A DNA stretch of 64,000 nt. It comes from Macrocybe gigantea. Lineage: Eukaryota; Basidiomycota; Agaricomycetes; Agaricales; Callistosporiaceae. Under the pieces are notes generated by a model. That model was not told the origin of the DNA. It worked only from the letters and a program-made list of their open reading frames with translations, and searched no databases. The stretch lies in NCBI GenBank assembly GCA_011319805.1, contig SJRY01000334.1, positions 1 through 64,000 of the forward strand. Reading direction: 5' to 3'. Below are positions 1 to 64,000 of the stretch, in pieces. The position numbers were made by a program, and so were the translations under genes. How positions within the stretch are numbered: position 1 is the first letter of the stretch; every line of letters starts with the position of its first letter.

Positions 1-1
1 T

Positions 2-823
2 CAGAGAAGTAGACCAGGCATTGCAGTCCATGCCATTCACAGAGACAGTCCACGCCACCTGCAGAGACACCAGCAATCCAAACAAATGAAAGAGAGAGCG
101 CACGCCTACACCAAGTAAGAGCAGGCATTTCTGAGAGAGTTTGCCTTCACCACCACAGACGAGCCCGCTGAGATCCTCAGCGAAGGAGCAGCACAACTCA
201 TTGCAGATCTCTTCCTAGAAGGAGAATATGGGATAAGCCCAGAAGAGCTGTGGTCAGACCAGAATCTTCTTGCCGAAGAAGAGGACGAACCCATCCGCAA
301 GAAAATGAGAGAAGAACGAATACAAGCCCGAGACTTTAGGTGACAACAGATTGAGAACTATAATCGCCGAACACAGGAGGAAGACATACTAATACAGAGA
401 GGGCACGATGCACAGAGCATACGACAGAACCAATGAGAACGACACCAGAGTCAAGGACACACAGGAACGAAACCGCCGAACCCCTTCAGAGGACCAATCT
501 GCCGAAGCACTGCATAAGGAAAGAATCGCACCACTGTGGTGAAAGTAAGCAACAGCGACTGGGATGAATACTATCGGTGGAGGGAGCGAAAAGGATTACC
601 AAAGACAAATGGACCGACCGCCGCAGAGTGGGCCGATTTTGAACAAGCTTGTAAAATAGCAGGAGTCGACCTAGACTACTGGAAAGAACAGAGAGAGGAG
701 CGAAGACAGAAACAGCTCCAAGAACAGCAAGCCCAAGTACAAGCACAGCAGACCCAAGAACAACAGATCCAGAAACAGGGAAACCAAGACCAAGAGAACG
801 ATGAAGAAACCCCCAAAGGATGA
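2..823 (+). pseudogene. ORF0: extra ORF upstream of Gag in Gypsy G1 (partial)
   Basis: One frame reads from the window edge to 823 with a few stops (TAA at 116, TGA near 342 and 436). The clean last part (536-823, 95 residues) contains SDWDEYYRWRERKGLP and then a charged, glutamine-rich tail with repeated QEQQ/QAQ units that looks like a coiled coil. The upstream part is acidic and also reads as protein (EEDEPIRKKMREERIQARDF). I do not recognise a family. The frame stops at TGA 821-823, inside ATGA, where the Gag ATG (820) begins, so the two frames appear translationally linked. It could be an N-terminal Gag extension read by frameshift, or a separate accessory protein. Confidence 0.6.
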
Positions 824-1677
824 CGACAGAATACAAGGGAATCATCGCCGACCCAAAATCCTTTACAGGAGATCGAATGTCCTTCAATATTTGGTGGAGG
901 AAGATGAAACTTTACATAACCGCACATGGAGACCTCACGGACACACAGAAGATTGGAGCAGTTCTGTCTAGAATGACCGACGGACCCAGAGCCCACTGGG
1001 CATCAAAGAAGATTGACACCACTACCAACCAAAGCACATGGGCTGACTTCATAACCGAGATAGAGACACGATTCAGCAATGTCATGTCACCATCACAAGC
1101 AGGAAGCAAACTATTCAATATCAGACAGGGAAACTGACCCATCGACGAATTTCTGGATGAATTCGTAGACCTCGCAGGGAAAGCAGGAATGACAGGAACA
1201 GCCCCTCGTTTCCTACTCGAGAAGAGCTTAAACCAAAGGACAGCAGAAGCCGTACACTCGATCTCCACACTTCCAACAGACAGAGATGAATATATCAAGA
1301 CAGTTCGAGCGATTGGATGAAACATCAATGAACACAGAAATGTGATGAGAGGAGAATTCACAAGCAATCAGCGCAAGATCAGAAATCCAAGCCGAGGAGC
1401 AGGACAGGCCATGGAAGTCGACAAAGTACGAAGCAATAACTGCTTCAACTGCAATAAACCAGGACACCTCTCATGAAACTGCCTGGAACCATGAAAAGGA
1501 GCAGCAAATGTCACATGTTTCAATTGTGGCTTAAAGGGACACTATGCACGGAACTGCAAGAAGAAGAAGAAAGGAAAATCCTGGGTCAGAGAAGTGAAAG
1601 AAGAAGAAGGAGAGGACGAAGAAGACAAGGATGAAGAAAGCTCTGATAAAGAGAGTTTTGCCGAAGGGTCCGACTAA
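820..1677 (+). pseudogene. Gag of Gypsy G1a
   Basis: This is a capsid/nucleocapsid protein that packages element RNA in cytoplasmic particles. It starts at ATG 820 (MTTEYKGIIADPKSF) and has a retrotransposon-gag core (FNIWWRKMKLYITAHG, HWASKKID, IDEFLDEF). Two CCHC knuckles follow: CFNCNKPGHLS-stop-NC and CFNCGLKGHYARNC, then a basic and an acidic tail. In-frame TGA codons occur at 1135, about 1318, 1474 and 1492. The first two replace expected arginines and look like CGA-to-TGA changes. It ends at TAA 1675-1677. Pol opens in the -1 frame and overlaps the Gag end by about 30 bases; I see no canonical slippery heptamer. Confidence 0.85.
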
Positions 1678-1679
1678 GA

Positions 1680-4600
1680 GGTGCTAAATCGCGACCCATA
1701 CAACTGAAACAGACTCGCTTCAATACCGGATGTAGATCATCCCATACTCTGAAATACACCATTCCTGCCAAGCGATCTGAAGCACCAAGGAAAACCATCC
1801 AAGGGGACAAACCACCAAAGAGGAAAGAACTCGCAGTACCAGCAAGAATACGAACACAAAAAGGAATCACAACGATAACACCAGAAGTCGATAGCGGAGC
1901 GGATAGGACCTGCATCAACACCGTGATAGTAGCAAAACAGGACTGAAGACATGACGAATCAAGAAGATTCCCATCATAAATGTAGACGGATCACCCAACC
2001 ACCAGAAAACAGCAGACCGAGTAGCAGAGGTCCACATTGACATTAAAGGACACAAGGAGCACATGGAAGCCATCATACTCGACATCGGAAAAACCGACAT
2101 GCTACTAGGACATGACTGGCTTGTCTACCACAACCCAACAATCAAATGGAGGACAGGAGAAGTTGTCTTTGACAGATGCCCTAAAACGTGCAAAATAAAC
2201 CACCAGATGATTAAGATACAGAAGGTGGCTGAATCAGCGAAAACCATAGCCAGCGACAAGACAGGAACCCAGATACCCCCATATCTGATCAGATTCAAAC
2301 ACCTCTTCAAGGAGAAGAACTTTGATCGCTTACCAGACCACAAAGAATGGGACCATGAAATAAACTTAACGAAGGATGCACCCAAAACGATACCGAGCAA
2401 GGTTTATCCGATGACACAGAAAGAACTAGAGAAGCTAGATGCCTTCATCGAAGAAGGATTACGAACAGGAAAAATATGCCCATCGAAATCGCCTTATGCA
2501 GCACCCTGCTTCTTTTGCAACAAGAAGGATGGAAGCAAATGACTCATCCAAGACTACCGAGAGATAAACAAATATATGGTCAAGGACAAGTTCCCACTAC
2601 CACGCATCAGTGAGCTCCTTGACGTATTACAAGGAGCAAAGTACTTTAGCAAGATCAATATTATCTGGGGATACAATAATGTGCGCATCCGGAAAGGGGA
2701 TGAATGGAAGGCAGCCTTCCTAACAGCAAGAGGACTCTTTGAACTGACAGTCATGTATTTTGGGCAGTGCAACGCACCAGGCACTTTTAGCCAAATGATG
2801 GCAAGCCTCTTCCAAGACCAAATACAAAGAAGAGTGTGCATAATCTATATGGATGACATCATAATCATCGGATGAACATGAGAGGAACTCCAAAAGAACA
2901 CCATAGAAGTCATGGAAATACTGAACAAGAATGACCTGTTCATCAAAGGACCGAAATGTGTCTGGGAATCATCAAAAGTCCCAGTACTAGGATACATCAT
3001 AGGAGAAGGGAAGGTAGAAATGGAACCAGAAAAGATCACAGCCATACAATCCTGGCCAACCCCAAAGATGAAGAAAGAACTACAAAAGTTCTTGGGATTC
3101 ACGAACTTTTACCGACGATTCATCAAGGGATATGCAAAGGTCACTAAACCCCTGACGGAGTTGACTGGAAACAAAGCATTCCAGTGGACAGACAAGCAAC
3201 AGGACGCTTTCAAAGAGCTGATCTGACATATAACCTCAGCACCCATTCTAGCACTACCACAAACAGAAGGAAAATTCCGAGTCGAAACGGACGCCTCAGG
3301 ATATGCCATTGGAGTGGTACTATCACAACAGCAGAAAGGACTATGGCATCTGATCGCATTCATTTCGAGATGCATGACCCCAGCGGAACAAAACTATGAA
3401 ATCTACGACAAGGAACTTCTTGCGATAATGGTCGCACTAAAAACATGGAGACAATACCTCCTCGAAGCTCGAGAGAAGTTCAAAATATTGACGGATTACA
3501 AAAACCTATCATACTTCCGGAAGCTACAGCGACTCAATTCGAGACAGATTGGCTGGTACCTGAAATTACAGGAATATAACTACGAACTACGACATGTACC
3601 AGGAAAGGCGAATGGAAAAGCAGATGTCCTGTCACGGATGGCAGGATATGAAGAAAACCTAGCAGAGCAAGACGACCACATTGTATACGTAGGAGGAAAA
3701 ATCTATGTTCCTCCAGACAACAAACTGAAGGAAAACATGATGTTTGAACACCACGACACACCCATCAGAGGACACCCAGGGCAATACCGCATGCACGAGC
3801 TCATAAGCCGCATCTATTGGTGGCCATCAATGCTAACGGACATCAAGAAGTATGTCAATGGATGCGAAACATGTCAGCGAAACAAAATCATCCGACAAAA
3901 GAAACACACACCCCTGCACCCGCACGAAGTCCCACAGCAACCATGGGAAGATATCGGAGTAGATCTCATAGGACCGCTACCCAGCTCGAATGGCTTTAAT
4001 GCCATTGCCGCAGTCACAGACCGCCTGACCAAGATGATCCACCTAGTTCCCACAAAGACCGAACTCACAGCAGAAGGTCTCACACAACTATACCGAGACA
4101 ACGTGTGGCAGCTTCATGGAATCCCACGAAAGATCATCAGTGACTGAGGACCCCAGTTCGCAGCGCGATTCATGACAGCACTTCTAAAATTACTCGGAAC
4201 AAAGCAAAATCTATCAACGGCCTATCACCCACAGACAGATGGACAGGCGGAACGATCCCACCAAGAAACAGAAGCCTTCCTCAGAAGCTTCACAAACAAC
4301 TTACAGGACGATTGGGCAGAATGGATAGCAATCGCAGAGTACCAATACAATGACAAAGCACACCAGGGAACGAAGGAGACACCATTCTACCTCAACTATG
4401 GAATGCACCCCTGGAAGGGAGAGCCACAGACGACAGAAGGGAATAACCCCGCAGCAAAAGACTTTGTCAAAAGAATGAACCAAATACGAAAGGAAGCAAA
4501 TGCTGTGCTGCAATATGCACAAACACGAGCCAAAGACAATTACGATGCGAGACGAAAACCGGCCTGTGAATACAAGAAAGGGGATAGAGTATGGCTAGAG

Positions 4601-5053
4601 GCCACCAATATCACAGTCAATCGACCATCAAAGAAGTTATCAGCACTCCGATACGGACCATTCAAGGTGGTTGAAAAGAAAGGAGCCTTGGCATATCGCC
4701 TGGAACTCCCAGCATCATGGCAGCTGATACACCCCATGTTCAATGAAACACTGCTCATGCCTTACAAAGGACCCCGTTTCAAGATACAAGAGTGACCATC
4801 ACCACCACCTCCTGAAATCATAAATGATGAAGAAGAGTACGAGATAGAAGAGATCCTAAAAAGGAAGAAACAAGGAAGGGGGATGCTATTCCTGGTCAAA
4901 TGGAAAGGATACGGACACAAAGAGAACACATGGATCAAAGAGAAGGAACTGGGGAATGCGCAGCAAGCTCTAGACCACTTCCTAAAGAAGACTGCGAACC
5001 AGGATAAAAGGATCATGACAAGAGGGAAGAAGACCAAAAATCGCACTTCATGA
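1680..5053 (+). pseudogene. Pol of Gypsy G1a: protease, RT, RNase H, integrase, chromodomain
   Basis: The protease active site is VDSGADRTC at about 1887-1913. A frameshift near 1960 separates it from the rest of the protease (LLGHDWLVYHNP). RT spans about 2300-2900 with CIIYMDDIIII; the first catalytic Asp, usually in LDIRWGYNN, is Asn here (KINIIWGYNN). RNase H (VETDASGYAIG, YEIYDKELLAI, ILTDYKNLSYF) spans about 3280-3650. Integrase has its HHCC finger at 3760-3890 (HPGQYRMHELISRIYWW, CETCQ), then DLIGPLP, ISD-stop-GPQF and AYHPQTDGQAER. The chromodomain is at about 4829-4990 (YEIEEILKRKKQGRG, FLVKWKGY, NTWI). Stops at 2540, 2873, 3224, 4145 and 4793 are all TGA. It ends at TGA 5051-5053, overlapping the ORF3 start. 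Confidence 0.93.
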
Positions 5054-5448
5054 CCACCAACGCCCCTATCAGCATCGACAGCAGCAAGGGCAGCCACACA
5101 CCTACCCCCAACCGCCCAAGCGACCTCGAGAATCTGGCAAGGATTCTCAATGCTAGCGACTACATGGACCCCCTCGCCATCACACTTGGCATGTATATGC
5201 GCTATGTTATGACCGTCCGCACGCACCTCTGGACCGGGCGAACCCCTGATGGGACCGGCCCCACTGCAGCTGAACATATTGTGCTTCGCGAGGTGATGGA
5301 AATGCTTCGCACAGAAAACCGGCGACTTAAACTCCTCACCACCACACTCCATCACATCCACGCCTATAATGAAGAGCTCATTCATACATGGGCCCTGCGT
5401 GCTGCGACCGCCTGGGAGACCAATACTGGGTGGGGACAGCTGGACTAA
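5050..5448 (+). CDS. ORF3: small intact ORF downstream of Pol in Gypsy G1a
   Basis: This is an uninterrupted 132-residue frame starting at ATG 5050, which overlaps the Pol stop as ATGA, and ending shortly before the polypurine tract. The protein is soluble-looking, with no signal peptide or membrane helix. Its middle and C-terminal parts (HIVLREVMEMLRTENRRLKL, HHIHAYNEELIHTW) are predicted helical with heptad-like leucines. I do not recognise a family; it does not look like an envelope protein. The ATGA junction and the ORF start are also present in copy b (near 59802), so the ORF is a family feature and not chance. It is the only G1a coding segment without a stop, although all neighbouring frames are broken. 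Confidence 0.6.
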   Translation: MTTNAPISIDSSKGSHTPTPNRPSDLENLARILNASDYMDPLAITLGMYMRYVMTVRTHLWTGRTPDGTGPTAAEHIVLREVMEMLRTENRRLKLLTTTLHHIHAYNEELIHTWALRAATAWETNTGWGQLD

Positions 5449-5472
5449 GGTTTTTCGTGAGGATGCGAATCT

Positions 5473-5485
5473 ACAGAGAGGGTGA
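5473..5485 (+). promoter_or_regulatory. Polypurine tract of Gypsy G1a
   Basis: The purine-rich ACAGAGAGGGTGA lies immediately before the LTR start TGTTACATATG. In LTR elements this tract primes plus-strand DNA synthesis. Family G2 has the same arrangement (AAAAAGGGATGA before TGTTAC), on the minus strand near 37372-37383. Confidence 0.7.
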
Positions 5486-5800
5486 TGTTACATATGTCGC
5501 CCAAAGGACCATTCATTTTCTTATCTTATCTTTCCCACATCCCTTATCTTCCCCATCATGCTGCGCAGCATCAGCCATCGAGTCATCCCACTTCCCTAGT
5601 CATCCTGAGTCATCTCCTTCCAGTCTTACTCATCTGCAGTCCACAGCATTGTGCAGCCCATGGTCCGTGCTCGAGTACTGTAATGTATATAAGGACTCCC
5701 AGATGTACCAGTAGTGCTAGGCTTAATATTCCTTTTGCCATCATCTCAAGACCACTCTTGCACTTAGTCTGCCCGAGTCCTTCTGAGATCTAGCTTAACA
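5486..5800 (+). mobile_element. 3' LTR of Gypsy G1a
   Basis: The LTR is 315 bp, begins TGTTAC and ends CTTAACA, giving the TG...CA ends with a 5-bp inverted repeat TGTTA/TAACA. A TATA box (GTATATAAGG) lies at about 5685-5694, consistent with a pol II promoter in U3. The 5' partner LTR is outside the window, so boundaries rest on the inverted ends and the preceding purine tract. A truncated SINE2 begins directly after the last base. Confidence 0.75.
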
Positions 5801-7307
5801 ATGGGGATCCACATGCATGATGCATCTGTGAACCATCTGCTAAGGGATGGAAAGGCAGGCATGGAGTAGCGACCCGGACACTGCTGGGCTATAGCAAGGC
5901 TGGACAGTCTCCAGTCCTTGGCTCGAGAGACCTAACTCCTCTGTCAGTGGTCCCTGGGATAACACACCCAGGTAACTGCTTAAGTTGAGGCCGGAGTGCA
6001 AAACTCCTGGGCTAAACAGTCTGATCATAAGACTGGGCCCGGATTAGCAGCCTCCTCCGCAAGGGAGGGGCTAAACTTTGTCTTGGCAAAGCTGAGGACT
6101 CTGTCAAGGCTTATCACACATCACTCGAACAGGCACTCGTTGAGTGCCAGCTTGAGCCTGAGTGTGTATACACCAGTAGTGATGGTGCCACACCCATGAA
6201 AGTAGATACACTTAGACAGTCAGTGTATTCATCCCAGGTATACCAAGGCAATACACTTGTTTTCGAAACTCTTCAGCCTGTTGGCAAAGTGACAAGCGAT
6301 GACTCCGAGCTGATTGGATTGCGAATGTTAATCCAAAAGGCTATCACATAAGATGGAGCTACATCCATCGTGTGCTTCCTCGACTCAATGAATGCAATCA
6401 ATTGCATTGTCGATTGCAACCCTCACTCTGTGCAGTCGCATTCTATTGTGCTGTGCACTTCATTGCAGGCTTGGTTTGCCCAATCTGAGCTGCACCAAAT
6501 TGCATTCTGGCATGTCCCTTCCTTTCCACGAGTCTGGAATCAAGAAATACATTGGCGCCTCTACCTTCCGTTTTCACAACATGGGGAAACCAGAGTCCTA
6601 TGAGCATCCGCTTCATAAAAGAATGAGCTTTATGAAATTGGTGACAGGCAATGAGCTATTTGCTCGCTGCTGTCGCATTGCATGTGGACACGTACCGATC
6701 AATGCATAACAAGCGTGGTTCAACTTTGTCGAGAGCGATGAATGCTCTTGCAGACAAGGGCCTGAAGACCCTGTCCATGTCATGACCCTGTGCCGTAATT
6801 GGACAAGGCCAGCTGAACGCCAGTATGATGCCTTTGTGCGTTCCTGGTTTATTAAGTACCTCATGTCAAACAAGGCTGCAGGTGCTTTTATCCTGGATCC
6901 GGGGGGCGAGTAACTGCCTCTTTACAGCAGGGGATACTTAGGGTTATGGCTCCTTGTGAGGCCTTTATGCAGAAGTAACCGCAGCCAGCCTTTGGGCTGG
7001 GGGACCTAGAGCATCAATTCAGTCAGGTGTTTGATGAAAGCGGACACCAAGCTTCATTGTGCATTGCAGACTCTGCAATGCTTGTTCGTTACGCAAGCCT
7101 AGCGGGCGAGCTAGCATGGGCGTGGGCCTGAGTAGCTTGGGCATGGGCACGAGAGAACAGGGTTAGTGCACCCTCCATGTACATCTCCTCAGTCTGGTTT
7201 GGGTCAGACTAGTTGTATTTATCATAGGTACCCTTATGTATTTACAAGCAGACTGCCACCGAGCACTGCTTTATAAATTGTTGATTTTAAAAAAAAAAAA
7301 AAAAAAA
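5801..7307 (+). mobile_element. 5'-truncated composite SINE2/LINE retroposon J
   Basis: The first ~285 bp (to about 6087) match, in reverse complement, the body of the complete SINE2 at about 8284-8890 (shared GGATCC, the segment around CTCGAGAGACCTAACTCCTC, and the ending GGGGCTAAACTT). From about 6088 the sequence is the 3' part of LINE ORF2 (RNase H and zinc finger) and the LINE 3' UTR, ending in poly(A) 7289-7307. About 130 bp of ORF2 is deleted near 6520. No target duplication is visible because the left flank is a Gypsy LTR and the right flank is LINE K. The tRNA-like head is missing. Confidence 0.75.
6088..6913 (+). pseudogene. LINE ORF2 C-terminal remnant in element J
   Basis: The remnant carries the RNase H core with its acidic residues (SSDGAT, SELIGLRM, FLDSMNAIN), then the C-terminal finger region (FRFHNMGKPESYEHP, MKLVTGNELFARCCR, CSCRQGPEDPVHVMTLC) and ends at TAA 6911. 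Stops and a deletion of the segment around the last RNase H motif make it non-functional. Inside a composite retroposon this stretch is passenger sequence that belongs to the LINE-derived 3' end. Confidence 0.75.
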
Positions 7308-7680
7308 GAGGAGGGGATGTGCCAGAATGCAATCTGGTGCAGCTCGGACTGGGCAAGCCAAGCCCACAATGAAGTGCACAGTGCAATAGAATGTGACTGC
7401 ACAGAGTGAGGGTTGCAATCAACAATGCAATTGATTGCATTCATCTAGTCAAGGAAGCACACAATGGATGTAGCTCTATCTTGTGTGAGATAGCCTTTTG
7501 GATTGACATTTGCAATTCAATCAGCTCGGAGTCATTGCTTGTTGCTTTGCCAACAGGCTGACGAGTTTCAAAAACAAGTGTATTGCCTTGGTAGACCTGG
7601 GATGAATATACTGACTGTCTGAGTGCGTCTGTTTTCATGGGCATGGCGCCATCACTACTCGTATATACACAATCAGGCTC
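7308..7680 (-). mobile_element. LINE K, part 2 (ORF2 RNase H fragment)
   Basis: This is minus-strand LINE sequence that continues LINE K across the SINE2 insertion at 7681-9497. It encodes the RNase H region in reverse (LVFETRQPVGKATSNDSELI, then the segment before the HVPS motif). Its left end abuts the poly(A) of element J at 7307, so the LINE's true 3' end is lost here. The right end, 7670-7680, is one copy of the 11-bp duplication that flanks the SINE2. Confidence 0.85.
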
Positions 7681-9179
7681 TTTTTTTTTTTTTTTTTTTT
7701 AAATCAACAATTTATATAGTGGTGCACGGTGGCAGTCTGCTTGTACATACACCAAGGTACCTACTATAAATACGACTAGTCCGAGGCAAACCAGACTGAA
7801 GGGAGATACATAGAGGGCTGCACTGCCCTGTTCTCTCGTGCCTGTGCTCGAGCTGTACGACTCGAGCTCACGCGTACTCACTCGCACGAGCACCGTCCCC
7901 CAACCCCAGAGGGCCGGTTGTGGTCAATTCCACGTAAAAGGTCCAAAAGGACCTATAACGATGCTGTTGCAGAGTTTGCAATTCGCAAAATGCTTGGTCA
8001 GTGCTTCGGTCACTGACCCAACTGTTTTAAGATTGTCTAGGTTGCCCCGGACGATCTCCGCTACAGAACGGCAGTCACCCGCTGCCTGGATCCGGAATGA
8101 AAGCACCTGCAGCCTTATTAGATGTCAGGTACTTAATGAACCAGTGACGCACAAAGGCGTCAAACTGGCATTCGGTTGGCCTGTGCCAGTTGCGGCATTG
8201 AGTCATGACGTGGATGGAGTCTTCAGCCCCTCATCCGCAAGAGCATAGAGCGCTCTCGACAAACTTAAACCGTGCCTGATACGCATTGATCGGCGAAGTT
8301 TAGCCCCCCCCTTGCAGGAGAGGCTGCTACCTAGGTGGGTCTGCCAGATTAAGGCTATTGTCCAGCACTTTCACCCCAGGGCCATCCACGCCTAGGGGAA
8401 CCCTTAACCTAGGACTCCTTATGTGGGTCCAGTGTGCATCCGTCGGGCTTACGCCCTCCCTATTTGGTCTGCAGACCCCCCCTTGCCAACGGCCGAGGCC
8501 TCCCCAAATTGGGTGTGGACTCAGGGATGGTACCGTCTTACTCAGCTGCAGTCTGCCGGATTAAGGCTTTTGTCCGACACTTGCACTCCAAGGCCATCCA
8601 CGCCAAGGGGAACCGTTTAAGCCTGCCAAGTAGGTCGGCATGGACTTTCACCTACACACTGGGGTCCCCAGAGTCCCATGGAACCCAGGAGTTCGCACTT
8701 CGGATTCAACTTAAGCGGCAACCTGGGTGTATTATCCCAGGGCCACCGACAGAGGAGTTAGGTCTCTCGAGCCAAGGACTGGAGACTGTCCAGCCTTGCT
8801 ATGGCCCAGCGGTGTCTGGAGCACGACCCCCAGTCCTGCCTTCCCGTCCCCTGGCAGATGGTTCGCTGATGCCCCTTAGGGTGCGGATCCCCATCTGTCC
8901 AAGGTCTCTGTCTTGCCATGTGCCTGCCAGACTGGCCTCCGATATCACAGCAAGGTCCATGGTCCTCCCATGACAGGTTCCCACAGGGGAAGCCCTTAGC
9001 TGAACGGGTCTGGATCTACTTCCGCCAAAGCGTACTGCGCCATGACTAACCTCTGTGGACCCCTACTTCAGGCAGCTCACATGGTACCGGGTGCCCTGTT
9101 GGCTCAAACGCCATCGGGTGGTTATCAGCCCAATTCCTGGTATAGTCCCTTATCCTTTCGGCCCCTACACTTTTTAGAT

Positions 9180-9370
9180 CGGGGATCACGTGCTTGCACG
9201 TGAGTTAGGGTCATGTGACACTTGACCCACATAGTGGGGTAAGTCACATGTGTGACGCATAACCCAGCTTACGTCACGTGCCAGCTGCTTAGTCACATGA
9301 CCAAGTCACCTCCCTCGTGGGAACAACTGTCACAGGGTCGTGATACTTCCTGCCCGCGTCACGTGGAACC
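9180..9370 (-). promoter_or_regulatory. E-box cluster in SINE2 body
   Basis: In about 190 bp there are at least six CACGTG/CATGTG/CACATG hexamers, several in the longer palindromic form TCACGTGA or TCACATGA (for example ATCACGTGC, GCACGTGAG, GTCATGTGAC, GTCACATGTGTGAC, GTCACGTGCC, GTCACATGACC, GTCACGTGGA). CACGTG is the known core for bHLH-type fungal regulators; the CATGTG forms are what CpG decay of it would leave. It sits just inside the pol III-type head. Confidence 0.55.
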
Positions 9371-9414
9371 AGCTCCGGACACTTCCGAATGCAAACCTGA
9401 AGATGCTACCTCCA

Positions 9415-9485
9415 GGACTAGAACCCGCGGCTTCGTGGCTTGCCACAGCCACAGGACTACCTGACTCGCGTTTACCGCTATGCCA
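9415..9485 (-). promoter_or_regulatory. Pol III type 2 promoter boxes of the SINE2 head
   Basis: On the minus strand TGGCATAGCGG (9475-9485) fits the tRNA A box and GGTTCTAGTCC (9415-9425) fits the B box, separated by about 50 bp as in tRNA genes. They lie 12 bp from the 5' end of the element, where a tRNA-derived SINE should carry them. No full tRNA cloverleaf is kept. Confidence 0.7.
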
Positions 9486-9497
9486 ACCAGCCCTCAG

Positions 9498-12400
9498 CAA
9501 TCAGGCTCAAGCTGGCACTCAACGAGTGCCTGTTCAAGCAATGCACGATAAGCCTTGACAGAGTCCTCGTCCTTGCCAAGAAGCTTATGGATCTCAAGGT
9601 GGCTGCTGAACTGGTCAACGAGCCGCCTGCCCAGATTATTCACATCTGCAAAATAGTCCGTGGATAGAAAGTTAGGTGGTTTAAGGTCTACCAAGTCCTT
9701 GAGAGGGGACTTGAGTGTACTACGCTGCCTGTCTGAGAGAGAGGTCAAGTTCTTTGACCTCAAAGGATCCCCCCTGCCTGTGGCGGGGTGGTAAGAGACC
9801 TGAGGGCATGCCTCAGGTTGGAATTAGCAAGATGGGCAGAGGACCCAACTTTCAAATGCTTGATGAACCCGGCAATTGGCTCAACACAGGCCATTGTTTC
9901 AGCTGCACCCTCTGGAGTGGTGCGGAACTGATCATTGATCCAAATGCAAGCCTTACGCTGCATCTGGCATAACTGCTTCAGCAGTGCAATGTTGCGCATA
10001 CTGTTGAAGTTCCATAGCAAATAGCCATATGTTGTAATAGGATGCGTGCATAACAGGTAGAGAATGTGCTTCTGTTGAGGGGATAAACCTTGCACAGAAT
10101 TGCCCAACATCTGGAAAGCCCTGGCAGTAGTCAGTGCTTTCATTGCATAGAAACGGACGTGCTCCTTAAAAGATAGGCACGTGTCCAAGAAGAATCCAAG
10201 GTATCGCCAAACATCCTTGGGCTGTAAGGGAGTGTTGCCCATGAAGGGGCAAAACCCAAGTCAACAGAAGGACAGAGATCCTTACTATTGCATGAGAAGT
10301 GCTGCAGTTCAGTTTTATTGTGTTCGACAACAAGACCGAAGTCTATAAAGAGGTTGTGCACAGATGCATATGCCCTCTGAAGCTTCAGAACATTGTCCGG
10401 AATGGATTTGGACTGAGCGATAATTAGCCCATTGTCTACAAATGACATGATGGTTGGCATATTGTCAACCCTCTGGTATATTTTCAGTACTGGCACCAAG
10501 TACAAGGCTGACAGTACCGGGGATAGAGCAGAGCCCTGGCCAACACCAATATCGGCATCAAACTCTGGTGAGACGGCACTATGCCATGCATACGAAGTTT
10601 TATGCCTGATGAGGTAAGACTCGAAGAACTTAGACACTTGACGTGCAAAGCCCCCATGTTGAAGTATCCTCACCAACATCCAATAGTTGAGAGAGGGAAA
10701 ATATTGAGTGACATCGAAAGCAATGACACTCATCTTGAGACCCTTTAGCCAGCCTTGCCCGATAATGTGGGTTAGAAAAACACCAGCATCCTCCGTAGAG
10801 TTCTGCCAAATGCCACCAAACTGCTTCGGATCAAAGACAGCATATTTGGTCGCTTCGTATTGCATACGCCGCACCAGCATTTTTTCGACGAGTTTGCCCA
10901 GGGTATTCAAAAGCACAATCAGACGAAAGGCTTTTGAGGTATCATATGCAGATTTGCTGGGTTTCAGAATGATCACCGACAGGCTCTGCTTGAAGTAGGA
11001 GGGCCAGTGGCCCAGTTCCAAACATGCATTAGCAATGTTCAAGATAAAATCAGCCAGGTGAGGGAATTTCACCAGCTGCTTAACATGGCCCCAGGACAGA
11101 TGGTCTGGTCCTGGAGCAGAGGTATTGCTACAAGGCTCCAAGGACTCTCAGAGTTCTGCAGCAGAGAACGGGACCCAGTCCCGAATTGGATGAGGCTCAA
11201 GCTCATCGAGCTTATCCAGATTGACTGGCCTGTCAGATGTAGCATTGTAGGATTTATCGAGCGCATTCCAAAGTGACTCAATGGAGTTGCAAGGTTGCCC
11301 CCGAAAGGAGATGGCCTCATAGGCTGGAAGCGGCTTTTGCTTCGTCCATGCAGCTAGATCCCATGGACATCACGATTTTTCCACCACTTCCTTGATTCGC
11401 TGATCAAAGAAGGTGCGCTTGGCATCTTTAATAGCTTAGCACCAGATGCGATGGTCCTCTTCAGACCGGGTCTGTCTGAAGGTGTCCAAAGTTTTGGAGC
11501 AGTGCTGATTCCACCAGCCTTTACTCCATTTCGATAGCTTGCACTCCTTAGAGTGGAGATCCCAAGCATGGTCAACTGATCTGGATAGAGTCTGGAGGAT
11601 GCTCTCTAAATCATCTGATGACTTGATTGGTACCAAGTCCATACCGAGCAAATCGCCAGCAATGTCGGAGATAAACTCAGACACACTGTCTTTTGAAAGG
11701 GTCCAGCATGGATTGGAGAGGTCTAGCAGCAGTATATCTAGGGAGAGTGCCAGCGGACAATGGTCGGAAGTCAGTCTCATATCGTGGTGAACAAGTGGTG
11801 CCACCCCCACCACGTCAACAGGGGTGAACATCAAATCGATAACTGAGGGCCGAAGCTCCACATTATATGAGATGAAGGTTGGGCCATGATTAGATGGCTC
11901 TGCCCAATCGAGGCCAAGATTGAGCGCTGCATTACACAGCATCTCTCCTTGTATGCGCTGCAAAGTATGGACTCCATCCCAGAGTTCATAGTGACAATTG
12001 AAGTCCCCTCCTAGATAAGATAAGTTGGGGAAGTCAGGTCTTTCAGCACAATCATGCAGTAGATGAATAGCGCTTCTGTCTACATCAGAGTAGGCATTTG
12101 CAAGGAACAGAGGCTCTCCAGGAGTGGAGAATCTGATGATCATCAGATCATGACTATCAACAAGGTCACATCGAAGGGAGGGATGCAACCGACATAATTG
12201 GTTGTGGACATATGCCATCACATGAGGCGGATCCTCATATGATGAGTGGCGAACAATGCAGGTCCAGTCGGGGTGACTGGGACCTCCAATTACAGGCTCA
12301 CCATCAGTACTGTGTGCTGATGGGGCTTGTCTTAGAAGGTTCCAAGCAGGCTCTTGGAAGAACAAAATATCATAGCCCTCTCCAAGAGTGGAGAGGAGGA

Positions 12401-12521
12401 CGTCCATATGTACATATTTCCTATTTATGTTTTGAGAGAAAATATGAAACGAAGAAATCAAAGAGCGTCCACCTGACCCAGGGACACCAGCCGGGGCTGA
12501 TCCACTGGAGGTGTCGCTCAT
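9498..12521 (-). pseudogene. LINE K ORF2: endonuclease and reverse transcriptase
   Basis: ORF2 starts at ATG 12521 (MSDTSSGSAPAGVPGSG) overlapping the ORF1 stop. The apurinic-like endonuclease occupies about 12450-11700 (FFQEPAW, GGDFNCHYELWDG, SDHCPL). RT occupies about 11100-10250, with GVGQGSALSPVLSALYLVP and FVDNG in place of the usual FVDDG, i.e. a catalytic Asp changed to Asn. The thumb and the start of the RNase H linker continue to 9498. There are breaks at about 11436, 11140 and 10140. The protein would nick the target and copy the RNA from the nick. Confidence 0.9.
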
Positions 12522-14070
12522 GATGTGTCAGCCTCCGCATTATGCTGTGGGAAGGCATTAGAACATTTGGGACTTGACCGTATTTGATCATGTACCAGCT
12601 GTAGTGTTGTTTGATCCACTCTGGATCAAAACGGTTCTTCCAGAAGGCGCACTTCTAGTCATCAGTGGAGTGGTCTTTGCCACAGCTAAGACACTTCGGA
12701 GCATGCAGGCAGGGTTGACCTGCCGGGGTTGCCTCACGAGGAGGGTTGGCCTTGGGTCTTGCCTTGCAGCAAGACACGAGTATGCGATGATGCTCCTTTC
12801 TGTGGGACTCCCCACAGATTGGGCAGCAGAGGGACTGCTGGTTACACTTTAGAGCAGAGTGTCCCCAGCGCCAACAACATTCACAGAGAGGGACTCCTGG
12901 CAATGAGAGAGCAGCACGGAAGTGGCATCGCCAGTTCCAGACCATAACGGTGCAGTTGTCCAGAGCTTTAACATTCTGGCCAGTGGACGTATCTTTGATA
13001 TTGAACCAAACGGTTGCAGTATCAGAATTCTTAGAGTTGCGCATGATGCAAGGGACTCCAACGAGGGTGATGAGGTCCGAGAATGAAGAGTCCTGGAGAA
13101 TCTTGTATGCTTGCCGGGCAGTGATGACACTTCCATCGGCGTTGAGGTATGGTACGTCGAGCAGTTTCACATAGGAAACGCTCATAGAAATAGTGAGCTC
13201 GACAGTAGAACCAGCCGGAGCGCACCGGAGGGCAGCCTCATGCAAAATGCCGAGGTCCTTGGGCAATGCCACCTTCATCATCAAGCACGAAAATGAGGAG
13301 GCGGAGTGGTCCTGGATGGATTCGCATTGAATCCAGGATTTGCCAGCAGTCAGCCCTCAATTGAAGGCAGAGAGAAGAGTCCCAGCGGCAACAGACACAT
13401 TGTCCGCTGGGAAAGTAAAGGACACCCTGACATTATGTCGGGACAGGCCATGGGAAGTGGACTTTGCCTTCTTCTTAGGTGGTCCAGAAGGCTCCCCGGT
13501 CGCTTCCTTTTGCAAGGAGACGATCCTTTCCACGAGAGGGAGGTGGGCGTTGACAATTTCTTGCAAACGCCTCTCTAAGGGGTGCTGGAGCCCGTTAAGC
13601 ATAGAGACAGAAAACATATTGACGTTGCCTGCACTACTGACCAAAGTCGCAATGCCCTCAGCAATAGCATATTGATATCCCACCAGAATAGGGATGGAGG
13701 ATGAGCCGACCTTCAAGATTCAGGCCTTGAGGGCGGCAAGAGATTCGGCTGCGGCCTTGGCTTCACCGTGAAGGAACTGATTCCCTTCGGGGAAGATTGC
13801 GATGCTGATAGCATTGTCATTGTATACTGCCTCAGTGGACAGGATCGACGGAGAGGGGGGAGCAGAGGGTACGGTAGGCCTTCCCGCATTAGAGGGGTTG
13901 GTGTCGTTGGTATCCATGAGACCGTCACCACCTTGGAAGAGAAGGCTCGCATTCCCCGATGGAGGAGGAGGAGCGGGAGAATGGGATGGGCCAGCAGAGG
14001 GCCATCCAGGGTGCGGGTTGAGCGGTGCATGGCCGCCGCCACTGATGATGTTGAGCGGATCGTCGCTCAT
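12518..14070 (-). pseudogene. LINE K ORF1: nucleic-acid-binding protein with zinc knuckles
   Basis: The N-terminus is proline-rich (MSDDPLNIISGGGHAPLNPH), followed by a conserved block (LSTEAVYNDNAISIAIFPEG, AGYQYAIAEGIATLV). The C-terminal part has three Cys/His clusters: CECCWRWGHSALKC, CPICGESHRKEHH and CLSCGKDHSTDD. Such ORF1 proteins coat LINE RNA. Compared with copies B and H, about 80 residues are missing between AHLP and VERIVSLQ, apparently by deletion between short CACCTCCC repeats. Frameshifts occur near 13715 and 13290. The stop TGA overlaps the ORF2 start. Confidence 0.88.
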
Positions 14071-14274
14071 AGAAAAACTCTGGTAGGTCAGTTGATTTTC
14101 AGCCGATTTTCATGATATGAAAGATGAAGGTGCTCAAGAGTATATGAAACTCGGGTCTGCAACTTGATATGAGACCAGCCCAGTCAATGACGGTGTAGAG
14201 CAATAGAGACGATGACAGTGAGTTGTTTACACTTGTTTACAAATGGGCATTGCGGAAAGAGGCGTTGTGGAAGA

Positions 14275-15450
14275 CCAGTAGACTCTACTTCTGCTGAAGC
14301 ATGGGACCTAAAGTCAGACAAAGCAGCTAGCCAGCTCTACCTTATAGTGGAGCAGGAATAAAGAATTCATTTCCATGGGATCAAAGATGATCCTGTAAAG
14401 ATGTGGGCTGCTTTGGAAAAGGTCCATTTTCAAAAGAAGCCTGGCTCCAGGTTCAATGCCTATGATGATCTCTTCTCTATTAGGAAAAAGGAGGATGAAA
14501 CTCTGCAATCCCTTATGAACAGAGTTGAGGACTGTCTGGTCAAAATTCAAAATCTTCGCCCAGCAGACTTCACTCTATCCAGCCTGGATAGTGAACTTGC
14601 TTCCATGGCCTTGATCAGAGCTCTTCCTGAGGAGTACAACTCCTTTGTCTCCTCCCTTCTTCTTCATGACAAGCTTGACAAAGATACTATCAAACAAGCC
14701 TTTGTTACTGAAGAGATCCAAAGGACTAGAAGATCTGCTGATGCTGCAGAGTCTGCCTTAAAGGCCACTACTTCCTCCCATTCCTCCAATTCATCTAAAC
14801 AGAAGAACTCCAACTCCAATACATCACAGAAAAAGGACAAAACATGTGGATTCTGTGGTCTGGATCACTTCTGGAGGAATTGCCAACTTTACAAGGAGGC
14901 TCAAAAGGTGGCTAGGCAAAAGACCAAAGGGCAGGAGCAAGCCAACAAGGCTACAGAGTCTGAAGTAATCGAATTTGCTAGCAATGCAAGTGCCAAACTC
15001 TTTCATCCACTCCAACTGGATGCTGACTTTGATTGGATTGCAGACACAGAGGCCACTTCTCATATGACTCCTCATAAACACCAGGTCAGAAACTATACCC
15101 CTCTCAAGATTCCAATCAAGTTGGCAGATAGTTCTATTATTTATTCAGCTGGAGTTGGAACTGTAATTTTGAATCCAGTTATTAGAGCCCAATCTGTAGA
15201 GTTTACTAGGGTCTTGCATGTGCCAGAACTCCGAAACAATCTATTGTCCTGTCTATATCTCTCCAAACACAAAGCTTTCAGGATTGTCATTGATGATTCC
15301 TGTATAGACTTTTATTCCAAACCATTCAACAGGACACTCTTCTCTGCTCACATCACTTCCAACAACACTGCTCAGTTGGATAGTGTAACAGAGGCAATTT
15401 CGGAGTTTGCAAACCTTGCTAGCATACTTCCCTTGGACCTTAGCTTATAG
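14275..15450 (+). pseudogene. Copia unit 1: Gag and protease (5'-truncated)
   Basis: This unit lacks the first ~45 Gag codons because the sequence changes from LINE K to Copia at 14275. A private TAA replaces a CAA codon at about 14359 (AGGAATAAAGAATTC). The rest matches unit 2: a UBN2-type Gag, a variant knuckle CGFCGLDHFWRNC (CX2CX3HX4C) and a protease region whose usual DTGA motif reads DTEA (WIADTEATSHMT). It ends at TAG 15448-15450, just before the HRRLAHFS integrase zinc motif. Confidence 0.9.
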
Positions 15451-16695
15451 CATAGGAGATTGGCTCATTTCAGTTATGACACTGTCAAACTAATGGCCAA
15501 GGATAACTTGGTAACTGGATTGGATCTCAAAACCTCGGACAAGCCAGATCCCATCTGTGAACCATGTTTTGCAGGCAAAATATCTTCAAACCCATTCCCT
15601 TCCTCAGACAGTCATGCTTCTCAACCTCTAGAACTTGTCCATTCTGATCTTTATGGCCCTCTTCCTGTTAAATCCCACTCTGGATTCAAGTATTGGGTTA
15701 CTTTCATTAATGATTGTATCAGATTCAGAGTGGTGATACCTCTTAAACAGAAGAGTGATGCATTTGATGCCTTTAGACAGTTTAAGGCCTATGCTGAAAA
15801 CCAACTTGGCTTAAAGATCAAAGCTTTACAGGATGACAAGGGTGGAGAGTACATGTCCAATGCCTTTATCAAATTCACCAATGACTGTGGCATTATCCGG
15901 AGACATACTGTCAGGAGTAGGCCTCAACAGAATGGAGTTGCAGAAAGAGCTAATCGGACTATGACAGAAGAGTTAACTGCTATGCTGTCTGAATCCAAGC
16001 TGCCTGCTTCATTCTGGGGAGATGGTCTTGCTTCTATGGTGCATATTTGGAACAGAGTACCTACTTCTGCTCTGTCTGGGACCACACCTTATCAGGCTTG
16101 GTTTGGGAAGAAACCAGATATCAGTCACCTCAGAATCTGGGGATGCACTGCATATGTCTTTGTGCAAAAGGATCAAAGGAAGAAACTGCAATCACACTAC
16201 CAGAAATGCGTCTTTATTGGCTATCCTGATGGTTACAAGGGTTGGAAGTTTTACAATCCTACCACCAAAAAGACTATTATCTCGGAGAGGGCTGAATTTG
16301 ATGAGAGATACTTCCCTGGTACCTCTCAGAAATATTACAGCACTCTACCTTCTCTTATCCTTCCTCTTGACCCACCTGCCTTGCAACCAGTTTCCCAAGA
16401 CTCAGCTGTGCTGGAGTTAGGGGGAGGCTTTGATGCACCAAACCCTATTATGCAAGCAGCTCCCTCTGCTCCTGACCCAGAGCCTACCCCTCCACAGAGT
16501 CCAAATCTTCATCCTAGAACGCCTCCTGCTATTCACCAGGATGATAATCTGCCCCACACACCCCCTGTTAGACACAGAGTCCCAACTCCACTACCTCTTC
16601 CCAAAACTCTGCCCATTGCTATCAGGAAACCAGTCAGAAATGTCAAACCACCTGGTAACTGGTGGGTCATCAGACCTGCTCCCCCACCAGTTTGA
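15451..16695 (+). pseudogene. Copia unit 1: integrase segment
   Basis: The segment between the TAG (15448) and the TGA (16693) holds the integrase. It has an HHCC-type zinc motif (HRRLAHFS and CEPCFAGK) and catalytic acidic residues in HSDLYGPLP, LQDDKGGEY and GVAERANRTM. Then comes the GYPDGYKGWKFYNP region typical of Copia integrases and a proline-rich linker. It joins element DNA to the host target. The frame continues through both stops into RT, so a single Gag-Pol frame was ancestral. Confidence 0.9.
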
Positions 16696-18381
16696 GATGA
16701 TTCTGATTCAGAAGACTCAATTTATGAGGATCCTCATCCTAATCCTGATGAAGAGGCTGGTTTTGTGGATGTCCAATTTGCTGGTCTAGCTGAAGGTGCA
16801 AATCCGAGCACTTATAAGCAAGCTATGCAATGTCCGGATGCTCACAAGTGGCAGGAAGCATATAATGAAGAGATTATGTCACTTATGGGATATGGGACAT
16901 GGGAGATTGTGGACTTGCCTCCAGGAAAGAAGGCTATTGGTTGTGGATGGGTTTTCATGGTTAAACGCAATGCAGATGGCTCGATTGAGCACTACAAAGC
17001 TCGATGTGTTGCTAAAGGTTTTAGTCAGAGACCTGGCATTGACTATACTGAAGTCTTTGCCCCCACATTTTGCCCTGCTGCTTTGAGACTTATCCTAGCC
17101 ATGGCTGGTATTGAGGACATGGAACTTTGTTCTGTGGATGTTACCTCTGCCTTTCTTAATGGTGATTTGGAGGAGGAAATTTATATGGTTCAACCAGAGG
17201 GGTTTCACCAAGGTGGTCCAAACCAAGTCTGCAAACTCTACAAATTGCTTTATGATCTTAAACAGTCTGCCAGACAGTGGAACAAGAAGCTACACTCTGT
17301 CTTATTATCTATGGGATTCAAACGACTCGAATCTGACTGCTCTATCTACCTCTATGTCAAGGGGGAGGTAAAGGTCATTGTTCCCATTTACATTGATGAT
17401 ATCACACTGGCTTCAAAGAACACTGCTGCCATTGACAAAGTGGTTGCAGAGCTGTCTAGACAGTTCAAGATCAGAGACTTGGGACCAAGCACTTTCTTAT
17501 TGGGTGTGGAGATTATTAGGGACAGGCAGAAGCGGACCATTGCACTTTTCCAGAAGCAGTACATCTTAAACACATTGGAGCGCTATGGGATGGTGGATTG
17601 CAAGCCTGTCAAGACACCTATGATGACAGGTCTTAACCTTTCCAAGGCAATAGCACCTCAAACTCCAGAGGAAGCAGACTTTATGCAGAACATTCCATAC
17701 CTCAGTGCTGTTGGATCACTCCAGTACTTAGCTACCATGACTAGACTGGACATAGCAGCTGCTGTATCATGTCTGGGATGCTTCAACTCGAATCCTGGTC
17801 CACAGCATTGGAATGCAGTCAAGCATCTGCTGAGATATTGCAAAGGGACTTTAGACCTCAAGTTGACATACTCTGGAGATCTTGGTCCAGAGATGTTTAC
17901 ATCATTCTGTGATGCTTCACATGGTGATTGCCCAGACTCTGGACGCTGTACTGGTGGATATGTAACAATCCTTGGAGGTGGAGCTATTGGATGGTCATCC
18001 AAACTGCAGCCATTTGTCACGCTTTCTACTACTGAAGTGGAGTACATTGCTGCAGTTGAAGCTGGGAAGGAGATCTTATGGATGCGCAACATTATGCAGG
18101 AGATGGGATACCCTGTGTTGCAACCATCACCACTGAAGATTGACAATCAGTCTGCACTGAGTGTCACGAAGAATCTAGAGCATCATGGGCACATGAAACA
18201 GCTGGATTTGCGATACTTCTGGCTTAGGGATACAGTGGAGCAGAAGAGGATATGGCCTGAGTTTATCCCAAGAACTGAACAAGTTGCAAACTTGTTAACC
18301 AAACCACTTACTGTACCAAAGGTTGAATTCTGTAGACAAAGAATGGTTAGAAGTGCCCCTTCTGTCCGGACTTGTGCATAG
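16696..18381 (+). pseudogene. Copia unit 1: reverse transcriptase and RNase H
   Basis: After TGA 16693 the frame is open to TAG 18379. RT motifs are KARCVAKGFSQRPGIDYTE, SVDVTSAFLNGDLEEEIYM and YIDDITLAS (YIDD in place of YVDD). RNase H is FCDASHGDCP, STTEVEYIAAVEA, IDNQSALS and LDLRYFWLRD, ending VANLLTKPL. The last codons run into the 3' LTR (from 18347). Order IN-RT-RNase H identifies Ty1/Copia. The enzyme motifs look intact, so this segment could still be enzymatically sound if expressed. Confidence 0.93.
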
Positions 18382-18485
18382 GACAGGACACAGGCTGTGC
18401 ACAGCAATGCGCAGCCTGTGGCTACATCCACAGCAATGTACAGTATATAGCTGTGTTTACAGCAATGCACAGCTTACACATACCT
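18347..18485 (+). mobile_element. Truncated 3' LTR of Copia unit 1
   Basis: It starts TGGTTAGAAGTGCCCC, aligning with the complete LTR start TGTTAGAAATGCCCC at 18705, and overlaps the end of pol. It contains imperfect repeats of the form CAGCAATGCRCAG...GCTGTG. It stops at about 18485, where LINE 5' UTR sequence begins. Confidence 0.75.
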
Positions 18486-18704
18486 ACACCTCTTTCCGCA
18501 ATGCTGATTTATAAACATCTCTTGCACATCGCACTATCTGTTCTACAGTGACAACACTTGGACTGATCCTGTATCAAGTTGCAGACCTGGATTCTACATA
18601 ATCTTGAGCACCTCTTTTTATCATATTGCAAAAATTGGCTGAAAATTGGCTGAGTAACATTAGAGTCTTTCAATGAGCAATGATCTGCTCAATCTTGTTG
18701 GTGG
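18486..18704 (+). mobile_element. LINE 5' fragment between Copia LTRs (copy 1)
   Basis: CTCTTTCCGCAATGCTGATT and the following ~190 bp match the LINE 5' UTR, including the TTGCA...ATCTTGAGCACCTC and TTGGCTGAAAATTGGCTGA stretches. They are followed by the ORF1 start ATG at 18673 (MSNDLLNLVGG). The fragment is cut at 18704 by a complete Copia LTR. An identical fragment recurs at 24027-24245, which shows it was part of the unit when the unit was duplicated. Confidence 0.82.
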
Positions 18705-19051
18705 TGTTAGAAATGCCCCTCCTGTCCAAACTTGTGCATAGAACAGAACCCAGGCTATGCACCTAACAATGCACACAGCCTATGGCTGTGTGCGCAGCAA
18801 TGCACAGTACAAGCTGTGCATGCAGTAATATGCAGTATATGGCTGTGCCCGCAGCAATGTGCAGCCTATAGCTGTGCACACAACATCCTGTGAGTATATA
18901 TAGGTAGCATAGAATGCCTTGAAGTCCTTAGTATTCTCACTCAGGACTTCTAGGCAAGTACTTGTCCATACTCAATTATATATAGTATTCTCACTCAGAA
19001 CTTCTAGGTTCTAAGGCTTGTTCAGAGCAGTCCCTGTGCTTAGTTTTAACA
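18705..19051 (+). mobile_element. Copia LTR, 5' LTR of unit 2
   Basis: The LTR is 347 bp and begins TGTTAGAAATGCCCC and ends TTTTAACA, with TGTTA/TAACA inverted ends. The first half (about 18770-18890) is a run of imperfect ~25-bp repeats around GCAGCAATGYRCAG and GCTGTG. A TATA box GTATATATAGG lies at about 18893-18903. No 5-bp duplication is apparent, since the left flank is LINE and the right flank a SINE2-like fragment. Confidence 0.72.
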
Positions 19052-19270
19052 CAGCCTTGCTATGGCCCAGCAGTATCTGGGTTGCCACTCATTTATGAAT
19101 CATTCATAATCATTTACGAATCATTTGTAATCATTTACGAATCATTTGTAATCATTTACGAATCATTTGTAATCATTTACGAATCATTCGTAATCATTTA
19201 CGAATCATTCGTAATCATTTACGAATCATTCATAATCATTTACGAATTATTCATAAATAATTATGAATGA
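19052..19270 (+). repeat. SINE2-like fragment and 21-bp minisatellite in Copia leader
   Basis: CAGCCTTGCTATGGCCCAGC (19052 on) matches the SINE2 body at 8792-8811 for about 29 bp. Then from about 19098 come seven copies of a 21-bp unit AATCATTYRTAATCATTTACG, followed by a diverged AT-rich inverted stretch. The spurious + frame YESFVIIYESFVII across it is a by-product of 21 being a multiple of three. Unit 3 has one copy fewer. Confidence 0.8.
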
Positions 19271-19683
19271 TTCATATATAAATGATCTATAATCATTATG
19301 GGCCCTGGTCTAAGTTTAGTAGATAGGAGCACCAACTGTTGGGACTGGTCTTCATTTGAAGCAGTCTTTACTCCACCAGTAGAAAACCAGGTAGTCATTC
19401 CTGTGACTCTGGGGTTAGGCCTTTGTGCTGACAACTGGGTGCTCAGTAGATAGTCCTTTTACTTTACTTAAGTAGACCAAGGGCACTTTCAGTAGCTAGA
19501 CCTTTCTTGACACACACTCTCCTGAGGGCAAGGCCAGTAGCACAGTCTCTCTCTCTCTCTGTTGTGGAACCCTGCCCAAGCAAGAGGATTGTGGTTGTAT
19601 TCCCAACCTCCCATCATTCCATTCCATTCCATCTCCTTGCCTCTATCCCTTTGCCATCTCCCTGCCTCTAGCATCTTACCATC
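19271..19683 (+). promoter_or_regulatory. Copia unit 2 leader upstream of gag
   Basis: This ~410-bp stretch contains no gene. It has a pyrimidine-rich (CT)n tract at 19546-19560 and a CT-rich segment just before the gag ATG at 19684. A candidate primer-binding site TGGAACCCTGCCC lies at 19565, since it starts TGG as a tRNA 3'-end complement would, but its distance from the LTR end makes this doubtful. Confidence 0.35.
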
Positions 19684-20991
19684 ATGTCTTCCTCTACCTC
19701 CATGCCTTCATTCACCAAACTCAACTCCACCAACTACCCTACTTGGTCTGGAGAAATGGAGGCTTGGCTCAGAGCCTGTGGCCTTTGGAGGATTGTCTCT
19801 GGTTCAAATCCAAGACCAGTAGACTCCACTTCTGCTGAAGCATGGGACCTAAAGTCAGACAAAGCAGCTGGCCAGCTCTACCTTATAGTGGAGCAGGAAC
19901 AAAGAATTCATTTCCATGGGATCAAAGATGATCCTGTAAAGATGTGGGCTGCTTTGGAAAAGGTCCATCTTCAAAAGAAGCCTGGCTCCAGGTTCAATGC
20001 CTATGATGATCTCTTCTCTATTAGGAAAAAGGAGGATGAAACTCTGCAATCCCTTATGAACAGAGTTGAGGACTGTCTGGTCAAAATTCAAAATCTTCGC
20101 CCAGCAGACTTCACTCTATCCAGCCTGGATAGTGAACTTGCTTCCATGGCCTTGATCAGAGCTCTTCCTGAGGAGTACAACTCCTTTGTCTCCTCCCTTC
20201 TTCTTCATGACAAGCTTGACAAAGATACTATCAAACAAGCCTTTGTTACTGAAGAGATCCAAAGGACTAGAAGATCTGCTGATGCTGCAGAGTCTGCCTT
20301 AAAGGCCACTACTTCCTCCCATTCCTCCAATTCATCTAAACAGAAGAACTCCAACTCCAATACATCACAGAAAAAGGACAAAACATGTGGATTCTGTGGT
20401 CTGGATCACTTCTGGAGGAATTGCCAACTTTACAAGGAGGCTCAAAAGGTGGCTAGGCAAAAGACCAAAGGGCAGGAGCAAGCCAACAAGGCTACAGAGT
20501 CTGAAGTAATCGAATTTGCTAGCAATGCAAGTGCCAAACTCTTTCATCCACTCCAACTGGATGCTGACTTTGATTGGATTGCAGACACAGAGGCCACTTC
20601 TCATATGACTCCTCATAAACACCAGGTCAGAAACTATACCCCTCTCAAGATTCCAATCAAGTTGGCAGATAGTTCTATTATTTATTCAGCTGGAGTTGGA
20701 ACTGTAATTTTGAATCCAGTTATTAGAGCCCAATCTGTAGAGTTTACTAGGGTCTTGCATGTGCCAGAACTCCGAAACAATCTATTGTCCTGTCTATATC
20801 TCTCCAAACACAAAGCTTTCAGGATTGTCATTGATGATTCCTGTATAGACTTTTATTCCAAACCATTCAACAGGACACTCTTCTCTGCTCACATCACTTC
20901 CAACAACACTGCTCAGTTGGATAGTGTAACAGAGGCAATTTCGGAGTTTGCAAACCTTGCTAGCATACTTCCCTTGGACCTTAGCTTATAG
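19684..20991 (+). pseudogene. Copia unit 2: Gag and protease
   Basis: The frame is complete from ATG 19684 (MSSSTSMPSFTKLNSTNYPT) through the UBN2-type Gag core (QRIHFHGIKDDPVKMWAALE, FVSSLLLHDKLDKDTIKQAF) and the knuckle CGFCGLDHFWRNC to the protease. The protease motif reads DTEATSHMT instead of DTGATSHMT, which should abolish the catalytic flap-side glycine. It ends at TAG 20989, where other Copia proteins have Trp (S-L-W-H-R-R-L). Unit 3 encodes the same 435 residues. Confidence 0.93.
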
Positions 20992-22236
20992 CATAGGAGA
21001 TTGGCTCATTTCAGTTATGACACTGTCAAACTAATGGCCAAGGATAACTTGGTAACTGGATTGGATCTCAAAACCTCGGACAAGCCAGATCCCATCTGTG
21101 AACCATGTTTTGCAGGCAAAATATCTTCAAACCCATTCCCTTCCTCAGACAGTCATGCTTCTCAACCTCTAGAACTTGTCCATTCTGATCTTTATGGCCC
21201 TCTTCCTGTTAAATCCCACTCTGGATTCAAGTATTGGGTTACTTTCATTAATGATTGTATCAGATTCAGAGTGGTGATACCTCTTAAACAGAAGAGTGAT
21301 GCATTTGATGCCTTTAGACAGTTTAAGGCCTATGCTGAAAACCAACTTGGCTTAAAGATCAAAGCTTTACAGGATGACAAGGGTGGAGAGTACATGTCCA
21401 ATGCCTTTATCAAATTCACCAATGACTGTGGCATTATCCGGAGACATACTGTCAGGAGTAGGCCTCAACAGAATGGAGTTGCAGAAAGAGCTAATCGGAC
21501 TATGACAGAAGAGTTAACTGCTATGCTGTCTGAATCCAAGCTGCCTGCTTCATTCTGGGGAGATGGTCTTGCTTCTATGGTGCATATTTGGAACAGAGTA
21601 CCTACTTCTGCTCTGTCTGGGACCACACCTTATCAGGCTTGGTTTGGGAAGAAACCAGATATCAGTCACCTCAGAATCTGGGGATGCACTGCATATGTCT
21701 TTGTGCAAAAGGATCAAAGGAAGAAACTGCAATCACACTACCAGAAATGCGTCTTTATTGGCTATCCTGATGGTTACAAGGGTTGGAAGTTTTACAATCC
21801 TACCACCAAAAAGACTATTATCTCGGAGAGGGCTGAATTTGATGAGAGATACTTCCCTGGTACCTCTCAGAAATATTACAGCACTCTACCTTCTCTTATC
21901 CTTCCTCTTGACCCACCTGCCTTGCAACCAGTTTCCCAAGACTCAGCTGTGCTGGAGTTAGGGGGAGGCTTTGATGCACCAAACCCTATTATGCAAGCAG
22001 CTCCCTCTGCTCCTGACCCAGAGCCTACCCCTCCACAGAGTCCAAATCTTCATCCTAGAACGCCTCCTGCTATTCACCAGGATGATAATCTGCCCCACAC
22101 ACCCCCTGTTAGACACAGAGTCCCAACTCCACTACCTCTTCCCAAAACTCTGCCCATTGCTATCAGGAAACCAGTCAGAAATGTCAAACCACCTGGTAAC
22201 TGGTGGGTCATCAGACCTGCTCCCCCACCAGTTTGA
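20992..22236 (+). pseudogene. Copia unit 2: integrase segment
   Basis: This segment encodes the same residues as unit 1 15451-16695, with the HHCC and three-acid integrase core followed by a proline-rich linker, and ends at the shared TGA 22234. The stops on either side are at homologous sites in all three units, so they predate the duplication. Confidence 0.92.
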
Positions 22237-23922
22237 GATGATTCTGATTCAGAAGACTCAATTTATGAGGATCCTCATCCTAATCCTGATGAAGAGGCTG
22301 GTTTTGTGGATGTCCAATTTGCTGGTCTAGCTGAAGGTGCAAATCCGAGCACTTATAAGCAAGCTATGCAATGTCCGGATGCTCACAAGTGGCAGGAAGC
22401 ATATAATGAAGAGATTATGTCACTTATGGGATATGGGACATGGGAGATTGTGGACTTGCCTCCAGGAAAGAAGGCTATTGGTTGTGGATGGGTTTTCATG
22501 GTTAAACGCAATGCAGATGGCTCGATTGAGCACTACAAAGCTCGATGTGTTGCTAAAGGTTTTAGTCAGAGACCTGGCATTGACTATACTGAAGTCTTTG
22601 CCCCCACATTTTGCCCTGCTGCTTTGAGACTTATCCTAGCCATGGCTGGTATTGAGGACATGGAACTTTGTTCTGTGGATGTTACCTCTGCCTTTCTTAA
22701 TGGTGATTTGGAGGAGGAAATTTATATGGTTCAACCAGAGGGGTTTCACCAAGGTGGTCCAAACCAAGTCTGCAAACTCTACAAATTGCTTTATGATCTT
22801 AAACAGTCTGCCAGACAGTGGAACAAGAAGCTACACTCTGTCTTATTATCTATGGGATTCAAACGACTCGAATCTGACTGCTCTATCTACCTCTATGTCA
22901 AGGGGGAGGTAAAGGTCATTGTTCCCATTTACATTGATGATATCACACTGGCTTCAAAGAACACTGCTGCCATTGACAAAGTGGTTGCAGAGCTGTCTAG
23001 ACAGTTCAAGATCAGAGACTTGGGACCAAGCACTTTCTTATTGGGTGTGGAGATTATTAGGGACAGGCAGAAGCGGACCATTGCACTTTTCCAGAAGCAG
23101 TACATCTTAAACACATTGGAGCGCTATGGGATGGTGGATTGCAAGCCTGTCAAGACACCTATGATGACAGGTCTTAACCTTTCCAAGGCAATAGCACCTC
23201 AAACTCCAGAGGAAGCAGACTTTATGCAGAACATTCCATACCTCAGTGCTGTTGGATCACTCCAGTACTTAGCTACCATGACTAGACTGGACATAGCAGC
23301 TGCTGTATCATGTCTGGGATGCTTCAACTCGAATCCTGGTCCACAGCATTGGAATGCAGTCAAGCATCTGCTGAGATATTGCAAAGGGACTTTAGACCTC
23401 AAGTTGACATACTCTGGAGATCTTGGTCCAGAGATGTTTACATCATTCTGTGATGCTTCACATGGTGATTGCCCAGACTCTGGACGCTGTACTGGTGGAT
23501 ATGTAACAATCCTTGGAGGTGGAGCTATTGGATGGTCATCCAAACTGCAGCCATTTGTCACGCTTTCTACTACTGAAGTGGAGTACATTGCTGCAGTTGA
23601 AGCTGGGAAGGAGATCTTATGGATGCGCAACATTATGCAGGAGATGGGATACCCTGTGTTGCAACCATCACCACTGAAGATTGACAATCAGTCTGCACTG
23701 AGTGTCACGAAGAATCTAGAGCATCATGGGCACATGAAACAGCTGGATTTGCGATACTTCTGGCTTAGGGATACAGTGGAGCAGAAGAGGATATGGCCTG
23801 AGTTTATCCCAAGAACTGAACAAGTTGCAAACTTGTTAACCAAACCACTTACTGTACCAAAGGTTGAATTCTGTAGACAAAGAATGGTTAGAAGTGCCCC
23901 TTCTGTCCGGACTTGTGCATAG
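22237..23922 (+). pseudogene. Copia unit 2: reverse transcriptase and RNase H
   Basis: The 538-residue frame (ATG 22306) is identical in translation to unit 1, with SVDVTSAFLNGD, YIDD and the RNase H acidic residues. It ends at TAG 23920 inside the partial 3' LTR. Complete motifs, but separated from Gag by two stops. Confidence 0.92.
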
Positions 23923-24026
23923 GACAGGACACAGGCTGTGCACAGCAATGCGCAGCCTGTGGCTACATCCACAGCAATGTACAGTATATAGCTGTGTTTA
24001 CAGCAATGCACAGCTTACACATACCT
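23888..24026 (+). mobile_element. Truncated 3' LTR of Copia unit 2
   Basis: Sequence equals 18347-18485, displaced by 5541 bp, and again gives way to the LINE 5' fragment. Confidence 0.75.
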
Positions 24027-24245
24027 ACACCTCTTTCCGCAATGCTGATTTATAAACATCTCTTGCACATCGCACTATCTGTTCTACAGTGACAACACTT
24101 GGACTGATCCTGTATCAAGTTGCAGACCTGGATTCTACATAATCTTGAGCACCTCTTTTTATCATATTGCAAAAATTGGCTGAAAATTGGCTGAGTAACA
24201 TTAGAGTCTTTCAATGAGCAATGATCTGCTCAATCTTGTTGGTGG
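24027..24245 (+). mobile_element. LINE 5' fragment between Copia LTRs (copy 2)
   Basis: This is the second copy of the LINE 5' UTR/ORF1-start fragment (ORF1 ATG at 24214). It has the same endpoints as 18486-18704. Confidence 0.82.
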
Positions 24246-24592
24246 TGTTAGAAATGCCCCTCCTGTCCAAACTTGTGCATAGAACAGAACCCAGGCTATG
24301 CACCTAACAATGCACACAGCCTATGGCTGTGTGCGCAGCAATGCACAGTACAAGCTGTGCATGCAGTAATATGCAGTATATGGCTGTGCCCGCAGCAATG
24401 TGCAGCCTATAGCTGTGCACACAACATCCTGTGAGTATATATAGGTAGCATAGAATGCCTTGAAGTCCTTAGTATTCTCACTCAGGACTTCTAGGCAAGT
24501 ACTTGTCCATACTCAATTATATATAGTATTCTCACTCAGAACTTCTAGGTTCTAAGGCTTGTTCAGAGCAGTCCCTGTGCTTAGTTTTAACA
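24246..24592 (+). mobile_element. Copia LTR, 5' LTR of unit 3
   Basis: This LTR matches 18705-19051 over its full 347 bp, with TGTTA/TAACA ends, the U3 repeat run and the TATA box GTATATATAGG. Confidence 0.72.
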
Positions 24593-25203
24593 CAGCCTTG
24601 CTATGGCCCAGCAGTATCTGGGTTGCCACTCATTTATGAATCATTCATAATCATTTACGAATCATTTGTAATCATTTACGAATCATTTGTAATCATTTAC
24701 GAATCATTTGTAATCATTTACGAATCATTCGTAATCATTTACGAATCATTCATAATCATTTACGAATTATTCATAAATAATTATGAATGATTCATATATA
24801 AATGATCTATAATCATTATGGGCCCTGGTCTAAGTTTAGTAGATAGGAGCACCAACTGTTGGGACTGGTCTTCATTTGAAGCAGTCTTTACTCCACCAGT
24901 AGAAAACCAGGTAGTCATTCCTGTGACTCTGGGGTTAGGCCTTTGTGCTGACAACTGGGTGCTCAGTAGATAGTCCTTTTACTTTACTTAAGTAGACCAA
25001 GGGCACTTTCAGTAGCTAGACCTTTCTTGACACACACTCTCCTGAGGGCAAGGCCAGTAGCACAGTCTCTCTCTCTCTCTGTTGTGGAACCCTGCCCAAG
25101 CAAGAGGATTGTGGTTGTATTCCCAACCTCCCATCATTCCATTCCATTCCATCTCCTTGCCTCTATCCCTTTGCCATCTCCCTGCCTCTAGCATCTTACC
25201 ATC
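24593..25203 (+). repeat. SINE2-like fragment, minisatellite and leader of Copia unit 3
   Basis: The order is as in 19052-19683: a SINE2-like ~29 bp, the 21-bp minisatellite (one fewer TTCG-type unit, accounting for the 5520 versus 5541 bp spacing), and a CT-rich leader before gag. No gene is present. Confidence 0.8.
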
Positions 25204-26511
25204 ATGTCTTCCTCTACCTCCATGCCTTCATTCACCAAACTCAACTCCACCAACTACCCTACTTGGTCTGGAGAAATGGAGGCTTGGCTCAGAGCCTGTG
25301 GCCTTTGGAGGATTGTCTCTGGTTCAAATCCAAGACCAGTAGACTCCACTTCTGCTGAAGCATGGGACCTAAAGTCAGACAAAGCAGCTGGCCAGCTCTA
25401 CCTTATAGTGGAGCAGGAACAAAGAATTCATTTCCATGGGATCAAAGATGATCCTGTAAAGATGTGGGCTGCTTTGGAAAAGGTCCATCTTCAAAAGAAG
25501 CCTGGCTCCAGGTTCAATGCCTATGATGATCTCTTCTCTATTAGGAAAAAGGAGGATGAAACTCTGCAATCCCTTATGAACAGAGTTGAGGACTGTCTGG
25601 TCAAAATTCAAAATCTTCGCCCAGCAGACTTCACTCTATCCAGCCTGGATAGTGAACTTGCTTCCATGGCCTTGATCAGAGCTCTTCCTGAGGAGTACAA
25701 CTCCTTTGTCTCCTCCCTTCTTCTTCATGACAAGCTTGACAAAGATACTATCAAACAAGCCTTTGTTACTGAAGAGATCCAAAGGACTAGAAGATCTGCT
25801 GATGCTGCAGAGTCTGCCTTAAAGGCCACTACTTCCTCCCATTCCTCCAATTCATCTAAACAGAAGAACTCCAACTCCAATACATCACAGAAAAAGGACA
25901 AAACATGTGGATTCTGTGGTCTGGATCACTTCTGGAGGAATTGCCAACTTTACAAGGAGGCTCAAAAGGTGGCTAGGCAAAAGACCAAAGGGCAGGAGCA
26001 AGCCAACAAGGCTACAGAGTCTGAAGTAATCGAATTTGCTAGCAATGCAAGTGCCAAACTCTTTCATCCACTCCAACTGGATGCTGACTTTGATTGGATT
26101 GCAGACACAGAGGCCACTTCTCATATGACTCCTCATAAACACCAGGTCAGAAACTATACCCCTCTCAAGATTCCAATCAAGTTGGCAGATAGTTCTATTA
26201 TTTATTCAGCTGGAGTTGGAACTGTAATTTTGAATCCAGTTATTAGAGCCCAATCTGTAGAGTTTACTAGGGTCTTGCATGTGCCAGAACTCCGAAACAA
26301 TCTATTGTCCTGTCTATATCTCTCCAAACACAAAGCTTTCAGGATTGTCATTGATGATTCCTGTATAGACTTTTATTCCAAACCATTCAACAGGACACTC
26401 TTCTCTGCTCACATCACTTCCAACAACACTGCTCAGTTGGATAGTGTAACAGAGGCAATTTCGGAGTTTGCAAACCTTGCTAGCATACTTCCCTTGGACC
26501 TTAGCTTATAG
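25204..26511 (+). pseudogene. Copia unit 3: Gag and protease
   Basis: The 435-residue frame is identical in translation to unit 2, including the DTEA protease change and the TAG at its end. Confidence 0.93.
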
Positions 26512-27756
26512 CATAGGAGATTGGCTCATTTCAGTTATGACACTGTCAAACTAATGGCCAAGGATAACTTGGTAACTGGATTGGATCTCAAAACCTCGGA
26601 CAAGCCAGATCCCATCTGTGAACCATGTTTTGCAGGCAAAATATCTTCAAACCCATTCCCTTCCTCAGACAGTCATGCTTCTCAACCTCTAGAACTTGTC
26701 CATTCTGATCTTTATGGCCCTCTTCCTGTTAAATCCCACTCTGGATTCAAGTATTGGGTTACTTTCATTAATGATTGTATCAGATTCAGAGTGGTGATAC
26801 CTCTTAAACAGAAGAGTGATGCATTTGATGCCTTTAGACAGTTTAAGGCCTATGCTGAAAACCAACTTGGCTTAAAGATCAAAGCTTTACAGGATGACAA
26901 GGGTGGAGAGTACATGTCCAATGCCTTTATCAAATTCACCAATGACTGTGGCATTATCCGGAGACATACTGTCAGGAGTAGGCCTCAACAGAATGGAGTT
27001 GCAGAAAGAGCTAATCGGACTATGACAGAAGAGTTAACTGCTATGCTGTCTGAATCCAAGCTGCCTGCTTCATTCTGGGGAGATGGTCTTGCTTCTATGG
27101 TGCATATTTGGAACAGAGTACCTACTTCTGCTCTGTCTGGGACCACACCTTATCAGGCTTGGTTTGGGAAGAAACCAGATATCAGTCACCTCAGAATCTG
27201 GGGATGCACTGCATATGTCTTTGTGCAAAAGGATCAAAGGAAGAAACTGCAATCACACTACCAGAAATGCGTCTTTATTGGCTATCCTGATGGTTACAAG
27301 GGTTGGAAGTTTTACAATCCTACCACCAAAAAGACTATTATCTCGGAGAGGGCTGAATTTGATGAGAGATACTTCCCTGGTACCTCTCAGAAATATTACA
27401 GCACTCTACCTTCTCTTATCCTTCCTCTTGACCCACCTGCCTTGCAACCAGTTTCCCAAGACTCAGCTGTGCTGGAGTTAGGGGGAGGCTTTGATGCACC
27501 AAACCCTATTATGCAAGCAGCTCCCTCTGCTCCTGACCCAGAGCCTACCCCTCCACAGAGTCCAAATCTTCATCCTAGAACGCCTCCTGCTATTCACCAG
27601 GATGATAATCTGCCCCACACACCCCCTGTTAGACACAGAGTCCCAACTCCACTACCTCTTCCCAAAACTCTGCCCATTGCTATCAGGAAACCAGTCAGAA
27701 ATGTCAAACCACCTGGTAACTGGTGGGTCATCAGACCTGCTCCCCCACCAGTTTGA
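26512..27756 (+). pseudogene. Copia unit 3: integrase segment
   Basis: This is identical in translation to units 1 and 2, between the same two stop codons (TAG 26509, TGA 27754). Confidence 0.92.
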
Positions 27757-29253
27757 GATGATTCTGATTCAGAAGACTCAATTTATGAGGATCCTCATCC
27801 TAATCCTGATGAAGAGGCTGGTTTTGTGGATGTCCAATTTGCTGGTCTAGCTGAAGGTGCAAATCCGAGCACTTATAAGCAAGCTATGCAATGTCCGGAT
27901 GCTCACAAGTGGCAGGAAGCATATAATGAAGAGATTATGTCACTTATGGGATATGGGACATGGGAGATTGTGGACTTGCCTCCAGGAAAGAAGGCTATTG
28001 GTTGTGGATGGGTTTTCATGGTTAAACGCAATGCAGATGGCTCGATTGAGCACTACAAAGCTCGATGTGTTGCTAAAGGTTTTAGTCAGAGACCTGGCAT
28101 TGACTATACTGAAGTCTTTGCCCCCACATTTTGCCCTGCTGCTTTGAGACTTATCCTAGCCATGGCTGGTATTGAGGACATGGAACTTTGTTCTGTGGAT
28201 GTTACCTCTGCCTTTCTTAATGGTGATTTGGAGGAGGAAATTTATATGGTTCAACCAGAGGGGTTTCACCAAGGTGGTCCAAACCAAGTCTGCAAACTCT
28301 ACAAATTGCTTTATGATCTTAAACAGTCTGCCAGACAGTGGAACAAGAAGCTACACTCTGTCTTATTATCTATGGGATTCAAACGACTCGAATCTGACTG
28401 CTCTATCTACCTCTATGTCAAGGGGGAGGTAAAGGTCATTGTTCCCATTTACATTGATGATATCACACTGGCTTCAAAGAACACTGCTGCCATTGACAAA
28501 GTGGTTGCAGAGCTGTCTAGACAGTTCAAGATCAGAGACTTGGGACCAAGCACTTTCTTATTGGGTGTGGAGATTATTAGGGACAGGCAGAAGCGGACCA
28601 TTGCACTTTTCCAGAAGCAGTACATCTTAAACACATTGGAGCGCTATGGGATGGTGGATTGCAAGCCTGTCAAGACACCTATGATGACAGGTCTTAACCT
28701 TTCCAAGGCAATAGCACCTCAAACTCCAGAGGAAGCAGACTTTATGCAGAACATTCCATACCTCAGTGCTGTTGGATCACTCCAGTACTTAGCTACCATG
28801 ACTAGACTGGACATAGCAGCTGCTGTATCATGTCTGGGATGCTTCAACTCGAATCCTGGTCCACAGCATTGGAATGCAGTCAAGCATCTGCTGAGATATT
28901 GCAAAGGGACTTTAGACCTCAAGTTGACATACTCTGGAGATCTTGGTCCAGAGATGTTTACATCATTCTGTGATGCTTCACATGGTGATTGCCCAGACTC
29001 TGGACGCTGTACTGGTGGATATGTAACAATCCTTGGAGGTGGAGCTATTGGATGGTCATCCAAACTGCAGCCATTTGTCACGCTTTCTACTACTGAAGTG
29101 GAGTACATTGCTGCAGTTGAAGCTGGGAAGGAGATCTTATGGATGCGCAACATTATGCAGGAGATGGGATACCCTGTGTTGCAACCATCACCACTGAAGA
29201 TTGACAATCAGTCTGCACTGAGTGTCACGAAGAATCTAGAGCATCATGGGCAC
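27757..29253 (+). pseudogene. Copia unit 3: RT/RNase H cut by LINE A
   Basis: The frame matches units 1 and 2 until NLEHHGH in the last third of RNase H, where LINE A begins at 29254 and the frame ends after a few LINE-encoded residues at 29292. The RT domain is complete. RNase H lacks its last motif and the C-terminus. The last 15 bases (29239-29253) are the left target duplication of LINE A. Confidence 0.93.
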
Positions 29254-29447
29254 GCTTCTCTTTCTGCAATGCCTATTTGCAAACAAGTGTAAACAACCCT
29301 CCTCATCGTTGTCTTCGTTCTACACCAACATCAACTGGGCCGATCCCATATCAAGTTGCAAACCCGAGTTCCTAACACTCTTGAGCCCTTCTGTTTCTCA
29401 TATCGCGAAAATCGGCTGAAAATCAACCGGTCTACTAGAGGTTTTTG

Positions 29448-31004
29448 ATGAGCGACGACCCGCTCAATATCGTCGGCGGCGGCGGTCACGCACCGCTCAA
29501 CCCGCACCCAGGACGGCCCACTGCTGGCCCATCCCGCTCCCCTGCTCCTCCTCCTCCCATGGGGAATGCGAGCCTTCTCTTCCAAGGTGGCGACGATCTC
29601 ATGGATACCGACGACACCAACCCCTCGAACGCAGGAGGGCCTACTGTACCCTCTGCCCCCCCCTCTCTGTCGATCCTGTCCACTGAGGCAGCGTACAACG
29701 ACAATGCCATCGGCATCACAATCTTCCCCGAAGGGGATCGGTTCCTTCATGGTGAAGCTAAGGCCGCAGCCGAATCTCTCGCCACTCTCAAGGCTTGGAT
29801 CTTGAAGGTCAGCTCCTCCTCCATCTCCATTCTGGCGGGATACCAGTATGCCATCGCCGAGGGCATTGCGACTTTGGTCAGCAGTGCAGGCGACGTTAAT
29901 ATGTTCTCCGTCTCCATGCTTGACGGACCCCAGCACCCCCTGGGCAGGCGCCTGCAAGAAATTGTTAATGCCCACCTCCCTCTCATGGTAAGGCGACTCG
30001 TTTCGCTGACCCTCATACCTCTCCCTCTGGCACTGTACGTTCTCCTCTCCACTCTAGGAGAGGACTATGATATTCTGTTCTTCCAAGAGCCCGCTTGGAA
30101 CCTGATAAGACAAGCCCCATCGGTGCATAGCACTGATGGCGAGCCAGTAATTGGAGGTCCCAGTCATCCTGACTGGACTTGCATCATCTGCCGTTCATCA
30201 TACGAGGACCCGCCTCGTGTCATGGCATACATCCACAACTGCCTATGTCAGTTGCACCCCTCCCTTCGACGCGATCTTGTCGACAGTCGCGATCTGATGA
30301 TCGTCAGCTTCTCCACTCCCGGGGAGCCCCTATTCCTCGCTAACGCCTACTCTGACGTAGACGGAAGCGCTATTCATTTGCTGCATGAGTATGCAGAAAG
30401 AGCTGACTTCCCCAATCTATCTTATTTAGGAGGGGACTTCAACTGTCATTATGAACTCTGGGATGGAGTCCATATCTCGCAACGCACACGAGGAGAGATG
30501 CTGTGTAATGCAGCGCTCGATCTCAGTCTTGATTGGGTGGAGCCATCTAACCATGGCCTGATCTTCATCTCACATAATGCGGAGCTTCGGCCCTCAGTTA
30601 TTGACTTAATGTTCACCCCCGTTGATGTGATGGGGGGGGCGCCAGTCATTCGTGATGACCTGAGATTGACTTCGGACCATTGTCCGTTGTCGCTCTCCTT
30701 AGACATTCCGCTACTGGACCTGTCAGATCCACACTGGATTCTTCCAAAGGACAGCGTGCCTGAGTTCATCTCTGACATTGCTGGCGATCTGCTCGGTATG
30801 GACCTTGTGCCAATCAAGTTACCAGAGGATTTGGAGAGCGTCCTCCAGACTCTCTCCAAATCAGTTGACCAGGCTTGGGACCTCCACTCCAAGGAGTGCA
30901 AGCTATTGAAGCAGAGCAAAGGCTGGTGGAATCAGCATTGTTCTGAAACTTTGGACACCTTCAGGCAGACCCAGACTGAAGAGGACCATCACATCTGGCG
31001 CTGA
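29448..31004 (+). pseudogene. LINE A: ORF1 N-terminus fused in frame to ORF2 endonuclease
   Basis: The open frame has about 518 residues. About 185 residues of ORF1 (MSDDPLNIVGGGGHAPLNPH to AHLPLM) are followed by a short stretch from the ORF1 middle, and then directly by LLSTLGEDYDILFFQEPAW of the ORF2 endonuclease. The endonuclease motifs LGGDFNCHYELWDG and TSDHCPLSLSL are intact. All ORF1 zinc knuckles and the normal ATGA junction are lost. The joint near 30048 shares only a few bases with both sides and is not a GT-AG intron. It ends at TGA 31002 in place of an expected CGA. Confidence 0.85.
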
Positions 31005-33826
31005 GCTATTAAAGATGCCAAGCACACCTTCTTTGATCAGTGAATCAAGGAAGTGGCAGAAAAGTCACGATGTCCATGGGATCTAGCGGCATGGATGAAA
31101 CAAAGGCCGCTGCCAGCCTATGAGGCGATCTTCTTTCGGGGACAACCTTGCAATTCTATCGAGTCGCTCTGGGATGCGCTTGACAAGTCCTATAACGCTG
31201 CGTCTGACAGACCAGTTAATCTGGATAAGCTCGACGAGCTCGAGCCACATCCAATTCGGGACTGGGTCCCTTTCTCTGCTGCAGAACTCTGAGAGTCCTT
31301 GGAGCCATGCAGCAATACGTCTGCCCCAGGACCTGATCATCTGTCATGGGGCCACATTAAGCAGCTGGTGACATTCCCTCACCTGGCTGATTTCATCTTG
31401 AACATTGCCAATGCATGTTTGGATTTGGGCTATTGGCCCTCCTACTTTAAGCAGAGCCTGTCAGTGATCATTCCGAAACCTGGCAAACCTGCATACGACA
31501 CCCCAAAAGCCTTTCATCCAATTGTGCTTTTGAATACTCTCAGCAAACTCATCGAAAAAATGCTAGCGTGGCGTATGCAATACGAAGCAACCAAGTATGC
31601 TGTCTTCGACCCGAAGCAGTTCGGTGGCATTCGGCAGAACTCTACGGAGGATGCTGGTGTCTTTCTGACCCATATTATCTGGCAAGGCTGGCTAAAGGGT
31701 CTCAAGACAAGTGTCATTGCTTTCGATGTTGCTCAATATTTCCCCTCTCTCAACCATCGAATGTTGGTGAGGATACTTCAACATGGGGGCTTCACACGTC
31801 AAGTGTCTAAGTTCTTCCAGTCCTACCTCATCGGGCATAAAACTGCCTACGCTTGGTGCAGTGCCATCTCACCAGAGTTCATTGCCGATGTTGGGGTCGG
31901 ACAAGGCTCTGCTCTATCTCCAGTACTGTCAGCCTTGTATCTGGCACCAGTACTGAAAATATACCAGAAGGTTGACAATATGCCAACCATCATGTCATTT
32001 GTAGATGATGGGCTGATCATCGCCCAGTCCAAATCCATACCGGACAATGTTCCGAAACTTCAGAGGGCGTATGCATCTGTGCACAACCTCTTTACGGACT
32101 TCGGGCTTGTTGTTGAACACAACAAAACCGAATTACAGCATTTCTCGTGCAATAGCAAGGACCCGCGTCCTTCGATTGATCTGGGTTTTGCCCCGTTCAC
32201 GGGCAACACTCCCCTGCAACCCAAAGAGGTGTGGAGATACCTTGGGTTCTTTCTGGATGCACACCTGTCTTTCAAGGAACACGTTCGCTTCTACGCAACG
32301 AAAGCGCTGACTACAGCCAGGGCTTTCCAGATGTTGGGCAACTCTGTGCGAGGACTATCCCCTCAACAGAAGCGCATCCTCTACCTGTCATGCACGTGTC
32401 CTATCGTGACATATGGCTGTTTGTTATGGAACTTCAACGGTATGCGCAATGTCGTACTGTTGAAACAACTATGCCAGATGCAGCGTAAAGCTTGCATCTG
32501 GATCAATGGTCAGTTCCGCACCACCCCGGAGGGTGCAGCTGAAATGATGGCCTGTGTCGAGCCTATCACCGGGTTCATCAAGCGTTTGAAGGTCGGGTCC
32601 TCTGCCCGGCTGGCTAATTCCAACTTGAGGCATGCCCTCAGGGCTCTGACCACCCCGCCTGCAGCAGGGGGGGATCCTTCAAGGTCAAAGAACTTGACTT
32701 CCCTCTCAGACAGGCAGCATATTGTGCTCAAGTCCCCTCTCAAGGATTTGGTGGACCTTAAACCACCTAACTTTTTATCCACGGACTATTTCACAGATGC
32801 GAATAATCCGGGCAGGCGGCTCATTGACCAGTTCAGCAGCCGCCTTGAGATCCATAAGCTTCTTGGCAGAGATGAAGACTCCGTCAAGGCATATCGCACA
32901 TCGCTCGAACAGGCACTCGCTGAGTGTCAGCTTGAGCCCAATTGTGTATATACGAGTAGTGATGGTGCCATACCCATGAAAGCTGACACACATAGACAGT
33001 CAGTGTATTTGTCCCGCATCTACCGAGGCAATACACTTGTTTTTGAAACTCATCAGCCTGTCGGTAGAGCGACAAGCGATGACTCCGAGCTAATTGGATT
33101 GCGTATGTCGATCCAGAAGGCTATCGCACAGGATGGAGCCACATCCATCGTGTGCTTTCTCGACTCAATGAATGCAATCAACCGCATCATCAATTGTAAC
33201 CCTCACTCTGTGCAGTCGCATTCTATTGCACTGTGCACTTTATTGCAGGCTTGGTTTGCCTGGTCTGACCTGCACCAGATTTCATTCTGGCACGTCCCCT
33301 CCTCTTGGAAGTGGGCTATCCAAGTCGAAGCGCACAAGTCCGCGCGTGACCTCGACATACCTCAGAGGCATAGTCCCCTCTATACCACAGACGCTCTCCA
33401 TAAGGAGACGGATGATGATATGCATGCCTCCTAGTTCCATGATTCTGGAATCAAGAAATACATCGGCGCCTCCATGTTTCGATTCCACAATGCTGGAAAG
33501 CCTGAGTCCTATGAGTGCCCGCTTCACAAAAGAACGGGCTTCATGAAACTGGTGACAGGCAATGAGCTATTTGCTCGCTGCTGTCGCGTTGCATGCGGAC
33601 ATGCACTGATCAATGCGTATCGAGTGCGGTTTAATTTTGTCGAGAGCGAGGAGTGCTCTTGCGGGCAGGGTCCTGAGGACTCTGTTCACATCATGACCCT
33701 GTGCCGTAACTGGAACAGGCCAGCTGAACGCCAGTACGATGCCTTTGTGCATTCCTGGTTTGTCAAGTACCTTACATCTAATAAGGCAGCGGGTGCTTTT
33801 ATCCCGGATCTGGGGGGCGGGTAACT
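31005..33826 (+). pseudogene. LINE A ORF2: RT, RNase H and C-terminal finger
   Basis: RT runs from about 31299 in one 711-residue frame: GVGQGSALSPVLSALYLAP and FVDDGLIIAQ carry the catalytic Asp pair. RNase H has SSDGA, SELIGLRMSI, FLDSMNAIN and QVEAHKSA at about 32960-33350. A TAG at 33432 replaces Trp (SWFHDSG). The C-terminal finger CSCGQGPEDSVHIMTLC (CXCX8HX4C) follows before TAA 33824. Upstream TGA codons at 31002, 31040 and 31290 each stand where sister copies have CGA. With only a handful of point stops this is one of the best-preserved LINE coding regions here. Confidence 0.93.
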
Positions 33827-34274
33827 GCCTCCTCATAGCGGGGATACTCAGGGTTATGGCTCCCTGCGGAGCCTCTGCGTGGAAGTAACTGCAACTGGCC
33901 TTCGGGCTGGGGACCCAGAGCATCAATTCAACATGGTGCTCAACGAAAGCGAACACCGAGCATTATTGCGCATCGCAGACTCTGCGACACCTGTCGTTAT
34001 GGGCCCTTTGGAACCCTTTACGTGGAAGTGACCATGTCTGGCTCTCAGGAGCTGGGGGACGTGGGTCGAGCAAGCGAATCAGCACGAGCGCATGCCTGGG
34101 AGGCGCGCGCATGGGCAGGAGACAACAGGGTGAATATGCCCTCTATGTACATCTCTTCAGTCCAGTTTCTTTTGGACTAGTCGTATTTATCGTAGGTACC
34201 GTTGTGTATTTACAAGCGGACTGCTATCGAGCACCACTTTATAAATTGTTGATTTAAAAAAAAAAAAAAAAAAA
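33827..34274 (+). promoter_or_regulatory. LINE A 3' UTR and poly(A)
   Basis: This ~430-bp stretch has no gene. Its last ~75 bp (GTATTTATCGTAGGTACC...ATAAATTGTTGATTT) followed by poly(A) are the segment shared by all LINE copies and both SINE types, and so are the probable recognition site for the LINE RT. Confidence 0.8.
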
Positions 34275-34304
34275 GAGCATCATGGGCACATGAGACAGCT
34301 GGAT
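34275..34304 (+). mobile_element. Remnant of Copia unit 3 after LINE A
   Basis: GAGCATCATGGGCAC is the right target duplication and ATGAGACAGCTGGAT continues the Copia RNase H code (HMKQLD in units 1 and 2). At about 34304 the sequence switches to minus-strand LINE B in the middle of its ORF2, with a GAT shared by both parents. The rest of Copia unit 3 and its 3' LTR are gone. Confidence 0.88.
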
Positions 34305-35263
34305 CCCAAGCACAGTCAACTGATCTGGATAGAGTCTGGAGGATGCTCTCTAAATTGTCTGATGACTTGATTGGTACCAAGTCCATACCGAGCAAATTGC
34401 CAGCAAGGTCAGAGATAAACTCAGGCACACTGTCTTTTGAAAGGGTCCGGTGTGGATCGGAGAGGTCCAGCAGTGGTATATCTAGAGAGAGTGCCAGCAG
34501 ACAATGGTCCGAAGTCAGTCTCAAGTCATCGCGAACAAGTGGTGCCACCCCACCATATTAACAGGGGTGAACATCAAATCGATAACTGAGGGCCAAAGCT
34601 CCACATTATGTGAGATGAAGGTCGGGCCATGATTAGATGGCTCTGCCCAATCAAGGCCAAGAACAAGCGCTGCATGACACAGCATCTCTCCTTGTATGCG
34701 CTGTAAAGTATGGACTCTATCCCAGAGTTCATAGTGACAATTGAAGTCCCCTCCTAGATAAGATAAGTTGGGGAAGTCAGGTCTTTCAGCACAATCGTGC
34801 AGTAGATGAATAGCACTTCTGTCTACATCAGAGTAGGCATTTGCAAGGAACAGAGGCTCTCCAGGAGTGGAGAAACTGACGATCATCAGATTGTGACTAT
34901 CAACAAGGTTGCGTCGAAGGGAGGGATGCAACCAATGTAATCGGTTGTGGACATATGCCATCACACAAGGCAGATTCTCATATGATGAGCGGCAAACAAT
35001 GCAGGTCCAGTCAGGGTGACTGGGACCTCCAATTACAGGCTCGCCATCAGTGCTGTGTACTGATGGGCTTGTCTTAGAAGGTTCCAAGCAGGCTCTTGGA
35101 AGAACAAAATATCATAGTCCTCTCCAAGAGTGGAGAGGAGGATGTCCATATGTACATATTTCCTATTTATATTTTGAGAGAAAATACAAAACGAAGAAAT
35201 CAAAGAGCATCCGCCTGACCCAGGGACACCAGCTGGGGCTGATCCACTGGAGGTGTTGCTCAT
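34305..35263 (-). pseudogene. LINE B ORF2: endonuclease part
   Basis: It starts at ATG 35263 (MSNTSSGSAPAGVPGSGG) in the ATGA overlap with ORF1. The endonuclease motifs FFQEPAW, GGDFNCHYELWD and SDHCLL follow in two frames (breaks near 35070 and 34550). It ends at the junction at 34305 shortly after LESILQTLSRSVD, before any RT motif. Confidence 0.88.
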
Positions 35264-37109
35264 GATGTGTCGGCCTCCGCATTATGCTGCGGGGAGGCAT
35301 TAGAATATTTGGGACTTGACCGTATTTGATCATGTACCAGCTGATAGTGTTGTTTGATCCACTCTGGATCAAAACGGTTCTTCCAGAAGGCGCACTTCTG
35401 GTCATCAGTGGAGTGGTCTTTGCCACAGCTAAGACACTTCGGAGCATGCAGGCAGGGTTGACCTGCCGGGGTTGCCTCACGAGGAGGGTTGGCCTTGGGT
35501 CTTGCCTTGCAGCAAGACACGAGTATGCGATGATGCTCCTTTCTGTGGGACTCCCCACAGATTGGGCAGCAGAGGGACTGCTGGTTACACTTTAGAGCAG
35601 AGTGTCCCCAGCGCCAACAACATTCACAGAGAGGGACTCCTGGCAATGAGAGGGCAGCACGGAAGTGGCATCGCCAGTTCCAGACCATAACGGTGCAGTT
35701 GTCCAGAGCTTTAACATTCTGGCCAGTGGACGTATCTTTGATATTGAACCAAACGGTTGCAGTATCAGAATTCTTGGAGTTGCGCATGATGCAAGGGACT
35801 CCAACGAGGGTGATGAGGTCTGAGAATGAAGAGTCCTGGAGAATCTTGTATGCTTGCTGGGCAGTGATGACACTTCCATCGGTGTTGAGGTATGGTACAT
35901 CAAGCAGTTTCACATAGGAAATGCTCGTAGGAATAGCGAGCTTGACAGTAGAACCAGCCGGAGCGCACCGGAGGGTGGCCTCATGCAAAATGCCGAGGTC
36001 CTTGGGCAATGCCACCTTCATCATCAAGCACGAAAATGAGGAGGCAGAGTGGTCCTGGATGGATTCGCATTGAATCCAGGATTTGCCAGTGGTCAGCCCT
36101 CAATTGAAGGCAGAGAGCAGAGTCCCAGCGGCAACAGACACATTGTCCGCTGGGAAAGTAAAGAACACCCTGACATTATGTCGGGACAGGCCATGGGAAG
36201 TGGACTTTGCCTTCTTCTTAGGTGGTCCAGAAGGCTCCCCGGTCGCTTCCTTTTGCAAGGAGACGATCCTTTCCACGGGGAGGTGTGGGAATATCTTTGC
36301 CAAAGCCACAATGGCTTCGGCAGGGGTATTGGCTGGTTGGGCCAAGGCTTGCACATATGAGCGCTTGCCAGCAGCAGGGTGGGTAGCCCTATTGACAGGA
36401 GGGGGCGGACCATGACCCAGAGTTCGGGAGTGTGACCGTGGTTGCGGTAGGGGGCAGTTTGGGTTCCAAGGCGGTCTCAGAGAGCGAGCACCCATGTTCG
36501 AATAAGAGTCTTCCGGGCATACCATACCAGAAGGAGAGGTATGAGGGTCAGCAAAACGAGTCACTTTTCCATGAGAGGGGAGGTGGGCATTGACAATTTC
36601 TTGCAAACGCCTCCCTAAGGGGTGCTGGGGCCCATCAAGCATAGAGACAGAAAACATATTGACGTTGCCTGCACTGCTGACCAAAGTCGCAATGCCCTCA
36701 GCAATAGCATATTGATATCCTGCCAGAATAGGGATGGAGGATGAGCTGACCTTCAAGATTCAGGCCTTGACGGCAGCGAGAGATTTGGCTGTAGCCTTAG
36801 CTTCACCGTGAAGGAACTGATCCCCTTTGGAAAAGATCATAATGCCAATAGTGTTGTCATTGTATGCTGCCTCAGTGGACAGGATCGATGGAGAGGGGGG
36901 AGCAGAGGGTACAGTAGGCCCTCCTGCATTAGAGGGGTTGGTGTCGTCGGTATCCATGAGACCATCACCACCTTGGAAGAGAAGGCTTGCATTCCCCGAT
37001 GGGGAGGAGGAGCGGGAGAATGGAATGGGCTAGCAGAGGGCTGTCCAGGGTGCGGGTTGAGCAGTGCATGGCCACCGCCACTGACGATGTTGAGCAGGTC
37101 ATCGCTCAT
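35260..37109 (-). pseudogene. LINE B ORF1
   Basis: ORF1 is nearly full length, from MSDDLLNIVSGGGHALLNPH (37109) through LSTEAAYNDN, AGYQYAIAEGIATLV and a proline-rich middle (PPPPVNRATHPAAGKRSYVQ) to the basic stretch PPKKKAKSTS, a possible nuclear signal. The Cys/His region CECCWRWGHSALKC, CPICGESHRKEHH and CLSCGKDHSTDD precedes the stop at 35260. Breaks occur near 36757 and 36093. It gives the full length of ORF1 (about 600 residues) against which the deletions in copies A and K can be measured. Confidence 0.88.
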
Positions 37110-37306
37110 AGAAAAACTCTGGTAGGTCAGTTGATTTTCAGCCGATTTTCACGATATGAAAGATGAAGGTGCTCAAGAGTATATGAAATTCAGGTCTGCA
37201 ACTTGATACGAGATCTGCCCAGTCAATGATGGTGTAGAGCAATGGAAACGATGACAGTAAGTTGTTTACACTTGTTTACAAATGGGCATTGCGGAAAGAG
37301 GCGTTG

Positions 37307-37371
37307 TTGGCCTAGTTTTAACATGGCTTCATTATATGCTTGTTGTCATAATAATGATCAATTTTGTAACA
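37307..37371 (-). mobile_element. 3' LTR fragment of Gypsy G2a
   Basis: On the minus strand the sequence AAAAAGGGATGATGTTACAAAATTG shows a purine tract and an LTR start resembling family G1 (GAGAGGGTGATGTTACATATG). Only 65 bp remain before LINE B. Confidence 0.65.
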
Positions 37372-37511
37372 TCATCCCTTTTTAGGAATCACATCCTTGT
37401 GATAATTGTCTTTTTAATCTTTGTGTTTCTTATTATTTCTGTCCTTGTCCTTCTGTTCAATGGCTTTATTCTTTCGTTGCTGCCACACTTTCCATGCTAC
37501 ATCAAGCCACT

Positions 37512-37528
37512 GCTTGACTTCTTTTAGA
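37512..37528 (+). repeat. Target-site duplication of SINE1-a, left copy
   Basis: The 17-bp sequence GCTTGACTTCTTTTAGA recurs exactly at 38734-38750, directly after the A-rich tail of SINE1-a. Confidence 0.95.
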
Positions 37529-38733
37529 GGCCCCAGTAGCCCAGTGGTTTAATCGCCACTAAAGACTGGAGAGGTGGCTGTGCAGCTACTGGAAAGGTTG
37601 TGGGTTTGATTCCCACTCATCCCCTGTATCTTGAAAGTAGGGATAGGCATGTGACCTATCATCAGTTACAGTCATATGCTTGGTGATTCAGGTTGGTAAT
37701 CAACTCTGAGGCAGTACCATGGCCATGTGACCTTCCATAACTAGAGTGGTAACCTGGTCACATGATAGGGATAATCACAGGAGCCCAAAGTGGCAGGTCA
37801 GGTGACTCCTGACAGGCCGTGCCTGAAATAGTCATGTGATTTATCATATGATCAAGTAGAAAGTGAAAGCACAGGGCATGGTAAGTAGGGAAAGAACTTG
37901 AGAACTACCCGACCTATGATGCGCACCCTGTAATGGGGCATTCCAGAGCATGCATGCTTCTGGAAGGTGCCGTGCACCCTGTAATAGGGAGTTTCTTCAG
38001 ACTGCGAGCTTAGAACAGGACACCCTCCACTGTTTAATCTCATGCCCAGTCTAACCAACTGGATTAGGCTGGGAATCTGGTCGTTAGTCAGCATTGGTAG
38101 TGTAGACTGGTCCTTGGGCACATTTGGAGAGTCCCCAGACCTAGGAGTAGCCACCACATGACCATAAAGCACTGCTCAGATGGGAGCCTGAGACCTCCTT
38201 GTAGGGCATGCATAACTGGGTTAAGCATGGGTATAGAACTCCCTGGCCTAGGCCTTAGGTCTAGGATGCACACTGGGGCTGGATGCTGGCAAGGCAGAGA
38301 CCTGAGATACAATTGGGGATCCACGCCCTCTGGGCATCAGTAAACCATGTACTCAGAAGTGGGAAAATTAAAGTAGGTGGGGCTTACCAATACCCAGTGT
38401 CTCTGTTCACTTGGCCTCTTGGTAACTTGCTTCCTAGCTGAAATTTGGACTGTGGCAGACTAGGGCAGTCTCCTGACTCCGGCCTGAGAGGACTCATCCT
38501 CTGCCAGTTCACCTGGATGACTAATCCAGGCTTTGAATCTAAGTTGATTCTGGGGTCTAGACATGGAATTCCACCAGTTAGTCTAGCACCTATCCTGCAA
38601 AGGAGACAGTGATAAGGATCCTCCACTTGGAGGGCCCTAAACTTTGTGTATTTATCATAGGTACCCTCATGTATTTACAAGCGGACTGCCATCGAGCACC
38701 ACTATATAAATTGTTGCTTTAAAAAACAAAAAA
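37529..38733 (+). mobile_element. SINE1-a: 1.2-kb tRNA-headed retroposon
   Basis: It starts GGCCCCAGTAGCCCAGTGG with a tRNA-like head, continues through a ~1.1-kb non-coding body, and ends in the ~75-bp LINE 3' tail (GTATTTATCATAGGTACC...TATAAATTGTTG) and an A-rich end. Exact 17-bp duplications flank it in Gypsy G2a, proving its boundaries and a retroposition mode. No enzyme is encoded. The LINE tail suggests the LINE RT in trans. This is the most diverged of three copies (others at 44108-45270 and 48687-49849). It is about twice the usual maximum SINE length. Confidence 0.9.
37537..37613 (+). promoter_or_regulatory. Pol III A and B boxes of SINE1-a
   Basis: The A box is TAGCCCAGTGG (37537-37547) and the B box GGTTTGATTCC (37603-37613). 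The B box sits in a perfect 5-bp T-arm-like stem GTGGG/CCCAC. In copy c the B box is the consensus GGTTCGATTCC (48764-48774), so TTTG here is a CpG-decay form. The arms around it do not fold into a complete tRNA. Confidence 0.75.
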
Positions 38734-38750
38734 GCTTGACTTCTTTTAGA
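38734..38750 (+). repeat. Target-site duplication of SINE1-a, right copy
   Basis: This is an exact copy of 37512-37528. Confidence 0.95.
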
Positions 38751-41390
38751 TTTGTCATTCAGCCAGTAAGCATCTGTTTTTTGGGTATCAGTTTTAGTTA
38801 TTGACTTTGGAGGCAGATCCAGATCTCATCAAATATGTAGTTGAACAGGATCTTTGACATCTAAGCATGGTGAAGGCAGGTATGCATGACCTTTTTTAGT
38901 AGTGGTCATGGTGGTAGCTGACATTGTCCATGTTCTAGGAATGGTGCCTTGGGATTCTGTTAATGAAATTCTGCAACTGTGTTTAGTGCATTTGCAATAA
39001 TATTCTCTGCAGGCTCCCATGTGATGTCCTCTATAAAATATTCCTTCCACTATATTCTGTATTGTAGTTTTCCTTGATTCCATTAAGAATTTACTACTGC
39101 TTCAATTTCATATTTCTTTTCTCCTTCCACAATAATAGAAGAAGGCTGTTTAAGAACTGTTACTGCTTTTTGTCATAAGAATGTCTGTGCTATGTAAGGA
39201 GTAAGCTCAGATTTGTTATGGACAGGATGGATCTTCCAGTGTTCTGGCAGTTCAAGTTTGTAGGCTGATTCTTCTATTCGCCATTTGATTTTGAAAGAAC
39301 CAAATTGCTTGTCATTAAGCATATCAGTCAGCCAGTTAGTCATAATGTTGGTTCCTTCTAGCCAGACCTGATTGCCTTTGTGATACTCTTGGGCAGGCTT
39401 TTGTTTTTAATCATAGGTCTGTTTCATAGTTTCTGTGGCTTTCAAAAAGAGGTCTATTGGTGAATTCTTTTGTAGTTTGTAACTTTACATTATGCTTCAG
39501 AGATTCCTTTCTGGTATATGGCTGTTGCCCATGATTTAAGTAGAATAGGGAGTACCTGTCACTGAATGAATCTGATTATTATAACAGAATTCGGCCATCA
39601 GTAGCCAATCTGCACAGTTCATTTGCTAGTAGTTGATAAAGAGTTTCAGATACTGCTTGAGTTCTTGATTGACTCTTTCTGTTTATTCATCAGTTTGTAA
39701 ATGATATGGCATTAAAGGGATTCCTTTGACTCCCAGAAGTGTGTAGAGGTCCATCATGAAATTTGAGACCAATTATTGCCCTTGATCGCTAATGACTTTT
39801 TTAGAAAGTCCATAATTCAGGAATATGGTATTGCATAGTTTACGAGCAATCCCTTCTGCTATGATTTCCATATTGACCAGTACAGATTTGGCTTCTTTTG
39901 TGAACTGATCTACCATTACCATGATACTATCAAATTCTTGTGACATGGGAAGAGGGCCAATGAGATCTACTAATATGATCTCCCATAGTTCCTTTGGTAC
40001 TTCATTCAGATGTAATGGGGCATGCTTCCAATCTCTGATAATTTTTATTTGTTAGCATTTGTCATATCCATTGATATATGCCTTGATATCATTCATTATC
40101 TTAGTTCACTAGAAGTTATGCATAATTAACTCATGCATTTTTGTCTGTCTTAGGTGTCCTGAGATTTGATCAGAGTGGTGTATCTCAATGATTTGTTCCC
40201 TTATCTTTTAGCTTTTAGAGACATAGTACCATTTCAGCCATGTAATGATCCAATCATTTTCCTTCCAACCGTATTTGCCTTCATTAAGATATTTTTAGAT
40301 CTCGGGCTCTCTTTGTTTTCAAGCTTATTTTATCTGGTCCAAAATATCCTGGAACTCTGGTGTCAGCATGATCTTTGCTATAAAGATTCAGTGAAAAACC
40401 TCTGGTTTTAGGAGTATACATTTTCATTATTGTTCTCCCTCTTCTTATGGTCTAGTTGTCTCGACAGACTGTCTGCCTTTGTCATTGACTTTCCAGGTTT
40501 GTGCTCCAGGATAAAATCATAATCCTAGAGTTCTGAGATTCAATGAGCCTGCCTGTGATTTAGTTTCTAAGGTTTTTAGAAGTATTCAAGATTTTTGTAA
40601 TCTGTCCAAATCTTGAATTTTTGCTTGGCACTGCAGAGATATTAGTACTATTCCTCAAGTCCTGTCATGATTGCAAGCATCTCTTTGTTATAGATCTTAT
40701 AATTCTGTTCTGTCAGATTTAATGACTTTAACATAAAGGCCACTGGTCTCCAAGTACCATTGGATTGTTCCTGAGAAAGAATGCCTCCTATTGCATAGTT
40801 TGAAGTGTTGACTTCCATTTGGAATTTTCTGTCATCTCAAAGCATCGCAATGATTGGTACTGAGCAGATCCAGTTTTTTAATCCTTTGAATGCATTGTCT
40901 TGGGCCTTTTCCCATGTCCAACTGGGTTTCATGATCTTTGTGAATTCTTTGATAAAGCACTGATAGAAGTTGCAAAAGCTAAGAAATTGTTGGATGTCCC
41001 TTTTACAGGTGGGTTTCAGCCATTCTTTGACACCTTTGACTTTTATGAGATCTATCTTAATGCCATTCTTGGAGATGATCATTCTGAAGTACTCTACTTC
41101 TATCTGATGAAACAAGCATTTCTCAGGTTTTAGGTAAAGCTTGTTGTCCTTGAGCTTTTCCAGCACATATTAAATGAGTCTTTTGTATTCATTTATGCAT
41201 CTCTTTCCACAACACCCACTTGTATACAAGTATAAACAACACTCGCACACCATTTTACTTATTCTACAGCTTCATTGTGTGGGCTGATCTCTAATCTGGT
41301 TGCAAATCCAGGTTTATACATCCTTGAGCACTTCTTCTTTTCTATATCATAAAAATTGGACTGAAATCACCCAAGTTATAAAGAGTTTCC

Positions 41391-41891
41391 ATGAGCAGCG
41401 ATCTGCTCAATCTCATTGGCAGCAGGGGAGGCTTTGATCCTTCTTCACTTAATCCGCATCCTGGGCAGCCTGTCACAACTGCAGGCCCATCAGGCAGTCA
41501 GGCCATGCCCCAATCCTCAAGGAAAGCAGGCCTTCTTTTCCAAGGCAATGACAGCCTTATGGACACTGATAAAGCCCTACTTTCTGGTCCTGTTGGACCT
41601 TCCAACCCCACTGCTCCTTCCTCTCTATTTGTGCTATCCACCAATACAGCATATAATGATGACTTAATCAGCATAGCCTCCTTTGCTGAGGATGATTGGT
41701 TCCTCCATGGTGAGGCCAAGGCGGCCGCTGAATCCCTGGCTAGCTTGCGGGACTGGTTCCACAAGGTTGGCGCTTCCCCTGTCTCTATTCTGGCAGGTTA
41801 TCAATATGCACTTGCTGAGGGTATTGCAGCCTTGGTTGCAACTGCCAGTGAGGTCAACATGTTCTCTGTCCCCACCTTCGGCAGATCACAG
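41391..41891 (+). pseudogene. LINE I ORF1, N-terminal half
   Basis: The half has about 167 residues (MSSDLLNLIGSRGG..., LLFQGNDSLMDTD, AGYQYALAEGIAALV, VNMFSVPTFGRSQ), colinear with ORF1 of the other LINE copies at roughly half to two thirds identity by eye. The frame is cut by the 5' LTR at 41892. The continuation is at 43446 (HHLGACLQEIVDTA), with the CACAG duplication removed. Confidence 0.88.
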
Positions 41892-42111
41892 TGTCGGAAT
41901 ACGACCGTGACGCCAATGTCACTTGTCATGCCGATGCTGCGCCCGCCGCTATCCGCTGGCTAAAATAAAAGGAAGAAATTTTTTATTTACTAATTTAGAG
42001 TACAAACTGTGTATTTAAGCGCCCGAAAATCATAGAGTATGGGCACGCGTTTGCCCACCCGCCAATCGTCTCTCTTCGTTGCCGCGTCGTCATCCTTGGC
42101 TAATTTTATCA
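41892..42111 (+). mobile_element. 5' LTR of the gag-only element
   Basis: It begins TGTCGGAATACGACCG and ends TTTTATCA. A TATA-like TGTATTTAAGCG lies near 42010. The bases after the LTR (CAAATGCGCAAAACC) do not resemble the usual initiator-Met primer site. Confidence 0.92.
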
Positions 42112-42358
42112 CAAATGCGCAAAACCTTCGTCGAGTCCGTTGACCTGTCGTCCTGCCACAAGGGGCCGAAGCCTTGATTGATTGATTGCCATCGTTTCCC
42201 GTTTCGTCGCCGTTCGTCGTACCTTGATTGCCTATCGGAGGCCGAAGTCCGATTGATCTCGTCGTGTCCCTGTCGTTGTCGTCGCCGTCATTGTCGTTGC
42301 CGCCGTTGCCGTTATTGTCATTACCATTTTTGTCGCCGTCACCATCGTCGCCGCCGTT

Positions 42359-43171
42359 ATGCCATCACCAGATTCGAAGTTCGAAAAACTTACTGATGGA
42401 AATTATGTGGAGTGGAAAATCTATATGGAAGCCCTCTTAACAAGGAAGAACCTCTTCGAGGTTGTGGATGGAACCGAGAGACACCCAGGGGGGAATGAAG
42501 GGACGAAGAAGGTCAAGGACTTTTACCGAAAGCAGGCCGAGGCCCATGCCGAGATCATCCTCAATGTCTCATCATCCCAATTAGTCCATTGCAGTCCCGC
42601 GGACCCTTACGTCATCTGGACCAATCTGACAACCATTCATACAGCCCAAGGCCGTTCCACCGTGCTCGCTCTTCGCCGTCGTCTTCACCGTATCCATTTC
42701 GAGAAAAACGAGACCATGTCTGCTTATGTATCCCGCGTTCGTCACATCAGTTTCTTGCTTGACCAGGCCGGAGTTCCTGTTTCAGAAGAAGATATGATTC
42801 TCGCGATCACCGCCGGACTTCCCCATTCGTACGACAATCTTATCGTGTCGCTTGATGTCCTCGCTGATGAAGATTACAAATTGTCGACTATTATCACACA
42901 TCTCAATAATGAGTACGAACGTCAACACATGTATTCGTTCTCATCTCGCGTTGTCGAATCCAAAAATGATGAAGCCCTGTCCGCCGTTCACACGCCGTCA
43001 TCGAAACCAGCCCCGAAGCTCGCCCACATCACGTGCTTCTCCTGTGGGGAGAAGGGCCATTATCAGGCCAATTGCCCGAATTGCGCGCCCGGATCATCGT
43101 CTGCCAAACATGTCAAACATGCCGTTGCCGCTGCCGAAGTATCCGATTCCTATTCCGATGAAGGCCTCTAG
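42359..43171 (+). CDS. Copia-type Gag of the gag-only element
   Basis: The frame is intact, 270 residues. It opens with the Copia-Gag signature FEKLTDGNYVEWKIYMEALL, continues through a UBN2 core (VIWTNLTTIHTAQGRSTVLA, LRRRLHRIHFEKNETMSAYV, AITAGLPHSYDNLIVSLDVL) and ends with one CCHC knuckle CFSCGEKGHYQANC and an acidic tail. It should form particles and bind element RNA. No stop or frameshift is present, in contrast to all other Gag frames in the window. I chose the start because the Gag signature follows it directly. Confidence 0.92.
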   Translation: MPSPDSKFEKLTDGNYVEWKIYMEALLTRKNLFEVVDGTERHPGGNEGTKKVKDFYRKQAEAHAEIILNVSSSQLVHCSPADPYVIWTNLTTIHTAQGRSTVLALRRRLHRIHFEKNETMSAYVSRVRHISFLLDQAGVPVSEEDMILAITAGLPHSYDNLIVSLDVLADEDYKLSTIITHLNNEYERQHMYSFSSRVVESKNDEALSAVHTPSSKPAPKLAHITCFSCGEKGHYQANCPNCAPGSSSAKHVKHAVAAAEVSDSYSDEGL

Positions 43172-43216
43172 GCTTGCGGGGGAGTACCGCAACCCATGAG
43201 GATTGGCGTCGCGCTC

Positions 43217-43225
43217 GCGGGGGAG
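43217..43225 (+). promoter_or_regulatory. Polypurine tract of the gag-only element
   Basis: CGGGGGAG directly precedes the 3' LTR start. A second similar GCGGGGGAGT lies at 43177, after the gag stop. Confidence 0.65.
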
Positions 43226-43445
43226 TGTTGGAATACGACCGTGACACCAATGTCACTTGTCATGCCGATGCTGCGCCCGCCGCCATCCACTGGCTAAAAT
43301 AAAAGGAAGAAATTTTTTATTTACTAATTTAGAGTACAAACTGTGTATTTAAGCGCCCGAAAATCATAGAGTACAGGCGCGCGTTTGCCCACCCGCCAAT
43401 CGTCTCTCTTCGTTGCCGCGTCGTCACCCTCGGCTAATTTTATCA
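43226..43445 (+). mobile_element. 3' LTR of the gag-only element
   Basis: The LTR is 220 bp, the same length as the 5' LTR, with ends TGTTGG and TTATCA and followed by the duplicated CACAG. Confidence 0.92.
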
Positions 43446-43709
43446 CACAGCACCATCTTGGAGCATGCCTGCAAGAGATTGTGGACACTGCCTCCTCTTC
43501 TTTCTGTGGAAAGGCAACTCATTTCACTGACCCCGCTTGTCACACATCTCCTTCAGGCATGATTCACCCGCAGGACTCTTGCTCTAACCAGAGCACACGC
43601 CCTTTGAGACCACCTCAGAACCCGAATCACCCTTCCTCCCCACCTCCATGATCTTGCTCCCGGACTCCTGGATGAGGCCCTCTGCCTCCTGTCAACAGGG
43701 CTACTTGCC
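43446..43709 (+). pseudogene. LINE I ORF1, continuation
   Basis: This continues ORF1: LGACLQEIVDTA, the FTDPACHTSPSGMIHPQDS block (FADPHTSPSGMVCPEDS in LINE B) and a proline-rich part. It stops at a TGA near 43650 and is cut by LINE H at about 43709, before the zinc knuckles. Confidence 0.85.
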
Positions 43710-44107
43710 ACCTCTTTCTGCAATGCCCATTTGTAAACAAGTGTAAACAACTCACTGTCATCATTTCCATTGCTCTACACCGTCATCGACTGGGCAGATC
43801 TCATATCAAGTTGCAGACCTGAGTTCTACATACTCTTGAGCACCTTCATCTTTCATATTGTGAAAATTGGCTGAAAATCAACTGACCTACCAGAGTTTTT
43901 CTATGAGCGACGACCCGCTCAATATTGTCAGCAGCGGGGCCATGCACCGCTCAACCCACACCCTGGATGGCCCTCTGCTGGCCCATCCCGTTCCCCCGCT
44001 CCTCCTCCCCCATTGGGGAATGCGAGCCTCCTCTTCCAAGGTGGCGACAGTCTCATGGATACCAACGACACCAACCCCTCTAATGCAGGAGGGCCTACCA
44101 TACCCTC
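43710..44107 (+). mobile_element. LINE H (+), left part: 5' UTR and ORF1 start
   Basis: The leader CTCTTTCTGCAATGCCC starts at 43712 and the ORF1 ATG is at 43903 (MSDDPLNIVSSG). The sequence ends at GGAGGGCCTACCATACCCTC, where SINE1-b begins. The direct continuation of this LINE is found inverted at 48686 leftward (see the inversion entry). Confidence 0.9.
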
Positions 44108-45270
44108 TTTTTTTTTTTTTTTTTTTTAAATCAACAATTTATAAAGCGGTGCTCGATGACAGTCTGCTTGTAAATACACAACGGTACCTACGATAAATAC
44201 GTGAAGTTTAGGGCCCTCCAAGTGGAGGACTCTTATCACCGTCTCCTTTGTAGGATAGGTGCTAGACTAAACAGTGGAATTCCATGTCTAGACCCTGGAA
44301 TCAACTTGGATTCAAAGCCTGGATTAGTCATCCAGGTGAACCGGCAGAGGATGAGTCCTCTCAGGCCGGAGTCAGGGGACTGCCCTGTTCCGCCATGGTC
44401 CGAATTTCGGCCAGGGAGCGAGTTACCAAGAGGCCAAGCCGACAACAAGCTGGGTATTGGTAAGCCCCACCTACTTTACTTTTCCCGTTCCTGAGCACGT
44501 GGTTCGCTGATGCCCAGAGGGCGTGGATCCCCAATCGTGTCTCAGGTCTCTGCCTTGCCAGCATCCAGCCCCAGTGTGCACCCCTAGACCTAAGGCCTAG
44601 GCCAGGGAGTTCTACACCCATGCTTAATCTGGTTATGCATGCCCCACAAGGAGGTCTCAGGCTCCCACCTGAGCAGTGCTTTACAATCATGTGGTGGCTA
44701 CCCCTGGGCCTGGGGACTCCCCAAGTGTGCCCAAGGACCGGTCCACACTACCAACGCTGACTAACAACCAGGTTCTCAGCCTGATCCAGTTGGTTAGACT
44801 GGGCATGAGATTAAGCAGTGGAGGGTGTCCTGTTCTAAGCTCGCAGTCTGAAGAAACTCCCTATTACAGGGTGCGCATCATAGGTCGGGTGGTTCTCAAG
44901 TCATTCCCCCACTTACCACACCCTGTGCTTTCGCTCCCTACTTGATCATATGATTAATCACATGACCATTTCAGGCACAGCCTGTCAGGGGTCACCTGAC
45001 CTGCCACTTTGGGCTCCCACAATCATCCCTATCACGTGACCAGGTTACCACCCTGGTTACGGAAGGTCACATGACCGTGGTACTGCCTCAGAGTTGATTA
45101 CCAACCTGAGTCACCGAGCACATGACTGTAACCAATGATGGGTCACATGCCTATCCCTACTTTCAAGGTACAGGGAATGAGTAGGAATCGAACCCACAAC
45201 CTTTCCAGTGGCTGCACAGCCACCTCTCCAGTCTTTTAGTGGCGATTAAACCACTGGGCTACTGGGGCCC
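44108..45270 (-). mobile_element. SINE1-b (-)
   Basis: A complete SINE1 in reverse: poly(T) 44108-44127, LINE tail, body and tRNA-like head ending at 45270 (GGCCCCAG on the minus strand). It differs from SINE1-c by only a few bases as far as I can see. Its two flanks do not form a target duplication with each other. Each pairs with a flank of SINE1-c instead. Confidence 0.9.
44950..45160 (-). promoter_or_regulatory. E-box cluster in SINE1-b body
   Basis: These are the reverse of the sites in SINE1-c: CATGTG, CACGTG and CAGGTG hexamers within about 200 bp next to the tRNA-like head, at least six in number, most with the flanks GTCAxGTGAC. Confidence 0.55.
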
Positions 45271-47030
45271 GACATCAAAAGCAATGACACTCATTTTGAG
45301 ACCCTTTAGCCAGCCTTGCTGGATAATATGGGTTAAGAAGACACCCACATCCTCCGTGGAGTTCTGCCGGATGCCACTGAACTGCTTCAGGTCAAAGACA
45401 ACAAATTTAGTCGCTTCGTATTGCATACACCATGCTAGCATTTTCTCGATGAGTTTGCCGAGAGTATTCAAAAGCACAATCAGGTGAAGGGCCTTTGGGG
45501 TATTTGTATGCAGGTTTGCCGGGTTTCGGAATAATCACCGACAGGCTCTGCTTAAAGTAACAGGGCCAATGGCCCAGTTCCAAACATGCATTAGCAATGT
45601 TCAGGATGAAATCAGCCAAGTGAGGGAATTTCACCAGCTGCTTAACATGGCCCCAGGACAGATGATCTGGTCCTGGGTGGAGGTATTGCTACAAGGCTCT
45701 AAGAACTCTCAGAGTTCTGCAGCAGAGAACGGGACCCAGTCCCGAATTGGATGGGGCTCGAGCTCATCGAGCTTATCCAGATTAACTGGCCTGTCAGATG
45801 CAGTGTTGTAGGATTTGTCAAGCACATTCCACAGCAACTCGATAGAGTTACAAGGCTGTCCCTGAAAGAAGATGGCCTCATAGGCTGGAAGCAGCCTTTG
45901 CTTCATCTATGCAGCTAAATCTCATGGATGTCATGATTTTTCTGCAACTTCCTTGATTTGCTGATCAAAGAAGGTCACCTTCAGACTGGGTCTGCCTGAA
46001 GGTGTCCAAAGTTTCAGAACAGTGCTGATTCCACCAGCCTTTGCTCCTCTTCGATAGCTTGCACTCCTTAGAATGAAGGTCCCAAGCATGGTCAACTGAT
46101 CTGGAGAGAGTCTGGAGGATGCTTTCTAAATCATCTGGTGACTCGATTGGCACCAAGTCCATACCGAGCAGATCACTAGCAATGTTGGAGATAAACTCGG
46201 GCATGCTGTCCTTTGAAAGAGTCCGGCGTAGATCAGAGAGGTCTAACAACAGGATATCTAAAGAGAGAGACAATGGACAATGGTCCGAAGTCAGTCTCAG
46301 GTCATCACGAATGACCGGTGCCACCCCTGCCACATCAACAGGGGTAAACATCAAATTGATAACTGAGGGCCGCAGCTCCACATTATGTGAGATGAAGGTC
46401 AGGCCATGGTTAGATGGCTCCATCCAGTTGAGACCAAGGTCAAGTGCTGCATTGCACAGCATCTCTCCTCGTGTATGCTGTGAAGTATGAACTCCATCCC
46501 AGAGTTCATAATGACAATTGAAGCCCCCTCCTAAGTAAGATAGGTTGGGGAAGTCAGGTCTTTCAGCACAGTTGTGCAGCAAATGAATAGCGCTTCCGTC
46601 TACATCAGAGTAGGTGGTTGCAAGGAATAGAGGCTCCCCCGGAGTGGAGAAGCTGATAATCATCAGATCGTGACTATCAACAAGATCGCATCAAAGGGAG
46701 GGACACAACCAATATAAGCAGTTGTGGACATATGCCATCACACGAGGAGGATCCTCATATGATGAGTGGTGAACAATGCAAGTCCAGTCAGGATGGCTGG
46801 GACCTCCGATTACTGGCTTACTGTCAGTGCTATGCTTGTCTCAATAGGTTCCAAGCGGGCTCTTGGAAGAACAAAATATCATAGTCCTCTCCAAGAGTGG
46901 AGAGGAGGATGTCTATATGTACATATTTCCTATTTACGTTTTGAGAGAAAATACGAAATGAAGAAATCAAAGAGCATCTGCCTGACCCAGGGACAACAGC
47001 CAGGGCTGATCCATTGGAGGTGTTACTCAT
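45271..47030 (-). pseudogene. LINE H ORF2: endonuclease and start of RT
   Basis: It starts at ATG 47030 (MSNTSNGSALAVVPGSG). The endonuclease motifs FFQEPAW, GGGFNCHYELWDG (GGD changed to GGG) and SDHCPLSLSL extend to about 46000. RT begins with the conserved HLADFILNIANACLELGHWP segment and ends at SVIAFDV at the SINE site. There are breaks near 46800, 46670, 45960 and 45480. The rest of RT is at 49850-50890. Confidence 0.88.
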
Positions 47031-48686
47031 GATGCATCAGCCTCCGCATTATGCTGCGGGGAGGCATTAGAATATTTGAAACTTGATCGTATTTGATCAT
47101 GTACCAGCTGATAGTGTTGTTTGATCCACTCGGGATCGAAGCAGTTCTTCCAGAAGATGCACTTCCGGTCATCAGTGGAGTGGTCTTTGCCACAGCTAAG
47201 ACACTTCGGAGCATGCGGGCAGGGTTGGCCTGCCAGAGTTGCCACACAAGGAGGGTTAGCCTTGGGTCTTGCCTTGCAGCAAGATGCAAGTATGCGGTGG
47301 TGCTCCTTTCTATGGGACTCCCCACAGATCGGGCAATGGAGGGACTGCTGGTTACACTTCAGAGCAGAGAGTCCACAGCGCCAACAACATTTGCAGAAAG
47401 GAACTCTCAGCAATGAGAGAGCAGCATGAAAGCGGCATTGCCAGTTCCGGACCATAACGGTGCAGTTGTCCAGAGCTTTGATATTCTGGCCAGTTGATGT
47501 GTCCTTGATATTGAACCAAACAGTCACAGTATCAGAATTCTTGGAGTTGCGCATAATGCGAGGAACCCCAATGAGGGTGATGAGGTCTGAGAATGAGGAG
47601 TCTCGGAGAATCTCGTATGCTTGCTGGGCAGTGATAACACTTCCGTCAGCATTGAAATAAGGTACGTCAAGCAGTTTCACATAGGAAACGCTCATAGGAA
47701 TAGTGAGCTCGACGGTAGAACCAGCTGGAGCGCACTGGAGGGCAGCCTCACACAAGATGCCAAGGTCCTTCAGTGACGCCACTTTCATCATCAGGCAAGA
47801 GAACGAAGAGGTGGAATGGTCCTGGATGGACTCACATCGGATCCAGGATTTACCAGCCGTCAGCCCTTGATTGAAGGCAGAGAGAAGAGTTCCAGCAGCA
47901 ACAGAAGCATTGTCTGCAGGGAAGGTGAAGGTCACTCTGACATTACGTCACATGGCCCATGGGAAGTGGACTTTGCCTTCTTCTTGGGCAGTCCGGAAGA
48001 CTTCCTGGTCACTTCCTTTTGCAAGGAGATAATCTTCTCCATGGGGAGGTGTGGAAAGGTCTTTGCCAAAGCAATGATGGCTTCAGCAGGGGTATTGGCT
48101 GGTTGGGCCAAGGCTTGCGCATATGAGCGCTTGCCAGCAGCAGGGTGGGTAGCCCTATTGACAGGAGGGGGCGGACCATGACCCAGAGTTTGGAAGCAGG
48201 ACCGCAGTTGTGGTGGAGGGGGGCAGTTTGGATTCTGAGGCAGTCTCGAAGGGCGAGCGCCCATGTTCAAACGAGAGTCTTCTGGGCATACAGTGCCAGA
48301 AGGAGAGGTGTGAGGGTCAGCAAAACGAGTCACTTTTCCATGAGAGGGGAGGTGGGCATTGACAATTTCTTGCAAACGCCTACCTAAGGGGTGCTGGGGC
48401 CTGTTAAGCATAGAGATGGAAAACATATTGATGTTGCCTGCACTGCTGACCAAAGTCGCAATGCCCTTACAATGGCATATTGATATCCTGCTGGAATAGA
48501 GACAGAGGATGAGCCGACCTTCAAGATCCAAGCTTTGAGGGCAGCGAGAGATTTGGCTGTAGCCTTAGCTTCACTGTGAAGGAACTGATCCCCTTTGGAA
48601 AAGATCATAATGCCAATAGTGTTGTCGTTGTATGCTGCCTCAGTGGACAGAATCGATGGAGAGGGAGGAGCAGAGGGTATGGTAGA
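47027..48686 (-). pseudogene. LINE H ORF1, main part
   Basis: This covers the middle and C-terminal ORF1: PPPPVNRATHPAAGKRSYAQ, KKKAKSTS, AGTLLSAFNQGLTAGKSWIR, VSYVKLLDVPYFNADGS, and then zinc clusters CKCCWRCGLSALKC, CPICGESHRKEHH and CLSCGKDHSTDDRKC. The first cluster has Leu where copies K and B have His. Frame breaks lie near 48530 and 47932. The stop overlaps the ORF2 start as ATGA. Confidence 0.88.
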
Positions 48687-49849
48687 GGGGCCCCAGTAGC
48701 CCAGTGGTTTAATCGCCACTAAAAGACTGGAGAGGTGGCTGTGCAGCCACTGGAAAGGTTGTGGGTTCGATTCCTACTCATTCCCTGTACCTTGAAAGTA
48801 GGGATAGGCATGTGACCCATCATTGGTTACAGTCATGTGCTCGGTGACTCAGGTTGGTAATCAACTCTGAGGCAGTACCACGGTCATGTGACCTTCCGTA
48901 ACCAGGGTGGTAACCTGGTCACGTGATAGGGATGATTGTGGGAGCCCAAAGTGGCAGGTCAGGTGACCCCTGACAGGCTGTGCCTGAAATGGTCATGTGA
49001 TTAATCATATGATCAAGTAGGGAGCGAAAGCACAGGGTGTGGTAAGTGGGGGAATGACTTGAGAACCACCCGACCTATGATGCGCACCCTGTAATAGGGA
49101 GTTTCTTCAGACTGCGAGCTTAGAACAGGACACCCTCCACTGCTTAATCTCATGCCCAGTCTAACCAACTGGATCAGGCTGAGAACCTGGTTGTTAGTCA
49201 GCGTTGGTAGTGTGGACCGGTCCTTGGGCACACTTGGGGAGTCCCCAGGCCCAGGGGTAGCCACCACATGATTGTAAAGCACTGCTCAGGTGGGAGCCTG
49301 AGACCTCCTTGTGGGGCATGCATAACCAGATTAAGCATGGGTGTAGAACTCCCTGGCCTAGGCCTTAGGTCTAGGGGTGCACACTGGGGCTGGATGCTGG
49401 CAAGGCAGAGACCTGAGACACGATTGGGGATCCACGCCCTCTGGGCATCAGCGAACCACGTGCTCAGGAACGGGAAAAGTAAAGTAGGTGGGGCTTACCA
49501 ATACCCAGCTTGTTGTCGGCTTGGCCTCTTGGTAACTCGCTCCCTGGCCGAAATTCGGACCATGGCGGAACAGGGCAGTCCCCTGACTCTGGCCTGAGAG
49601 GACTCATCCTCTGCCGGTTCACCTGGATGACTAATCCAGGCTTTGAATCCAAGTTGATTCCAGGGTCTAGACATGGAATTCCACTGTTTAGTCTAGCACC
49701 TATCCTACAAAGGAGACGGTGATAAGAGTCCTCCACTTGGAGGGCCCTAAACTTCACGTATTTATCGTAGGTACCGTTGTGTATTTACAAGCAGACTGCC
49801 ATCGAGCACTGCTTTATAAATTGTTGATTTAAAAAAAAAAAAAAAAAAA
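48687..49849 (+). mobile_element. SINE1-c (+)
   Basis: A complete SINE1: head GGCCCCAGTAGCCCAGTGG, A box 48697-48707, consensus B box GGTTCGATTCC 48764-48774, E-box cluster, body, ~73-bp LINE tail from 49758 and poly(A) 49831-49850. It has the best preserved pol III boxes of the three copies. It forms the right arm of the LINE H inversion. Confidence 0.92.
48806..49000 (+). promoter_or_regulatory. E-box cluster in SINE1-c body
   Basis: Six sites in under 200 bp: GCATGTGACC, GTCATGTGCT, GGTCATGTGACC, GGTCACGTGATA, GTCAGGTGACC and GGTCATGTGATT. The core form GTCACGTGAC is palindromic. The same kind of cluster occupies the same place in SINE2, although the two tRNA-like heads differ. Confidence 0.55.
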
Positions 49850-50890
49850 ATTGCTTTCGATGTCACTCAATATTTTCCTTCTCTTGACCATTGTATGTTA
49901 GTAAGGATACTACAGCACAGAGGCTTTGCGCGTCAAGTGTCAAAGTTCTTTGAATCCTACCTCGTTGGGCACAAGACTTCATATGCCTGGCGCAGTGCTA
50001 TCTCACCAGAGTTTGATGCCGATGTTGGTGTCGGCCAAAGCTCTGCCCTATCTCCGGTACTGTCAGCCTTGTACTTGGCACCAGTACTGAAAATATACCA
50101 GAAGGTTGACAATATGCTGACCATCATGTCATTTGTAGATGATGGGCTGATTATTGCTCAGTCCAAATCCATCCCGGACAATGTTCTGAAACTTCAGAGG
50201 GCATATGCGTCCATGCACAACCTCTTTACGGACTTCGGTCTTGTTGTCGAATACAACAAAACCAAACTGCAGCACTTCTCGTGCAATAGTAAGGATCCCC
50301 ATCCTTCTATTGACTTGGGTTTTGCCCTGTTCATAGGCAACACTCCCTTACAGCCCAAGGACATTTGGAGATACCTTGGGTTCTTCTTGGACGCGCGCCT
50401 ATCCTTTAAGGAGCATGTCCATTTCTATGCAATGAAAGTGCTGACTACTGCCAGGGCTTTCCAGATGTTAGGCAATTCTGTTCAGGGCTTATCCCCTCAA
50501 CAGAAGTGCATCCTTTACCTGTCATGCACATGTCCTATCACAACATACAGCTGTTTGCTATGGAACTTCAATGGCATGCACAATGTCACACTATTGAAGC
50601 AACTATGCCAGATGCAGCGCAAGGCTTGCATTTGGATTAATGGTCAGTTCTGCACCACTCTAGAGGGTGCAGCTGAAACGATGGCCTGTGTTGAGCCAAT
50701 CGCCAGGTTCATCAAGCATTTGAAAGTTGGGTCCGCTGCCCGTCTTGCTAATTCCAATCCGAGGCATGCCCTCAGGTCTCTTACCTCCCTGCCACAGGTG
50801 GGGGGGGATCCTTTGAGGTCAAAGAACTTGACCTCCCTCTCAGACAGGCAGCGTAGTGTGCTCAAGTCCCCTCTCAAGGACTTGGTGGAC
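49850..50890 (+). pseudogene. LINE H right part: RT to RNase H linker
   Basis: The frame from 49895 has 341 residues. It contains the RT core GVGQSSALSPVLSALYLAP (G-to-S change at the usual GQGSALSP), FVDDGLIIAQ with both catalytic Asp, and the thumb (QRKACIWINGQFCTT). It ends within SDRQRSVLKSPLKDLVD, where the LINE G leader starts at about 50891. The RNase H and 3' end of LINE H are lost. Confidence 0.9.
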
Positions 50891-51085
50891 AACACCTTTC
50901 TCTGCAACGCCCACTTGTAAATAAGTGTAAACAACTCTTCTCATCGTTGAATCCATTCTACACCTTGATCAACTGGGCCAATCTCATATCGAGTTGCATA
51001 CCCGAGTTCCTAACACTCTTGAGCACATCTGTTTTTCATATCACGAAAATCGGCTGAAAATCCACCGAATTATTAGAGTTTTTCG

Positions 51086-52948
51086 ATGAGCGATGATCTG
51101 CTCAACATCGTTCCCAGCGGTGGGCCTCCACCGCTAAACCCGCACCCTGGGCAGACTCCTCAGGCCCGTCTCGGTCCCCTATTCCTCCACCGCCCCCCCA
51201 GAGGGATGGTAGTCTTCTTTTCCAGAGCGGCGATGGTTTCATGGACACTGACGATGCTGGTCCTTCGAACACAGGCGGGTCTGCCGAACCCCCTGTTCCC
51301 CCTTCTCCGTCAATACTGTCCACCGAGGCAGCATATAATGACAATGCCATCGGCATTGCGATCTTCCCGGAGGGCAATCAGCTCCTCCACGGTGAAGCCA
51401 AGGCTGCTGCCGAATCTCTCACTGCCCTTAAGGATTGGATCCTTAAGGTCGGCAAAGCTTCTGTTTCTATCCCAGCGGGCTATCAATATGCCATCGCTGA
51501 GGGCATTGCGACTCTTGTCACCACTGCTGGCAACATCAACATGTTTTCCATCCCCACCTTAGAGGGACCGCAGCATCTTCTCGGGTCGTGCTTACAGGAG
51601 ATTGTGAGCATGCACCTTCCTTCTAGAGGAAAGGCAACTCGCTTTGCTGATCCTGTACCACATACGTCCCCCTCTGGTACTGTGCGCCCAGAGGACTCCA
51701 GATCAAATCAAGGTGCTCGCCCTCCGAGACCACCTTGGAACCCGAACTGCCCTCCTCCCCCTCCATGTGCGCGGTCCCGCTTCCGAACTCCTGGATGAGG
51801 ACCACCCCCCCAGTCAACAGGGCTACTCGCCCGTCCTCTGGTAAGCACTCATATGCGCAAGCCTTGGCCCAACCGGCCAACACTCCTGCCAAGGCTATTG
51901 TAGCCCTGGCAAAGACCTTTCCACACCTCCCTGTGGAGAAGATTGTCTCCTTGCAAAAGGAAGCAACCGGAGAGTCATCTGGACCACCTAAGAAGAAGGC
52001 TAAGTCCACCTCACATGGACTGTCTTGGCATAACGTCCGAGTTACCTATTCTTTTCCAGGTGACAACGATTCGATTGCCACTGGAGCTCTTCTCAATGCC
52101 CTTAATAGGGCATTGACGGCTGGTAAATCCTGGATTCGATGTGAATCCATTCAGGATCATTCTGCCTCCTTGTTCTCTTGTTTGATGACGAGGGTGGCTT
52201 CTCTGAAAGACCTTGGCATGTTGTGTGAGACTGCTCTCTGCTGTGCTCTGGCAGGATCTACTGTCGAGCTCGCTATTGCCATGAGCATTTCCTATTTGAA
52301 ACTGCTCGACGTTCCTTATTTCAATGCCAATGGTAGCACTATTACTGCCAGGCAGGCTTACGAGATTCTCTGAGACTCTTCTTTCTCAGATCTCCTTACT
52401 CTCGTTGGGTACCGTGGGTTATGCACAATTCCAAAAATTCCAATACTGCAACCGTTTGGTTCAATATCGAAGATACGTCAACTGGCCAGAACGTAAAGGC
52501 TCTGGGCAATTGTACAGTTATGGTCAGGAATTGGCGCTGCCGATTCAAGGCTGCCCTTTCGTCACTGGGAGTTCCTTTCTGCAAATGTTGTTGGCACTGT
52601 GGACTCTCTGCTCTGAAGTGTAACCAGCAATCTCTTCACTGCCCGATCTGTGGGGAATCTCACAGAAAGGAACACCATCACACCCTGGCGTCTTGCTGCA
52701 AGGCTCGACCCAAGGCTAACCCTCCTCACGAGGCTACTCCGGCAGGTCAACCCTGCCCCCATCCTCTGAAGTGTCTCAGCTGTGGCCGGAATCACTCCAC
52801 TGATGACCGGAAGTGTCCCTTCTGGAAAAATTGCTTTGATCCAGACTGGATCAAAGAACACTACAAGCTGATGCATGATCACAAACAATCAGGTAACAAT
52901 TATCCTAATGCCTCCCTGCAGCGTAATGCGGAGGCCGACGCATCATGA
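51086..52948 (+). pseudogene. LINE G ORF1
   Basis: It starts at ATG 51086 (MSDDLLNIVPSGG) and ends at TGA 52946. The order is a proline-rich N-terminus, LSTEAAYNDNAIGIAIFPEG, AGYQYAIAEGIATLV, FADPVPHTSPSGTVRPEDS, KKKAKSTSHG, a conserved middle (LLDVPYFNANGSTITARQAY) and zinc clusters CKCCWHCGLSALKC, CPICGESHRKEHH, CLSCGRNHSTDDRKC. Frameshifts lie near 51240, 51790 and 52400 and a TGA at 52371. Length is about 620 codons. Confidence 0.88.
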
Positions 52949-55900
52949 GCGTCTCCTCGGGTAGCGCAGCTCCAGCTGTGGTCCCCAGCTCAGGGGGCGT
53001 TCATTGATTTCTTCCTTTCGTATTTTCTCTCAGAATGTAAATAGAAAATATGGACATATGGACATGCTCCTCTCCACCCTTGGAGAGGATTATGATATTT
53101 TGTTTTTCCAAGAGCCTGCTTGGAATCTCATAAGACATGCCCCATCTGCCCACAATGTTGAGGGCGAGGCAGTAATTGGAGGTCCCACTCATCCAGATTG
53201 GACTTGCATTGTTCGCCGGTCATCTCTCAAGGACCCTCCTCGAGTTATGGCCTATGTACATAATAGGCTTTGCCACCTATGCCCATCCCTCTGTCGCGAT
53301 CTAGTTGATAGTCATGACCTTATGATTATCAGCTTCGCCACCCCTGGCAAGCCACTCTTTCTCGCTAACGCCTACTCTGATGTGGATGCTAGTGCGATTC
53401 GTCTTCTGCACGACTGTGCTGAGTGCCCCGATTTCCCCAACTTGGTTTATCTCAGAGGGGATTTCAATTGTCATTATGAACTCTGGGATAGAGTTCATAA
53501 TTCGCAGTGTTCTCGAGGGGAGATGCTGTGCAATGCAGCTCTTGATCTCGGTCTGGAATGGTCAGAACCTAGTAATCCTGGGCCAACCTTCATTTCACAT
53601 AACCCTGAGCTTCGGCCCTTGGTTATTGACTTGATTTTCATCCCTATCGATAGTGGGGATTGTCATCCTCGCATGATCGATGCGCTCAAGCTGACATTGG
53701 ACCATGTTCCATTGTCACTTGTATTGGACGTTCCTCTGCTAGACTTGTCCGTCCAGCGACGAATGCTAAGTAAGGACAGCATGCCAGTGTTTATATCTGA
53801 TATTGCTGGTGATCTTCTCAGAATGGACATGGTTCCTATCGAGACTAACAACGACCTCGAAAGTGTCTTGTTGACACTATCGAAGGCAATGGCATTGATC
53901 GAGCTTGGAATCTTCATTCCAAGGAATGTAAGCTCTCGAAACGGAGCAAGGGTTGGTGGAACCAGCACTGCTCTGAGACTCTTGATACTTTCAGACAAAC
54001 CCGGTCTGAAAGAGATCATCGCATCTGGCAGCGAGCTGTCAAAGATGCTAAGCATGCCTTCTTTGATCAACGGATCAGGGAGGTTGCAGAAAAGTCTTGT
54101 CGTCCATGGAATTTAGCTGCATGGATGAAGCAGAGACCTCTACCTGATTACGAAGCTATCTCTTTCCAGGGACAGCCTTGCAATTCTATCGAAGCACTTT
54201 GGAATGTGCTTGATAAGTCTTATAATGCTGCGTCTGATCGCGCAGTTAATTTGGATCACCTCAACGATCTTGAAGCACATCCAGTGTGGGACTGGGTCCC
54301 GTTCTCTGCTACAGAGCTCCGAGAGTCCTTGGAGCCTTGTAGCAATACGTCAGCACCGGGACCAGATCATCTGTCTTGGAGCCATGTCAAGCAGCTGGTG
54401 AAATTCCCTCACATAGCTGCATTTATCTTAAACATTGCAAATGCATGTTTAGATCTGGGGCATTGGCCCTCTTACTTCAAGCAGAGTTTGTCAGTTGTCA
54501 TTCCAAAACCTGGCAAACCTGCATATGACACCCCAAAAGCCTTTTGCCCGATTGTGCTTTTGAACACCCTTGGCAAGCTTGTCGAGAAGATGCTGGCGCG
54601 ACATATGCAATACGAAGCGACCAAATTTGCTGTGTTCGACCTGAAGCAGTTCAGCGGTATCCGTCAGAATTCAACTGAGGATGCCGGAGTCTTCCTTACC
54701 CATATCATCCATCAGGGATGGTCTAAGGGATTCAAAACGAGTGTCATTGCTTTTGATGTCACTCAGTATTTTCCTTCACTTAACCACCACATGTTAGTAA
54801 AGATTCTTCAACACAGAGGCTTTGCACGACAAGTGTCAAAGCTCTTTGAATCATATCTCGTTGGGCGCAAGACTTCTTATGCCTGGCGTAGTGCCATCTC
54901 TCCAGAGTTTGATGCCGATATTGGAGTTGGTCAAGGCTCTGCACTTTCTCCAGTATTGTCAGTGCTTTACTTAGCGCCGGTGCTGAAACTATATCAGAAA
55001 GCTAGTGATATGCCAGTAATCATGTCATTTGTCGATGATGGACTGATCATCGCTCAGTCCAAATCCACAGTGGACAATGTTCCGAAACTGCAGAGGGCTT
55101 ATGCATCTGTGCATAACCTCTTCACTGACTTCAGTCTTGTTGTTGAACACAACAAGACTGAACTACAGCACTTTTCACGCAATAGTGCGGACGTTCGTCC
55201 GTCTATTGACTTGGGATTTGCTCTGTTTATGGGCAATACCCCGCTCTGACCCAAGGATGTCTGGCGATACCTGGGTTTCTTTTTGAATGCGCGCCTTTCT
55301 TTCAAGGAGCATGTTCATTTTTATGCCACGAAGGCCTTGACTACGGCCAGAGCCTTCCAAATGTTGGGCAATTCTGTCTGAGGTTTATCCCCTCAACAGA
55401 AACGCATCCTCTACCTGTCGTGCATGCATCCGATTGCAATGTACAGCTGTTTATTATGGAATTTCAATGGCATGCATAATGTCGCACTGTTGAAACAACT
55501 ACGCCAGATGCAGCGTAAAGCTTGCATTTGGATTAATGGACAATTCCGCACCACTCCTGAGGGTGCGGCTGAGACTATGGCCTGTGTCGAACCTATCGGT
55601 GGGTTCATTAAAAGGCTGAAAGTCGGGTCTTCTGCCCGTCTCGCCAATTCCAATCTGAGACATGCTCTCAGGTCTATCAGTATGCCCGCCTCAGCTGGGG
55701 GCAACCCATCTAAAGTGAGAAACCTCGCTTCTTTATCGGACAGACAGTAGTCTGTGCTTAAGTCCACTCTCAAAGATTTGGTGGACTTGAAACCACCACT
55801 CTTCTTAACCACGGATTATTTCGCTGATGCAAATAACCCAGGCAGGCAGCTTGTCGACGAGTTTGGCAGTCGCTTTGAGATCCATAAGTTACTTAGCCGA

Positions 55901-56857
55901 GACAAGGACTCGGTCAAGGCTTATTGTACATCACTGGATCAGACACTTACCCAGTGTTCGATCCAGCAGGATTGCTCTTATGTGAGTAGTGATGGCTCCA
56001 TGCCCACGAAAGCAGAAGTGCCACTCAAGCAGTCTGTTTCAGCTTCGCGTGTCTATCATGAGGGCAGATTGGTTTCCAAGATTCATCAGCCTGTTGGTAA
56101 ATCAACGAGTGATGATGCTGAGCTTATTGGATTGCGAATGGCAATCCAAAAGGCTATCGCACAAGATGGAGTCGACTCCGTGGTGTGTTTCTTGGATTCG
56201 ATGAATGCAATTAACCGCATCATCGATTGCAATCCTCACTCTGTACAGACGCATTCTATCACACTGTGCAGATTGTTGAAAGCTTGGCTCTCAGAGTCTG
56301 AGCAATGCCGGATTGAATTCTGGCACGTCCCTTCCAAATGGAAGTGGGCAATACAAGTCGAGGCTCACGAGTTCGCTTGGAGCCTGGACGTTCCTCTGGG
56401 CCTTTGCCCCCTCTATACCACCGATGGCCTTTGAAAGGAGGCCGATGATGATATGCATAGCACTTGGTTCCAGAATTCTGGGAATAAGAAATATATTGGT
56501 GCTTCCATGTTTTGCTTCCACGAAGCAGGAAAGCCAAACTCCTATGAACGCCCTTCTCAGAAGAGAATGGGCTTCATGAAATTAGTGACAGAGAATGAGC
56601 TTTATGCTTGCTGTTCATGGCTTGCATGCGGCCATGCTCCGATCAATTCGTATTGGGTACAGTTTAATTTTGTAGAGAGTGACCTATGCTCTTGCGGATG
56701 AGGGTCTGAAGACTCCATCCACATTATGACTCAGTGCCGTAACTGGCACAGGCCAACTGAATGCCAGTTCGACGCATTTGTGCATCACTGGTTTATTAAG
56801 TACCTGGTATCTAACAAGGCAGCAGGTGCTTTTATTCCGGATCCAGGCAGCGGGTGA
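52945..56857 (+). pseudogene. LINE G ORF2: endonuclease, RT, RNase H, finger
   Basis: It starts at ATG 52945 overlapping the ORF1 stop. The endonuclease (FFQEPAW, RGDFNCHYELWD, with LDHVPL in place of SDHCPL) runs to about 53900, where the frame shifts. RT has GVGQGSALSPVLSVLYLAP and FVDDGLIIAQ at 54900-55060. RNase H has SSDGSMP, AELIGLRMAI, FLDSMNAIN and QVEAHEFA at 55985-56370. The C-terminus carries CSCG and HIMTQC with a stop between. TGA/TAG stops at 55247, 55378, 55748 and 56432 break it. This four-domain order fits Tad1-type fungal LINEs. Confidence 0.92.
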
Positions 56858-57252
56858 CTGCCGTTCTGTAGCAGAGATTGCCCGGGGCAACCTAGGCAAT
56901 CTTAAAGCAGCAGGATCAGCAACCGAAGTGCTGGTCGAGCATTATACGAATCGCAAGCTTCACAACAGCATCCATTATAGGTCCTTTTGGACCTTTTACG
57001 TGGAACTGACCACAACCGGCCCTCTGGGGCTGGGGGACGGTGCTCAAGCAAGTGAGTACGTGCGAGCTCGAGCTTTGATACTCAAGCACAGACATGAGAG
57101 AACAGGGCAGTGCAGCCCTCTATGTATTCTCCTTCAGTCTGGTGTGGATCAGACTCATCGTATTTATAGTAGATACCGGTTGTGTATTTACAAGTGGACT
57201 GCTACCGTGCACCACTTTATAAATTGTTGATTTAAAAAAAAAAAAAAAAAAA
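56858..57252 (+). promoter_or_regulatory. LINE G 3' UTR and poly(A)
   Basis: Non-coding. It ends with the shared tail GTATTTATAGTAGATACCGG...ATAAATTGTTGATTT and poly(A), the segment also found at the ends of SINE1 and SINE2. Confidence 0.8.
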
Positions 57253-59810
57253 GACAGTCATGTACTCTGGACAGTGCAATGCACCAGGCACATTCAGCTG
57301 AATGATAGCAAGCCTCTTCCAAGACCAAATATGAAGTAGAGTGTGCATAATCTATATGGATGACATCATAATCATGGGACGAACATGAGAAGAACTCCAA
57401 AAGAACACCATAGAAGTCATGGAGATACTGAACAAGAACAACCTATTCATCAAAGGACCAAAATGCATCTGGGAATCATTAAAAGTTCCAGTGCTAGAGT
57501 ATATTGTAGGAGAAGGGAAAGTAGAGATGGAACCAGAGAAGATTGCAGCTGTACAATCTTGGCCGACCCCAAAAACAAAGAAAGAACTACAAAAGTTCTT
57601 GGGATTTATGAACTTCTACTAATGATTCATCAAGGGATATGCAAAGGTCACTAAACCTCTGATGGAGCTGACTGGAAACAAAACATGTCAGTGGACAGAC
57701 AAGCAATAGGATGCTTTCAAGGAGCTGATTCAACATATAACCTCAGCACCCATCCTAGCACTACCACAAACAGAAGGAAAATTCTGAGTTGAAACGGATG
57801 CCTCAGGATATGCCATCAGAGCAGTACTATCACAACAGCAGAAAGGACTATGGCACCTGATTGCCTTCATTTCAAGATGCATGACTGCAGCAGAGCAGAA
57901 CTATGAAATCTATGACAAGGAACTTCTTGTGATAATGGTCATGCTGAAGACATGGAGACAATACCTCCTAGAAGCTCAAGAGAACTTCAAAATATTGACA
58001 GATCACAAAAACCTATCATATTTCCAAAAACCACAGTGACTCAATTCAAGACAGATTGGCTGGTATCTGAAATTACAAGAATATGACTATGAACTACAAC
58101 ACATACCAGGAAAGGCCAATGAAAAAGCAGACATCCTGTCATGAATAGCAGGATATGAAAAAAACCTAGCAGAGAAGGACAATATACAAATGATCAAAGA
58201 GGCAGCATTCATCCAACATCTGGAAGAGAATAATGAACAAGACTTTGAATTTATGATGTTCAAGAATGAACACCTGCGAAAAGAGGAAGCAGAAAATAAT
58301 GAAGCAATACAAATGAGAGGAATCATGATGATCAAATCCCCAAGGATAGAACAAATTTGACAATGTGCATGAAGAGAAATAATTGTGACAATGGGACTGA
58401 AGGAAAAACCACACCGGTTCACAGAATAAGACCATATCATATATGCAGGAGGGAAAATCTACATCCTCCAGACAACAAACTGAAGGAAGACATCATGTTT
58501 GAACACCATGACACACCCATCAGAGGGCACCCAGGACAATACTACATGCACAAGCTCATAAACTACACCTACGGTGGCCATCAATGTTAACAGACATCAA
58601 GAAGTATGTCAATGGATGTGAAACATGTCAGTAAAACAAGATTATCTGATGAAAGAAGCATGTACTACTACACCAGTATGAGGTCCCACAGCAGCCATGG
58701 AAAGATATGGGAGTAGATCTCATAGGACTATTACCCAGCTCAAATGGCTTCAATGCCAACACCGTAGTCACAGATCACTTGACCAAGATAATCCATCTCA
58801 TTTCCACAAACACCGAACTCATGGCAGAAGGTCTTGCACAACTATACTGAGACAATATGTGGCAACTCCACAGAATTCCACAAAAAATCATTAGTGACTG
58901 AGGACTCCAATTCACAGTGTGATTCATGACAGCACTTCTAAAACTGCTTAGAACAAAGCAAAACCTATCAATGGCCTACCACCCACAGACAGATGGACAG
59001 GCAGAGTGATCCCATCAGGAAATGGAAGCCTTCCTCATGAGCTTCATAAACAACCTACAGGACAATTGGACAGAGTGGATAATGATCACAGATAATGATT
59101 GCAGATTACCAATATAATGACAAAACACACCAGAAAATGAAGGAGACACTGTTCTACCTCAACTATAGAATGCACCTCTGGAAGAGAGAACCGCAGACAA
59201 CAGAAGGAAACAACCCTACAGCAAAGAACTTCATTGAAAGAATGGACCAAATATGGAAGGAAGCAAATGCTGCACTGCAATATGCACAAACATGGGCCAA
59301 AGACAATTACAATGCAAGGTGAAGACCAGCCTGCAAATACAAGAAAGGGGATGGAGTATGGCTTGAAGCCACCAATATCACAGTCAATTGACCATCAAAG
59401 AAGTTATCAGCACTCCTGGACTGTTCAAAGTGATCAAAAAGAAAGGAGCCTTAACATATCACTTGGAACTCCCAGCATCATGACAGCTGATACACCCCGT
59501 ATTCAATGAAACACTGCTCATGCCCTACAAAGGACCCCATTTCAAGATACAAGAGTGACCATCACCACCACCCTCTGAAATCATAAATGATGAAGAAGAG
59601 TACGAGATAGAAGAAATTCTAAAAAGGAAGAAACAAGGAAGGGGAATGCTATTCCTGGTCAAATGGAAAGGATACAGATATGAAGAGAACACATGGATCA
59701 AAGAAAAGGAACTGAGGAATGCACAGCAAGCTCTAGATTGCTTCACTGTGAACTAGAATAAAAGGACCATGACAAGAGGGAAAAGACCAAAAATCAAACA
59801 TCATGACCAC
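57253..59810 (+). pseudogene. Pol of Gypsy G1b (RT to chromodomain)
   Basis: Domains in order: RT end (IYMDDIIIMG), RNase H (ETDASGYAI, YEIYDKELL, ILTDHKNLSYF), an extra acidic segment (IKEAAFIQHLEENNEQDFEF) before integrase, the integrase finger (HHDTPIRGHPGQYYMHKL, CETCQ), core (AYHPQTDGQAE) and chromodomain (YEIEEILKRKKQGRG, FLVKWKGY) at about 59600-59720. More than ten stops, mostly TGA, and frameshifts interrupt it. The stop near 59801 again forms ATGA with the ORF3 start. Confidence 0.9.
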
Positions 59811-59946
59811 CAATGCCCTCATCAGCATTGACAGCAGTGACGATAGCCCACACCTATCTCCAACTGCCAGAATAACTATGAGAATCTGGCAAGGATTCTC
59901 AACAGTAGCAACTACATGGGCCCCCTTGCTATCACACTCGGCATGT
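57253..59946 (+). mobile_element. Ty3/Gypsy family G1 copy b, decayed
   Basis: It aligns with G1a from its RT (57253 corresponds to about 2748) to the ORF3 start, where the mariner element begins. Compared with G1a it shows many CG-to-TG and CG-to-CA changes. Its 5' part is absent and its left neighbour is the LINE G poly(A). It carries a ~240-bp segment (about 58180-58430) that G1a lacks. Confidence 0.9.
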
Positions 59947-59948
59947 AC

Positions 59949-59976
59949 AGTCCCCTTGTAAAAGTTTTGCAATATG
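59949..59976 (+). repeat. Left terminal inverted repeat of the mariner element
   Basis: This repeat starts CAGTCCCCTTGTAAAAGTTT and pairs with 61152-61179. Confidence 0.9.
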
Positions 59977-60043
59977 TAAATAAATAAAAACATACTCTTG
60001 AAAGAATTCATTTTTACACCACCACAACTCTATGCTATGTAAT

Positions 60044-61095
60044 CTAGTACTTGGTAAATCCACCTTTGGCCTCTATAACATCTTTTACCCTGTCTGGCAT
60101 GCTTCCAACTAAAGTATTTATCAATTCCAAGTCCAGTTTTGCCCACTCTGCCTGAAGCATACTCCACAATTCATCCACATTCTGAGGAAGAGTTGGCCTG
60201 CTATTGATCCTACTTTTGAGCAGAATCCAAACATGTTCAATGGGATTGAGGTCTGGAGACTGTGCTGGGTGAGGGAGAATGACCATGTTCTGATTTTTTT
60301 GCCATTCTTGTGAAGCCTTGGTGCGGTGAATAGGGGCCCCATCTTCCATGACTGCTACCTGCCCTCTCTCTTCACTTAGCTCCTTATAGATATCCCAAAG
60401 GGGACCAGAAAGGATTAATCTGATATAATCTGACCCCTTTCTGGCATCCTTTGGGATTCTAATAAGGGGACCAAGCCTCCCATGTGCCATACACCCCCAA
60501 ATCATCAACTTTGCCTTCCTGACTTGAAAGTTGGAGTGAGACACTTCTTGTCATACTTCTCTCTAGGTCTCCTGTGCACCCAGACCATCCTAGAGTTTTT
60601 CCCAATCTCCACAGATGACTCATCTGTCCAAATCATCTGGTTCCAGTCCTCACTCCCCCAATCCTGGTGTTCCTTTGCTCATACAAGCCATGCCTTCTGA
60701 TGCTCAGGCTTGAGATAAGGTTTCTTGGCTGCAACATGTTCTTTCATGCCTAAATGATTGCTGATAGCCCTCCTAACAGTGTCTGGATGGACAGGATCGT
60801 CTCGAGAGGTGTTGACATTTTGAGTGATCTCAGAGAGAGTTTGGCATCTGTTTCCATCTAGAGAAACTTTGAGATGTCATATGGACCACTCATCTAGCTT
60901 GGGTGGTCTACTCAAGTATGGGGTATCATCAAAATGACCTTGGGTATCATAGTTTTTGAGAATGTGAAAAATAGTGCTGTGGTCCCTTCCAACAAAAGTG
61001 GCAATATCTTGAATTGGCATGTTTTCTTTGGATTTGTGATAGATGAGGGATCGCAGCTCTGGTGATGTGTTTTTGGTTCCAGGTGTCTTAGGCAT
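60044..61095 (-). pseudogene. Tc1/mariner transposase (DD34E), broken
   Basis: It starts at ATG 61095 (MPKTPGTKNTSPELRSLIYH) with a helix-turn-helix DNA-binding part (MPIQDIATFVGRDHSTIFHI). The catalytic triad is the Asp in MIWTDESSV, the Asp in VMEDGAPIH and the Glu in SPDLNPIEHVW, with 34 residues between the last two. Length is about 350 codons, normal for Tc1. Two TGA stops (near 60877 and 60693) stand where Arg is expected, and a frameshift lies near 60545. The triad is intact. Confidence 0.93.
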
Positions 61096-61151
61096 GGTAG
61101 GTGGGGTATGGGCAGGTGTAGAGAGTAATTTTTGTTTATTGTTTACATGTA

Positions 61152-61179
61152 ATGTTGCAAAACTTTTGCAAGGGTACTG
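61152..61179 (-). repeat. Right terminal inverted repeat of the mariner element
   Basis: Read on the minus strand it starts CAGTACCCTTGCAAAAGTTT, matching the left repeat at 25 of 28 positions. Confidence 0.9.
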
Positions 61180-61181
61180 TA

Positions 61182-64000
61182 CAGTGTGAGTTTGGACTCG
61201 TTTCAGACAGGATGAATCTTCCAATGTTCCAGTAATTCAAGTTCATATGCCAATTCTCCAATTCGCCGTTTGATTTTGAAAGGACCAAACCACTTGTCAT
61301 TGAGCTTATCAGTCGGCCGGTCAGTTGTGATATTTGTTCCTTCCAGCCAGATCTGATCGCCCTCATGGTATTCTCGGGCAGGTTTCTGTTTTCGGTCATA
61401 GGTCCATTTCATTGTTTCTGCAGCTTTCAATAGAGAGGTTTCAGCCTTGGTCCGAATTTCCTTCATCAGTTTGGTGAACTCCTCTGCAGTTTGTGACTTA
61501 GTGTTATGCTTCGGGGGTTCCTTTCCAGTATGTGGATGTCGCCCGTGATTCAAGTAAAACAGGGAGTATCCAGTTGCCAAGTGAATTCGATTGTTATAGG
61601 AAAATTCGGCCATCAGTAGCCAGTCCGCCCAGTCAGTTTGTCGATGGTTTACGAAGAGTTTCAGGTATTGCTCAAGTTCCTAATTGACTCGTTCCATTTG
61701 CCCATCGGTTTGTGGATGATACAGCATCGAGGGGGTTCCTTTAATTCCCAAGAGTGTATAGAGGTCCGTCATGAACGCAGAGACGAATTGTCTTCCTCTG
61801 TCACTAATAACTTTCTTGGGGAGTCCATAGTTCAAGAATATGGTGTCACGTAGATTGCGAGTGACTCCTTCTGCTGTGATTTCCATGTTGACTGGTATGA
61901 ACTTGGCTCCTTTTATGAACCGATCTACCATCACCATTACACCATTGAACCCTTGGAATTCAGGGAGGGGTCCGATGAGATCTACAGATATGATCTCCCA
62001 TGGTTCCTTCGGTACCTCGTTTGGATGAAGTGGAGCATGTTTCCGATCTCTGATGATTTTAGTCCGTTGGCATTTGTCACATCCTTTGACATACGCCTTG
62101 ACATCATTCATCATTTTGGGCCACCAGAAGTTACGTGTGATCAGCTCATGTGTCTTTGTTTGTCCTGGGTGTCCCAAGATCTAATCCGAATAGTGTATCT
62201 CAATGATCCGTTCCCTTATCTTTTGACTTTTGGGGATGTAGTACTGTTTCAACCATGTGACGATTTGGTCGTTTTCCTCCCAGCCGTGTTTGCCTTCATC
62301 AAGACATTTCTGAACCTCAGGCTCTCTTTATTTCCATGCCTGTTTGATCTGGTCCAGAATGTCCTGAAATTCCAGTGTCGGCATGATCTTTGCCATGAAA
62401 ATCCAGCGAAAATTCTCTGGCTTTAGGAGTACGATGTTTTCATTATCATTTTCCCCCTTCTCATGGTCTGGTCGTCTCGACAGACTGTCTGCCTTAGTCA
62501 TCAATTTCCCGGGTTTATGCTCCAGGATGAAGTCATAGTCCTGAAGCTCCAAAATCCAATGAGCTTGCCAGCGATTCAGTTTCTGAGGTTTCTGGAAATA
62601 TTCGAGATTTTTATAATCTGTCCAGATCTCGAATTTCTGTTTAGCGCTGCAAAGGTATTGGCACCATTCCTCAAGTCCAGTCATAATCGCGAGCATCTCT
62701 TTATCATAGATCTCATAGTTCTGTTCAGTTGGGTTCAATGACTTTGACATGAAAGCCACCGGTCTCCAGGTACCATTGGATTGTTCCTGAGAAAGGATGC
62801 CTCCGATTGCATAATTCGAGGCATCGACTTCCATTCAGAATTTTCCATCATCTCGAGGCATTGCAATGATTGGTGCTGAGCAGATCTGATTCTTTAGTCT
62901 GTCAAATGCGTCGTCTTGAGCCTTTCCCCATGTCCAGTTGGCTTTTCCGGTTAGCTCTGTCAAGGGTTTCATGATCTTTGCGAATCCTTCAATGAAGCAC
63001 CGGTAGAAATTGCAAAAGCCTAAGAATTGCTGGACATCCCTTTTACAGGTGGGTTTCAGCCATCCTTTGATGCCTTCCACTTTAACGGGATCCATCTTAA
63101 TGCTGTTTTCCAAGACAATCATTCCAAGGTATTCTACCTCCAGCTGATGAAACAAACATTTCTCAGGTTTCAGATAAAGCTTATTGTCCTTCAGCTTTTC
63201 CAGTACATGTTGGATGAGTCATCTGTGTTCATTCAAAACTTTATCGAAGATAAGAATGTCATCCATATAGATAACTACGTGTCCCTGATCAATTTTATCT
63301 TTGAAGATCGTATTCATCATTGTTTGGAAGGTAGCCGGTGAATTCATCAGTCTGAAGAACATGACCAGGGGTTCGAACATTCCCCGGTTTGTCCGAAATG
63401 CGGCTTTCCATTTGTCGCCTTCTTTCATGCAGACGTTGTTGTATCCCCATCGGATGTCAAGTTTTGTAAAGAACTTTGCTTCCTTGAGTTTATCGATTAA
63501 CTCTTGGATCAGGGGGAGTGGGTACTTGTTCTTTATCGTCATGTCATTTAACTTCTGATAGTCCTGTATGGATTGTAGGGATCCGTCCTTCTTTTTCACG
63601 AAGAAGAAAGGTGAGGCCATTGGCAACTTTGACGGTCTGATTCATCTGGTGTTTAGGTTTTCATCTAGAAAGGCATCCAACTGTTTCTGTTCGTCCAGCG
63701 TTAAGGGGTAGACTTTACAATCCTAGAGTTTAGCTCCTGGAATGAGTTCGATCACATGGTCCCAAGGTCATCACGGTGGTAGTTCATCGAACGACTCTTT
63801 TCCGAACACTGAGTCCTTGAAACAGTGGTATTCTTCTGGTACGATTTCCTCAAAGGTTTTAGCCTTTGTCGCTTTTGCCATCACTTCCACCAGTTTGGAA
63901 GCCATTGTTTGGAAAGCCCTTAGATGGAACTCTTGGTTCATGTCGATCATCAAGAGTTTCTCTCCATGTTCGAAGTCTACCTCATTTGTCTCAGTAGAGG
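61182..64000 (-). mobile_element. Ty3/Gypsy family G2 copy b (-), partial
   Basis: The minus-strand pol extends off the right edge. It is a different family from G1: homologous domains but clearly diverged proteins (for example [20 protein letters not shown] versus NIIWGYNNVRIRKGDEWKAA). It is much better preserved than G2a at 37307-41211. The 3' end (chromodomain and LTR) is cut off at the mariner element. Confidence 0.92.
61203..64000 (-). pseudogene. Pol of Gypsy G2b (protease linker to integrase)
   Basis: From the right: a protease-RT linker (FEEIVPEEYHCFKDSVF) near 63850, RT 63630-63220 ([24 protein letters not shown] with the catalytic Asp, [10 protein letters not shown]), the connection (QQFLGFCNFYRCFI), RNase H 62834-62450 (EVDASNYAIGG, YEIYDKEMLAIM, WTDYKNLEYF), integrase 62177-61680 (HPGQTKTHELITRNFWWPK, CDKCQ, DLIGPLPE, ISDRGRQF, YHPQTDGQMERVN) and the integrase C-terminus to 61203. 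Stops occur near 63626, 63217, 62833, 62178 and 61679. Both RT and integrase acidic residues are present. Confidence 0.93.

Follow-up and report, generated by a model that had tools for sequence, protein, structure and literature searches.

A LINE of Macrocybe gigantea whose middle was very probably inverted by exchange between two opposite SINE-like elements

Inversions at L1 and Alu elements have been described in human and chimpanzee, with target site duplications (TSDs) among the methods used to determine the ancestral state (Lee et al. 2008, PMC2603318). For the Galileo inversion 2z3 of Drosophila buzzatii, exchanged TSDs have been read as the outcome of ectopic recombination (Delprat et al. 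2009, PMC2775673). Non-allelic gene conversion has been reported to act on Alu SINEs (PMC8230782), and megB1, a dimeric Alu-like element, has been described from the rDNA spacer of many Agaricomycetes (PMC10627285). The locus considered here is a single LINE, LINE H, that carries two opposite copies of a SINE-like element, SINE1-b and SINE1-c.

The window, the whole stretch of DNA analysed, covers 64 kb from the start of contig C332 (86,982 bp) in an assembly of 41.2 Mb and 333 contigs. It is rich in nested retroelements, both LINEs with endonuclease and reverse transcriptase (RT) domains and LTR elements (Copia-type; RT/RNase H-integrase domains). Where the best relatives of the LINE RT protein are named, they come from Agaricales (such as Candolleomyces and Cyclocybe) and from Tricholoma. 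The RT reading frame of LINE-B in the window matches the T. matsutake "Pol-like protein Pol-2", which we take to be the protein of marY2N, at 53% over 68% of the query. The features that carry the argument are as follows.

37528 to 38733, plus strand: SINE1-a, diverged but otherwise ordinary, with a 16-bp TSD of its own; used for comparison.
43709 to 44107, plus strand: left (5') piece of LINE H, which matches LINE-A at 92.0% and lines up with the middle only once the middle is flipped.
44095 to 44107, plus strand: TSD1 copy CTACCATACCCTC, adjoining the poly-A end of SINE1-b and exactly reverse-complementary to 48673 to 48685.
44108 to 45270, minus strand: SINE1-b, with flanks that pair with those of SINE1-c and not mutually.
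44856 to 44883, minus strand: junction of a 51-bp deletion in SINE1-b.
45271 to 45285, minus strand: TSD2 copy ATTGCTTTTGATGTC at the head of SINE1-b.
45271 to 48687, minus strand: inverted middle of LINE H, a minus-strand match to LINE-A and LINE-B, holding the endonuclease-domain part and, by position, also the first-ORF part.
48673 to 48685, plus strand: TSD1 copy GAGGGTATGGTAG at the head of SINE1-c, with two extra bases before the head.
48688 to 49850, plus strand: SINE1-c, counterpart of SINE1-b.
49075 to 49102, plus strand: junction of the 51-bp deletion in SINE1-c.
49850 to 49864, plus strand: TSD2 copy ATTGCTTTCGATGTC at the tail of SINE1-c, its first A common to the poly-A.
49851 to 50890, plus strand: right piece of LINE H, the RT part, 88.2% to LINE-A.

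SINE1 copies are non-coding and dispersed, end in poly-A and are flanked by TSDs; at least 33 are near full length, and 19 of 34 copies with a head have a TSD of their own. No open reading frame of at least 130 aa lies wholly inside SINE1-b or SINE1-c. The last 93 bp of SINE1 are 95.7% identical to the 3' end of LINE-B, so that the element has its 3' end in common with a partner LINE. By consensus sequence, an A-box is found in all 33 copies and a strict B-box in 12. TTTT is absent from 31 of the 33, but shuffling gives a sequence without it in 5.6% of trials, and the 33 share ancestry. The Rfam tRNA model scores 17.1 bits against a cut-off of 29, a plastid family scores higher on the other strand but also below its cut-off, and ARAGORN found no tRNA. 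SINEs are usually shorter than about 0.7 kb. Because the near-full-length copies measure 1163 to 1215 bp, above the usual size, "SINE-like" is the safer term.

The two copies form inverted arms of 1163 bp on opposite strands around a spacer of 3417 bp, the whole inverted unit being 5743 bp long. An earlier note on this DNA claimed that the flanks of each copy are mismatched and cross-match between the copies. Exact alignment of the flanks, which the note had named as a check able to refute it, upholds the claim: the tail flank of SINE1-b agrees with the head flank of SINE1-c in 13 of 13 bases (site 1), the head flank of SINE1-b agrees with the tail flank of SINE1-c in 14 of 15 (site 2), and neither copy has a TSD of its own at a flank score threshold of 4.5. 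For site 2, the single difference in 15 bases and the interval 49850 to 49864 were given correctly, whereas 45272 to 45286 is off by one and should read 45271 to 45285. The two extra bases between TSD1 and the head of SINE1-c are AG; one to four extra bases stand at the head side likewise in 14 of the 19 copies with their own TSD. SINE1-b would thus be a chimera, with its tail end from the element at site 1 and its head end from the element at site 2, and SINE1-c would be its chimeric counterpart; the 3 differences between the two are too few to reveal a switch point inside either.

Chance resemblance of the TSDs was ruled out by a null of cross comparisons. Forty SINE1 copies (34 with heads and 6 partial ones with tails) yielded 1326 comparisons of the head of one copy with the tail of another, on the same score by which an own TSD was called at 4.5 or more. 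The 99th percentile of the 1326 is 2.98; the head of SINE1-b with the tail of SINE1-c scores 11.5 and the reciprocal comparison 12.6. Scores of at least 8.5 occur in four comparisons: these two, L025 with L016, and L025 with L043p, the last two representing one and the same second locus.

The targets can be read in paralogues of LINE H. At site 1 of LINE-A the flank pairs overlap by 14 bp (48685 falls at 13877 and 44108 at 13864), and at site 2 by 15 bp (49850 falls at 10724 and 45271 at 10710). Because of these overlaps, each target aligns as one copy where the SINE is absent. The site aligned with TSD1 shows one difference in LINE-A, and two in each of LINE-B and LINE-C; a search for the sites yielded no site 1 in LINE-I and no site 2 in LINE-C. 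When the SINEs are removed and the middle is flipped, LINE H is collinear with LINE-A and LINE-B across both junctions, as expected from the earlier claim that turning the segment over restores one continuous LINE. In its present order, LINE H consists of opposite-strand pieces relative to these paralogues and is broken at both junctions. Pfam places Exo_endo_phos_2 in 45965 to 46690 (E 3.9e-08) and RVT_1 in 49820 to 50920 (E 2.8e-10), and has no match in 47027 to 47947, the first-ORF part by position. No uninverted copy of the locus was found in the 41.2-Mb assembly, and no other match to the middle exceeds 88%.

These observations are very probably explained by homologous exchange between the inverted SINEs in LINE H, which would have turned over the 3.4 kb between them, with gene conversion most likely homogenising the two. 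LINE H would have received two SINE1 insertions in opposite orientations at sites 1 and 2, each with a TSD of 13 to 15 bp. The inverted 1.16-kb SINEs would then have paired and exchanged by non-allelic homologous recombination with an odd number of crossovers, so that the 3.4 kb was turned and each SINE gained the TSD half of the other. Gene conversion between the SINEs may have come before, with or after the crossover. One exchange event accounts for both TSDs and for the collinearity, and any odd number of flips leaves the same signature.

A second locus in the same assembly bears on this reading. At the C272 locus, a plus-strand SINE (L016) and a minus-strand SINE (L025) lie on either side of 4.9 kb. 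The exchanged TSD CTGCACAGAGTGA ends the head flank of L025 and starts the tail flank of L016, and LINE-B has one copy of CTGCACAGAGTGA at the matching site. A segment of C271 is near-identical to this locus (98.8 to 100% where compared). Three parts of C272 align with C271 in reverse: the left flank with its SINE (99.4%), the right flank (to C271:15477-16395, 99%) and the beginning of the contig (to C271:36535-37738, 100% as rounded). The block of SINE, middle and SINE aligns in direct orientation (98.8%). The middle is therefore turned relative to both flanks. Of the two C271 SINEs, called X and Y, Y has the TSD on both its sides. Because of this and of the turned middle, C271 is read from sequence comparison as the uninverted arrangement and C272 as the inverted one. 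Y is split by an insert of about 6.3 kb with a LINE-type tail and a 14-bp TSD, of which the ends were covered in the analysis; X has no recognisable TSD in either C271 or C272. Among the best 40 candidates scored, none is a collinear C271 partner for C272:17901-18700 or for the end of C272. Because collinearity is lost further out, the pair may be alleles or duplicates.

The alleles inside these SINEs agree with the turned order. The head separates X from Y by 20 substitutions and 2 indels, but the 680 bp of tail show no difference, a contrast that marks a conversion boundary. L025 carries the Y allele at 19 of 20 head substitutions and L016 the X allele at 19 of 20, both indels agreeing (column 497, where the Y head record stops, is left out of the count as an edge effect). 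These are the head alleles predicted by inversion of the C271 order. The crossover would fall in the tract where the parents are identical, while the heads carry parental alleles. At columns 435, 797, 921 and 1025 both C271 copies have one base and both C272 copies another, and at tail columns 986 and 1135 the C272 copies differ from each other.

The likeness of SINE1-b and SINE1-c stands out within the family. The alignment of the two intervals, a check the earlier note had asked for, gives 3 differences in 1163 bp, and SINE1-a, which the note had set against them as diverged, indeed differs by about 10% and still has a perfect TSD of 16 bp. Across 33 aligned near-full-length copies, a lower bound with further copies outside the alignment, mean pairwise identity is 91.1% over 528 pairs. 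SINE1-b and SINE1-c reach 99.74%, and the next relative of SINE1-b 95.4%. Their longest identical run is 902 columns; with any other partner SINE1-b has at most 114. Both lack 51 bp between 13-bp direct repeats CGCACCCTGTAAT, a deletion absent from all 31 other aligned copies, and both carry 5 substitutions found in none of the 31. One of the three differences between them lies outside CpG context. The earlier note took the near-identity to be as expected for exchange partners. The likeness itself is borne out, but exchange alone does not yield it. Because the private deletion and the five private substitutions are common to both copies, the near-identity points instead to gene conversion or to a recent common source.

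The second of these possibilities, that both copies were inserted recently from one deletion-bearing source and that the inversion followed with no conversion, would replace the conversion part of the account alone, and is a tenable if less favoured reading. Young copies of one source would also look alike, and the pair does look young: one change is private to SINE1-b, none to SINE1-c and five to both. However, the deletion junction has exact matches in the 41.2 Mb at only two places, SINE1-b and SINE1-c, 39 of the 41 matches listed having one to three mismatches, and no third exact match, that is, no source copy, was found. Since no such source was found in the assembly, conversion is the simpler account, a lost or unassembled source being possible, and gene conversion most likely made the two copies 99.7% identical.

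Conversion visible among other nearby copies also argues against a common source alone, beginning with the head and tail contrast in C271. A run-length test that assumes even site rates, with 2000 trials per pair, gave 0 of 2000 for the C272 pair, 0 of 2000 for C143 and P = 0.0025 for C309, which supports conversion at all three, and P = 0.022 for C227, which does so weakly. For SINE1-b and SINE1-c it gave P = 0.12, on 2 mismatches with which the test is powerless. P fell below 0.01 in 11 of 515 pairs on different contigs. Because it was also low for L015/L028 (27 kb apart, inverted, P = 0.0045) and L037/L039 (53 kb apart, direct, P = 0.001), the effect is not cleanly confined to close inverted pairs. 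Mutual nearest relatives make up 5 of the 9 inverted pairs examined within 20 kb, a count that leaves out X/Y of C271 (Y being split) and other nearby copies, for example more on C244, and in which the C272 pair was ranked without L015, the C271 homologue. The other 4 include both pairs of a later check, on C244 (89.9%, ranks 28 and 4 of 35, with one of the two copies truncated) and C65 (88.1%, ranks 32 and 15 of 35), so that a general homogenisation of nearby inverted SINE pairs failed on both further pairs tested. The sole direct pair within 20 kb among the 33 copies, SINE1-a and SINE1-c, are not mutual nearest relatives. Local inverted duplication as a source of similar neighbours was rejected, the 280-bp flanks of L014/L023, L017/L022 and SINE1-b/SINE1-c having no head-head or tail-tail match; those of L032/L034 have only 13- and 15-bp matches in common. 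Polishing errors could imitate some of the homogenisation, but not the head differences that are retained.

The main rival to the inversion itself is a flip of the assembly, in which the true locus is uninverted and the 3.4-kb middle was misjoined across the inverted repeat of 1163 bp. The arms of that repeat are 99.7% identical, and a misjoin of this kind would leave the TSDs swapped just as they are here; for this reason the word "proved" in the earlier note was too strong. The C272 case could in principle be a flip too. However, 22 substitutions and 2 indels separate the SINEs there within the first 400 columns, so that an assembler would hardly confuse them. Moreover, the inverted unit of 5743 bp compares with a Copia array resolved on the same contig, 15 kb of units of about 5.5 kb that are 99.7 to 99.9% identical, with no N. 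This suggests reads longer than the 5.7-kb inverted unit, and at least one contig of the assembly is 1.28 Mb long. We therefore regard an assembly flip as improbable, and infer that the DNA itself was turned. The swapped TSDs, the single targets in paralogues, the regained collinearity and the second locus with both arrangements sustain the earlier reading of a SINE-mediated inversion inside one LINE.

An inversion that owed nothing to SINE homology is scarcely credible: twin-priming at LINE insertion is known to invert LINE segments, but it acts on the 5' end during insertion and was dismissed by the argument that TSDs of SINEs inserted later would stay unexchanged; end-joining of breaks that happened to fall at SINEs would rarely leave both SINEs complete, and here both inversion ends lie at SINEs and both TSD sets are exchanged.

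Homologous exchange between SINE1-b and SINE1-c would make LINE H an unusually full record, for a non-animal, of an inversion mediated by SINEs, with both exchanged TSD sets kept and single targets in paralogues. The same assembly holds a second locus with a TSD-matched, putatively uninverted order, a TSD-swapped, putatively inverted order and a conversion boundary inside the SINEs, so that a fungus offers a direct test of how conversion and inversion are coupled between inverted retroposons. As a speculation that we consider rather unlikely, close inverted pairs of 1.2-kb LINE-tailed SINEs might act as recurrent flip switches, conversion keeping the arms alike and exchangeable, so that both spacer orientations persist, as in C271 and C272, in the nuclei of one strain or population. 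The record of the two loci also serves as a warning that the order of transposable elements in such regions may differ between nuclei.

As far as their published descriptions go, the L1 and Alu inversions (PMC2603318) resemble the present case in an inverted non-LTR pair, an inversion between its members and chimeric elements with non-matching TSDs. Here, in contrast, the element is SINE-like and about 1.2 kb long, the host is a fungus, the inversion lies inside one LINE and is known from assembly sequence alone, both TSD sets cross-match, and a second locus presents both arrangements in one assembly. Galileo 2z3, as reported (PMC2775673), likewise has opposite-orientation copies with exchanged TSDs, and single targets in the non-inverted chromosome; however, Galileo is a DNA transposon with 7-bp TSDs in a natural chromosomal inversion, whereas here a retroposon would have turned 3.4 kb in one assembly. 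Compared with the conversion described among Alu elements (PMC8230782), conversion here would act on a fungal SINE-like element, within inverted pairs, and would go along with the inversion. LINE H and its relatives are like marY2N of Tricholoma in the description available (PMC10627285), an Agaricomycete LINE with a poly-A tail; megB1 from the same source is set beside SINE1 by description. No fungal SINE inversion with exchanged TSDs appears in the titles or abstract openings among the matches listed from the open-licence literature. The mechanism is already known from primate L1 and Alu and from Drosophila Galileo; the fungal case is new.

SINE1, a dispersed SINE-like element with a poly-A end, has a length of 1.16–1.21 kb among 33 aligned copies, including the one at 48688-49850 (+), and is thus very long for a SINE. 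An A-box-like head is present in all of these copies and internal TTTT is absent from 31 of the 33, and the 3' end of the element is LINE-like.

Two oppositely oriented SINE1 copies, one of them truncated, lie about 1 kb apart in another contig of the same assembly (L051; C244:187400-190950). They are 89.9% identical to each other and hence not homogenised, which runs counter to the pattern at other SINE1 pairs. In contig C271, which carries the uninverted arrangement at a second SINE1 inversion locus, a SINE1 copy is split by an insert of about 6.3 kb, sequence of which was read at the two ends. This insert terminates in a LINE-type poly-A tail and is flanked by a target-site duplication (TSD):

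L047 718-731 and L046 672-685 (SINE1-bearing records, C271): 14-bp TSD GGATTAGGCTAGGA of the insert

In the window, one or more additional insertions with LINE tails seem to interrupt the 3' part of the LINE copy LINE-A at 7306-9503, where LINE pieces lie in both orientations. Copia units of about 5.5 kb each, 99.7–99.9% identical, are arrayed head-to-tail at 14271-29253, and both ends of this array are cut off near the 5' ends of LINE-A and a second copy, LINE-B. A further element is short:

41890-43447: LTR element, repeats of 224 bp, 96% identical

It contains a single gag ORF (PF14223, PF00098) and has an apparent 5-bp TSD, CACAG. Because only about 1.1 kb separates its repeats, there is no room for pol, and the element resembles those of the TR-GAG type.
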